From assembly GCA_021464245.1 (NCBI GenBank), contig JADCRB010000060.1, forward strand, positions 921,797-985,796: a DNA stretch of 64,000 nt. Reading direction: 5' to 3'. The position numbers were made by a program, and so were the translations under genes. The DNA comes from Carallia brachiata. Taxonomy: Eukaryota; Streptophyta; Magnoliopsida; Malpighiales; Rhizophoraceae. Below, in pieces: positions 1 through 64,000 of the stretch; position 1 is the first letter of the stretch, and the number at the start of each line of letters is the position of its first letter. Below the pieces are notes generated by a model, which did not search any database, had not been told where the DNA came from, and was given only the letters and a program-made list of their open reading frames with translations.

Positions 1-2
1 CA

Positions 3-80
3 GATATTCTCACAAAGCCATTGAATGAAGATAGATTCATCAGCATTAGAGAGCGTTTAAACATGATAGACACATATTAG
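3..80 (+). CDS. C-terminal end of copia pol (RNase H tail), partial
   Basis: The frame starting at base 3 reads DILTKPLNEDRF and ends in a TAG stop at 78-80. The D-I-x-T-K-P-L motif followed by a short R-x-x-L-x-M tail is the conserved end of the RNase H domain of Ty1/copia polyproteins. Everything upstream (gag, protease, integrase, reverse transcriptase) lies outside the window. This fragment has no internal stop, so the element may be fairly young, but the downstream extra ORF is damaged. Confidence 0.85.
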   Translation, partial: DILTKPLNEDRFISIRERLNMIDTY

Positions 81-999
81 GCTCTCATTGTTGGTTTACC
101 ATTGATTATGCATTTTTTTTCTTTCTCCACGTTTTTATATATATATATATAAAAAAAAACATTGTTTCACGCTGATGTCGTCAAACAGGTACGTTGATTA
201 TTCCTCTATTTTTTTTTGGGTCTGGTCCAGCTCTCTTTCTTATTGATATTATGTGTGCTCTTTTGGAAGTCATCCTTATATATATATATATATATATATT
301 TATCTACTTGCACTTTTGCCACACACGAGACACATTTTTTTGGGACAATTTATTGTGTGCATTTTTGAATGACTTTTGTCTTTTGTGGGTCCATCATTCT
401 TTCGTTCTTTTATATATTTAAAAAAAAAAAAAAACTGCTGTACACCCACATACGCTTGGCCACGTATCCCATTCTTTTACAGCACTTTGTCAGATCCTAT
501 TTCCTCCCTTACAAAAATTTTGCACCATATGTTTTGGACCTATAGCATTTTTTCCGGAGAAGTGCCTTAGATCAATTCCTACCTTCTCTACAGCTCATAT
601 TGACTTTTCTTCTACACCACATAATTATTATTATTTTTTTTTTCTTGTTCCCCATTTTTGACCCAATATTCTCGGGCAATTCTTTTTGTAAGCTTCTCAA
701 TTTTTTTTATTACTTCCTGTTATTGACGATGTCTTTTTCTTGGTCCTTTTTATTCTTAATTGGGCATTTTTTTCTTTTGTTTTGGTCTATACTTTTTAGT
801 ACTCCTTATTTGGGCAACTCGCATCTCCAATTCTCCAAGATTCTCTCTTTCGACTCCCAATTATTATTACCCATTTAGTCTGCACTCCCACTCTTTAAAA
901 ACCTCCACTCGGCTTCATATTCTTGCACCACAGCCAGCTAAAATTCCCAGCCCGTAGCTCCTTTTAATTGGTGCAGTTTTGTGCCTCTTCCCTCATCAC
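81..999 (+). other. non-coding internal region of the copia element
   Basis: This stretch between pol and the extra ORF is strongly T-rich. It contains TA dinucleotide runs near 139-150 and 278-299 and has no convincing reading frame. Short frames here are hydrophobic products of poly-T sequence. Confidence 0.6.
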
Positions 1000-1383
1000 C
1001 ATGAAGCGCAGCAATTCCTCTCCTGACCTAAGTCCCTCTACAGCCAGAAACTATCGTAAGGTGAAACTAAGCACTAAACCCCTACACATAATCTGGAGCC
1101 CTCCTCTCCATTAGAAAAACCAACCTCCTTTTCGGGCTTCGAAGCCAACACTCCTGCTAATATTCTCTATCAACAAACGCGTGATATTACAGATTTGCGC
1201 CTTGCCATTGACTATTTACGCGAAGATATGAGATTTTTCTACGAATCTATTGAAGAGTTTCGTGAAACCTTGGAGATGCTTGACGATGAATTCCGTACAT
1301 GGACTTATAACCAAAAGCGTTTAGCTCGTTATAAGGCCTCCCTTTTTGATGACTCTAAAGGGGGAGTAGGAGACGATGATTAA
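1000..1383 (+). pseudogene. degraded extra ORF of the copia element (env-like position)
   Basis: An ATG at 1000 opens a serine/proline-rich N-terminus that reaches a stop at about 1113. The protein then resumes in another frame and ends in an acidic, charged, probably coiled-coil tail (for example MRLAIDYLREDMRFFYES from 1195), stopping at 1381-1383. SIRE/Maximus elements often carry an extra, sometimes envelope-like, ORF here. No signal peptide or transmembrane segment is visible, so calling it env would rest only on position. At least one frameshift or stop separates the two parts. Confidence 0.5.
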
Positions 1384-1637
1384 CTTTATATATTTTTTTG
1401 GTTTATGTCTTGCTAGGATTCTATCGTAGTCAATTAGTGTGATGTCCTTTTGTCTTACATTTATGTCTTGCTAGAATTCCATCGTAGTCAATACATGTGG
1501 TCTCTTTTATCTATTTATATGGAAGAAATTTCTAGTCATTATTTTTTATGCTCTTATTTGATTAATTTTCATACATGCATAGATTAAGGGGGAGTTTATG
1601 ATTCTTTTTTGTTGTCATCATCAAAAAAGGGGGAGAA
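1357..1637 (+). promoter_or_regulatory. three polypurine-tract-like sites before the 3' LTR
   Basis: Runs of the type AAGGGGGAG occur at 1357-1366, 1586-1594 and 1623-1636. The last abuts the TG of the LTR at 1638 and is the functional polypurine tract by position. The repeated upstream copies match the multiple-PPT habit of SIRE/Maximus elements. The first lies inside the extra ORF near its end. Confidence 0.7.
1402..1492 (+). repeat. 58-bp period direct repeat in the copia 3' region
   Basis: A block of about 33 bp beginning tttatgtcttgctag occurs at 1402-1434 and again at 1460-1492, with only a few mismatches. It lies between the extra ORF and the 3' LTR. Confidence 0.7.
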
Positions 1638-2849
1638 TGTTGATCATGTATTTTTTTATTTTGATGAAGCCAACAATTCCTTTCAATTATCATTTACTTA
1701 ATTGTTTTTTGTGTGCAAGGAATTCCCTTTTGATGTCCCACTTCGGTGATCCATAATTGGAGCTGTACAATTCTTTTAATTATTAAATTTGCCCTATGGA
1801 TCCTACGTTGACACACCAATCTCATCACCATGTGTGACCTTAAAGAATCCATGCAGAATTCTTGTGCCATCTATTGAAGAACATGTGATGGGTATGCAAA
1901 TTTGGAAGGCCAACTAGCCAAGGAGTGTGCCAACCATGGAATTGAGAGTGTCATCCTAAGCTAACCATAAGAACTTTCCTTTATTTCACCAACCAACGTG
2001 GAGCTTCCCCTTGTGTGCATGTGCCAACCTTGCAAATTTCCTTATGGAATTTAATTGGTCCAATCAGCAGAAGATCAATCTCTTTAATGCATATTGAAGA
2101 CTTTCCTCAATTATGAATAAGCAGCAACATGCCAACCGGCTGATTTGTGCTAATTGATTTTAGCCTTTTCAATTGATTCTTGCCATAGAAGTGCACCAAC
2201 GGCTCCTCACCTTGCACCTATAAATAGGTGTACTATTGTTCATGGAAATGCAATTCACCGAAAGAGAAAAAGCTTTATTGAGTTATATAGTGTGTGATGC
2301 TCTTGAAATTTGTGCATAAATAGTTGTTTAGAGAGAAAGAAAAAGTGATTGAGTGAGTGATTTTATTTTTTTTTTTGAGTGTGAAGTTATAATAGAAAAG
2401 AAAAATTAGAGTAAGAGAGGTTCTGCTCGTGTGCGTTGTAAAAAGGTCGTGGACCTTGCGGTGTAATTGTTCTCCTCCCGATTGGGGAGTTCAATAGTGA
2501 ATTGAAAAATTCTCAAGGCGCAAGGCCTTGGGGAGAGGACGTAGGAACAGGTGTTCCGAACCTCTATAAATCGCTGCGTCTCGCTAATTTCTATTTTTGT
2601 TATTACGCACACACCACACAATTTTATTAATCTTCTTTCCTGCTCATACTATCAGCTCTATTTCGCTTTTTATCCGCACTCTCATATTTATTACCCACAG
2701 TCATTTTATTTTCTTAGTATACTCTGTTTAAATTTTATTTACCTACTGCATCACACTTTATTATCGTATTTATTTTGCTTGCCAATTTTTATATCAATTT
2801 TTCGGCTACCCAATTCACCTCCCCTCTTGGGTACCTTTTGGGACCTACA
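1638..2849 (+). repeat. 3' LTR of the copia element (1212 bp)
   Basis: The LTR begins TGTTGATCATG directly after a polypurine tract and ends CCTACA, giving the canonical TG...CA ends. A TATA box (TATAAATA) at 2219-2226 marks the likely U3/R promoter. The GC-richer block 2420-2580 is probably R/U5. Its right edge is fixed independently: from 2850 on, the sequence matches the coding sequence of the paralogous NLR exon at 13899. Confidence 0.85.
2219..2226 (+). promoter_or_regulatory. TATA box of the copia LTR
   Basis: TATAAATA in the middle of the LTR, preceded by a cytosine-rich context, is the only good core-promoter match in the repeat. Confidence 0.6.
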
Positions 2850-3727
2850 TTGATGTTACTAAAATCCTGTAATTCTGCTTGCGGAACTTGACATTTCGAA
2901 GAATTGACTCTGACTCAGACCAAACGTCATCGAGGACCAAAAGTATAGGGTCTGATGTTGACATCCTGATGAGCAATCTTTCCAAATGGTTCGCTGCCTC
3001 GTCTTCACGTTGACACTCTGGCATCTCATAACCGAAATGGTGGAATAATTTCTGCACGATGATCCGCAGGTTTGGTGGTTTTGGGACATAAATGAAGAAG
3101 ATATTGTCCTTGAATTTTTTCTGTGCAGTCATAAGACTATCAGAGAACTGCAACTAAAATACCATTTCACTTGAAGGAAAACGTAAATAGTGCAATGTCT
3201 TGCATAAGAATCTCTGAACTTGGGAAAACAAAGAGGAGGATACAAGTATAGCAATAAACATTTGTATCAATCTCTTGAGCTGATATCGCCATCACTTTAA
3301 ACCAAAGACAAACCAAAAGCATTCCGAAAGAAACCTTATTTTCCCCTTCAGCTTAATATATGGAATCATGCCTTTTTTTTTATGCTCAATGTGTGGTTCT
3401 CATAAAGAAAAAAAGGGCCAAAAACTGGAGGAAGAAAGAAAGGGAAAGAAAGCAGAAGGCTTGCCATGTCTGTTACATACCTTTAACGTCTGCTTTCTTG
3501 ACAGATAGCTATAGCCAATGTTGTCTTCCCACACCCTCCAGGAGCAGATAGCACAAGGAACGGATCTTCTTCATTAAGGAGCATTCTCTTCAAATACCGC
3601 AACGGAGTCTCCAATCCAACCGGATCAACCTTCAGTCCAGGAGGTGAGCACTCACCCCTTAAAATTCTCTTACCAAACAACCCACCATTTGCATCTGCAA
3701 TCTTCCTGAACTCATTTCTCAACTCCC

Positions 3728-4099
3728 TGTTGGTTTTATGAGGGATGAAAGGGAAAGCATTGAAGCTGAAAATGAGGCATTGAATGAGTAGCATGAGCAT
3801 TGCAGCAAGAAAGTGCAGCAGAGACAAAGATGCAGAAAAATTACAGCAGAGAAATGAAGTTGCAGAGGGTAAAAACTTGCTGGAAACTTGCAGCAAGGAG
3901 AAGAGAGACATAAAATGACTTCCTCTACTTCATTAATTATGAAAACCTCATTATATAGAGGTAGATTTATATTCAAAATTTAAAGAAAAGCTGCAACAAA
4001 TTAGCTGTTACATAACAGATCTTTTACATTTCAAATTTGAAACTTAAACTTCAAATTCTAGAGGGAAGTGTTGAGGATGCAGCAGCACCAATTCAATCA
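3728..4099 (-). repeat. 3' LTR of the TRIM-like element
   Basis: This 372-bp copy runs tgttggttttatgaggg to caattcaatca on the plus strand. It pairs with 4723-5089 at very high identity, with a few substitutions and short indels (for example ttatata present only here near 3950). Confidence 0.92.
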
Positions 4100-4707
4100 C
4101 TCCTCCTTGGTGATGATGCATTGAAAACAAAAGGTTCTTTGATGAAACTGATGTGGTCTTCTTCTTTGATTGCTCCTCCTTGAAGGATTTGCTGAGATTT
4201 GAAAAAAAAAGGTTGAGTTTGTTGTTGTTGTTGATGGCATGAACATCCCTGTACAGACTTTGCAGCAGGAATGGTATTGGAGTTCATTTTTTAACCTCTC
4301 GAACTCATGATAGAGGGCATTGATGGGTGAGTTCATTCTTTAGCCTCCCGAACTCAAGATGGAGGTCATTGGTGCTTTGATGAAAGGTTTTAGATGAATG
4401 ATGCATGAGCAATGAGAAATTTCTGTTTTTGATTTGAGTTTTTGACATTTTGAGGAGGCTTGAAAGTTTTTGGTTAGTGACCAGATTTGATGATGTTTTT
4501 GAGATGATTTTTGAGAGAAGAGATGTTTTTTGAGGGTGGAAAATGCAGCTGAGGTTTTGAGAGAGGTGGAAAAGAGTTGCTGCAGAGAATGAAAGGAACA
4601 AAGATGATGATCTACTGCTAAAAGTGATAGCAGTAAAATGATGTTTTGATTTTTAGGGAATGTGGCTGATTTTTGTTGAAAGATCACAGGCCCCTCAAGA
4701 TCATTAT

Positions 4708-4720
4708 GCTCTGATACCAC
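4708..4720 (-). promoter_or_regulatory. primer binding site (initiator tRNA-Met) of the TRIM-like element
   Basis: Plus-strand gctctgataccac is the reverse complement of the usual plant retrotransposon PBS TGGTATCAGAGC. It lies two bases inside the right-hand LTR, which fixes the element's orientation as minus. Confidence 0.9.
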
Positions 4721-4722
4721 TT

Positions 4723-5089
4723 TGTTGGTTTTATGAGGGATGAAAGGGAAAGCATTGAAGCTGAAAATGAGGCATTGAATGAGTAGCATGAGCATTGCAG
4801 CAAGAAAGTGCAACAGAGACAAAGATGCAGAAAAATTACAGCAGAGAAATGAAGCTGCAGAGGGTAAAAACTTGCTGGAAACTTGCAGCAAGGAGAAGAG
4901 AGACATAAAATGACTTCCTCTACTTCATTAATTATGAAAACCTCATAGAGGTAGATTAATATTCAAAATTTAAAGAAAAACTGCAACAAATTAACTGTTA
5001 CATAATAACTCTTTTACATTTCAAATTTGAAACTTAAACTTCAAATTCTAGAGGGAAGTGTTGAGGATGCAGCAGCACCAATTCTATCA
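4723..5089 (-). repeat. 5' LTR of the TRIM-like element
   Basis: This 367-bp repeat is the partner of 3728-4099. It is the 5' LTR because the primer binding site lies next to its inner end on the minus strand. Confidence 0.92.
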
Positions 5090-5518
5090 CTCCCTCACTT
5101 GAGCGGCTGTTTGTCTCACTTCAAAGTTAATCTCATTTATTCCCTCAGATTGCTGCAGCTGCAAAGCAAAGTTAATATACCTGCCAATAGACTTATCCAA
5201 ATCAAGAAGCTTCTGCGTATACCGTGGCCGACGGATCAAGTCAAACGTACGGATTTTTGAGCAAGCAAGGACCAAAGCTTCACCTTCTGTTAGTAAGTCT
5301 CTTAGCCTCTTTGTTTCCTCTGGCCTATCGAATTCTTTGTTGTATGCCTCAAATTGCTTGACTGCTGGCTCTAGGGACCTCAATGTATCTGCCAAAAGCT
5401 TCAAGGTTGGACCAAACATGGTGTTTTTCTTCATTACGTCAATAACCAATTTCAGAAAACTTCCAAAAACTATCTCCAAACCAGCCCCAGCTGCAGCTGA
5501 TGCCCAAAATGATGCCAT

Positions 5519-6688
5519 GGCCTTTCTTATCAAATATAACAGAGAAAAAACCCAAGCAAATGATAAAAATGCTTTCTTTCTGCTTCAATGCTACAATTAG
5601 TAGTATATATACATATGAGAGTCCATATGTTGGTTTCCTTCAGGTTTCTTGGGAGACTTTTGGCTTAACTAACTCTTAATCCGGAAGCATTTGCTAATTT
5701 GACTTGGCATATATTCTCTTCTGTCAAGTCAATGGTTTAGCGTCTAGGAGCAGTCTACCCCAATAAAATTTCTTTAAAAGAATAAAGGAACAAACAGGAA
5801 GGACAATGGCTTTGCTGTGTGTTTAAGCTAGAAAATTTCATCTGAATGTCCTTTATATTTACTTCCAGATGACATGAACAAAATTAAAATTCTCACGCCT
5901 ATTGAGAAAGAATAAAAAAAAAAAAACAAGGATTTATGGACGTTAACGAAAAAATATTAGAAGTCTACGTATTCATATATGCTATGGTGGAGATTCCACT
6001 TAGATTTGTAATAAATTGAGAAAGTATAAAAAAAAAAAATTATTTGTAAATAGGTCATAAAGATAGAGTTATAGAAATTATTTTGCTCTTTAATTGAAAA
6101 TTAAGTCTAAAATTAACTGGATTAAACTATAAGTATAGTCTATTAACTATTAAATATAACTTTTTGAAACTCACACCTCATTTATTTTTTGATACTCAGG
6201 CCTCATTCGTAGCCATATTTCCTATTCGATCTAATTTGACCCAAAATATAGAAGGATGTTTTTTGTGGCAAAAAGATAAGTATGTTTGTATTTTGGGTGA
6301 GACCCTAACAATTATAAATTTAAAATTTTATTTTAGAAATCTTAATTTCTAATTAGGGCAAGAAATTATCAAGCTAATGAGAATTGTAATAATTACTTCA
6401 TTGCACTCTTGTCATTTAACTCAGATTGAGCCTTGTAGTTGGAAAAAAGAAAAAAAAAACACAAATGGGCATGTTTCATATTGCAATTCGGCCACCGACA
6501 AACAACTCGGTAATGACTTCAGTCCAATTGACCCGCTTAGTTGACAGTGTCAAAATGAGCTCTTTTACGCGATCAAGGGAAAACGTCAATGTTTAGTTAG
6601 GTAGCCATTTCGGAATTGGCCTAAAGCAAGAAAAGGAAAATGAAAAAAAAAAAAAAGAAAAGGAAAATGAAATTGATTTACAAATAGA
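5519..6688. other. upstream region of NLR copy A
   Basis: No gene is seen. The stretch is alignable by eye with 15204-16540 upstream of NLR copy B, including the shared block around 5600-5660 and 15298-15360. A TATA-like run (tatatatac near 5604) lies about 90 bp upstream of the copy A start codon; copy B has a weaker version. Both copies accumulate poly-A and poly-T runs. Confidence 0.6.
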
Positions 6689-6900
6689 TTTTTTTTTTTT
6701 TTTAATCAAAAGAGAAGCTGGTACACCTGTGAAAGCAAAGAACAATTACATTACTCTAAACTAAAAAAGCCCATGTCTAGGTTGCTGAACTTCTACAGCA
6801 TGTTGCCAAAGCAATTGTGCTACTTGGGAGGGAGGCTCCAAGAATATGTGGAAACTCCATTTCAGTGAAAGTGCAAGGTTTGCCATCCAGCCACAGATTT
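6689..6900 (-). mobile_element. 5'-truncated LINE tail
   Basis: On the minus strand a reading frame begins WMANLALSLKW and ends at a TAG followed shortly by a long poly-T (plus strand 6689-6703), the copy of a poly-A tail. The WMAN/WLAN motif is the end of the RNase H domain of plant L1-type LINEs. Paralogous segment B lacks this block between 16555 and 16565, so it inserted after the segments separated. A similar tail occurs at 27921-28056. Confidence 0.6.
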
Positions 6901-7876
6901 TTTTAGGAGAGTCATTGTTTTTTTTTTCCACCCTTTTTGTTCGGCCTTTCTAGCCCATTAGATTAGGCTGTTTTTACTGAGCAAGTTAAAATTGCTATTA
7001 TGATCCAGGATCCACACGATGTTTTCATTGGGGTCGCTTGCAAAATATAAAGTTTAAAACATTCTTGATCGCCCGAATCTCTCCTCCAATGGCTTCTCAT
7101 TGGGCATTAACCCATTTCACATTCAGTATTTCACCCCTCTAAAAAAAAGTTCAAGAAGTGCTTGGACACTTGGTTTCAAGAAGTTATTATTGGACATTGA
7201 CTCCAAAATTACTTACTTTAGAGTTGGTTCAAGGTGGGGTCTCAATAAACCACCCTCATACCAATCTGATCCAAGAATGCAGGGAGCTTCTTGCCCAATC
7301 ATGGGAGTGCATTTGAACCATATCTACTGAGAAGGAAATTGTACAGCAGATTGGTTAGTTAATTTTACGTTTATGCAACGCTTGAGTTTGGTATTTTAGA
7401 TTAACTTCTTTTGGAACTTGTTTCAATTTTAGAGGAAAATGTTAAAGGCGTCTTTTTTTCCCGACCTCTTATTATTTAACTTGAGCCGTTGACCCTCCCT
7501 CAATACCAAAAAAAAAAAAATTCAAGAAATTGGGCCTATATGCCTTGCCCTAACGAGAGCAAGTAAACAGTTTTTATGGAGCATAAGCCACCCAAAAAGT
7601 AACAGAAGCGTTAATGTTTCCTCTGGCCTGACAGAGATCGACCCTAAGCGTAAAGACAAAAAAGAGTTCGACTGCAAGACCTACCTGTCAAGCAGGGACG
7701 AAAAGTCGGACTTAGTGATCCAACGGTGCCTTAAACTTGGGCCCTTACCTCTGCTTGGGCCTAATGTTCGATTTCAATTTTCAATCTGTTCCGACAGCTG
7801 ATCGCCTTCTTAACGACATTCGTAGGCGTCGTCTCCCTCAGGTTCTGTTCTTATGCTCGATTGTGCCCCCGAAAAC
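6901..7876. other. region upstream of PPR copy A
   Basis: No gene is seen. From about 7620 the sequence is homologous to 16960-17262 upstream of PPR copy B, so the promoter region was duplicated with the gene. Confidence 0.55.
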
Positions 7877-9348
7877 ATGGGACCTCTGAACTTCAAATCC
7901 TCAATTTCTCAACTGAACAAAATCATTACATCTCGTCCTTATTCTTCTCAAACTCAATCACACAAACATCTCACTCCAAAAACCTTCTTCAAATCGAACA
8001 CAGAAGACATCCTCGTAACTCGGCTGTGCAGGGACGGGAAGTTCAAAGAAGCTATTGACATGTTATGCGAGCAAAACCGCTTAAAAGAAGCGTTACAAGT
8101 TCTCCGCCGGATCGACAGGCCCTCTGCTCTTATTTACTCGACTCTCATTCAGTCTTGCCTTCAGAATCGGGCCCTTGAAGTGGGGAAAAGTGTTCATGAA
8201 CACTTCAAGTCATCTGTGTTTTTACCCGGTTTGTTTACATCGAACAGGATTCTCGGAATGTATGAGAAGTGCGATAGCTTGGTGCATGCCCAGAAGCTGT
8301 TCGATGGAATGAGTGAAAGGGATTAGTGTTCGTGGAATGTTTTGATTTCTGGGCATGTGAAAAATTGGTTTCTTGAAGAAGGGAGTTGTTCGATAAAATG
8401 CCTGAAAGGGATAGTTTTTCTTGGACTGCGATGATTTCTGGTTATGTGCGTCATAATAGGCCTCGTGAGGCTTAGCGAATTTGAAGTCGAATAAGTTTAC
8501 AGTTTCTAGTGCTATTGCTGCTGCTGCAGCGATTCCGAGCTTAAGGCTTGGAAAAGAGATTCATGGTCGTATAACGAGAACTGGGTTGGACTCAGATGAG
8601 GTGGTTTGGAGTGCTTTATCTGATATCTATGGGAAATGTGGTAGCATAGAGGAAGCGAGGCACTTTTTTGACGAGATGGTTAACAGAGATTTTGTTACTT
8701 GGACTGCCGTGTCGACAGATGCTTTGAGAATGGGAGGAGAAGAGAGGGATTTGAATTGTTTGCAGACTTGCTGAGATCAGGGATTAGGTTGAACGAATTT
8801 ACTTTTTCTGGGGTCATACTGTAGAGGAGATTGGCTAGCAGGTTCACGGGCACATGACTAGAACTGGGTTTGATCCATTTCTTTTGCTGCAAACGCTCTT
8901 GTTCACATGTAGTCTAAGTGTGCAGAAAGAGTTTTTAAGGGGATGCGCCGGCCAGATATAGTTTCATGGACTTCCTTGATTTGTGTGTATGCTCAGAATG
9001 GTCAGCCTGATTACGCTCTTCAGTACTTTGAGTTGCTACTCAAATCAGGGATGCAGCCCGATCGCATAACTTTTGTTGGCGTTCTTTCGGCTTTTGTTCA
9101 TGCTGGATTAGTTGATAAAGGGCTTGAATATTTTCCCTCCATAAAGGAGAAATATGGTTTAACTCAAACTGCTGATCATTGTGCTTGTATAATTGATTTG
9201 CTGGCTCGATCTGGCCGATTCGAAGAAGCGGAGAATATGATTGACATAATGCCCATGAAGCCTGATAAGTTTCTTTGGGCATCTCTGTTTGGCGGGTGTA
9301 GATTCATAAAAATCTTGAACTAGCAGAAAGGGCCGCAAAAGCACTGTT
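7877..9348 (+). pseudogene. PPR protein, PLS/DYW class, copy A (broken, 3'-truncated)
   Basis: The gene starts MGPLNFKSSISQLNK at 7877 and contains pentatricopeptide repeats (for example the block around 8943-9290 with VSWTSLICVYAQNGQPDYAL). The family is organellar RNA-binding proteins involved in C-to-U editing. Against copy B (17263-19335) it has a TAG replacing Leu at 8324-8326, several small deletions (around 8380, 8470, 8750 and 8820-8930) and a complete loss of the E/E+/DYW C-terminus. Homology stops at about 9348, and SnRK2-related sequence follows within 370 bp. The product resembles Arabidopsis At4g37170 from memory. This copy cannot make an editing factor. Confidence 0.9.
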
Positions 9349-9713
9349 CATTAATATTCCACTTCATTGGTAAACCTCATTTCTCAATCGAGAAGTTCCA
9401 TTCTCGTTTTAACATCTGATGGGTTAATAGCATTGTTGATTGGGTTTGAGTGGAGGGTTGTATGGAGGGTGCATGAGATTGGAAAATAAAAATGGACAAT
9501 CAATGGCTATGTATGGGACTGAATTAATGTCTCTTGACAATTTGGAATTGGGAGGTTATTTCGCCACATTATCACTAAGAGTCGAGCAATTACATGAGAT
9601 GCCTTCTCCCCTCTTGTTGTCAGTTGAATCTTGTTATATGATGAATGCTGGTTAACTTAGAAATGCTGGATCATTTATGTAACTACCATTCTGATTTTAT
9701 TTTACAATTACAG
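9349..9713 (+). other. spacer, possibly intron of the captured SnRK2 fragment
   Basis: This begins at the PPR homology breakpoint and ends in a good splice acceptor (ttacaattacag, ending at 9713) directly before the first recognisable SnRK2 exon. It may be SnRK2 intron sequence. No coding similarity is recognised. Confidence 0.4.
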
Positions 9714-10451
9714 ATTGCGGATGTGTAGTCATGTGGGGTAACATTGTATGTGATGCTAGTTGGAGCATATCCTTTTGAGGATCATGATGAGCCAAAGGAC
9801 TTCCGGAAGACAATACAGGCATGTGGTTTATTTCTGTTTTTTCTTAGTACTTCCTTGTGCAAATGTTCTTTATGAAAGTCAAACTTTCTTGTTCGTCCCA
9901 TGCAGAGAATTCTTAGTGTCCAGTATTCCATTCCAGACTTCGTTCAGATATCTCCCGAGTGTCGCCACCTGATTTCAAGGATTTTTGATGTGGATCCCGC
10001 AACTGTGAGTGATTTCTTTTACCAACCCATTCTGTAGATAGATAGATATGTTTTGTTGGGAGAACAGTACAGTTGCATATCAGTTACCCCTTTGTGATAG
10101 ATGGATCTGTGTGATCCTTTACCAAGGCCCCTGCTTTTGAACATTTTTTGGAACAGAGAATCACAATTCCTGAAATCAAGAACCATGACTGGTTTCTGAA
10201 AAAATCTCCCAGCAGTTCTGATGGATGAGAAGACAATAAGCAACCAATTTGATGAGCCTGGCCAACCCATGCGAAGCCTTGATACTGTCATGCAGACAAT
10301 CTCTGAGGCCACCATACCGCCACTCGGGGACTGTGGTATCAATCGCTAGATGATGGACAACCTAGACACAGATGATGATATTGGGGACTTTGATTCTGAA
10401 TCTGAGCTTGATATTGACAGTAGTGGGGAGATAGTATATGCTATGATATAG
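9714..10451 (+). pseudogene. 3' fragment of an SnRK2 protein kinase gene (OST1/SnRK2.6-like), introns retained
   Basis: Three exons are visible. 9714-9817 encodes kinase subdomains with [18 protein letters not shown]; 9906-10004 encodes [12 protein letters not shown] and [12 protein letters not shown]; 10157-10451 encodes the DWFLK segment and the acidic ABA-box tail ending SSGEIVYAM. That acidic tail is diagnostic of ABA-activated subclass III SnRK2 kinases. Damage includes a TAG replacing the Trp of the DVWS motif (9722-9730 region), a GC instead of GT at the first donor, an extra A in the last exon near 10200 and an in-frame TAG at about 10350. The N-terminal kinase lobe is absent. Because introns are kept, this is a DNA-level fragment, not a processed pseudogene. 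Confidence 0.88.
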
Positions 10452-11660
10452 TTTATTCTGTACAAATATACCATGTCTACGCAAGATGTGTTCGTTGGGG
10501 CATGTGGAAGTATGAGGATCCAGCCCAAGATTGAGTTGCAGAATGTCAGAGGTTATCGTGAGTAACAACAGAGGAGAGCTAAATATCTGCCCTCTTTTCA
10601 AGTCATAAATTGTGATTTGAAGCATTAATACTTTCCTGTGTGAAGAAGTGGGAACTGATGGAAATTCTCAAGCCCAAATTATCCACTCAAATGTGGCTGA
10701 ACTACTGATTATTTATCACTGTCGTTTTTGTCCTGTGCCTTTTGTTGTGTGTACTTACAATGTGCCCTTGTATTGTACACTCCATTGACTGGATACCTGT
10801 AAGCTAATATGTATTTGGCCGCTAGCTTTTCTTTCTATTGATTTTGGGTTCTTCCTTCGTCAGTCTCCTCACTCTCAACATCCCCTCGCCAAGAACCTTG
10901 GCCCCGCCCTTTCTATGACTGTACACTTTTAGGAGTAAGCGAAACTATTGTGGAAATACAGATTCGGCTCCTCTAATATGACAATGTCACTTTTGTTCAC
11001 TAAACCCAATGAATCCAAAACCTAATGAACTCCAATAACCCGAAATTAAGAAGACTTGGAAAACTCGAATACTAAATGACCTGAAATTTAGAGAGCCCAA
11101 AACGTAAGTGAGCTAAAATTTGATAAACTTGAAATACGAATAATTCAATCAGAAACTAACCAAATAGTTGGGGGGGTGCACCTGGGAAAAGCTTCAATCA
11201 TATTTATGCCTTACAATGATATTGACATATATACAATGATAAAATAAATAAATTTATTATCGACAGTCTTTTTTTTTTTTATAATTATCAATTAAATATC
11301 AACACATCAACACTTATCAATAATAAATTTATAATATATTTGACTTTTATCTTTTTAATAATCAATTAATTAACAACATGTTATGTATAAGTAATTGTAA
11401 AAGATAAAGTAAAAATGATTTTTGTTAACAAAATTTTTAAATAAAAATCAAATTCATAAATATGTGTAACAATCTTTGATACAATTATTGTACTGTTGAT
11501 CATCAAGAGTGCGATGTGATTAATAAGTTTAGGCATACATCACTTCGTTATCAGCTTATGGTTTGTGACCTCAAACTTCAGTGTTAAAATTACGTAGCGA
11601 GACATTTAATTGAGGCCATAACCATGCTTCTCTTCTTCCACGAAACTCAAGTCAAAACTG
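10452..11660. other. intergenic region, SnRK2 3' flank then AT-rich spacer
   Basis: The first 400 bp look like the former SnRK2 3' UTR and flank. From about 11200 the sequence is AT-rich, with no gene or recognisable repeat. Confidence 0.5.
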
Positions 11661-14600
11661 CTAATTATAGGGCCAATTCAAGATTGGATCTTCCTTTGTC
11701 ACCTTAATCCTTAAGTTTGAGCAGAGATGAGAAAAGGGTCCCCACGAGCTGGCTGTCTCTTCATTGCATACCACTTCCAGGGGTTGCTGGAGGTTCAAGA
11801 CAGATTGTGGTAACTGGCAATTTCTTGGGCAACCCATCATGTTGAGCTTTCTTAAACTGTGCAGTCCACCAATCCCTTCTGGTAATTTTGTCAAGCTGAA
11901 ACAGTCGGATAAGTCAAGAATGCTCAACTTTTCCAGGCTCCCAATCGTGTCCGGTAACTTGAGCAAATTGAAGCAGGAACCGAGTCTCAGCACCTCCAGT
12001 TCCACCAACTTTCCAAGATCTTCTGGCAGTGCAGACAGTTTGTGACAATTGGTGATATTGAGCTTCTTCAATAGGACAAGACTGCATAAGCCAGCAGGTA
12101 ATGCCTCCATATCATAGCAGTAGTCAATATTGATCTCCTCTAAATTTGGCAATGCTTCTGAAATGGGGGCCGCCAAATTGCTAAAAGCTTGTTGAACATT
12201 ACAATTCACCAATGATATCTTTTGCAGTTTCATCAGTTGAATCTTAGCTAAGAAGAATGATGGGATTGAAACCTTTTCTAGTCTGATTCGTTTTAGATTG
12301 GACAAAGAACCGAGAAGAGAAAAATTGCATAACACAGCATGATAGAGCCCATTGTTTATAATTATCAAAACCTCTAGTTTATCCACTCCTTCTATGAAGT
12401 CGGGCAAGGTGTAATTCTTTGTCTGAAAATTCAGAAGTAAAACCTTAAGTTGAGTTGCCTGCACGTCGCACCAACTTGAGGAGAACATGTCATCTGCAAA
12501 TAACGCCATTGTAAATGACACGGGCGAGGCAAAGGTAATGAAACTATAAAATCTGTAGAACTCGTGTAATTTTCTGCTTGCATTGCTTTTTATGTCTGTG
12601 TGAAGAAAGTAGAGAAAGAGATGAGCAACCTGTGCAGATGGATAACAGGTTGGCATTGATGAACAGTTTTCTTTGTTCCAACCACCACTCGGGAGTTCTG
12701 TTTCCTTTAATCTCCAGAAAAATCCTTTTTCTGTGCTTAATGGATCCTGCATTGCTTTGAAGCAAAGCTAGCTCCCTCAGCAGATCATGCTGCAAAGCAG
12801 AATGATTGTTGTAGAAGCCGTCGTCCTCGCTTGCATCTTTCCTGGTAAATGGAGAAAGTGATTGCTTACGGACAGACAGACTTTAACTTATTAGCAGCAC
12901 TCTCATAGGATACCTAAATAATACTGGAAGTAGAAAGGCATCTGCATAAAATTGCATTTCCATGATAAAATGAGTGACAAGTTCAATCAGTTTTTGGTCT
13001 TTAGCTTGGTGGTCTCATGCTTAAGGAGCTAGTCAAGAATCAGAGGTCTTAAATCTTGGATTTGATTGGTGAGGGTTGCTAGCTAGACCTACTATATAAA
13101 TTCAAAGCAGTTCAGGATCCATTGGATAAGTCCAAAAAGTAGTCATATTCACAGTATCAAAGGTCAATGCTAATCTTTTGGGGTAAAAAAAATGGCATTA
13201 ACAAATTTATCAGCAACACACAGTCATAGCTAGCGTACCACTTCACCACAAGATCAAGGAGATTGCACTTGGATAGCTCGTAGAGATTGACAATGGCACC
13301 ATCTTCATCCAGCTGATGCAATCCTACCCACATGTCGATCAGGGTGCTGGCAGCAATCCTGTGATCTTCAGGAAATGCACCCAGGTCCATGAAGCACTCC
13401 TTGACTATGGTGTCATCATTTAAGACATCCAGGCTTCTTTGAAGACAACTAAGAATTTCAGAGTTGGAAACAATAGCAGCAGCGCTAGACCAGTCTTTCA
13501 CTCTCTTGCGCCATTCTGCAACAGGCCTGCCACGGAGTAAGCTGCCAGCGACTGAAATGGCTAGCGGTAATCCTTTGCAGCTTCTTATCATCTGCATTCA
13601 ATGACATGTAAATCTGTCACATTTGACGGCTGTCCTATATTCGGCAAAATAAAAGCATCTGCTGTTTCCAGTAGGTGAAATGTTTGAAGGATAACGGCTG
13701 ATACTCCACCTGTAATATCTATAATTCCAGTTGAAATATTAAAGTTTATGAAGCAGAAAAGCACCTTATTAACATCTTCATCTGGAATGGACCAGTTTCC
13801 TTCAAGCACAGATGCGGATCGACAAAAGAGAGCCATGGCATCTGTGTCATTCAGTGCCTTCAATTTATATGTGGAACCAAATTGTGGAAATTCAAATCTT
13901 GATGTAACTAAAATCCTGTAATTCTGCGTGCGGAACTTGAGATTTTGAAGAATTGCCTCTGACTCAGACCAAACATCATCGAGGACCAAAAGTATAGGGT
14001 CTAATGTTGAGAGCAATCTTTCCAAATGGTTCGCCACCTCCTCTTCTCGTTGACACTCTGGCATCTCATTACCGAAATGCTGGAATAATTTCTGCACGAT
14101 GATCCGCAGGTTTGGTGGTTTTGGGGCATAAATGAAGAAGATATTGTTCCTGAATTTTTCTGTGCAGTCATAAGACTATCAGAAAACTGCAACTAAAATA
14201 GCATTTCACTTGAAGGAAAACATATATAGTGCAATGTCTTGCATAAGAATCACTGAACAGACTAATCTTGGAAAAACAAAGAGGTGGACACAAACATAGC
14301 AATAAGCATTTGTATCAATCACCTGAATTAATATAGCTGTCAATTTAAACTAAAGATAAACCAAAACATTCCAGAAGAAACCTTATTTTCCCTTCCAGTT
14401 TTATATGATAGAATCGTGCTTTTTTTTTTTGGTTCATTTTCGATGTGTGGTTCTTACAAAGAAAAAAAGGCCAAAAACTTTAGGAAGAAAGAGAGAGAAA
14501 GGAAGCAGAAGGATTGCCAAGTATGTTTTATACCTTTAACATCTGCTTCGTGACAGATAGCTATAGCCAATGTTGTCTTCCCACACCCTCCAGGAGCAGA

Positions 14601-15203
14601 TAGCACAATGAACGGATCTTCTTCATTAAGGAGCATTCTCTTCAAATCCCGCAACGGAGTCTCCAATCCAACCGGATCAACCTTCAGTCCAGGAGGTGAG
14701 CACTCACCCTTTAGAATTCTCTTACCAAACAACCCACCATTTGCATCTGCAGCCTTCCTGAACTCATTTCTCAACTCCCTCACGTGCGCACCTGTCTCTC
14801 TCACTTCAAAGTTAATCTCATTTATTCCTTCTGCTTGCTGCAGCTGCAAATCAAACTTAATATACCTGGCAATGGACTTATCGAAATCACGAAGCTTCCG
14901 CGTATACCAGGGTCGACGGATGAAGTCAAGCCTATGGATTTTTGAGCAAGCAAGGACCAAAGCTTGACCTTCTGTTAATAAGTCTCTTAGCCTCTTTGTT
15001 TCCTCCGGCCGATCAAATTCTTTGTTGAATGCCTCAAATTGCTTGACTTTTGGCTCTAGGGACCTCAATGTTTGTGCCAAACTCTTCAAGGTTGGACCAA
15101 ACATGGCGTTTTCCTTGATTACATCAATAACCAATCTCAGAAACCTTCCAAAAACTACCTCCAAACCAGCCCCAGCTGCAGCTGATGCCAAAAGTGGTGC
15201 CAT
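11661..15203 (-). CDS. RPW8-type NLR, NRG1-like helper, copy B (five exons, intact)
   Basis: Minus-strand exons are 15203-14534, 14159-13765, 13591-13239, 12841-12630 and 12493-11661. All junctions are GT/AG, the phases agree, and the total is 2463 nt (820 aa plus stop). Residues 1-145 form the RPW8/CC-R domain. NB-ARC has P-loop GGCGKTTLA (about 205-213), kinase-2 LLVLDDVW (280-287), RNBS-B ILVTSR (306-311), GLPLA (362-366) and FMDLGAFPED (422-431). The MHD position is QHD (490-492), as is usual in ADR1/NRG1 proteins. Exon 5 carries leucine-rich repeats with the LPNLEEINIDYCYD type core. NRG1/ADR1 proteins relay signals from sensor NLRs, probably as membrane-associated channels. The P-loop and architecture favour the NRG1 side. 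No lesion was found. Confidence 0.93.
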
Positions 15204-18200
15204 GGCCTTTCTTATTAACTATAACAGAGAAAAAACCAATGCAACTATCAAACTCGTAGATGATAAAAATGCTTTCTTTCTGCTTCAATGCTACAATTAG
15301 TAGTATAGATACATATGAGAGTCCATATGTTGGTTTCCTTGAGGTTTCTTCGGAGACTTTTGGTTAAATTAACTCTTAATTCTAAAAGCATTTGCTAATT
15401 TGACTTGGCATGTATTCTCTTCTGTCAAGTCAATGGAAAACTTCTAGGAGCAATCTACCCCAAAACAAAAAAGGAACGAAAGGAAGGACTCTGGCTTTGC
15501 TTTGTGGGTAAGGTTGGAATTTCATCTGAATTTCCTTCATATTTACTTCTGGATGAAATGAACAGAATTAAAATTCTCACGCCTATTGAGAAAAAAAAAA
15601 TTAAAGAATGATTTATGGACGTTAATGAAAAAAAAATTAGAAGTCTAGAGACATCACATACATATTGTGTAAAAAAAAAAAAAAATCACCTATATTCATA
15701 TATGCTATGATGGATTTCACGTTGATGCGTAATAAATTAAGAAAGTAAAAAAAAAAAAAAAAATTTGTAAACAGGTCATAAAGATAGAGTTATATAACTT
15801 GTTTGCTTTTAATTGAAAGATTAAATCTAAGATTAACTGCGTTAAACTATTAAGTATAATCTACTAACTATTAAATATGACTTTTTGAAACTCAGGCTTC
15901 ATTAGCTATATTTCCTACTCGATCTAATTGGACCCAAAAAATAAAAGGATCAAGTATGGGTTTTCTGAGATTTGGTGTATAGTGATGACTATTTTTATGT
16001 GTAAAAATTAAACGTGTTTATCTTTCAGTAAACAGTCAAATTTAAAATTTTCTTTTAAAATTTTAAATTTTAATTTTGAAAAGGAGTTACAAAATTAATA
16101 AGAATTGTCAGAGCAACCTCATTGTACTTTTGTTATCTAAATCACAACCTAATGAGTCTTGCAGTGAAAAAAAAAAAAAAAAAACAAATGGGCATGTTTA
16201 ATATTGTATTTTGGCCACCGACAAACAACGCGATGATGACTTCAGTCAAAATGAGCTCTTTTACGGGATCAAGGGAAAACTATACTATAGTGGTCAATGG
16301 CTGTTTAGTTTGGTAGCCACTTCGGAATTGGCCAAAAGCGAGAAAAAGAAAATAAAAATTTAATAAAAATTTTTAATTTGACTCATATGTTTTGATGAAT
16401 ATAAATTTTTTTATAATTTTGTATTATAAAATGAGTGAAATTTATTTAAAATAAAAAAAATAAAAAATAAATTTATGTGATATAAAATTATAAATATATT
16501 TTACTCATTAAAAAATAAATAAAATTAATAGACACTGAAATTGATTTACAAATAAATTTTTTAGGCACGTGCCTTTTTTTTTTGGGCCTCACAAGCCCAT
16601 TGGATTTGGCTGTTTTTTTTCTTTTGATCATCGTGGAGCTTAACTATGAGCATTACATAGGGGGAGAGGGCATGTGGTTCAGGTGGGGGTTCGACGTGGT
16701 AGACCTATAGGTCAGGCCCTAAAGAGAGCAAGTAGACAGCTTCTGCAAAGCATTGGCTTCCCAAAAAATATTCAGAGTGTGCGCCATCTGAACCAACAAG
16801 CGTTGGTTTAGACGGCACGGGACTTAGTTTGTTTAATTAGAGATCTTGATTTCGAATTCTGAGAATGCAGTCGCGTTAAAAACTTGTTGAGAGACTTTTG
16901 CCGTCTTTCGAAACCTCATTCGGATCGATCCAAATTAATCAGCTAATTGAATTAGATACTAAGCAGCTCTAGATTAAAAAAAAAATGGGAGTGTGCAAAG
17001 GATTTTTCAGACGGGACAAACATTTGCCCTGGAGTGCAAAGGCAGGAAGGAGCTTAGACTGCAAGACCCATCTGTTAAGCAAAGACCAAAGTCGGACTTA
17101 GTGATCCGACGGTGCTTTAAAATTGGGCCCTCAGCTCAGCTTGGGCCTAATGTTCTTTTTCAATTTTCAATCTGTTCCGACAGCTGACCGCCTTCTTAAC
17201 GACATTCCTCGGCGTCGTCTCCCTCAGGTTCTGTTCTTATACTCGATTGTCCCTCCAAAAACATGGGACCTCTGAAATTCAAATCCTCAGTTTCTCAACT
17301 GAACAAAATCATTACATCTCGTCTTTATTCTTCTCAAACTCAATCACACAAACCTCATACTCCAAAAACCTTCTTCAAATCATCGAACACCGAAGACATC
17401 CTCGTAACTCGGCTGTGTAAGGACGGGAAGTTCAAAGAAGCCATTGATATGCTATGCGAGCAAAACCGCTTAAAAGAAGCGTTACAAGTTCTCCGCAAGA
17501 TCGACAGGCCCTGTGCTCTTATTTACTCGACTCTCATTCAGTCTTGCCTTCAGAATCGGGCCCTTGAAGTGGGGAAAAGTGTTCATGAACACTTCCAGTC
17601 ATCTGGGTTTTTACCCGGTTTGTTTTTGTCGAACAGGCTTCTCGAAATGTATGCGAAGTGCGATAGCTTGGTGCATGCCCAGAAGCTGTTTGATGAAATG
17701 AGTGAAAGGGATTTGTGTTCGTGGAATGTTTTGATTTCTGGGTATGTGAAAAATGGGTTTCTTGAAGAAGGAAGGGAGTTGTTCGATAAAATGCCTGAAA
17801 GGGATAGTTTTTCTTGGACCGCGATGATTTCTGGTTACGTGCGTCATGATAGGCCTCGTGAGGCTTTAGAGCTTTACAGAATGATGAACGGGTGTGCGAA
17901 TTTGAAGTCGAATAAGTTTACAGTTTAGTGCTATTGCTGCTGCTGCAGCGATTCCGAGTTTAAGACTTGGAAAAGAGATTCAAGGTTGCATAACAAGAAC
18001 TGGGTTGGACTCAGATGAGGTTGTTTGGAGTGCTTTATCTGATATGTATGGGAAATGCGGGAGCATAGAGGAAGCGAGGCACATTTTTGACAAGATGGTT
18101 AATAGAGATGTTTGTTACTTGGACTGCCATGATTGACAGATACTTTGAGGATGGGAGGAGAAGAGAGGGATTTGAATTGTTTGCAGACTTGCTAAGATCA

Positions 18201-18801
18201 GGGATTAGGCCGAACGAATTTACTTTTTCTGGGGTTTTAAATGCATGTGCGGATCATACTGTAGAGGAGATTGGCAAACAGGTTCACGGGCACATGACTA
18301 GAATTGGGTTTGATCCATCTCTTTTGTTGCAAGCACTCTTGTTCATATGTACTCTAAGTGTGGAAATATGGTGAATGCAGAAAGAGTTTTTAAGGGGATG
18401 CCCCGGCCAGATATAGTTTCATGGACTTCCTTGATTTGTGGGTATGCTCAGAATGGTCAGCCTGATTATGCTCTTCAGTACTTTGAGTTGCTGCTCAAAT
18501 CAGGGATGCAGCCCGATCACATAACTTTTGTTGGTGTTCTTTCTGCTTGTGTTCATGCTGGATTAGTTGATAAAGGGCTTGAATATTTTCACTCCATAAA
18601 GGAGAAATATGGTTTAACTCAAACTGCTGATCATCATGCTTGTATAATTGATTTACTGGCTCGATCTGGCCGATTCAAAGAAGCTGAGAATATGATTAAC
18701 AAAATGCCCATGAAGCCGGATAAGTTTCTTTGGGCATCTCTGCTTGGTGGTGTAGAATTCATAAAAATCTTGAACTAGCAGAAAGGGCCGCGAAAGCACT
18801 A
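13899..18801. repeat. segmental duplication NLR+PPR, unit B
   Basis: This is the portion of unit B that aligns with 2850-9348. Unit B continues beyond it on both sides (NLR C-terminal exons to 11661, PPR DYW domain to 19335), so unit A is truncated at both ends relative to B. Confidence 0.88.
15204..17262. other. bidirectional upstream region between NLR copy B and PPR copy B
   Basis: The two genes diverge from this 2-kb spacer. It is homologous to 5519-7876 of copy A minus the LINE insertion. It is AT-rich with several poly-A runs and no gene. The last 300 bp (16960-17262) are best conserved and probably contain the PPR promoter. Confidence 0.55.
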
Positions 18802-19335
18802 TTTGAGATAGAGCCTGAGAATCCTGCTACTTACGTTACAATGGCAAACATTTATGCAGCTGCTGGTATGTGGAGTGAAGTGGCAAAAATCAGAAAAGCT
18901 ATGGATGATCGAGAAGTGGTGAAGAAACCAGGTTTAAGTTGGATTGAGATTAAGAGAGAGGTTCATGTATTCTTAGTGGGAGATAACTCCCACCCTAGAT
19001 CCAAGGAAATACACGAGTTTTTGGGAGGGCTTTCTAAAAGGATGAAGCAAGAAGGATTTGTTCCTGACACTAATTCAGTTTTGCATGATGTAGAGGAGGA
19101 ACAGAAGGAGCAAAATCTCTCTTACCACAGTGAGAAGCTTGCGGTTGCTTTTGGAATTATTGCTACACCACAAGGAACCCCCCTCAAAGTTTTTAAGAAC
19201 TTGAGAACTTGTGTAGATTGCCACACTGCGATTAAATTCATCTCAAAGATTGTCAGAAGAAAAATAACTGTGAGAGACTCTAGTCGGTTCCATTGTTTTG
19301 AGGATGGGACTTGTTCCTGTAAAGACTATTGGTGA
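17263..19335 (+). pseudogene. PPR protein, DYW class, copy B (At4g37170-like), frameshifted
   Basis: The gene starts MGPLKFKSSVSQLNK at 17263, carries successive P/L/S repeats, E/E+ motifs and a C-terminal DYW deaminase-like domain with HSEKLAVAFG, the CVDCH zinc motif and the terminal CSCKDYW. It ends at a TGA at 19333-19335. Such proteins are imported into mitochondria or chloroplasts and edit specific cytidines. Four small indels break the frame: loss of two bases near 17924, an extra T near 18110, two extra bases near 18335 and loss of one G near 18750. Copy A keeps the ancestral reading at several of these sites. Substitution decay is light, so inactivation looks recent; sequencing error at four places is possible but less likely. 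Confidence 0.9.
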
Positions 19336-20259
19336 TTCAAACAATCTCCTCAACATGCCTGAATGAAAAAGAATGGGCGGTGTGAACTTTGATGTGCAAC
19401 TGATGGATGATGTCCAAATGATGGCTTCTGCCACCACCACTGCTCTCGTGGTAACTGAATCTGCATGAGGTCAAGCATGAGAACAGGCCAATGATATGCA
19501 GTGATTTGTGATTTTTCATCTGATAAATTAACATAATTGCAAGTTCTAAGCAAGCAAGAGCAATAGTTTCATTAAAATGATAACGTTATCTTGGTTCACT
19601 AAAGTGCAAACTGTGGAGAGGCACTTGAAGACAGAATAATGGTTGGTCTGCATTTGTTCTCAGATCATTTAGAAGTAATTCAGAGATATTGAAGACAGGA
19701 GTATTTTCTCAGATCATTTAGATTAATGGTGGTAACGCTTTATTTGGGTGTTTTTTGCTTTGACTATGAAGTCGGCACAAATTTTTGACTTCCGACCTGA
19801 ATATGTGTGTCTTTTAAGAGGCTATTGTAGTGTCTTTTTGATTCTATAACGTGTTTTTGGCTACTATCTTGCAGCTAATTTTTTCTAAAAGGGGTATCCT
19901 TGTGTTTATAAGGATGCCATGAATAATACTACAATTGCTGTTCAAACAAAAAGTAGAGTATTTTTCCCAAAGATGTAACAATTATAATAAAGCAGGAAAT
20001 GTGAGTCAATTCTAAACCCTTGTCCATGGGCGGTTGTTGGTGGATCCAATACTGCACTTGATCAATCATCTCGGTCACTTGTTAATGTTGACATTAAATC
20101 ATGTAACGCTCTTGCTTCTATTGTAGTGCATGCGAAACTTCTTGGTAATTGAAGGTTCACCATTTCTTGCAGTTATAGCCTTATAGGCATAGTTTTAAAA
20201 TCCAAACTGGACCTTCTGGGGTCCAGTTCATTGGATCAATGGTCTTAACTCAAGATTGT

Positions 20260-20720
20260 CAGAACCGGACTGGTTATCGAATCGGAAATATTAGTGGGTT
20301 AAGGTTCAACCGGTCGAACCAGTATTTGAACCGGTATTTATTAATATATTTATGTATAAAAATAATTTAAAAAAATAATACTTATACATGATGATTAAAT
20401 ATTACTTTTTTTATTTTTAAGGATTAAATTGAAAGTTTTGATAAATTTAAGACTAAATTGAAAGTTTTAATTAAATTTAAAACTCAAATTATAATTTAAA
20501 TAAATATTGAGATCAAATTATAATTTATAAAACTTTTATACCGGTTTGAACCGGTTGAACCGAGTCCGATTTTTCACCGGTTTTCGTCGGTTTTGACCGG
20601 TTCAGACCGATTTTGACCGGTCCGAGTTAAGGGGCAACAGTGACCATGAACCGGCCCAGACCTTTGGCCGGTCACCGGTTAAACCGGTCGGACCGGCCGG
20701 TCTGAGCCGGTTTTAATAAC
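20260..20720. mobile_element. AACCGG-rich MITE-like insertion
   Basis: The ends carry CAGAACCGGACTGG and, in reverse, an AACCGG-bearing terminus (GCCGGTTTTAATAAC). The interior is full of ACCGGTT motifs. Duplication unit 2 lacks this block at the corresponding place near 26040. A short direct repeat attgt sits at both borders (20255-20259 and 20721-20725), consistent with a target duplication. No coding capacity. The superfamily is not assignable by eye. Confidence 0.6.
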
Positions 20721-21987
20721 ATTGTCTTAATCTAGGTTAAGTTTTCTTTTATTTTTTTTTAAGAAACAAATAGTATTTTTATAGGATATAAAAATAAATA
20801 AAATGTGTTCTTGAGGGCATAACCTAATATATTACAGAAATGAGAGATTTACTTTCATTGTGCAGCTCATAATTTTACGGATCTCTTAATGGATAAAAAA
20901 TAAACAATATGTTACTAAAATAATATTAGTATATATTTATAAATATTTTTAATAAAATAATATAATTTATATATAATTTTTTGAAAAAAAAAAGAAATTT
21001 ATGGCATTGATCTGGCATATTCACTGGTCGAACCAAACCAAATTAGTTGACCTAAATAGAGTGAACTTTTTTCGGGTCACTTTTTTATCGAGTCAAATTA
21101 GAGACCGGATCGATTTAAGCTTCCGGTCATCGGTTCACTAATCTGTCCACCAGGTTGGTCCATTTTTAAAACATTGATTTTACGTCTTGCCAAGCCTTTT
21201 GAAGTTACAAGTCGAGGTCAAGTGAATCGTCCGGAGGCCAAAGGAGAATTTGTTAGTTCCTTTCCCAAGAGAAACTGCATGGAACTTGTTCTCTGAATGA
21301 ACTGTAATCTGAAACAGTCATACAAGCGGGCATGCATGATGGATTTCGACTTTCATGCTGTGCACTTTCTTGGCTCTGACCCTCCACCTTCAGTATTTTA
21401 ATTTTGTTGCATTTTCAGTGGCTTTTACACAAATTCTTATACCATTAGTCACAACTGTAATATCGTTGACTAACAAAACAAGTTTTGCACTATACTAATT
21501 TCTCAGTTGTTGTACTTTTGGAGATTGGTAAAATGATAATATTCATAAATTTTTGTTGTTACATTATAGTGGGACAGCAGAGAACAAAGAAATAGCGAAG
21601 AAGCTGAAAATAGAAGATTTAGTTGTTTCGAAGGGAAAATAAAATCCAAAAATGAAGAAAGAAAAGGAATAGAATTAGTAGGAAAATGGAGAAGTCTCAC
21701 AAACCAGTACTCAACCACACTTGAACTTTAACCTCTGAAAAGATGATTAAAACTCTTTAAACATGGCTCAAATACGTCGAAAAAAAAAACTTTTTGTCAT
21801 TGACGGGTTGACCCTATTGACAAACTCTGGTCGACTATTTATTTATTTATTATTATTATTTTTTTATGAACTAGTAGATGAATTTTTTTGACAAACTAGT
21901 AGATGAATTTGTATAAACAAGTAGATAGAAATAGGAGATACAAAGGGGGCAGTATAAAGAAGTGTTTTGCCAAAGAAAGTTAGACGG

Positions 21988-23220
21988 GATAAGTTCAAAT
22001 TTGGGTCACTAACTCAAGAAAAGCCCAATTTTAGGCCAGTAACTTTCAAAAAGTCTAATGGAATTCAATTTTGTTAGAAAAAGTTTAAAATAGGTCGGTA
22101 ACTTCAATTCTGTTGAAACCACTATTATGTGCTGAAGTAGAGCATTATATGGCAAGTCCACGTCATATGAGTTTGTTAACGTGTTAGATCACCTCATTCA
22201 TGTGCTCAATAGTTTAGATTCATGTGCTCAATAGTTTAGATAGAGTTTTAAATTGGTTGGTAACTTTAGATAAAGCTTAAATTAGATGAGTAACTCTAAC
22301 TAAATTTTAAATTAAGTCAGTAATTTAGTGAAAGTTCACAATTCGGTCCAGCAGCTTATGTACAAATTTAAACTTTCTTGTAAGTCAAAAAAAATTCATG
22401 TCATTGACATGGACTGATAGAGGTGAAAAAAAAAAAAATCCTGATAACATTCTTAACTTTCATTAAACTATAAAATAAGTATTGTAATAAACAATTTCTT
22501 CTTTTCCTAAGTATACTAAAGTATACTATTTACCCATATCCAACTTTCAAGGACATTATGTTTAAAATACTTCTGAAAACAAATTTTAACAACCTCCCAA
22601 AGGGCAAGCCCTTCATGACATTCTTTAAAACTTTCTTTTGTTGCGACATAGTCAACATGGATGTGGATGGGAACTTTAATTGGCCCAATGCAAATTAGCT
22701 AGAGATGAGTTTAGTGTTAAATCACTCTGGAGTCATTTGAGGCAACCAAAAAAGTGGTGGGCTTGCAAGAATTACTCAAAATGTTATCAGAGTTTATTTA
22801 AAATCCTTATCAATCCATAACATTGGACTCTTTTTTTTCTGTTTTTTTTTAACTTATAGGAAAGTTCAGAACCGTTTTTTAATTACTGGACCCAATTGTG
22901 AATTTTTCTAAGTTATTAACTCAATTTAAAATTTTACTTAAAATTATAGACTCAATTTAGAATTTTATCAAAAGTTATCGACCCAATTTAAAACTTTATT
23001 TAAGCTACTGAACACTTGGATTGGTAGTTTGACACGTAAGCAAACTTATCTTCTGTGACTTGCCACATTAGCATCATGTTAGCATATTTGCCACACTAGC
23101 ATCATGTTAGCATATATATGCTAGTTCTAACAGAATTGGCCTTAATTAGATTTTTTTAAAAGTTACTAATCTAAAATTAGAATTTTTCTAAATTAGTGAT
23201 CCGCATATGAACTTATTGCC
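21988..23220. mobile_element. long inverted-repeat (foldback) element, unit 1 copy
   Basis: The left arm (about 21988-22400, ataagttcaaatttgggtcact...) and the right arm (about 22850-23220, ...tgaacttat) are imperfect inverted repeats several hundred bases long. Each is made of repeating phrases of the type 'taaattagatgagtaact'. The interior has no recognisable transposase. The same structure occupies 27281-28635 in duplication unit 2, so insertion preceded duplication. Confidence 0.6.
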
Positions 23221-24231
23221 AAGCGGCCTTTACAAAACAAAACCCCCGATGTTGCACCAAACAAAAATAATGTAAAATTTTAAGGCATAACTCAAGCATT
23301 TGCTTCAAGAAATCTCTAAAGTAATCATCTATAATGGAACTAATATGTGCTAATATTCAAATAAATGAGGAAAACGTGAAATAACAAACGAGAGAAATTG
23401 CAGGAAAGTTACTTCGGCCATTAACCTCTTCAATTCTTCTTTACAGGACCACAGACGCGCTAACCTTAATGAACGCAAGGACACCAGGTCTCACTCGCTA
23501 ACCTTAATGAACCCAACGACACCTGGTCTAACACGTAAGCCAACCTAAATGAACGCAACGACCCCATTAATTTTAGAGTTTTGGTTTATGGGCAGAGAAT
23601 AAGGTAGAGAGATTGTTCATAATGTAATAAAATCTCAAACTTTATGTAATAAAAAATGAAATGATAAATTTTTGCTATATAAAATAAAAATATTATTATT
23701 TAAAATTGAAGGTTCGTTATTATGAACACTTTTCTCTGTTTTTTTTTTTTTTTTGCTGACAGACTTTTTTCCTTAATTTTCCTCGAAGTTGCAGATCAAA
23801 GTAGTGCAGTAGAAGTTTCTGAAATTAGTAAGGTAGGCAAGTTTACATTTTAAAGATGCGCTAAGAGAAAGCAAGTGAGATATAGAAAGGCCAATACAAT
23901 AATATTCATCTCATAATCTAATAATGCAGTAGCACTAAAAATGGAATATAGAATATGCCCTACCGCATGATGATAAGATGCACATCATTGGATATTATAG
24001 AGGAATGTAATTAATATACATATTTTTTGATAAAAATTTGGTTCCGATTTCCGGACAAGGAGATTGCAATTGACAATAAGCACAGAAGTTTGAGAATGCC
24101 TCATAATTCACAGAATGTCCATACAAAAAATACTTGTAAATGGGTCCAAATACTACTGCAAACATAGATCAATCATCGCCCCCCCATCACGAATATCAGC
24201 AATCCTTCAGCCATTAAAAATATATATATAA
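23221..24231. other. downstream flank of RPW8-only gene 1
   Basis: No gene is seen. It contains a degenerate tandem phrase 'cgctaaccttaatgaacgcaacgacacc' repeated about three times at 23455-23560, shared with unit 2 at 28868-28990. Confidence 0.5.
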
Positions 24232-24861
24232 TTATACATATTTATCACTGGTGTATTCTGCCTCGCATCTTAGTTTGAAACGGAATCTCCTAGTCTTCCT
24301 GGAACTTGATGAAGAAGACTCACAATAATCGCGGCCCGGAGTCATCGGGGTCGTCGCCGAGCTTGACGGGGTTGCAATTCCTGGGCGGTTTTCCGTGGAC
24401 GACGGTGATCCTTGCGATGAGTGTGGAGTAGTACCGGAACTGCTTTTGAGATTGAGCTTCTTGGTTAATTCAGTCACCTGGGCCAAAACTTGGACGATTG
24501 TCAAGTATTGCGCAAGCACCAAATCGACCCTGAGAAATTCATCAAGAGCAGCAGCAATTATGTCAATCTGATTCTCGTAATACCCGCCGTTGAACTTGTA
24601 CCAGCGAGCATTTGAGCACGAAGAAATAACATCCTTCGCGCCCTCCAGGAGCTCGCACAGTCTCACGGTTTCTTCGTTTGGGAACTTGTCTTGCATCTGA
24701 GGACCTAACTTGTTGATTTCTTCGAGCTTCTTAATCAGTCTTTCCACTCTTGTTTGAAGAAGTTGCAGCTTGAACTTGAATCTAGAGGCTCCAGCTTTTG
24801 CTACGATGATCGCTTCAAGTAGCTTATACAACACAAATATCAGAGTTGATATTGGTTCCAT
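24232..24861 (-). CDS. RPW8-domain protein 1 (intact, 209 aa)
   Basis: The single-exon frame starts MEPISTLIFVLYKLLEAI at 24861; a hydrophobic N-terminal helix is typical of RPW8 proteins. A helical RPW8-like domain follows to about residue 130 (EEINKLGPQMQDKFPNEET; DEFLRVDLVLAQY). The C-terminus is low-complexity, rich in Ser/Thr/Pro and then basic Arg/Lys. RPW8 proteins are membrane-targeted factors of broad-spectrum mildew resistance and share their domain with the N-termini of ADR1/NRG1 NLRs. The ATG at 24861 is the first one in frame. There are no stops or frameshifts. It could be a broader RPW8-like family member with another role. Confidence 0.88.
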   Translation of the reverse strand: MEPISTLIFVLYKLLEAIIVAKAGASRFKFKLQLLQTRVERLIKKLEEINKLGPQMQDKFPNEETVRLCELLEGAKDVISSCSNARWYKFNGGYYENQIDIIAAALDEFLRVDLVLAQYLTIVQVLAQVTELTKKLNLKSSSGTTPHSSQGSPSSTENRPGIATPSSSATTPMTPGRDYCESSSSSSRKTRRFRFKLRCEAEYTSDKYV

Positions 24862-24986
24862 GATCACCACAATCAAGCAACAAAAAATGCCCTTTTTTTA
24901 GTACTTAGAAAAGATATGGTTTCCGTGAAGGCAATTTTTGGTTCTATTATCTCATATGATTGTGGGGGTTTTTGTTTTCGGGGTTT

Positions 24987-25002
24987 GGGGGGGGGGGGGG
25001 GG
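24987..25002. repeat. G16 homopolymer
   Basis: A run of 16 G just upstream of RPW8-only gene 1, absent from unit 2 at the corresponding place near 31330. The exact length may be an assembly uncertainty. Confidence 0.8.
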
Positions 25003-27280
25003 CGGAGGGGGAAGGGAGAGAGAAAGGCTACTAGCTTGGGTACTAAAATGAGGCTAAAATAAATCGACATTAAAAATAATAAGAAACGAAAGTTAAGATT
25101 TAAAACTTGAAATTCAACCGATGTTAAATTAGTATTAAATTTTTAATATTATGTTTTCCAAAGTTTCAGCGAAATTTAAGCCCTAAGTTGTAAATTTCAG
25201 AAGTTCCAACGTTAACAATGTCGACATCAAACCATGTAATGTTCTTTCTTCTTTTAATGCATGCTAAACTCCTGGTAATTGGAGGTTCACTATTTCTTGC
25301 AGTTCTAGGTCTTGCCGAGCCTTTTGAAATTATAAGTCCTGGTCAGGCGAACCGTCATGAGGCTAAACGAGAATTTGCTAGTTTCTTTCTATTGGAAATT
25401 AAAGGCATGAATTTTTATAAAAAGACTGCAAAAATATAAATAATTCCTCCCTCGGCATATTGAGTCATCTACAAAGACATACCATGTATTTCAATAAGGA
25501 TAATTAATGATAACGTCATGAAATCACGTAAATCTTATTTTTGCCATTTTTCATCCAGTAAATTAACATAATTGCAAGTTTTAAGCAAGCAAGAGCAATA
25601 GTTCATAAAAATGATAACGTTGTTTTGGTTCACTAAGTCCAATCTGTGGAGAGTCACCCGAAGATAGAATAATAATAGGTGGTCTGCATTTTTTCTCAGA
25701 TCATTTAGATGTAGTTCAGAGATGTTGAAGAGAAGAGTGTTTTCCTCAGAGATGTAACAATTCTAATGAAGCAGGAAATCTGAGCCAATTCTAAACCCTT
25801 GTCCAAGCAGGGTAATGGGTGGCCCCAATATTGCACTTGATCAATCGTCTCTGTCACTTGTCAATGTTAACATTAAAACATGTAACGCTCTTCGCTTCTA
25901 TTGTAATGCATGCAAAACTTCTTGGTAATTGAAGGTTCACCATTTCTTGCAGTTATAGGCATAGCTTTACAACCCGAACTGGACCTTGAGCCCATATGGG
26001 ATCCAGTTCATTGGTTTAATGGTTTGACTGTTAACTTGATGTTCAAATCAGAGGGTCAAGTTTTATTTTTTTTAAAAATAATTAGTATTTTTATATTTAC
26101 ATAAAAATAAATAAAATGTGTCTCTTAAAAGACATTCTAATGATTAGAGTTTAACTAATTCTGAGAAGAGAGGATGAGATATTATGAAAATGACTAATAA
26201 GAGAGTTATTTTTACTATATACCTCATGGTTCTATTGACTTCATAATAGATAAAAATAAATAAAATGATACTAAAATAATATTAGTATATATCTATAAAT
26301 ATTCTTAATAAATTAATATAATTACATACAATTTTTTTAAAAAAAAAACAAAAAAGAATTTTATGGCATTGACTGAACATGTTCACTGATCGAACTGAAC
26401 CAATCAACCCCAATAGAGTGAATTTTTTCAAATTAGAGACCGAACCAATTCAAGTTTCTGGTCATTGCTTTACTCATTTGACTGTCAGGTTGGTCCGTTT
26501 TTTAAACTATGGTTGTACGTCTTGCCAAGCCTTTTGAAGTTACAAGTCGAGGTCAGGAGAGGCTAAACGAGAATTTGTTAGTTTCTTTCCCAAGAGAAAC
26601 TGCATGGAATTTGTTCTCTGAATGAACTGTATTCTGAAACCATTATACAAGCATGCATGAATGATGCATTTCTACTTTCATGCTGTGCACTTTCTTAGCT
26701 CTGACCGTCCACCTTCAGTATTTTAATATGGATGCATTTTCAGTGTCTTTAACACAAATTTCTTAAACCATTAGCCACAACTGTAATATCATTGACGAAC
26801 AAAACAATTTTTGCTCTTTACTAATTTCTCGGTTGTTGTACTTTTGGAGATTGGTAAAATGGTAATATTCGTGAATTTTTGTTGTTACATTATAGTGGGA
26901 CAGCAAAGAACAAAGAAGTAGCGAAGAAGCTGAAAATAGAAGATTTAGTTGTTTCGAAGGGAAAATAAAATCCAAAAATGAAGAAAGAAAAGGAATAAAA
27001 TTAGTAGGGAAATGGAGAAGTCACACAACCCAATACTCAACTATACTTGAACTTTAACCTCTGAAAACATGATTAAATCTCTTTAAACATGGCTCAAATA
27101 CGTTGAAAAAAAAAATACTTTTTGTCATTGACGGTTTGACCCTATTGTCAAACATTGACAAATATTTATTTATTTATTTATTTATTTTTTTATGAACCAG
27201 TAGATGAATTTGTATAAATTAGTAGACAGAGATAAGAGATACAAAGTGGCAGTATGAAAAGCATTCTTCCAAAGAAAGAT

Positions 27281-28635
27281 AGGCAGGATAAATTTAGATT
27301 TAGATCACTAACTCAGGAATTATAAGTCAGTAACTTTCAAAAGTCCAACCCAAATTAATTTCGTTGGAAAAAAGTTCAGAATAGGTTAGTAACTTTAATT
27401 CCGTTAAGACCAACGTTAGGTGCTGAAGTGGCATGTTATAAGGCAAGTCACGTCAGATGAGTTTATTGACGTGTTAGATTACCTCGTCCACGTGTTCGAT
27501 AGTTTAGACAAAATTCTAAATTAGGTTAGTAACTTTAGATAAAGTTCTAAATTAGATTAGTAACTTTAGGATAAGTTTTAAATTGGATTGATAACTCTAA
27601 ATAAAGTTTTAAATTGAGTCAGTAACTTTCTAAAAGTTTACAATCTGGTCCAGCAACTTAAGGACAGTTTTAAACTTTCTTGTAAGTTAAAAAAAATTCA
27701 TGTCATTGACATGGACGGATAGAGGTGAAAAAAAAAACCCTAAAAACATTCTTATCTTTCATTTAAATATAAAATAAATATTGCAATAAACAAACTACAG
27801 TATACTATTTACCCATATCCAATTACTTTCAAGGACATAATGCTTAAAATATATACTTCTGAAAACAAATTTTAACAACCTCCCAAAGGGCAAGCCTTTC
27901 ATGACATTCTTTGAAACTTTTTTTTTTTAGTCAAATTGGTGGCTGCTGCCTTACAAGTGGGATCTTGCTGAGCAACTGCAGTATTCCTTTTGGTAGCCGT
28001 AACATCTCATGAAATCCCCAAAATAGATCAAAAGCATAATTGGCCATCCAGTCAGTTTCTTTGAAACTTTCTTGGTTGGGACATTGTCAACATGAATGTG
28101 GATGGGGAACTTTAATTGGTCCAACTCAAATTAGCCAGAGACAAGTTTGCTGTTAAATCACTCCGAAAGGACTTCACCATTAATTGCAAGTTGTTGCCTC
28201 TTCTAGAGTCAATTTGAGGCAACCAAAAAAGTGGTGGACTCGCAAGAATTACTCAAAATATTATCAGAGTTTATTTCCTCAATCTTTATCAATCCATAAC
28301 ATTGGACTCTTTTTTTTTTTTTTTCACTTATAGGAAAGTTCAGAACTGTTTTTTAATTACTGGACCCAATTGTGATTTTTTTAAAATTGCTAACTCAATT
28401 TAAAATTTTACTTAAAGTTACGGACTCAATTTAAAACTTTATCTAAGCTACCAAACACTTGGATTGGGTAGTTTGACACGTAAACAAACTTATCTTACAT
28501 GACTTAGCTACATTAGCATCATGTCAGCATATATATGCTAGTTTAAACGGAATTGGCCTTGATTATATATATTTTTTAAAGTTACTGATCTGAAATTAGA
28601 ATTTTTCTAAATTAGGGATCCAAATATGAACTTAT
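27281..28635. mobile_element. long inverted-repeat (foldback) element, unit 2 copy
   Basis: Counterpart of 21988-23220 with the same arms. A 136-bp LINE tail with a 14-bp target duplication is nested inside it. Confidence 0.6.
27921..28056 (-). mobile_element. 5'-truncated LINE tail with 14-bp target duplication
   Basis: The insert starts with poly-T on the plus strand (poly-A tail in the minus sense) and is flanked by a perfect direct repeat, ttctttgaaacttt (27907-27920 and 28057-28070). Unit 1 has only one such site near 22625. The minus-strand frame begins WMANYAFDLFWG, the end of a plant LINE RNase H domain. Confidence 0.8.
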
Positions 28636-28640
28636 TGCCA

Positions 28641-29729
28641 AGCGGCCTTTACAAAACAAAACCCTCGATGTTGTACCAAACAAAAATAATGTAAAATTGT
28701 AAGGCATAACTCAAGCAGTTTTGCTTCAAGAAATCTCTAAAGTAATAATCTATAATGGAACTAATATGTGCAAATAGTCAAATAAATGAGGAAAACATGG
28801 AGTAATAAACGAGAGAAATTGCAGGAAATTTACTTCGGCCATTAACCTTTTCAATTCTTCTTTACAGGACCACAGACACGCTAACCTTAATGAACCCAAC
28901 GACACTAGGTCTCACTCGCTAACTTTAATGAACCCAACGACACCAGGTCTAATACGTACGCTAACCTTAATGAACGCAACGACCCATTAATTTTCGAGTT
29001 TTGGTTGATGAGCAGAGAAACAAGGTAGAGAGATTGTTTATAATGTACAAAATCTCAAATTTTCAGCAATAAAATTTATACTTTAAGTAATAAAAAATAA
29101 AGTGATAAATTTTTATTATATAAAACTGAAATATTGTTATTTAAAATTTGACGTTTGTTACATTATGACTTATGAATACTTTTCTTTGCCTACTTTTCTC
29201 AGCCGACAGACTCTTCCCCATAATTTTCCGCGAAGTTGCACATCAAAGTAGTGCAGTAGAAGTTTCTGAAATTGGTAAGGTAGGCAAGTCTGGCATTTTA
29301 AAGATGCGCTGAGAGAAAACAAGTGAGATATAGAAAGGCCAATGCAATAATATTCATCTCATAATCTAATAATGCAGTAGCCCTGAAAATGGAATATTGA
29401 ATATGCCCAACCGCATGATGATAAGATCAATATCATTGGATATTATAGAGGAATGTAATTAAAATATATATTTTTCGATAAAAATTTGGTTCCAATTTCC
29501 AGACGACGAGACTGCAATTGACAATAAGCACAGAAGTTTGAGAATAACTCATAAGTCACAGAATGTCCATGCAAAAAATACTTGTAAATGAGTCCAAATA
29601 CTACTGCAAACTTAGATCAATCATGGCCCCCCTGTCACGAATATCAGCAATCCTTCTGCCATTAAAATATGTATATATATAAAATTATGCATCTTCTTCA
29701 ATTGTACTTGCATTCTGTCTCGCATCTTA
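28641..29729. other. downstream flank of RPW8-only gene 2
   Basis: Homologous to 23221-24250 of unit 1, with no gene. Confidence 0.5.
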
Positions 29730-30631
29730 TGGTGTGTTTGTTTTACTAATTTTTTTTTTAACAAAAAAATTTTCCTCATTTTCCAATGTTTCGGACACTG
29801 AAAACTTATAATCAACAGAAAATATTATGAAAATCAAAGGTAAAAATAGTCGCTTGTTATGTAAAACAACTACAATTCATAATAAGATGAAGTCATTTTC
29901 ATCCGAAAGAGTCGGGTTACCAAAAAAAAAGAGAAAAAAAAAGAAACAAAATCACATATGAGAGAGCATCAGATCGAGAGTAATGAGATTTTGGTAGTTG
30001 GACTTTTGCCGTATTTTTTATTATTATTGTGTAATATTATTCAGTTTATAAAATAATAGTATTAAAATTAATTAAATTTAACCCTGGTGACGGCTCCACG
30101 ATTTTGGCGGCCAACAAGTCAGCCTTTCACAGCATCCTCGATCATAAGTCAGACGAGGACAATATCATGGTCCTCGATTTCGACAAGCTTGTCGCCACCA
30201 GCGGTGAGCCGGGCGACCGATCTGTCCTATTTCAACCACTTAACACATACGGACTTAATATCAATTTCCGTTATCCAATCTCCCTTTTCCTCTTCCTGCC
30301 AGTCTGAATTTTAATGGGCTCTTCTTTATCTTTGGCTTTTCAGTACACAATAACCTATGCAATAATTGGTTGGAGCAATTAAAGTTTCAGAGCGTGTGTG
30401 CCAGTAGGGAAGAGAGAGGCGGCTATGAAGAGATAAGGATGAAAATTTGAGATGTTATATTATAAATTTTTAATAAATTTACAATTTTTTTATATCTATG
30501 AAACAAAAAAAAATATTTCAATAAATTTCATTATAATAATTAAACTGCAAAAAATAATTTTTTTTTTTACAAAATTTATTTTTATAAATATTTTACATAA
30601 ATAAATTATTTTTCAAAAACCAAACGCACAT
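29730..30631. mobile_element. MITE-like element, PIF/Harbinger-type ends, carrying a GC-rich gene fragment
   Basis: Unit 1 reads straight through (catcttagtttgaaa at 24266-24280), while unit 2 has 900 extra bases between two copies of TTA. Ends are TGGTGTGTTTG on the left and CAAACGCACA on the right, an imperfect inverted repeat. A TTA target duplication with GTGTTTG-type termini is usual for PIF/Harbinger elements. The flanks are AT-rich, but 30085-30310 is GC-rich and has a coherent frame (GDGSTILAANKSAFHSIL from about 30090). That looks like a captured exon followed by an intron-like stretch ending in ttttcag at about 30343. I do not recognise the source gene. Confidence 0.65.
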
Positions 30632-31222
30632 TTAATTTGAAATCCAATCTCCTAATCTTCCCGGAACTTGATGAAGAAGGCTCACAATAATCGCGGCCCG
30701 GAGTCAGGGGGGTCGTCGCCGAGCTTGACCAGGTTGCAATTCCGGGGCGGTTATTCGAGGACGACGGTGATCCTTGCGATGATTGTGGAATAGTACTGGA
30801 ACTGCTTTTGAGATTGAGCTTCTTGGTTAATTCAGTCACCTGGGCCAAAACTTGGACGATTGTCAAGTATTGCGCAAGCACCAAATCGACCCTGAGAAAT
30901 TCATCAAGAGCGGCAACAATTATGTCAATCTGATTCTCGTAATACCCGCCGTTGAACTTGTACCAGCGAGCATTTGAGCACGAAGAAATAACATCCTTGG
31001 CGCCCTCCAGGAGCTCGCTCAGTCTCACGGTTTCTTCGTTTGGGAACTTGTCTTGCATCTGAGGACCTAACTTGTTGATTTCTTCGAGCTCTTAATCAGT
31101 ATTTCCACTCTTGTTTGAAGAAGTTGCAGCTTGAACTTGAATCTAGAGGCTCCAGCTTTTGCTACCATGATCGCTTCAAGTAGCTTATACAGTGCAAAAA
31201 TCAGAGTTGATATTGGTTCCAT
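30606..31222 (-). pseudogene. RPW8-domain protein 2 (frameshifted; C-terminus replaced by MITE)
   Basis: Near-identical to gene 1 at 24232-24861. The ATG at 31222 (MEPIS start) is kept, but one base is missing near 31090 (cgagctctt against cgagcttctt), shifting the frame after about 45 residues. The remaining frame from an internal Met at 31058 still covers most of the RPW8 region and the Ser-rich tail. The last residues (VRLVFEK) and the stop come from the MITE inserted at 30631. A shortened product from the internal Met is conceivable but would lack the N-terminal hydrophobic helix. Confidence 0.82.
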
Positions 31223-31888
31223 GATCACCACAATCAAGCAACAATAAAAGCCCTTTTTTTAGTTCTTAGAAAAAATATGGTTTCCGTGAAGGCAATTTTC
31301 GGATCTATTATCTCACAGGATCGTTCTAACCATTGACAGAAATAGCACAAAAAAAGAAAACAAGGAACAATTAGAATTAGAGAGGCTACTAGCTTGGGTA
31401 CTAAAATGAGGCTAAAATAAATCGTGATTATAAGAATATGGAAAAACGAAGGCTAAGATTTGAAACTTGTGGCATTTAATCAAGATTAAATTAGTATTAA
31501 ATTTCCAACACTATGTTTGCCAGTTTCAGCGAAATTTAAGCCCAAAGTTGTAAATTTCAGAAGTTCCAACATTAACAATGTCGACATGGTACGTTAACAA
31601 TGTCGACATTAAACCATGTAATGCTCTCTCTTCTTTGTAATGCATGCGAAACTTCCTGGTAATTGGAGGTTCGCTATTTCTTGGAGTTATAGGTCATGCG
31701 GCTCATGCCCAGCCTTTTGAAATATAAGTCCTGGTCAGGCGAACCGTCCCGAGGCTAAACGAGAATTTGCTAGTTTCTTTCTATTGGAAATTAAAGGTAT
31801 GAATTTTTATATGAAAAAATGCAAAAAAAAATTAATATTTCAACCATCATTCCTCCCTCGGCATATTGAGTCATCTACAAAGACATAC
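31223..31888. other. upstream region of RPW8-only gene 2
   Basis: Homologous to 24862-25490. Contains a local duplication of 'ttaacaatgtcgacat' at 31572-31603. No gene. Confidence 0.5.
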
Positions 31889-32536
31889 TGTAAACAAATA
31901 AATAAATTTAAAAAAAAAAAAAAAAATAGTGGTTGGCAGCCGTCAACCTTGAAGGTTGGTCGCTGCCAACCTTTGCCTTTAATACCACCAACCAATTGGT
32001 TGGTGGCAGGCATGGGGGAGGCCTATAAATGGCCTCCCCCCAATTAGAAAGCAGCAGCAGAAAAAAAAAAGAAAAAAAGGGGCAACGAAGCGCAGTGCAA
32101 AAAAAAAAAAAAAGCAGCAAAGCAAGCGCAGTAAAAAAAAAAAAAAAAGAAGCGCAACAAAAAAAAAAATCCGGCTGGGATTAAGTCTCATACGGCCCTC
32201 AGGAAAAATTCAGGCAACTCATCCGAGAATAAGTCCATTCGACCCTCGGTGAAATTAAGTTAGATCGGCTCAGATCGAGTCTCTACGGTTCTTAAACGTA
32301 GTCAAAACATCCAAATCAGACACAGTTTCAGTCTATCCAGTTCAAGAAAAGCGGTGGAAATTATTTCTGTCAATCAAGCTCGTGCAGCCCTTGACGAGTC
32401 AAAAAAGGAACACTAATCGGAGGATCTACGGAGATCGACCCCACGTAAATTTTCTTTTACTTTACAATTTTTTATTTGTAATTTATTTTTGTATTTTCGA
32501 GTTTAATTATTTTAGGCTCGAAATTTACGCTTTACA
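31889..32536 (+). repeat. 5' LTR of the gypsy element (648 bp)
   Basis: Starts TGTAAACAAATAAA and ends GCTTTACA. The first 250 bp match the partial copies at 41152 and 41582. It holds a set of palindromes (accaaccaattggttggt among them), a TATA box and several long A-runs. Confidence 0.88.
32024..32030 (+). promoter_or_regulatory. TATA box of the gypsy LTR
   Basis: TATAAAT sits in the loop of an inverted repeat (gggggaggcc ... ggcctccccc), directly after the cluster of palindromes at 31930-32010. Confidence 0.65.
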
Positions 32537-32542
32537 AATTTT

Positions 32543-32560
32543 TGGCACGCCTGGTGGGAC
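32543..32560 (+). promoter_or_regulatory. primer binding site of the gypsy element
   Basis: TGGCACGCCTGGTGGGAC follows the LTR end after six bases. TGGC-starting primer sites are usual in plant gypsy elements. The exact tRNA cannot be assigned by eye. Confidence 0.6.
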
Positions 32561-32891
32561 AACTTCACCTCCCATCTCTTGTTCCTAAAAAAAAAAAAAG
32601 AGGTAAAAGGGGAGCTGAAAAAAAAAAAAAAGAAAAAAAAGTAAAAAAGTAAAAAAGTAAAAAAAAAAAGGGTAAAAAAAAAGTAAAAGTAAAAAGTAAA
32701 AAGTAAAAAGTAAAAAAAAAAATTTTACAGGTGTTCAGCACATTAAATGGCACCGAAAAGGAGTACAACTGCTGCCACAAAAAGAAGGCAACGGCTCCAT
32801 TGCCTGCATCAACTACCCTACCTGGGTACGCAGGTCCAGAAACCCGGGACGGACACAATTTCTTGCCGTCCAAACCCGACAAAATGTCGAA

Positions 32892-34032
32892 ATGGAGAGT
32901 CCACAGCTTGCACAACAGGATCTCTCCCCTGACTCTCTTGCCGCATGGAGGAGTCGATCACCCACCCCGATCGAAATCGGGGGCAACACGACGAAGCCTG
33001 CTCAACAAAATCCGACTCACACAGAAGAATCAGAAGAGTTCTTTCCCGGAGCCTCATCTGTTGCCGTCATGATGACCAACACAACCAGCACAGAGGAAAG
33101 GATTTCAGAATTGGAGAACAAAATTTTGCAGCTGATCAGAGTCGTCGAGGAAAAAGATCAACAGATCGCAGCTCTCAAAGGAAAAGCCCCGATCCAAGTT
33201 GATCCCGAAATCCGCGAGGAGCAACCATATCCACCCGGTTTCACTCCAGAAGCCACACCAGCCGACGTCTTCCCTGCAGAAAAGCGACCAGGTAGTTCTA
33301 CACAGCTGCCACCCTCAAATTCTGTAGCTTCGCTATCTGTTCAACAATTGCAGGAAATGATAGCCAATACGATCCGACTGCAACAAGCTACATCCTTCCA
33401 AGGATCGCAGATGTACGTCAAACCGTACACCAGACGGATCGAAAGTCTCAACATGCCTCTGGGCTACCAGCCGCCCAAATTTCAACAATTCGACGGACGA
33501 GGCGATCCCAAACAGCACATCGCCCACTTCGTTGAAACCTGCAACAACGCAGGGACTTACGGAGATCTCTTGGTGAAGCAGTTTGTTCGTTCACTCAGAG
33601 ACCGCTTTCACCTGGTTCATAAATCTTGAACCAGAATCGATCGACAGTTGGGAACAGCTACAACGAGAGTTCCTCAACAGATTTTTCAGCACTCGAAGGA
33701 CGGTAAGTATGATGGAGCTTACCAGCACCAAACAAAGGAAAGGAGAGCCCGTTGTCGAATACATCAACAGATGGCGTGCCCTCAGCTTGGACTGCAAAGA
33801 TCGCCTGACGGAGACTTCTGCCGTGGAGATGTGCATCCAGGGAATGCATTGGGAGCTGTTATACATCCTGCAGGGTGTCAAACCCCGAACTTTCGAAGAA
33901 CTGGCGACCCGCGCACATGATATGGAGATAAGCATCCAGACTTCCGGAGGCACGGTTCCCATCCAGTTGGACCAGCAAGGGGGCAGAAGGGAGATTAAGA
34001 AACCCAACAGCTCCGGAAAAGGAAAGAAGTGA
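32892..34032 (+). pseudogene. gypsy gag, frameshifted
   Basis: The first frame (32892-33629) holds a coiled-coil stretch (ERISELENKILQL) and the start of the retrotransposon gag domain (PLGYQPPKFQQFDGRGDPKQH). The domain continues in another frame to 34032 (SWEQLQREFLNRFF; VVEYINRWRAL). A one-base shift near 33600 separates them. The protein would form the virus-like particle of the element. Confidence 0.85.
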
Positions 34033-34095
34033 TGACTGTTGAAGCCGCACCAGTAAAAGTGGGCGCAGCAAAGCAAGGTAAATCCTCCGACCCAA

Positions 34096-35432
34096 ATAAC
34101 TCAGCCAAAACAACAGGAAAGGCGGAAGGTGACATTGCGAGAGTTGGAGCAGAAGCAGTATCCATTCCCCGACTCAGACGTCCCCGACATTCTTGAACAA
34201 CTCTTGGAGGCGAAGCTGATCGAACTCCCAGAGTGCAAGCGGCCGAATGAAAAGGATCGAGTCAGCGATCCAAGATTCTGCAAATATCACCGGATAGTAA
34301 GTCATCCAACGAGAAGTGTTTCGTCCTGAAGGAGCTAATCATGAAGCTCAAAAGCCAGAATAAAATCATTCTGGACCAGGAAGGCATAACCTGCAAACCA
34401 GACCACCATCACTTCAAAACCATCAGAAGAGGTGACACACCATAAGGAGGAGCCGCTCGACAACAAAAAGTCGACAACGGAGAAGGTATATGAAGCTCTC
34501 CAAACCCTTCTCGCTAACCCTCAGCTGTTTATAGCTTTGCAACAACAGAAGTGTGGCAAAATCAAGTCGGCAATACTCTCAGACCTCAGCTGAACCTCTG
34601 CCATCAAGAATTCAGCTCGACGGAACAGGCGGACCAAAATCACGTCGGATGTTACTCTGCTATCTCATTTTCAGATGAGGATCTCCTGCTGGGGTCCAAA
34701 CCCCACAATCGGCCGCTGTATGTATCAGGCTATGTGAAAGAACAGAAGGTTCGACGTATTCTGATCGACGATGGCTCAGCAGTCAATATTATCCCAAAAT
34801 CCACCATAAAGGAGCTCGGCATCGGCATTGATGAATTATCAGACAGCCGCTTGATGATTCATGGCTTTAATCAAGGAGGACAGAAAGCAATTGGGATGAT
34901 TCGCTTGGAGCTAACTATCGGTAATCTCACTTCTAGCACTCTATTTCACGTGATTGATGCACGTACCACATATAAGATGTTGCTAGGACGACCGTGGATT
35001 CATGGAAATGGAGTTGTGCTCTCAAGCCTGCATCAGTGCTTCAAGTACTACAATGGTGGCGTTCAAAAGGTCAATGCTGACTTAAAGCCGTTCGATGATG
35101 CTGAATCACATTTGGCGGATGCAGTCTTCTACACTGACACAGACAATCCGGAGATCATTCCATCAAAAGCTACTTGGACTGGGGGCATCCACAAAAAGGG
35201 AAAAGCTGTCGAAGAACCTGCCAATGCCCAACCCCAGGCTCCAACAAATGAAAAGCTGCCACAGCCTGCTGAACTTCGTCCGAAGGATGTTGCATCTTCA
35301 AGCTCCACTCCAGTCCTACGCTATGTGCCAAGTCACGACGCTCAGAAGGTCAACCCCCTTTCTCTTATTGTATTGATCTTAAACAGGAGCAAGGTCATAG
35401 CCAACCCAAAACAAAGGAGCTGCACAACCTGA
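34096..35432 (+). pseudogene. gypsy gag C-terminus and aspartic protease region, frameshifted
   Basis: 34105-34330 encodes the region typical of Tat polyproteins with FPDSDVPDILEQLLEAKLIE and a Cys/His knuckle (CKYHRIVSHP). From 34640 the protease-like domain carries LIDDGSAVNIIPKST, with the active-site D-S/T-G changed to D-G-S as often seen in plant gypsy proteases, and ends near 35020. Several frame changes occur between 34320 and 34560. Confidence 0.8.
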
Positions 35433-35747
35433 AGGAGACTTACACTCTGCCGATACCAAAGATTGAGCCGGTTTTGTCTTCAAAACCATTAAAAGGCTTC
35501 GTCAAACCACACACGGGGGCAGTCGAAGGCGGCTCACTTCCAGAAAGAAGAACACATGAAGGATTTGATCCTAATGCATACAAGCTTTTGGCAAAGGCGG
35601 GCTATGACTTTTCAAACCCGAGCACAATGGGTACGCTGCCGTCCACACATGGCGCCGCTTCTCAAACATCACAGTCCCGACCTGGCTTAGGCTATCAGGA
35701 GAAGTCACCTGTGCGGATCACGCTAAAGAGCCGAAGCCGAGCAGCTG

Positions 35748-37879
35748 ATGCACGTGCCATCACCACCACCACCAAACAACAGGCTTATCCAGTCAAACAA
35801 AGAAGGTGAAGTCAGAGGTTCTGCATTTCATGTCACAATTAGCGAGGAGGCTGACTCATCAGATGGTGAAGTGAAGGAGGCTCCCCCGGAACTTGAAGGT
35901 GGCCAAGCAACTGTTGATGAACTCAAGGAGGTCAATCTTGGCTCTCCGGAAGATCCTCGACCTACATTTGTAAGTGCTTTACTTACTGCAGAAGAAGAGC
36001 AAGAATATGTTCAGGTATTAAGTCAATACAGGGACGTGTTCGCATGGAGTTACAAAGAAATGCCTGGACTTGACCCAAAAATTGCGGTGCATCGTCTAGC
36101 AGTAAAGAAGGGTGTCCGTTCTGTCAAGCAGCCACAACGACGGTTCCGCCCGGAACTCATTCCACAAATCGAGGAGGAGGTGAACAAGCTGATCAATGCC
36201 GGCTTCATCCGAGAGGTCACCTACCCAACGTGGATTGCCAACATTGTCCCAGTAAGAAAGAAGAATGGACAGTTGAGGGTATGTGTTGATTTTCGAGATC
36301 TTAACAAGGCCTGCCCGAAAGATGACTTTCATTGCCCATAACGGAGATCACAGTCGATGCAACAACGGGTCACGAAGCATTGTCTTTCATGGATGGTTCT
36401 TCAGGCTATAACCAAATCAGAATGGCACCAGAAGACGAGGAGTTGACAGCATTCCGCACCCCAAAAGGTATATACTGCTACAAAGTTATGCCGTTTGGAT
36501 TGAAAAATGCTGGCGCCACTTATCAACGTGCTATGCAAAAAATTTTTGATGACATGCTGCACAAGATTGTAGAATGTTATGTTGATGACTTAGTTGTAAA
36601 GACTAAGAAGCGCAAAGACCACCTCGAGGATCTCAAGACAGTGTTCGAAAGACTTCGGAGGCATCAGCTCAAAATGAACCCTCTCAAGTGCGCATTCGGT
36701 GTCACATCAGGAAAGTTTCTTGGGTTCGTGGTGCGCCATCGTGGAATCGAAGTTGATCAGTCAAAGGTTGAGGCAATTCAAAAGATGCCTGAACCTAAAA
36801 ACCTGCACGAGCTGCGAAGTCTACAAGGAAAGCTGGCCTACATTCGCCGTTTCATCTCCAATTTAGCTGGGAGATGTCAACCTTTCCATCGGTTGATGAA
36901 GAAGGATGTCAACTTCGAGTGGGACGAAGCTTGCAGCAAAGCCTTTGAGAGCATAAAGAAGTACCTTTCCAATCCACCGGTCCTAGGTGCTCCAATTCAA
37001 GGAAAGTCGTTGATTCTCTACATTGCAGCGCAGGAAAGATCTTTGGGAGCCTTGCTTGCACAGGAAAACGAGCAGGGAAAGGAAGTTGCCCTGTACTACT
37101 TGAGCAGAACACTAAACGGTCCGGAGCTGAGTTATTCGCCCATTGAAAAGACATGTCTAGCACTGTTCTTTGCCATTGACAAGCTGAGGCACTACATGCA
37201 GCTCACACGGTACGTCTCATTGCCAGAGCTGATCCTGTCAAATATATCTTCCAGACCAATCTTGTCAGGACGACTTGCCAAGTGGGCAGTAATCCTACAA
37301 AGCTACGACATTGTCTACGTGCCTCAAAAAGCAGTCAAAGGACAAGCTCTAGCAGACTTCCTTGCAGATCACCCTGTTCCGTCAGATTGGGAGTTCACAG
37401 ATGATCTTCCAGATGAAGAGGTCTTTTACATTGACACACTGCCACCATGGACGATGTTCTTTGATGGTGCAGCAAGGCGTGATGGTGCTGGTGCCGGCAT
37501 AGTGTTTGTCACTCCTCAACGACAAATACTACCATATGCTATCATTCTCGGTGAGTTATGTTCAAATAATGTTGCTGAATACCAGGCTTTGATCATTGGT
37601 CTTCAAATGGCTGTCGATATGAAGATTCCAACTATAGAAGTCCATGGAGATTCCCAGCTCGTCATCAACCAACTTACAGGATTGTATGACGTGAAGAAAG
37701 AGGACCTTGCGCCTTACCATCAACGTGCTCGACAGCTAATGGATGAATTTGAAAGCATCACCTTGGAGCATGTGCCTCGACGAGAAAACACTCAGGCAGA
37801 CGCGTTGGCTAACCTGGCTACTCTCTTGCAAAGTCAGAAATCCAGGCTACAGTTGTTGCTGTATGTCAGAAATGGATAG
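35748..37879 (+). pseudogene. gypsy reverse transcriptase, RNase H and second RNase H
   Basis: RT starts with the primer-grip region and FRDLNKACPK (about 36290), loses one base at 36340, and continues from 36332 with FMDGSSGYNQI, the YVDD catalytic box at 36578-36589 and GFVV. RNase H 1 follows around 37000-37200 (LGALLAQENEQGKEVALYYL). A second RNase H, with FFDGAARRDGAGAG near 37450 and HGDSQLVINQLTG, runs to about 37860. The long frame 36332-37879 is open for 515 codons, so this part is the best preserved. Confidence 0.9.
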
Positions 37880-39203
37880 TGCCACAAAAGGATGATGATG
37901 AAGAAACTACAGCAGCCAACGCTGTATCTGTACGTCTCGCGGAGGACGAGATTGGCGCCAACCAATCATTGACTACCTACAGCACGGGAAGCTGCCCGAA
38001 GATCGTCGTCATAAGACAGAAATTCAACGACGAGCTCCCCGTTCATATATCTCAAGGATGCTCTGTATCGAAGGTCTTTTGATGGAGTTCTTCGCTGCCT
38101 AGCCAATGAAGAGGCAAAACAGGCTCTCACTGAAGCACATTCTGGTGTTTGTGGCGGACATCAATGGGCCTAAGTTGCACTTCCAACTCAGAAGGATGGG
38201 ATACTACTGGCCAACCATGGTACGTGATTCAATTGAGTTTGCTAAAACCTGTCAAGCTTGTCAATTTCATGCGAATTACATACATCAACCACCGGAGCCA
38301 CTGCATCCAACTGTCTCATCCTGGCCCTTTGAAGCTTGGGGTCTCGACTTAGTGGGGCCCTTGCCAAAGTCATCCCTGGGTCACCTGTACATCCTCGCAG
38401 CAACCGACTACTTCTCAAAATGGGCTGAAGCCATTCCACTTAGAGAGGTAAAGAAGGAGCATGTTGCCAATTTCATCCGGTCACTCATCTAGATCTATCG
38501 CTATGGAGTCCCTCGATTCATCATCACTGATAATGGTAAGCAGTTCTACAACAGCTTAATCGACAAGCTCTGCGAGAATTCAAGTTCAAGCAGTACAAGT
38601 CATCCATGTACAATGCCCCAGCAAATGGCTTGGCCGAAGCATTCAACAAGACCTTATGCAACCTGTTGCGGAAGGTAGTCTCTAAATCCAAAAGAGATTG
38701 GCATGACAGAATTCCGGAGGCATTATGGGCGTATCGTACAACTTACCGGACTCCAACACAGGCGACGCCATACTCACTTGTCTACGGTGTCGAAGCAATA
38801 CTGCCGTTGGAAACACAGATTCCATCCCTGCGCATGGCTGTTCTGGAAGGACTCACACAGGAGGAGAATGCTCGCCTACGTCTGGATGAGTTAGAAGCTC
38901 TCGATGAAAGGAGGCTCGAAGCACAACAGCAACTTGAGTGCTACCAAGCCCGGCTCACCAACACGTTCAACCGCAGGGTCCGCCCTCGATCTTTTCAAGT
39001 TGGGAGACCTTGTTCTTGCAGTGCGACGGCCCATCAACATGAAGCATCGGCCTGGTGACAAGCTTACTTCCAAATGGGACGGGCCATACTTAGTGCAGGA
39101 GGCCTACACTCACAACGCTTACATGCTGTCAGACCAAGAAGGCGTCCGAATCGGCCCAATCAATGGTAAATTTCTGAAACGTATTATGTGTAAATATGTT
39201 TAA
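37879..39203 (+). pseudogene. gypsy integrase, broken
   Basis: The HHCC zinc-binding region (EAHSGVCGGH at about 38131; CQACQFH near 38250) and the core domain (WGLDLVGPLPKSS; FIITDNG; NGLAEAFNKTLCNLL) are recognisable. They are split by a stop at 38490-38492, a frame change around 38570-38610 and another near 39000. The C-terminal part ends GPINGKFLKR. No chromodomain is seen, as expected for the Tat/Athila branch. Confidence 0.88.
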
Positions 39204-39281
39204 AAAAAAAAAAAAAAAAAAAAATCAAAAAAAAAAAAAAAAAAAAAAAAAAAATAAAAAAAAAAATAAAAAAAAAAAAAT
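39199..39281 (+). repeat. A-rich tract after integrase
   Basis: About 80 bases almost entirely A separate integrase from the extra region. The Lys-rich frame across it is an artefact. Confidence 0.8.
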
Positions 39282-39610
39282 GCGAAGTCCCGATCTGAAA
39301 GACCAAGCGAAAATCCAAACCCAAACACTTGAACCCAATCCAAAGTCCAACCCAAACCAAATCCAAAAATCCAAGTCTAACCCAAACACTCACCCAAATC
39401 AATCCAAAAGCCCAAAACCCAAAAAATTCCAAGTTCCAACACAGTCCAGAACCCAAGTTCAAAATCCAATCCAACTCCTGACCCGCATGAGTATAAACTG
39501 TGAACGGCCCGAAAATATAAAAGCGACGGAGGGTTTGAGTCTGAAACTCAGCATCAGTCTCAATCGATCTTCACCACACACCAGACCTTTGCTCCTCTGC
39601 CACAAGAAAG

Positions 39611-40217
39611 ATGGAACCAGTTGCAGAACCTCAAGACAAGGGAGAAGAAAGGTCACCCCCACAAGGTGGCAACCAACCATGGCGCAACTGCAAATTAGAG
39701 GAAGTCTTCCACAACAATGGAGGTATTATGCCTAATGCATCTCAGATTTACCAACTTGTCTCACGATTACGCCCACTCGGGGCAATCGAAGGAAAAAATG
39801 TGTTTTATTGGTTCCAGAATCGGAGAAGCAGGAAGAAACCGGCGCTGAGAGATGGTATTTCCAAAGCACAGCCTGTCGTTCCTATAGTAGATCTCACCAG
39901 TACAGCTTCACCCTCAAATGAAGCCGGCCCAAGTTCTACCACTGCAATGGTCTCTCCACGGTACGTTCATCAAAGCGTAGCCATGGGAGCATACATACTG
40001 GTCCTGGTGGTTTCACGGAGTCAGCCAAGGGTTCATCCCTCCTAGATACTTAAGTCTAGGAGGAACTTTTCTAGCAGAAGGGAGTCATTCCGGCGAAACT
40101 TTGCCTCTTTTTCCAGAATATTCCGGCAGCATCAACCAGCCGGAAAGCGACGTCAACATCATCGGCCCACCAGACGAGGTCGAGCTTGACTTGGAGTTGC
40201 ACCTCGGGCCCCGCTAG
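39611..40217 (+). pseudogene. captured WUSCHEL-type homeobox (WOX) gene inside the gypsy element
   Basis: The frame starts MEPVAEPQDKGEE at 39611. The homeodomain spans about 39661-39840, beginning TRWQPTMAQLQ and ending with the WOX hallmark IEGKNVFYWFQN followed by a basic RRSRKK. IEGKNVFYWFQN is typical of the WUS clade; the tail resembles other WOX proteins. Further on are a WUS box, TLPLFP (40098-40115), and an EAR-like repression motif, LDLELHL (40185-40205), just before a TAG at 40215. Two or three one-base shifts (near 39650, 39691 and 39960-39990) break it. No intron is seen, consistent with capture of a processed transcript. WOX proteins are stem-cell and patterning transcription factors. 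Motif order argues against chance similarity. Confidence 0.88.
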
Positions 40218-40244
40218 GACGGCCGACAAGATAATGTGCAACGT

Positions 40245-40310
40245 CTTCTGCAGCACACGGCAACGACTTCTGCAGCACACGGCAACGACTTCTGCAGCAC
40301 ACGGTAACAA
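40245..40310 (+). repeat. 22-bp tandem repeat, three copies
   Basis: The unit cttctgcagcacacggcaac plus two bases is repeated at 40245-40266, 40267-40288 and 40289-40310. The third copy has two substitutions. It lies just after the stop of the captured homeobox gene. Confidence 0.9.
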
Positions 40311-40408
40311 CTTTCGTGACACGCGTCAGCCGCTACCTCTTTTGTCTCTTATGCAGGAAAGGGACGTGGATGGCCCTACTAGAATCTGCGTACCTTCTTT
40401 TTGACTTT

Positions 40409-41131
40409 TCAAAAAAAAAAAAAAAAAAAAAAAAAATTTATTACGCATGTATATATATCTTGCATTCTCGAGTTATAATACTCACCCCTCAGCTCTTCTT
40501 TCTCAAAAGAAAATGGCTAGTCTCTGCACTTGTCCCAGGAAGTTCTTTGATCAAGAAATTGGAGGCGCACGAGCTAAGAAAAGAATGAGTAGTCTTCCTC
40601 GAGGGATCCCTAACGCCATCGGTGTCATGGAGTTTCAACTACTCTCCTTAGTTCACATCTATCGCAGCGAGCCGAGAAGTTCTGATCGTCCTCCTGGATC
40701 TACAAATGCAGCGACGTGCAGGGAAGTTCCAACTATTCTCCTTACGTCGAAGCAGATTCGGGAATCATCACCATAACCCGTCTCTCTGTGCGCAAGTCTT
40801 AAAGTTCCAAAGTGCTGGGCATTCCTCTTGGGGAGGTTCAAGTTCTTTGCCTACCGGATCATCCTCACCAGAGCTCTGGAACTTTAAGAGATATAAAAAA
40901 TCCTTTGCGGGCTATGGAAGTTCGAATACACCTGGAGCCAAGACTTCAATTTCTATATTGGCTGGGCTGCTAACTTCTTCAAGATCATATCGGTTTTCTA
41001 TTACGATCCAACAACAGCAGGCATGGTCAAAGATAGAAGACTCCAAGATTCAATGTTCATCAGGACTTTCCAAATTTCAAACTGGATTTCAAGACTCGGT
41101 TCGAATCATCTCTGTAAAATCTTCCTTACCG
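40409..41131 (+). other. unassigned 3' region of the gypsy element
   Basis: A 27-base A-run at about 40410-40436 is followed by 700 bp up to the polypurine tract. Overlapping frames exist, for instance one ending just before the PPT with FNFYIGWAANFFKII, but I recognise no domain. It may be a further extra ORF of the element or part of the captured transcript. Confidence 0.45.
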
Positions 41132-41993
41132 ACCCTTGAAGTGGGGGCATTTGTAAACAAATAAATAAATTTAAAAAAAAAAAAAAAAAATAGTGGTTGG
41201 CAGCCGCCAACCTTGAAGGTTGGCAGCTGCCAACCTTTGCCTTTAATGCCACCAACCAATTGGTTGGTGGCAGGCATGGGGGAGGCCTATAAATGGCCTC
41301 CCCCCAATTAGAAAGCAGCAGCAGAAAAAAAAAAGAAAAAAAGGGGCAACGAAGCGCAGTGCGAAAAAAAAAAGAAAAGAAAAAAAAAAAAGAAAGCAGC
41401 AAAGCAAGCGCAGTAAAAAAAAAAAATTATTGATCTTGGTTAAGTCTCCTCGTGTCAGATCACAATAATAATGAGTTGAAACCTAAACGTCATTCTCTTA
41501 TAAATCTTAATTTATTTGGAACAAATTCCAACGTAAAAAACTCAAACAAAAAAGAAAGCACACCCTTGAAGTGGGGGCATTTGTAAACAAATAAATAAAT
41601 TTAAAAAAAAAAAAAAAAAATAGTGGTTGGCAGCCGCCAACCTTGAAGGTTGGCAGCTGCCAACCTTTGCCTTTAATGCCACCAACCAATTGGTTGGTGG
41701 CAGGCATGGGGGAGGCCTATAAATGGCCTCCCCCCAATTAGAAAGCAGCAGCAGAAAAAAAAAAGAAAAAAAGGGGCAACGAAGCGCAGTGCGAAAAAAA
41801 AAAAAAAGAAAAAAAAAAAAAAAGAAAGCAGCAAAGCAAGCGCAGTAAAAAAAAAAAATTATTGATCTTGGTTAAGTCTCCTCGTGTCAGATCACAATAA
41901 TAATGAGTTGAAACCTAAACGTCATTCTCTTATAAATCTTAATTTATTTGGAACAAATTCCAACGTAAAAAACTCAAACAAAAAAGAAAGCAC
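41132..41993 (+). repeat. 430-bp tandem duplication containing PPT, truncated 3' LTR and flank
   Basis: 41132-41561 and 41562-41993 are near-identical. Each starts acccttgaagtgggggcat (the polypurine tract), continues with the first ~275 bp of the LTR (41152-41426 and 41582-41858), then about 135 bp of non-element sequence ending aaagaaagcac. Copies differ mainly in A-run length. Since the non-element flank is included, duplication happened after the LTR was truncated and joined to that flank. Confidence 0.92.
41152..41426 (+). repeat. truncated 3' LTR of the gypsy element
   Basis: Matches 31889-32141 of the 5' LTR (with longer A-runs) and stops in an A-run. The remaining ~400 bp of LTR are missing. 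Confidence 0.88.
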
Positions 41994-44900
41994 AGAGGAT
42001 CACGTTGCCTTCTTTTTAAATATAAGAATATGGTGCTTCGTAGATACATCAAAGGGGCTTGCTCCCCAAGTCCTTGGTCGACTATGTCCACGCACATGGC
42101 ATAAAGAAGACACGGTTTTTGTCTTTTGAAAATGCATATTGCTAATTCAAGGTTAACGCGTCACAAGTAATTGCTCAACTTGTTATTGAATTGTTCAACG
42201 TAAAGAAAAGAAAATCAATTTGGCTGGAGGAAGAAGACGAGTGTGTTTTTCACGTGCTAGTATGTGCGTGAGACAGAATAGAAAAGAAACTGCATGTGGC
42301 AGTTGCGAGGTCGTCTGAAGGGGTAATACCGCGCTTCGGAAAAAAAAAAAAAAAAAGAGAGAGATAAGGCAGATATAGGTCACGAAGATTTTCATACCAA
42401 TTTTGCCGATTGTGCAAGTACGGCTTTTATCTCTTGGTAATTTTCAGTCTGGGTCTCTTTTTTTTTTTTTTTTAATAAAAACTAAATTGTATAAAAAATA
42501 AATAAAATTTAAACAATATTTAGTATTATCTTAAATATAATTTTAATAAAAATAAATCTTAAATAATACTTAATATTACCTAAACATACTTAATATTTCT
42601 TTAAATCATGATTTAAAAAAATGGTCAAATAAATAAAACCACTTAAGCCACGTACACAAAGAATTGTTGGTTTCAAAATGGAAGGAATGGAAATCAGGAA
42701 AAGTCGGTAACCTTTTTTTTCGTGGGTTTTATCATTATCAAAAAAAAAAAAACCCACGAAAATGGGCTTCCTTTGTAACTGTTGGATTGAATCAGTAACC
42801 AAGACTCCCTTATGTACCAGTGGTGCTCTTTAAATAATTAGAAAGGGTTGGATCCAAAAATAATAATAATAAGTAGAAAGGGCCAGTAACATTACATTAC
42901 ATTGAATCGTAAACAAATTATTTATTGCTTTTAAATGTAACTGACGTGGCCCCCTGTTTTTACTTACGTGTGCCGACGTGTATCCACGCCATAGTAACAA
43001 AAAAAATTAAAAAGAAATATTTATGTAAAAATAATCTAAAAAAATATTTATAAAAAAAAATAATAAACTGACATATACTATTAAATGATTAAAATTAACA
43101 TTTGAAAATAAATAAATAAATAAATAATCGTATGAAATTAGATGAATTGTATAACTATTTTATTATTATTTCAAATTAAACTGTAGAATGAAATATTAAA
43201 AAAAACTAAATTGCATTAATTTAGTACTACCATGTGTCAAGCTATTGGTTAACCTAAAGAGAATTAAGCTATTGTTTCTTTTTTCCTTTTTTTTTTCTTC
43301 GAGAAAAGAGAATTGAGATTGAGCTAAAAGTCAATCGTATCACAAGTAATCTTGTAGTTTAAAGTTTACTCAAACAAAAAAAAAATTGTTGTTTAAAGTT
43401 TTTGGTCTACAAAATTTAAATTTTAAAAGTCTTTCAATTTAGAGAGAATTAGACTTCTATATTTTGTGCATAAAAAAAAAGGACTTCTATATTATGAAGG
43501 TTTATTCTACTAAACATGGGTTATGTCCAGGACTTTAATTTCCCTCATACACAGAATTGCCATTAATGAGTTAAACAACGAGTTTTTTACAAAAACAAAT
43601 CTGAAAACCTGCATATTATCAAACAGAAACATGCAAAATGCTAGGAAAGCACCCATATAGGTTCTAATACCAATGTTGAAAATTAAAAGCATAAATACAA
43701 AAATATTGTAAAATATAAATACCTTAACAAAAATTACTCTTTTAGTCTGGGATCTTGGGGTTGAATCACAGCCTCTTTAGAGTTAGGATCACACTATCAT
43801 CAGAGTGAAATCATATTGAAAATCACCCAATTTCTATGGCGCAAGTACCTTAGGATGTTTAGAATGTGAAAACAATCTAAGTGTACTATTTCTCTGCGTA
43901 AGAGACATTATGTCTCTATCGTTTCGTTTTTTTCTTCAACGTTGTTTCTATAAGAGAAGCAGAGAAATAAGATACGTAACCGTTATTTTTTAACTTATCC
44001 ACTTAAATATCAGGTAAGTCAAATCAAACAATGCATATTCTCAAACCCATAAATCAACATTTTTCCAAAGAGACTACATGGAACTTGTTCTTTGGATGAA
44101 CTGTTGAGGGATGATGTAACTTTTCTTTATTAAACACGAAGACAAAGAGTTGAGAGATTCAATAGAGATTAAATTAGTTGGGTCATATCACCCGGATGAC
44201 GTAGGTAAATGATAACGGAGTAATTTCATTTTTTTTTTTTTACTTTTTTCCCTCATAGTAGGTCTGTACCAAAATTCCGTGAGTTTTCCTTAAATAAACT
44301 AAAAATGAGAGGATTAAAAAAGATCAGTCCCCATTAAACACGAAGGCAAAGAGTTGAGAGATTCAATCGAGAATAAATTAGTTGGGAATGAAGTAATTTA
44401 ATTTTTTTTATTTCCTTTTTTTCATCTTAGGTCTATTACATTAAATTTAAATTTATTGTATATCAACCTTATCTATCATACACATAATGCTCAAAGTTCT
44501 TCTATCATTAAATTTATCGTATATTAACTTTATTTTGAAAAAAAAATAAAAAAAGATAGGACCCATCATAAGTCTCACCATGAGACCGCTCTTTTCTGTG
44601 TCTCTTCTCTTTGTCCCCCCCCGGGGGGGGGGGGGGTCCTGTCCAGCAAACATTACCCCAATTGTTATTAAACGTCGGTTCAGCCAACATTAATGGGGAC
44701 CCCTTGTTCTTCTTAAAGTTTAGGTGATTGTTATACTTATTGTAACATACGTAATGTTAAATGACAAAAAAATACTTCATTATTTTTTTATTTCAATTAT
44801 GCCTCACTGTAATTCATTGTTTTTATTCACATTTGACATTGAATAAACCTGGTTCATCTAAAACGAGAGCTAAATTAGAAAATCTCTATATTTAATATGT

Positions 44901-45173
44901 GGTTCATTCTTTAGTCTCACCCAACATGATAACAAAACTTTTGAGATTGAAATCTTGAACAAATTTATGTGTTAGATTGCACTATGTGATTTCGTTCTAG
45001 TCCACTCAATAGTATGTTGATATAAATTAAAAGTTATTGAAATTTTAATGAAAAATCCTGATATTCACTTGATGCTAATGGATAAATGTTATAAACATAT
45101 AATTTTTTTATGGTTTGAGTAAAAATGTATGATACGGATTCTTATTGTATTAATAAATTATTAATTAATTAAT
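41994..45173. other. intergenic, AT-rich
   Basis: No gene is supported. It includes a direct repeat of about 100 bp (attaaacacgaagacaaaga at 44131 and a close copy at 44333) and an odd C8G14 run at 44615-44636. Confidence 0.5.
44131..44434 (+). repeat. local direct repeat
   Basis: 44131-44275 and 44333-44434 share the same phrase order (cacgaag-caaagagttgag, attaaattagttggg, poly-T, taggtct), with indels in the second copy. Confidence 0.65.
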
Positions 45174-45556
45174 GGTTAATGTACAAAAAAATCTGTAATT
45201 TTGTGTGAAGTAATAAATTTAGTACTAATTTTAAAAAGTAACAGTTTACTTATTTTTGAATTTTTTTTATAACAAATCTAGTACACTGTGATATTTATTG
45301 AATAAAATTTGTCTGTTTCGATAATGTGATAATTATACATGTCAACAAATATTAATATGAATGATTGTCATGTCATTCAGACAGACTAATTCTTATGAAT
45401 TTATTATCGAAACAGAAAAATTCTATTTATGAGAAATCACGTCATGCAAAATTTATTATAAAAATTTTATGGGAATAAATTATTATTTTTTAAAGTTAGT
45501 GTTAGATTTATTATTTTACACAAAGTTAATGACCTTTTTTTTTTGGTATATTAACC
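45174..45556. mobile_element. hairpin MITE, about 380 bp
   Basis: ggttaatgtacaaaaaaatc at the left end is mirrored by an inverted copy ending tatattaacc on the right. The inner arms (gtgtgaagtaataaattt and its partner near 45510) also pair. There is no coding capacity. Confidence 0.65.
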
Positions 45557-45908
45557 CTTTAATTAAAAGTCGATCTATTGATGACAACAATACCTTGGTG
45601 CTGAGACAATGAGATCTATTTAATTCACAAATCTAGTGTTAAAAATCAATAGCCAGGGTGGTATCATTGAAGGGACCGGCTCCGTAAACCCTCTACAGAG
45701 CCCTATATATATTAAACAAGGGTATAATTGTAATGGTCACACAATGGCTTACATTGAAAATAACTAAATAAAGCTAACAATTTTTTTTTTTTTTTGGTTC
45801 CAATATATTGATCGAAAGCCTAAAAACAAAGAAAACAAAGAAAATAAACACGCAAAACCCTTGAAAACCGAACATAAATTGCATCTTCCACGAATCATCT
45901 GCGTTCAT

Positions 45909-46535
45909 TTACAAACACCATTCACTGTTTTCATAATTAACTTCAAACTCCGTAGTCTTCTTCTTTTTCTCGTTTCTTGACTTGTAATGAAAGTTAAAAC
46001 ACCGCTGGGACGTCCCTGAAGACTCCCATGTATCACTACTGCTTACAGTTCCCGGATTGGACATCGATGGCAAGGCATAGTAGACTCTGGGAGTTTTGTA
46101 CTCAGGATCCAGCTTCTCGTTAATTTCAATAACCTTTACCAATACTTCCTGTATTTGCTTGTACTGGGCAAACTGCAAATCCACCTTGAGAAACTCGTCA
46201 ATAGATTCAAGAAGACTGTCTATACGTTTTCCGAACTTCATTAGGTGGTAGAGGTCCCATGAATGAACACCTGAGCACGCAGAAATGAGGTGCGTGGCGT
46301 TCTCCAAAATCCCACAAAGTTTCAGGGTTTCTTTTTCTGGAAACATCTCCAGCTGAGCCTGGAGACCTAGCTTGTTGATTTGCTTGAAATTTCCCATCAG
46401 GGTTTCCAGCCTTTGTTGGAGCTGCAGCAGCTTAGGCTTGAATTTATGAGCTTCAGATATTGCAAAAATGATTGCTTCGAATAGTTTTTGGAACGCAGTT
46501 CCCAGAAGGGCCCCTAGGGCGAGACTGGCATCCAT
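45909..46535 (-). CDS. RPW8-domain protein 3 (intact, 208 aa)
   Basis: The frame starts MDASLALGALLGTAFQKLFEAI at 46535; an upstream in-frame extension exists but lies between the TATA box and this Met. A hydrophobic N-terminal segment is followed by RPW8-type helices (KFKPKLLQLQQRLETLMGNF; DEFLKVDLQFAQYKQIQEVL) and a Ser-rich, then Lys-rich tail (RNEKKKKTTEFEV). It is only distantly similar to genes 1 and 2 but close to genes 4 and 5, forming a second subgroup. Members of this family are membrane-associated immune factors. It is the only open copy of its subgroup here. A plausible TATA box lies about 100 bp upstream. Confidence 0.87.
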   Translation of the reverse strand: MDASLALGALLGTAFQKLFEAIIFAISEAHKFKPKLLQLQQRLETLMGNFKQINKLGLQAQLEMFPEKETLKLCGILENATHLISACSGVHSWDLYHLMKFGKRIDSLLESIDEFLKVDLQFAQYKQIQEVLVKVIEINEKLDPEYKTPRVYYALPSMSNPGTVSSSDTWESSGTSQRCFNFHYKSRNEKKKKTTEFEVNYENSEWCL

Positions 46536-46632
46536 CACAGAGCTTGGTAACAAACAAATGGTTTTTGGATTGTTAGGCCGAGATTTGGACGTAAGATAAT
46601 CTTTTGATTGGGGGAAAGGCAATTTTTCTATC

Positions 46633-46642
46633 TATTTATATA
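46633..46642 (-). promoter_or_regulatory. TATA box of RPW8-domain gene 3
   Basis: On the minus strand this reads TATATAAATA, about 98 bp upstream of the ATG at 46535. Confidence 0.55.
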
Positions 46643-49483
46643 CAGGCTATTGCGGCCAATGAGGGCCACTTGTGGGAATGTTCCTTTCTCTTTCCTTTTA
46701 CTTCTATGCACTTTAGGCAATTCGTAAGAAGGACTTGGCGAAAGTCGCTCCTCATTTTTACGTGTAAAGAAAGGTCAATATGGACCAAGATGCTCCTGCT
46801 TGGAAGTTAGAGGGAATATGTGTGTTGACCTGAGAAAAAGAAAATTGGATAAACGTGTAGTAGTTAAAGGGAAAAGTCTCTCCTTCTCGCTGATTCCATT
46901 CCAGAAGAAAAAAAAAAAATGGTTGGCGGCCCTTCTGATGTCAGGGGCGAAAGGCTGCCTGTGGCGCATACTCTTCTGCGAGACAAATGTGAGTTTACTA
47001 ACTGTTCATCGTACATTTTCTGCATTTCATTATATGATTAAATGTTTTTAATATTTTGATATATAATTATAACTAATTATAAGAAGTTACAAATTTTTAA
47101 CGAATGGTTTTGATAATACGATATAGAGTGATAATACAATGAGTACCGCTAGATTAAGTGTCAGTTAAATAAGTATAAATAAAAACAAAAATTTTTCAGT
47201 AATTATAATTAATTATTTTGTAATTGTGACTCTTTGTAAGTTTTCAAAATTAAGCTAAATAAATTTTCTCTCATACAATATAAAGCTATATATAAGTGAA
47301 TTTTATATTATTTTGTTAATTGTGCTCGTTTGAATTTGAGTACAAACTCTTTGAGTACATGTAACCAGTTGGTTTTTTCTTTAAAATAGTGTTCGTTATA
47401 TTGTACTAAACATGGTTAATCTAATCTTAAATCTTGATTAAAAAAAATTTTTTCCCACCTATGTCTCAATCGGTGTCTTTTTTATGGCCCACTAGATATA
47501 GATCGAAAAAGTACTACGCATACGTACTGATGTCGTCTCGCACACGTGTGAACACTCACATCCATGCGAGGGCCACCCACACCGCACCCTCCCTGCAGCA
47601 TTTTCTTGGCTCGGAATGACCATTTTCAGTGTTCTTAATTGGTTACATTTTCAGCCACCTTTACACAAAATTCAAACTGTTGGTCACAACTGTTAATATC
47701 ATATTCACACTAATACAATTGTTGCACTTTACGATATACTAATTAATCAATTAATGTAATTGTTGGAGATTTGACGAAGTGGTAATATACGTATGTGTTT
47801 GTTGTTAAATTATAGTGGGACGACAAAGAAAAAGAAAATAACGAAGAAGATGAAAACAGAAGATCATTTACTTGTTTCGAACGGAAATGAAAATCCAAAA
47901 ACGAAGAATAAAGAACAAGAGTACAAGAAGTCTCATATAGATGAAGATTTTTTTTTTTTTTGACCGACATATAGATGGAGATTAAGCCTCTAAAGAACAA
48001 GAAGTCTTATGGAAATTAATAGCCTTGCACCCTTGCACCTCTTATAGAAATTATTCTTCCAGAAATCCAGTCTCAAAGTTAACAAAGTTGCAGATTCTGT
48101 CCCCTTGATTTTTATTTTTATTTTTTGGGTTAGTTAACTTAAACTGAGACTAGAACATGAAACTTTCACCTTTAGAGAGTGAGTTACAACTTATTGATCA
48201 CCTTGATTATTCATGCACGTATCTAGTTTGCAGATTATGAGGGAAAAGCATTGATTATAAGATGAATCAATGAGAATTTCACCTTTATTTTTTCCCCATT
48301 TTCCCTTTGCATGTAAGTGGCTGCATCCCGCAGCATAATTCAGTTCAGGCCTACCTTATTTCCCCAAAAAAAAAAAAAAAACATTTAACATGACTTAAAA
48401 ATGTTGCTCAAAAAAAAAATATTGAAGAAAATGTAAAGTAATGTTTTGTTCTTGATATAGAGTTTAATTGTTTTAGGAACAAATAAATTCAACTGTGAAT
48501 CACAAGTGTACATATTGCATGTGTCATTATTCCTACAACTACAAGCATTTGGGTTTGGCTTAATTGGAACATAACCTATTTACATCACAGACACAATTAC
48601 AAACAGCGCTTTATTTTTCTCACATATGAAATTAACTACTTAATTTGCAAATATAAAGTTATAAAAACAAGTTATTTGTTAATTTTATTTTATTTTTAAA
48701 TGAGTAAAATTAACTCATGATCTAATATTATTTAAATATTATTTTTAAATTTTTTATTCAAATAAATTTTATTTATTTTGTGATATAAAATATAAAATTT
48801 TAAAAATAAATATACAGTATGCAAGGATGGTGCCATTTAATTTGTTAATTTTCTAACTTATTGGATCACTTTCAATCAGATGATTCACGTTTCGATTGCT
48901 ACAGTGTGAAAATTCAAAACAACGTCAAATCAATCAAAAAGAGGAAAAGAAAAGTACAAAGCCAGCTAAAATCATTTATGCTGTGATTGTACGGTGAGAA
49001 TTTAAGTAAAAAATAAATAGAAAGAAAAATAAATTAAAAATAGTATAATAATAATGATAGTATAATTGAAAAAAAAGTAATGATTAGAAAGTTGTGAAAA
49101 AGAAAATAAATAGTAATTTATGAGAGAAAAAATAAAAGATGATTGTTTGGATTGATAAAAAATGAATAAATAAAAAAAAAAATTTTAAAATTTTTTTTTC
49201 CTTTGTCTTTCCCTTAAAAAATACCCCATGGCCTTAGGCTATTGAACTGCAATTCCAATATATTGATTGAAGGCCGCAAAACACAAACAACAATAGAAAA
49301 TAAACACAAAACACTTGGAAACACAACATAGTTTGGATTTTTGACGAATCATGATCGTTGTATTTTTTTTTTTTTTTTGGCTAGTCTGAATGGCTAGATG
49401 ACCCTACCTAAGGGCACAGGAGCGAGGGAGGTGAGGCACATTTGCCAACCAAACGGGCTGAAGCCCATCCTCATCATCATCGT
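46643..49483. other. spacer between RPW8-domain genes 3 and 4, largely duplicated sequence
   Basis: No gene is seen. 46970-47300 is homologous to 52120-52450, 47610-47960 to 21370-21690 and 26690-27000, and 48450-48700 to 53260-53480. The RPW8 family thus spread by duplicating gene plus flanks. Confidence 0.6.
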
Positions 49484-50120
49484 TCATCTACGAACACCAT
49501 TCACTTTTTCACAATCAACTTCAAACTCTCTAGTCTTCTTCTTCTTCTCGTTTCTTGACTTGTAATGTAAGTTAAACAGCCACCCGGACGTCCCTGCAGG
49601 CTCCCCTATATCAGTGCTGCTTACAGTTCCCGGATTGTCAATGGATGGCGAATTGGCAAAGTAGAAATTGGGAGTTTGGTACTCGGGATCCAGCTTCTTG
49701 TTAATCTCAATAACCTTTACCAATACTTCCCGTATGTGCTTGTAATGCGCAAGCTGCAAATCCACCTTGAGAAACTTGTCAACAGATTCAAGAAGTCTGT
49801 CTATACGTTCACCGAGCTTGATCTGGTGGTAGAGGTCCCATGAATGACCCCTGCGCATACAGAAATGAGGTGGGTGGCGTTCTGCAAAATCCCACAAAGT
49901 TTCAAGGTTTCTTTTTCTGGAAACATCTGCAGCTGAGCCTGGAGATCTAGGCTGTTGATCTGCTTGAAATTTCCCATCAGGGTTCCGAGATTTTGTTGGA
50001 GTTGTTGCAGCTTAGGCTTGAATTTATGGGCTTCAGATACTGCAAGAATGATTGCTTTGCTTCTAATACTTTTTGGAACGAAGTTCCCAGAAGGGTCACT
50101 AGGGCTACACTAGCATCCAT
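49484..50120 (-). pseudogene. RPW8-domain protein 4 (two frameshifts)
   Basis: Homologous throughout to gene 3. The ATG at 50120 (MDASVAL) is kept, but five extra bases (around 50057-50061) and a one-base loss near 49850 break the frame. The C-terminal part is readable from 49897 and ends VNGVRR at 49484. Confidence 0.82.
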
Positions 50121-52680
50121 CGCACAGCTCAATAACAAACAATTTGGTTATGTTTTTGTTTCTTTTAGACGTAAGATGATCTCTTGATTGGGGTTGGTGA
50201 AGAGATAAAGAAAGAAAAAAAGAGAAGCATATTTGATGTTCCTACTAATTTTTTACTTTTTTTTAAAGTTCGACTGTGCCGATATGTTAAAAAGGTTTTG
50301 CATGTATAGACACAATAAACAGATGCAGACATATGTGATAAGATAGTGAATTGCAACAAGATGTTGTTGCAAATTATAGAATTACAGTGTATTGTGGCAG
50401 GTTTATCTACCTTGTTGCCAATCTTATATTTAAAAACAAAAAAAAAGAGACAAAACTCAAAAAGCGGTGGGACTAATTACTACTCAGCCCTTTTACATTC
50501 AAACATTTTGTCTCCGTACTTTTTTTTCGTTTTAAAAGGGTTTGGTTACATGGGTAGATGTATGTTGTTATATTTTGTCTGTATACGTTAATTTTGTGTA
50601 ACCGTGATTATTATTTGTATAACTATAATTACAAAATGTGAAGCAAAAAAAATAGTAATACATTTTGTATCACTTTTTATCGTTACGATTACACAAAAAA
50701 TACTCGTTATTACAAAAAATAAGTACATATGAATATAATAAAAAAAATTTGTATGTCCACCAAATTTTTTCCTTTTCAAAAATATGTGTTATGTGTGATT
50801 TAGAATAGACATAAGGACGGAAATTCATTAAACATAGTATATTTAATAATTAAGATTAATATGTAATAAATGTTATATATATAATAATTAAAAGATATAT
50901 CACACACCAAAATTTTAACAAACAAAAATTAAAAAAATAAATAAAATAACCGTAGATGCCTCGGGTCCAAACAGCCCCAGTCCATGTATCAGATCTCAAA
51001 TTTGGCCAATGGATACCAATTGTGCGAACGAACGTGCCTTTCATTTCCTTTTTCTTTTTCTCTTTCTTTTTGTTTTTCTTTTGACCGAGGGCACTCCTTT
51101 TATATGTGTAAAGTATCGACATTAATCATTATGGACCTAGATCAGCGGCGGATTTATTTGATTGCCCCAAGAATTAGGTATAAAATTATCGAAAAAGATT
51201 GTTGGCCGGAGAGTAGTGGTCAGAAAGAGTGTATAGAATGTAATAATTTTGAGAATTTTTACAATTGTATTAATTTTTTTTTGTAATAAAAAATAATATA
51301 ATAATTTGTTATATCATATTTTATCAATCTAATTACAAATATAATCAAATTCGTTAGATTATTGATATTTCTTCTAGTCACTTCTGTCTAGTCATGTATT
51401 TGAATCCTAAAATTATATAGGTTTTTATATTTGTTCAAATTTCTTCTTTGCCGTTCTCAAAAAAAAAAACAAAAAAAAACAAAATCTTCTTTGCCCCCAA
51501 TTAATTGAGAAACTCAATAAGAAAGTAATTTTTTTTAAATTAGCTCTCAAAAATTTTATGAATTCTTTTTTGTTAAAATTTTGTTTATCCATATATATTC
51601 AATATTTTCTATGTTGCTTTATTTCTTTTTTTCAAACTCTCATTTACGTGTTTTTAAACATTTTTGTAAAATTATAAGTTGGTGGATTCATATTGCGCCC
51701 ACCGACAAGATTTTCTAGATCCTTGACTGACCGAGATGCTCTTGCTCGGAAATTACAGGAACTTGTGGTGACCGCTGTATATATGGTTTACCTGATATAA
51801 GGGATTCGGATCTATATCACCACTTTTGCAAGAGTCAAATGATGAGGTTAATATACAGCTCATTGCTTAGTACGTGGATTGCCCCAACCATCGGATTGTT
51901 TCATACCCCTGAGCACAGAGCCGTAGTCCCTAACAATACGCTTACTGCATGCCCCTCAAGTAGAGAATCGCAATACTTTGTAGCGTAACTATGAATCACC
52001 ACTTCCACCTTTTGATCTTACGGATAAAAATAAAAAAAGGAAAAAGAGGAACGTGAAGTAATTAAGGGTAAAAAGAAAATAGATGAATACTCATGAAGTA
52101 ACGCGAGACTAATATGAATTTACTGGCCACACAATCATGATCCTTCATTATACATTTTCAGTATTTGGATATATAATTATATATTTTTAATATTTTGATG
52201 TATAATTATAATTATTTATAAGAAATTATAAATGTCTAATGAATGGTATTGATGATAAAATATAGAGCTATAATACAATAAGCACCATTATACAGGTGTA
52301 GGTTAGAGAAGTACTATTGTGAACAAAAGTTTTTTAGTAATTATAACTGGTTACTTTAAGAAAAATAAATAAAATTCTAATTAAAAACTTTATGTTTGTA
52401 GCTCCTTATAAATTTTTAAAATTAAGTCAAACAAACTTTCCGTTTACAATATAGAGCTCCATCATCCGTTTCCCTCATCCGTTGACTATGCTGATGCCCC
52501 GGTAATAAGCATTAACTATATCAATGTTCTAGTGATTAATAAAGAATACGAACCAAAAAAATAATGGCAAAAGGCCTCAATTGGACCATACCCTTTGACT
52601 TCTTTTTAAATAACGACCATTTTGTTTTAAATTGATCACCAATTTTTTTCTCCATAAATTATTTTTCTACCTTTTTGTTA
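50121..52680. other. spacer between RPW8-domain genes 4 and 5
   Basis: No gene is seen. 50780-51000 resembles one unit of the 300-bp tandem repeats at 54705-55610. 51010-51090 and 51730-51770 resemble the upstream region of gene 3 (46660-46810). Confidence 0.5.
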
Positions 52681-53164
52681 GTTTGCCGTTAAATATGTCA
52701 CATCAACATTTGATCAGCGTTGATTCAAATGTCACGTTATCATTTTTTATAACATAAAATTTTTGAAAAAATATATAAATTGACAAAATTGTTAAAAGAT
52801 TTCAAAAAATTAAAAATATAAACTCAAAAAAGAATTCAAAGAGTATTATAAAAATCTAAAAAATGAAAATAAAATCTGAAAATATTTTCAAAAAATCTGA
52901 AATGTTTAATTTACAATTAAAAATTAAAAAAATTTCAGAATTTTTCAATTTTCAAATTGAAATTTTCAGATTTTTTAAAATATTCTCAGATTTTATTTTT
53001 TGTTTTCATTTTTTTAAAATTTAAAATTCTTTTTTGAATCTGTAATTTTTTTGAAATTTTTTCAATTTATTTTCACATTTTCAGATTTTTTCTAAATATC
53101 ATGTTATCAAAAATGATGACGCCACATATGAGTTAGACTAATTAACTGACATGAGATGGCAAAC
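52681..53164. mobile_element. AT-rich foldback MITE, about 480 bp
   Basis: The ends gtttgcc and ggcaaac are perfect inverted repeats. Inner arms such as gtcacgttatcatttttt and its partner near 53105-53122 pair across a centre near 52930. It is non-coding. Confidence 0.65.
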
Positions 53165-53977
53165 TACGAGCATATTGCATGCATCTTATTTCTGGGAAAA
53201 AAATTACATTTAATTGAAAATATTGCTAAAAATAAAACAATAAAGAGAATATTGAAGAAAATGTAAATTAATGTTTTGTTCTTGAACTAGAGTTTTATTT
53301 CTTTTAGGGCACAGATAAATTCAACTGTGAATCACGAGTGTACATATTGCATATATTACTATTCCTTCAACTACGAGCATTTGGGTTGGCTTATTTTTAC
53401 AAACATAACCTATTTTCATCACAGATACAAACAGCGCCTTATTTTTCTCACACATATCAAATTAACTATTTAATTTAAAAATATAAATTTAAAACACAAA
53501 AATACAATAAGCAAGGGTGGTGTCATTTAATTTGTTTCCTCAATTATTGGATCATTATCAATCAAATGAATTTTATTCATGTTTCGATTCCTACAGTATG
53601 AAAATCCAAAACACCCTTGACTCAATCAAAAAGTGAAAAAGAAAAACACAAAGCTAAAGTCATTTAGGCTGCATTTGTTACATCATATATTATATGAAAA
53701 TATAAGATAGATTAATCTATTTTATTGTAAGTATAATGAAATAAAATTAACCTATCATATACTATTTACGATGTATCAGGTTCCAAACGCACCCTTAGGC
53801 TGTGATATGGCCTAAAAACACAGACAACAATGAAAAATAAACACAAAACATGGAAAACCTAACGTAGTTTAGGGTGCGAGCACCATTCACGTTAGTCTTA
53901 TTCCTCAAAAAAAAAAAAAAAAACCTAACGTTGTTTGCATTTTCGACGATTCATCATCGTTCATTTACGAACACCAT

Positions 53978-54588
53978 TCACTTTTTCCAGTCAACTATGA
54001 ACTCTCTAGTCTTCTTCGTTTTTTCCTTTGTTGACTTGTAATTTAAGTAAAACCCCCGCTGGGACGTCCTTGAAGACTCCTCTATGTCACTACTGCTTAC
54101 AGTTTCCGGATTGGGCGTCGATGGCAAAGCAGAGTGCAATCTAAGAGTATAGTACTCAGGATCCAGCTTCTTGTTAAGATCAATAACTTTTATCAATACT
54201 TCCAGTATTTGCTTGTACTGGGCAAACTGCAAATCCACCTTGAGAAACTCGTCGATAGATTCAAGAAGTCGTCTATGCGTTTTCCGAACTTCTTGCAGTG
54301 GATGAAGTCCCATGAACGAACACCTGAGCAAGCAGAAATGAGGTGCGTGGCGTTCTCCAAAATCCCACAAAGTTTCAGGGTTTCAGTTTCTGGAAATATC
54401 TCCAGCTGAGCCTGGAGACCCAGCTTGTTGATTTGCTTGAAATTTCCCATCAGGGTTCCGAGCCTTTGTTGGAGTTTTTGCAGCTTAGGCTTGAACTTTT
54501 GGGTTTCAGATATTGCAAGAAAGATTGCGTCGAATACTTTTTGGAGCGAAGCTCCCAGAAGGGCCCCTACGGCTGCACTCGCATCCAT
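53978..54588 (-). pseudogene. RPW8-domain protein 5 (frameshifted)
   Basis: The start MDASAAVGALLGASLQKVF at 54588 and the first ~105 residues are open. One base is missing near 54268 (gaagtcgtct against gaagactgtct in gene 3), after which the correct frame resumes to 53978 (DEFLKVDLQFAQYKQI). Otherwise it is well preserved, so it is recently inactivated or yields a truncated protein. Confidence 0.82.
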
Positions 54589-54704
54589 TGCACAGCTTGG
54601 TAACAAACAATTTGTTTATGTTTTTGTTTCTGTTTCTTTTAGAAGAAAGATGATATTTTGATTTGGGTAAAGGCAAATTTTGTAATATATGTATGGAATG
54701 TTAG

Positions 54705-55426
54705 TTGGCGTGGTTAAGGGGACAAAGAAAAAGAGAGAGGAAGTGAGAGGGACCAAATCCTACCAATTTTTTAATTTTTTTAAAAAATAATTGTGATATG
54801 CAATAAATTTAAAAATAAGAATTTATTAAATATTATATATATAAATATTAAAGTTAATGTGTAATAAATATCATAGGTATAATAATTAAAATTAATATAC
54901 AACAGACTTAAATTTAATGTATGACTGATAAATTTAAAAAAAAAAAAAAGAGAAAAGAGATGAAAAAATGAAATGACTGCAGATACCTCCGGACTCCGGT
55001 CCAAATAGGCTTACTTGGCATGGTTAAGTGAACAAAGAAAAAGAGAAAGGAAGTGAGAGGGACTTAAGTCCGACCAATTTTTTAATTTTTTACAAATAAC
55101 AATTGTGATAGGAAACAAATTTGAAAATAAGAATTTATTAAATATTATATCAATAAAAATTAATTTAATGTACAATAAATATTATGTATATAATAATTAA
55201 AAATGATATACAATAAATTTAAATTTAATATATAATAGACATAAATTTTAAAAAAAAAATGAAATGACTGCAGATACCTCCAGACTCCGGTCCAAATAGG
55301 CTTAGTTGACGTGGTTAAGGGGACAAAGAAAAAGAGAAAGGAAGCAAGAGGGGACCAAGTCCTACCAATTTTTAATTTGTTACAAATGACAATGATGATA
55401 TGCAACAGATCTGAAAGTAGGAATTC

Positions 55427-55464
<38 letters not shown>

Positions 55465-55610
55465 AACAAATATCATGTGTATAATAATTAAAACTAATAT
55501 ATAATAGACTTAAATTTAATGTATAGTAAATATAAATTTGTTTTAAAAAAAAAAGAAGAAAAAAAAAACGAAATGACTGCAGATACCTTCAAACTCCGGT
55601 ACAAATAGGC
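54705..55610. repeat. three tandem repeats of about 300 bp upstream of RPW8-domain gene 5
   Basis: Units are 54705-55014, 55015-55305 and 55306-55610. Each starts ttgg/ttga-cgtggttaagggg and ends gactccggtccaaataggc. The third holds a TA microsatellite. A fourth, diverged relative lies at 50780-51000. Confidence 0.88.
55429..55461. repeat. TA dinucleotide microsatellite
   Basis: Sixteen TA units, within the third tandem repeat. Confidence 0.95.
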
Positions 55611-56179
55611 CCCTTCGATGTGTATTTCTCATTAATTGGCCACTGGGGACCAATTGTGAGAACGAATGTTCCTTTCCTTTTACTTGTATGCACGCTAAGT
55701 CGTGGGAACGAAGCGACGGAAGTGACTCCGTTTACATGTTTGTTTTTGTAGTTGAATTGAGACAAGATAGATTTATATTAAAAAATCACAATATTTGCAA
55801 GGGTCCATGACGAGATTAAATTTATGGTGAGTACTAATGTCTTAAAAATTTTGTTACTTAACGCCGCTTACAAAGGGGTTTGTATGTTGTAAGTGATATA
55901 AGTTAGAACTAATTAAATAACATAACACAGTAAGATAATAGAAAAATATTAAAATTGTTAACAGAAAAAATGTTTGGATCAATTTAAAAAAAAATTTGAA
56001 TCTAAATCTCAATTTAAATTTTGTTGCAAAAAATAATTAAACAATATGTTTTTTTTTTTTACCAATTAAACAAAATGTTGGTCTCAGGAAAAGCAAGCAA
56101 AGCACGGCAAAGAGCGCCACGCAAGCAGCGCGTAAAGTGGATGGAGCGGCTGACGAAGGATAGGTGATGTAATAATAGA

Positions 56180-56212
<33 letters not shown>
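56180..56212. repeat. AAT trinucleotide microsatellite
   Basis: About eleven AAT units. Confidence 0.95.
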
Positions 56213-56264
56213 GTATTCCAATTATGACTAGAAAAATAAAACGCCAAAAAGGAAACGTGAGAAT

Positions 56265-56336
56265 TGAACCCGACGTGAATCGAACACGCAACCTTCTGAT
56301 CTGGAGTCAGACGCGCTACCATTGCGCCACGGATCC
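56265..56336 (-). tRNA. tRNA-Trp (CCA)
   Basis: The minus strand folds into a 72-nt tRNA. It has acceptor GGATCCG pairing with CGGGTTC before discriminator A, a D arm with AATGGTAG, an anticodon stem TCTGA/TCAGA around CTCCAGA (anticodon CCA) and a T arm with GTTCGATTC. No intron. A T5 run (plus-strand aaaaa at about 56246-56250) downstream can stop RNA polymerase III. The sequence looks like a nuclear plant tRNA-Trp. Confidence 0.95.
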
Positions 56337-57302
56337 GGTCGTTAGAGTTTGATGGATATAATATAATATATTAAACAAATAATACTTGTAAAAGATTTTA
56401 TTCCCCTCACCAACCACTGCTATGGGATTCATTAATTAAATTGAATCCTAACAACAAACTACTGTTCGTAAACTAAAATTTTTAACTATACAAAATTGAA
56501 AATTGTCACAAATTGAAAATTTAATTAACTAAAAATTTTGATTTGGTTTCGCTTAATTGTTTGATTAATTTAATTTAATTAAAAAAAATCTAAAATTATA
56601 ATCTAAAAATTAAAAAAATATTTTTGATATATATTTTTCAACAAAATTATAAATATCATTATATATAAAAATAAAAAAGTAATTATTTGAGATATAATAA
56701 TATTTTATTAATATTTATTTCTTAACAATTGTTGTATTAGTAATATTTTTTTATTATTAGAAAAAAATAAAAAATATATATGTATATAATAATATTTTGA
56801 TTCGGTTTAGTTTTAATTATAGTTTTTTAATATTAGAAACTAGAACTGAACTAAAAATTTCAATTTTTGCTTGGCTTGATTAAATGATTATAAAATCGGT
56901 TCGGTTAATTGAAAATTTGATTTAATTTTGTTTGGTTTTCTCAGTTAATTGAAATTTTCAATTTTTTTGAACACTGCTCGCTATAGCTGCATGGTCATAA
57001 ATAATGCTATTTTGGATATTTTACATCACTGAATGAGAACCCACATTAGGTAAGGTAATTAACAGCTAAAATTTTTGACTAAAAAATTTAAAATTTGATT
57101 TTCAGTTCACCTTTTAACCAACTCTCTTACTAATTTCTTTTTATAATAATAAACCATCTCCATTAAGACCTAAAAAAAATCACATCACTAAATGCTACAA
57201 TTACGAACCCGCATAATAATTAATTAAATCTAATTGGTTTTAAATTTACTAATTGACACATACATGCATGCCATGCGTATTGTACAACGCAAGTCCAGCT
57301 AC
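56337..57302. other. AT-rich intergenic region
   Basis: No gene or clear repeat. The stretch 56480-56960 contains repeated phrases of aattgaaaattt and ggtttggtt type, suggesting a decayed repeat. Confidence 0.4.
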
Positions 57303-57479
57303 TTACACAGCCTTCTCCTTCATCTCTTTAACTATGTTCGCCTTGTTGTTCTTTAATTTTTGGAACACTTTCTCATCCACCGTATGGTACAAACTCCTGT
57401 ACTGCATCTTTAATCTCGCCCCAAAACTCTTTATCTCGTCTTCGTTCTTTACGTAAATCACAGGAATTGTCATAGCCAC
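57303..57479 (-). pseudogene. reticulon-like protein, last exon fragment
   Basis: On the minus strand an acceptor (attgcag near 57486) precedes a frame with VVAMTIPVIYVKNEDEIKSF and a basic end (KLKNNKANIVKEMKEKAV), stopping at 57303. The pattern T-x-P-x-x-Y-x-K-x-E-D-x-I is that of the end of plant reticulon (RTNLB) domains, ER-shaping membrane proteins. No upstream exons are seen in the next 1 kb, so it is probably an isolated fragment; a long intron cannot be excluded. Confidence 0.5.
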
Positions 57480-60467
57480 CACCATACCTGCAATTAATTA
57501 AAAATTCCAAACCTAATGTATATGGATTTGGCTTTCACGTGTGCCCATACCATGGCGGGTTGAGAGTGAGTCATTAAGAAACATTTTTTAGCATTAAATT
57601 TAGCTCAATTAGTTGAAGACGTGTGTTTCTAACTTATAAATTTAATGTTTACATTGTTTTCTTGAGTTAGCCTCAATGGACCAAAAAAAAAAAAACATTC
57701 TTTGAAAATTTGTTTTTATGTTATCTTAAAGACTATATTGGAAACATCAGTTCAGTTTTTTTTTTTGTTAGCGGAACAGAAAAATTACACAAATAGAGAC
57801 ACGACTTCACACTTCACTAATTAACTCCACATTTGATTGTTGAATTTCCAGTTTTTATATACAATCACAATTAATAGTAAATAATTATAACACAATAGTA
57901 TAGATATGTAGTTAAAATTCGTCAACTTTACTTTTCAAATTTAACATGACTAATGGTAGTATATACGTTAAATAGGGAACTTCTAATTTAATTCACCTAA
58001 AAATGATGAATTTAATTAACTCAATCTTATGTAAGTGAAAAAAAAAAAAAACCAATCAGTTGAAATAAATAAATAATCAAATAAATATCATAAAATATCG
58101 AGAAGGCGAGAAGTCCCCAACAAAGATGTTCCTCGGTAGAGAACTAAGAGAAGTTTCAGAAGATCAAAGAAGCTTCCCACGTAAGAGAGGAACCACAGAA
58201 CGGCGATCGCTTGATCAAATGCAAACCACTCTCTCCACGCTCACACTTACAGTGTTTTTGGAATAATAGAAAGTGAATAAAAAAGATAAAGAATAAAAAA
58301 AAATATATAATAATAATATTATAATTGATAAAAAATAATAATTAAAAAATTATGAAAAAAAAAATAAATAATAATTTATGAAAAAAATAAAATATTATTG
58401 TTCAAATTAATAAAAAAATAAAAAATATATATTTTTCTTTTTATTTTCCTTTCCTTTTCCTTTAAAAATTTCCAATCACAGCATTAAGCATCAATTTAAT
58501 TCTCTCTCTATCACAATGGCTGTCCGTTCTGACATTTCAAAACGTGACAAATTCCTCTTTTCTCTGACAATACATTGTACTTGGACAAACTCATTATATA
58601 ATCTGAAACTAAGAACTGAAACTACCGCGTAAATTAGAACCAACGTCACTGTCACTAAATCCTAGTTGATACGCCATTGACTAACTCCAATATCGTTAAA
58701 GATTAAACGATAAGTACTTACATTCAATCTTTAGCAATCCTTGCATCTATATGATAAAACTTGATTGAGCTAATTTCGGGAGCTATGCGAGACAGATTAC
58801 CAAGAAGGATAGAAATTTAGGTTGGACTTTGTGACCTATAAAACTGAACACGGTTAGAGAGTGCTGAAAGTTAGGTCTGACATTAATATTATAATATTTA
58901 AATTAATAAGATAAGTAATAATAAAAAATTATGAAATCATTACTTCGAAATCACTTTCTTCATAGAGTTTTTGTACGTGATTCGGAAGGCTTATATTGAC
59001 TGACAAATAGTGTACCTATAAAAGGTGTACGTTATTTCGTAAAGAGAAAATGTACTTGTGCCGGGCTTCGCGTGCCGACGGTGTCCCCGGATGATGTGGC
59101 AATAATAAGAAAAAAAAAAGAAAATGAAGGAGAAGAATTAAAAAACCAGAGGACAACGAAGGGCAAATTGGGCAGGCGGGAAAAAAAATGGAGCAAAAGT
59201 TGCCGCCAATTACACAAGTTGCCCATAATTTTCCCATGTGACAAAAATGAATACCTACCCGAATGGCATGACCCGGCTTGTATGTGAAATTTGAAGGGAA
59301 AAACCAAGAGGAGAGTGGTTGGAAAGGTAAAGCGTAGAGAAAGAGGACACAGCAGGGGCTTTGATTTATTTTGTAGCCAACTTGCAGACGAAGGCCAGTC
59401 TTGTTTGTTGGGTGATAGTTGGAAATTTCTGGTGGGCACGGTTGACTGGTCTGAAGTTTGCAATTCATATCCATGATGAAAGCGTAGCTCTGCAACTGTG
59501 AAAAGTGTGGACTGAAGCTTTGTCAGGCGGAGGAGCTTCCTAGTTGGTCTTTTCGGGAAATTTGCTACACCAAAAGGTAAATTTCTTACTCCCAACTTTT
59601 GGATGAAAGTCATTGAGAATTGTTGGATGTTAGTATTATTCTTCATGCTTGTTTTATCGGAAAGAACGTGTCATGGTGGTCGAATGCAATGGGATAAGTA
59701 GTTGGCCATAACATTCAATAAAATGGTATGGTTAGAAGGAGAGATTGAATTTGTCCTGTTATAATTGGCATAGGGGGTGAGATGGGGGAAAATGTGTTTA
59801 TTGTTGCAATGGTGGTTGGGGGAATCTTTATGGGGTTGAATAGTAGTGATTAATTTGAGTCTTATAAAGTACAATTATAGAATAAAATTGTTTGAGGATT
59901 TGAGATATAAAATCGTGTCTTATTCTCCAATTTCGTTGATAATTACAAATAATGATTTGGGAAAAACTAAAAGTAGAAGGCTCATTTGCCGGATGTGGCA
60001 GTCTAACAAAGTTAATAGTATGAGTTTCATAAATAACAGAACTTGTTTCAATCATGTGGGTGATGGAAAGTGTTGAAGAGATGGGATAGGAACTTGTGTG
60101 CAGTAATGATATTCTGTAGATAATATACACTTATGAGTGGGGAAAACAGAAATGCTGAAGGATGGATATGAACGCTGTGGACTATCCCAATTGCATGAAT
60201 TTTAGCTACATGTGGATAAGTGTGATATGATTTATAACCAATTTGTGAATAACCCATAAATGCAATAATTGCAGAGATTAAGAATAGTGGAGACATAGTG
60301 TCCTAAGTACGCATAAATAAGTGAGTATGTCTAATACATGTATGATATAATCAAACCATATGTGTCATATATATGACAATATTATATGTCAGAGTTAGCT
60401 AAGTTATAATTAGAAGAAATATGGTATTAAGTAATGTTTTGACTAACATGAGATATACGAAAGATTA
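57480..60467. other. intergenic, no supported gene
   Basis: The region is AT-rich to about 59000, then more balanced to 59650, where overlapping antisense frames exist without recognisable domains. 59270-60467 may be the 5' flank or leader of the FAR1-like gene: a possible splice acceptor (ttaatgcag) ends at 60473. Confidence 0.4.
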
Positions 60468-61856
60468 ATGCAGGTGGATGACATTAGCGGTCGAGTGCAA
60501 GGAAATTCAAAAGAAAATATGAATCATATTATGTTAAAAGGGACTGGGAGTGGTTTTTGTAGCAGTGTAGATGCAATAATGCTTGGCATTGAACCAAATG
60601 ATGTTGTGAATGGTTTGGCAAATATTAGGAGTGATGAAGAAGCAGCTATTGAGCAGGAACCTAAAATTGGAATGGCTTTCAAAAATAAAGATGAGGTGTT
60701 TAATTTTTATCAAGCTTATGGAAGAGGAAAGGGTTTTGGAGTAGTGAAGCGGGGTGTGAAAAAAGATGAGAAATCTAATGAGGAAAGATGGATGACTTTG
60801 AGATGTAGTAAAGGAGGTGCACACAAATCCAAGGGTAGGAATCTACTAGCAAGACGTGGTAGTCGGAAGGTTGGATGCAAAGCGCGGATTTGTTGTACGA
60901 AGAGAGAAGGATTATGGGTGATATCTTCTATCGGAAGATGCCTTAATACATGTATTGTAATATCCAGCTTATGTCTGAGGATGGAAAGGTACGGATATAT
61001 GGGGTTTCTGAGCTTGTGAAGGGCAGGAGTTCAAAGACACAATGGGTAAGGTATGTGGTGAAGTTTGAAGGCATCTCATATACTATTGCTTGTAATTGTC
61101 AATTGTTTGAGAGCATGGGATATCTTTGTTGCCATTCATTTAAAATTATGATAATTAATGAGGTGGGGGTGATCCCTTATCAATATATATTAAGAAGGTG
61201 GAGAAAAGATGTTGAGAGAAGCCATTCAAATGTGAAGATTTATTGTAATAAAATGTCCACGGAGATGCTACGGACAATGGGTATTGACAGTTATTGAATG
61301 AAACGTTATGTTTAAGGAAGCATTGTTCTATGGGTGATATCTTCTATCGGATTATGTTGACGGGTCTAAAAAAGCAGAACGTAGAGTTGGATGAATGGAC
61401 TGAAGATTCAGTAAGAAAGGAGCATGAGATATATCATATGGGTATGGATGAGGTTGAAGATGTTAGTAGTAAAAAGTGTAAGGACCCAATTTGTGTGAAG
61501 CGAAGGGGTAGGCCAAAATGCAAACGTCAAAAAGGAATGATGGAGAAAAGAAGTGGGAAAAGACAGAGAATAAGGCCACCGACGGAGCATATGATTCCTT
61601 GTCCACCGATAGAGCTAGCCACATCAGCAATTGAGTTACTTCAACAGGTATGTAACCAAAACAGTAACAAATTAATATATATTGATAAATATGAAATATT
61701 GAATTCGTAAAGAAAATCTTGCAATGGCAATGATAGAATTAAAAATAATGGATTGAGTAATTTTCATTAATTTAGGTAAATGAAAGGCGCCTTCAAGTGG
61801 ATCACGAACATTGTATTGGCAGCTGGTGGCCACAGTCCGTTCAACCACAAATATAA
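60468..61856 (+). pseudogene. FAR1/FRS-family gene lacking the MULE transposase region
   Basis: The first frame (60468-61019) holds the FAR1 DNA-binding domain (EPKIGMAFKNKDEVFNFYQA; later CKARICC and a Trp-Val/Ile-Ser end). The next frame (60950-61297) begins abruptly in the SWIM zinc-finger region (VKFEGISYTIACNCQLFES, Cys/His pattern CNC...CCHSF; YILRRWRKDVERSH). A third frame (61294-61647) has a basic GRPKCKRQKG motif and is spliced via GT at 61648 and AG at 61775 to an exon ending at 61856. The ~250-residue MULE transposase domain normally between FAR1 and SWIM is missing, and frames do not join. The family are transposase-derived transcription factors of light signalling. Confidence 0.8.
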
Positions 61857-62040
61857 GGCTAAAAAAGTGTGTAAATTGGCGATTCTGTGTACAAGAGGTT
61901 TGAAACTAATATCATATTAACTCCTCCTTTGATTGGTAGACTTGTTTATTTTTATAGAAACAAAATATATGACGTTATTTTTGAGAAAAAAAAGACTTTA
62001 CTATAGGTACGGATTCCAAATAATATTTATGGGAAAAAAA

Positions 62041-62215
62041 TGTTTTTGTGCCGGTGAAACTGTAACTGATAGTTTTGAAACTAAGACTGATATTGTCCGA
62101 ACTAAGACTGAGTTTTTTTTTGGAAAAGCAAAAATACAAAATGTTTAAAATATCAGTGTTCGTTTCAAAAGTATTAGACGCAGTTTCACTAGGGACATCG
62201 ACCACCACAAAAAAG
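62041..62215. repeat. hairpin element 1
   Basis: ttgtgccgg and gaaactg near the left end are mirrored by cagtttcac and ggccgggac on the right. The inner arms gatagttttgaaac and gtttcaaaagtatta pair. Confidence 0.55.
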
Positions 62216-62574
62216 GCCGGGACATATACGCTTGCTGAATACAAAAGGCATGCTTGTTGAATATTGCTTTCTTTCAACAGGTTCATCAAGGCCTTGGAAG
62301 GAAGCCTTTTTTATTTGTTAGGCTTACAAACAGATGGAGAAGACTCCCTGCAGTTCACATAATTAGATATGTTACCATCGAACTTGAGAGGTGGAGCAGA
62401 TTGGAAGTTGTGGTGCAATTTTGTATTATTATATTTGTTATGGGAAATCTTAGCAAGACATTATACTGGCATTGTAATTGAAAGTTATTGAATGAACGTT
62501 ATGTTTAAGGAAGCATTGTTGTATGGCAGGAACAATGGGTATTGACAGTTCGGCGTGTAAGGTGATACGGAGGA

Positions 62575-62700
62575 GGAAATAAACCGAGACTAATATTTTT
62601 GAAACAAAAAATAAACAGTGTTTCAAAAATATTAGTATTGGTTTCAAAAATAATAGTCGTTGTTCCAATGGAGACAAATCCCGGCACAAAAATCTGGGCC
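62575..62700. repeat. hairpin element 2
   Basis: actaatatttttgaaac and gtttcaaaaatattagt form a perfect 17-bp inverted repeat around a short loop. The right end reads cccggcacaaaaa, related to the left end of element 1. Confidence 0.65.
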
Positions 62701-62789
62701 ACCAACTTTTATTCATCCAATAAATAATTTTTTTTTAAATTTCTGTACGCTTCAAATGTGTATAGTGCAGTTATATATCCCGTGAGTTG

Positions 62790-62965
62790 GTTCCCGGGAT
62801 TTTGTCCCGGGCGAAACCGCGACTATTAGTTGTGAAACCGCGACTGCTATTTTTGAAACGTAAAAATAACAACTGTTTCAAAAATATCAGTTCTGATTTC
62901 AAAAATAACAGTCTCGGTTTCATTTGACACAAAATTCAGCACACAAACCACCGGGACACCAACAT
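62790..62965. repeat. hairpin element 3
   Basis: gctatttttgaaac pairs with gtttcaaaaatatc, flanked by gaaaccg on the left and cggtttc on the right. Related to elements 1 and 2 in sequence and spacing. Confidence 0.6.
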
Positions 62966-63690
62966 TTATTCTTTTAGAGTAACTAAACCATTACAACAAT
63001 TTGCACGCAATACCGTAGAGAGGAAAATCAGCTATTGACCCTGAAAAAAATTCAAGGTTATTCATTCACATAATGTTGAGCGGTCCTAAACACAAATGAA
63101 GTGTAAAGCGCAAATAAATTGGTTAAAGTTAAAACGAAAATTAGTTACAAATATTCAAAGTGATTTGAGTGGTTGATTTAATTTGAAGCCTACATTTTAT
63201 CGAAACAAAGCGTAATGGCTTCGATTCCTAATTATACTGTTTTCCATCTATTACTGTGCTTCCAATTTGTTGTTATTATGAAATGAGTTCTTGCAGTTGT
63301 GGAATTGAGACAGTTAACTTTGAAGTTAAATAAGCATTCCTATTTACAAGTCGGCTAAAATGGCGACATTCACATTACGATATGAAGTCCACTCATACAT
63401 TTACTGACCTCTGCATCACAAAAAAGGCAGAAGGTATTGCCAGCAAAAAGCAAAAACATATACACATCATTGGGTTGAGACATCTGGATGCAGCATGTCA
63501 TGTGACCCATCACAAAATGGGCTAATAACTTTGTGGCAACTAAAGCCCAATTTCAGAAGGCCCATGAGTCAATCTGTTGAGCCATTTGGCAACACCATAA
63601 TTTGCATGTCCAGCCGTCCAAAAATGTGCAACAAACTGACTCTACTCCGAGTCAGAGGACAACAGAATTATCTCCTCATTGTTTCGACCT

Positions 63691-64000
63691 CTAATTGTCA
63701 TGTGGTCGCGTGCCCTCCAAGCACGGTTGCGATTGTTGCGGTGACCTTTGCCTCGCTTCAGTCCACCACACTGCCAAAATATCTTTTTTAATGCGAAATA
63801 GATGTTTTCCCCTCATTTCAAAGAATCGGCGCATCCAATCGTAGCCCAATGCCTCCACAAGCTCCTTAATTAACTCAGTGACTTCAGCTTGTAGGAGTGC
63901 TCCTTCATCCATAATGATGCGGAACACCTCATAAGTCTTCTCATAGATTGGGGTGGCTGGTATGGATTTCAACAGTGCAATCCCTTTCACGGACTCTATG
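63691..64000 (-). CDS. unrecognised protein, partial at the window edge
   Basis: The minus-strand frame is open from the window edge to a stop at 63691, about 103 residues (for example YEKTYEVFRIIMDEGALLQA; WMRRFFEMRGKHLF). The composition looks like a real helical protein rather than low complexity. The N-terminus lies outside the window. I do not recognise the family. A remnant of a coding transposon is possible. Confidence 0.45.
   Translation of the reverse strand, partial: IESVKGIALLKSIPATPIYEKTYEVFRIIMDEGALLQAEVTELIKELVEALGYDWMRRFFEMRGKHLFRIKKDILAVWWTEARQRSPQQSQPCLEGTRPHDN

Follow-up and report, generated by a model that had tools for sequence, protein, structure and literature searches.

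The window, a 64,000-nucleotide stretch at 921797-985796 of a Carallia brachiata contig, holds a Ty3/gypsy retrotransposon that carries a WUSCHEL-type homeobox (WOX) gene between its integrase and its polypurine tract (PPT). Along the + strand the order is 5' LTR, gag, protease, reverse transcriptase, two RNase H domains, integrase, WOX, PPT and LTR:

31889..32536, + strand: 5' LTR (TGTAAA...TTTACA), from alignment with the 3' LTR
32543..32560, + strand: probable primer binding site (PBS), TGGCACGCCTGGTGGGAC, like the sequence after the 5' LTR in other copies
33577..34032, + strand: gag (Pfam Retrotrans_gag, 1.7e-14)
34518..35432, + strand: aspartic protease (Pfam Asp_protease_2 and gag-asp_proteas, 7.4e-4 each, below the curated cut-off)
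36326..37879, + strand: reverse transcriptase, RNase H and a second RNase H (RVT_3) (Pfam RVT_1, RT_RNaseH_2, RT_RNaseH, RVT_3)
38103..39203, + strand: integrase, split by frameshifts (Pfam Integrase_H2C2 at the cut-off; rve and SH3_Tf2-1 below it)
39515..39523, + strand: TATA box, ATATAAAAG, proposed as an internal promoter, 96 bases upstream of the WOX ATG
39611..40217, + strand: WUSCHEL-type gene, putatively captured, frameshifted (about 203 codons in open copies)
39661..39840, + strand: homeodomain-coding part (Pfam and structure matches)
40098..40115, + strand: WUS-box TLPLFP, read from the window sequence
40185..40205, + strand: C-terminal EAR-type repression motif LDLELHL, before the stop, read from the window sequence
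41139..41151, + strand: PPT, AAGTGGGGGCATT, adjoining the 3' LTR
41152..41426, + strand: 3' LTR, truncated, from alignment with the 5' LTR
41132..41992, + strand: 430-bp tandem duplication of the PPT, the truncated LTR and 135 unrelated bases (99% identical)

In the window element the Pfam cut-offs are exceeded by gag, reverse transcriptase, both types of RNase H and the zinc domain of the integrase; the protease, rve and the SH3 domain of the integrase score below theirs. Tat elements of flowering plants are described, in the relevant part of PMC6317226, as having two RNase H domains with the second located before the integrase (the angiosperm Ogre/Retand arrangement). Here, RT_RNaseH occupies positions 199-327 and RVT_3 positions 379-498 of the reverse transcriptase frame, with the integrase downstream. 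The element belongs to the Tat clade of Ty3/gypsy: the RNase H arrangement, LTRs, PBS, PPT and target duplications are all found. The 3' LTR of the window copy resembles the 5' LTR only in its first ∼275 bases, with 5 mismatches over the aligned first ∼256, and the 135 bases that follow it have no counterpart in other loci. The 430-bp duplication is a recent rearrangement of the 3' end of this copy. On the antisense strand of the window copy, where TRP28 was sought, the two longest open reading frames have no Pfam match. Near-perfect palindromes (GGTTGGCAGCYGCCAACC, CCACCAACCAATTGGTTGGTGG) lie at 31930-32040 and 41185-41290, upstream of a TATA box in the promoter part of the LTR; they are absent from the other LTR groups of the element family, and CCAACC resembles MYB sites.

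The element sits within a cluster of RPW8-type immune receptor genes on the - strand (11661-15218, 23300-31330 and 45909-54570). The RPW8 frames are duplicated in tandem, and the single frame scanned, 45912-46631, matches Pfam RPW8 at 1.5e-22; frames in 11661-15218 resemble NB-ARC and leucine-rich repeats. Judged by eye, the frames at 17200-17928 and 18724-19335 resemble a pentatricopeptide-repeat gene that has been duplicated, the repeats of 17200-19335 being 93-96% identical to 7.7-9.2 kb (7700-9220), and a frame at 60447-61019 resembles a FAR1/FHY3-type transposase-derived protein.

A sequence-only reading of the window had recognised a WOX homeodomain at 39611..40217, and the translated search bears this out: the frame at 39545-40042 matches Pfam Homeodomain at 2.4e-7 and WUSCHEL 6ry3, the best solved match, at 2.5e-12. 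The limits it gave are exact, with the insert's ATG at 39611 and its TAG stop ending at 40217, and the Pfam domain order agrees with its placing of the gene on the sense strand of a Tat element, in the integrase–PPT interval. The pieces of the gene sit in three frames, one with helix 1 (TRWQPTMAQLQ), one with the rest of the homeodomain and one with TLPLFP and LDLELHLGPR-stop; the window copy is therefore broken by several frameshifts. The insert occurs in two sequence types, A and B. Informative sites in the window insert are all type A from 39602 to 39840, all type B from 39841 to 40046, and mixed thereafter; the insert is either an A/B recombinant whose breakpoint lies where the homeodomain ends, or the holder of an older combination. 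An A-run at 40411-40436, ∼195 bases past the WOX stop, could be the fossil poly(A) of a captured RNA; A-runs are common throughout the window element.

The same gene recurs across the genome. A degenerate homeodomain-helix pattern, designed not to fit cellular WOX genes, has 584 exact matches in the 337.5-Mb genome and the reversed pattern has none, which excludes chance. The B-type helix sequence by itself has 123 matches, and truly mutated copies would raise the total above 584. Used as a DNA query, the insert drew 1241 first-look candidates, from which 40 were scored: the window and 39 others, the latter at 92-94% identity and each spanning bases 1 or 3 to 620. Thirty loci were cut from the genome as an insert-chosen sample, the window and 29 others. 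All 29 align with the window over 38896-40995 without missing a single 60-bp bin, and 28 continue to 41175, through the PPT. Seventeen of the 29 are open from the homeodomain to the C-terminal motif, most of them with 203 codons; one of the 17, L012, has its middle in another frame and is without the WUS-box, and L005, also insert-chosen, has an altered end. Because this sample was selected by the insert itself, a second was drawn with integrase DNA as the only query: of 916 first-look candidates 40 were scored, and 20 of the 39 that were not the window itself were fetched. By blastn the insert is present in all 20, three of which align over only 447-561 of the 607 bases. WFQN is readable in 18 of these copies and the full frame is open in only 4, so the majority are dead, as would be expected of any old family. 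Recurrence of the insert between integrase and PPT in other copies, on which the sequence-only reading made a spread of a stem-cell transcription factor gene by the element family depend, is thus upheld by both samples (29/29 and 20/20), and the gene is present in hundreds of copies.

The ends of the copies are those of inserted elements. BLAST of the stretches around both LTRs finds an LTR pair in 25 of the 29 insert-chosen copies, and a pattern search places a PPT next to the 3' LTR in 28 of the 29 other copies. Identical 5-bp target duplications flank 10 of the 14 copies whose ends could be anchored at PPT and PBS; in the remaining four the duplication is mismatched and the 5' LTR is 178-332 bases shorter than the 3' LTR, the LTR start probably having been set wrongly inside the LTR. 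K2P distances between the LTRs of the 14 copies range from 0.020 to 0.073, corresponding to about 0.8-2.8 million years at a rate of 1.3e-8. Grouping by the initial 300 bases of the 3' LTR (threshold 120 bases at >80%) separates 28 copies into five LTR groups, all carrying the same insert, so the gene stayed while promoters were exchanged.

The encoded protein can be read from L004, another copy with a naturally unbroken frame of 203 amino acids. It matches Pfam Homeodomain at 2.2e-12 and aligns without gaps to WUSCHEL 6ry3 (2.7e-18), versus one gap for STENOFOLIA; Pfam EAR matches in L004 and L017 fall only below the cut-off. The WUS-box is TLPLFP in A-type copies and in the window, and ILPLFP in type B. 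The tail of helix 3 reads RRSRKK in type A and RRHRET in type B, with the WFQN core intact in both. By its predicted protein, the insert is a WUS-clade gene: it has a WOX homeodomain and a WUS-box, together with the extra residue of WUSCHEL and a C-terminal EAR motif.

Over the 17 open frames, pN/pS (Nei-Gojobori) is 0.51, with 0.38 in the homeodomain and 0.61 in the rest, values that come from frames preselected as open and from non-independent pairs. Pairwise pN/pS is 0.26-0.44 in seven of eight sampled pairs and 0.89 in the eighth, a near-identical one. The integrase gives 0.51 over 11 copies; in the same seven copies in which both are readable it gives 0.43 and WOX 0.58. The insert is apparently constrained about as much as the integrase, with WOX somewhat higher in the same copies. 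Identity to the window copy among the 29 insert-chosen copies is 0.97-0.98 over the TATA box, leader and ATG, 0.88-0.92 over the latter half of the homeodomain, in which types A and B differ, and 0.97-0.99 over the WUS-box and EAR motif (0.99 in the C-terminal motif), before dropping to 0.88 in the first bin beyond the stop. The integrase-chosen sample of 20 likewise falls from 0.97 to 0.81 at the stop. Because this edge of conservation falls at the stop codon, it argues for function at the level of the protein, and the conservation of the gene in hundreds of copies suggests that the element uses it.

The host has nine WUS-clade loci of its own, two of which, L031 and L032, are ordinary WUSCHEL genes. 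Both WUSCHEL genes have three exons, with the homeodomain in the first, ETLPLFPIH in the last and two apparent introns between them (exon edges read by eye from the sequence rather than from annotation). The WOX frame of the element is uninterrupted and intronless in open copies, and since host WUSCHEL has introns this suggests capture of a processed RNA. The homeodomain spans 66 positions in the element and in L031 and L032, and 65 in the seven other host loci. It shares 30-31 of 66 positions with host WUSCHEL and 34 of 64 with host L035, and in a homeodomain tree the element copies cluster together, set off by a branch of 2.24, with no exact WOX subgroup assigned. The higher identity to L035 and the unsettled placement in the tree argue against a simple WUSCHEL origin; the long branch, combined with young insertions, suggests an old capture. 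L004 has 419 protein matches at E <=0.01, the best being WUSCHEL of Hibiscus syriacus (3.0e-18); among the best 120 of the 419, none is an element-borne relative and none exceeds 53% identity. Of 128 named relatives, 120 have TLPLFP. As for the host genes, the first exon of L031 is closest to Turnera subulata (78.9%) and the homeodomain of L032 to Podostemaceae (63/66), a rough placement that points to Malpighiales. No relatives were found in viral contigs, and none of 19 pattern matches in bacterial and archaeal contigs was confirmed.

A TATA box lies upstream of the WOX ATG in 29 of 30 copies, as the exact 9-mer in 27. By analogy with the antisense gene of Grande, it may be an internal promoter; the TATA block is not proof of one, because it is conserved no more than its surroundings. 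The mRNA of the insert could possibly be spliced from the LTR transcript instead. Derivation of the TATA box and leader from a host WUSCHEL promoter was rejected, as blastn against nine host WOX loci gave matches of at most 39 bases (best E 0.008). Self-regulation of the LTR by WUS-type sites found no support: no site is conserved in 29 LTRs, TGAATGA and TAATGA each occurring in 0/29, and TTAATSS, at 1.17 per LTR versus 0.46 in shuffled sequence, has no fixed place.

The gene probably began as a spliced WUSCHEL messenger, taken up long ago by a Tat-clade Ty3/gypsy element that retains it as a sense-strand accessory gene between integrase and PPT. WUSCHEL binds DNA by its homeodomain and represses through its WUS-box and EAR motif, and the shoot stem cells that it maintains give rise to the germline. 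Because homeodomain, WUS-box and EAR motif are all kept, we infer that the element protein is a DNA-binding repressor. The upstream TATA box would drive a separate short mRNA of the element WOX gene; the protein would enter the nucleus, bind DNA via the homeodomain and repress genes through the WUS-box and EAR motif. The most likely benefit would be that cells are pushed into, or held in, a meristem-like, germline-producing or silencing-poor state, so that new copies are inherited. LTR/GYPSY and COPIA elements are among those reported as up in young stem cells in part of PMC7560203, and a passage of PMC10589665 connects WUSCHEL with keeping viruses out of stem cells. A WUSCHEL-like element protein may favour stem cells or disturb their defence. 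The full proposal, that an element-made repressor with its own promoter shifts cells towards the meristem state or within it and so raises germline transmission, and that the capture is old enough to be shared with Vigna, as an accessory gene of a Tat sublineage across rosids, is offered tentatively and is unlikely to hold as a whole.

The gene might instead be a passenger, captured once and of no benefit to the element, with the open frames belonging to young copies of a lucky lineage. Insertions as young as those dated by their LTRs (K2P 0.020-0.073, 14 copies) and the broken state of 16 of the 20 integrase-chosen copies are consistent with this. However, over half of the homeodomain positions differ from those of host WUSCHEL and yet the homeodomain is open, with WFQN intact in types A and B; pN/pS is 0.26-0.44 in all but one of the eight pairs (the eighth at 0.89), the insert is kept across five LTR groups, and identity falls at the stop codon in both samples, all of which makes a passenger distinctly unlikely. 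The protein could also interfere with host WUSCHEL, as a decoy or in a dominant-negative manner, competing with it for its co-repressor or dimer partners and so preventing WUSCHEL-dependent antiviral or silencing functions from operating in stem cells. This would suit the high conservation of the WUS-box and EAR motif (0.97-0.99, the best in the gene) and the varying helix 3 tails (RRSRKK, RRHRET), as well as the link of WUSCHEL to virus exclusion made in that passage of PMC10589665; it is an unlikely account given that the recognition-helix core WFQNRR and the homeodomain fold are kept and that pN/pS is lowest in the homeodomain (0.38).

A different objection concerns the structure of the locus itself: the homeobox gene could have been resident first, between unrelated gypsy halves, or be a host WOX gene with elements inserted beside it. 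The window copy is alone in being rearranged at its 3' end, as such a history might predict, but the order is identical in all 29 other insert-chosen copies, the LTRs match, 5-bp duplications flank 10 of 14 copies, and the host WUSCHEL genes sit elsewhere and have introns. Two different elements around a resident gene are ruled out by the 29 copies and the 10 target duplications, and the objection as a whole is exceedingly improbable. Beyond the sequence-only reading, the capture by a Tat element now comes with a broken window copy, a probable processed-RNA origin, evidence of constraint and a precedent in Vigna. Such elements may inflate the WOX gene numbers that genome papers give, and a testable question follows: are host developmental regulators used by retrotransposons to reach the germline?

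Extra genes of plant LTR retrotransposons are known, mostly of unknown function, and some retroviruses carry host regulators, a likeness for a retrotransposon with its own stem-cell regulator. Retand and Grande, as described in parts of PMC11963269 and PMC7264820, are Tat-clade elements that likewise have an extra coding region between pol and the 3' LTR; their extra ORFs are antisense and encode TRP28 or unknown proteins, whereas the ORF here is sense and host-derived. The antisense gene23 of Grande is described in the latter (PMC7264820) as having its own promoter. The portions consulted of the Retand survey (PMC11963269) and of a 2026 gene-capture review (PMC13317346) contain no homeobox or WUSCHEL. 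In orchids, a Ty3/gypsy lineage has fixed a host-derived extra ORF for an AlkB/2-ODD m6A demethylase (excerpts of PMC9289625), as the lineage here has fixed its own; the orchid cargo is an enzyme, in contrast with the transcription factor type found here. The same source screened 121 angiosperm genomes for extra domains and gives, in these excerpts, 15 domains, with mention of B3 and a LONELY GUY-type domain; 'homeo' and 'WUS' are absent from the text of the screen (PMC9289625).

Among open-licence PubMed Central papers the searches yielded one precedent, a 2023 meeting report on Vigna (PMC10714607). It describes WOX genes amplified to >1000 copies in Vigna riukiuensis, most of which lie within pairs of identical LTRs and have target duplications, and also covers LTR-flanked WOX amplification in Vigna marina (PMC10714607). 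The Vigna LTR-WOX and the element here share very many WOX copies, flanking LTRs and target duplications, a likeness by description only, as the report says nothing on sequence, lineage, position, frame or selection. The host here is not Vigna-like, the first exon of its WUSCHEL being 68.7% identical to that of Vigna unguiculata. With cellular WUSCHEL the element gene shares the homeodomain length, the TLPLFP WUS-box and the C-terminal EAR-type motif, in the same order. It differs in being intronless, ∼203 codons long, ∼46% identical in the homeodomain and mobile with a retrotransposon, and in its helix-3 tail, RRSRKK or RRHRET in place of the cellular HKARERQK. The cargo here is a recognisable derivative of the shoot stem-cell maintenance gene, apparently kept by selection.
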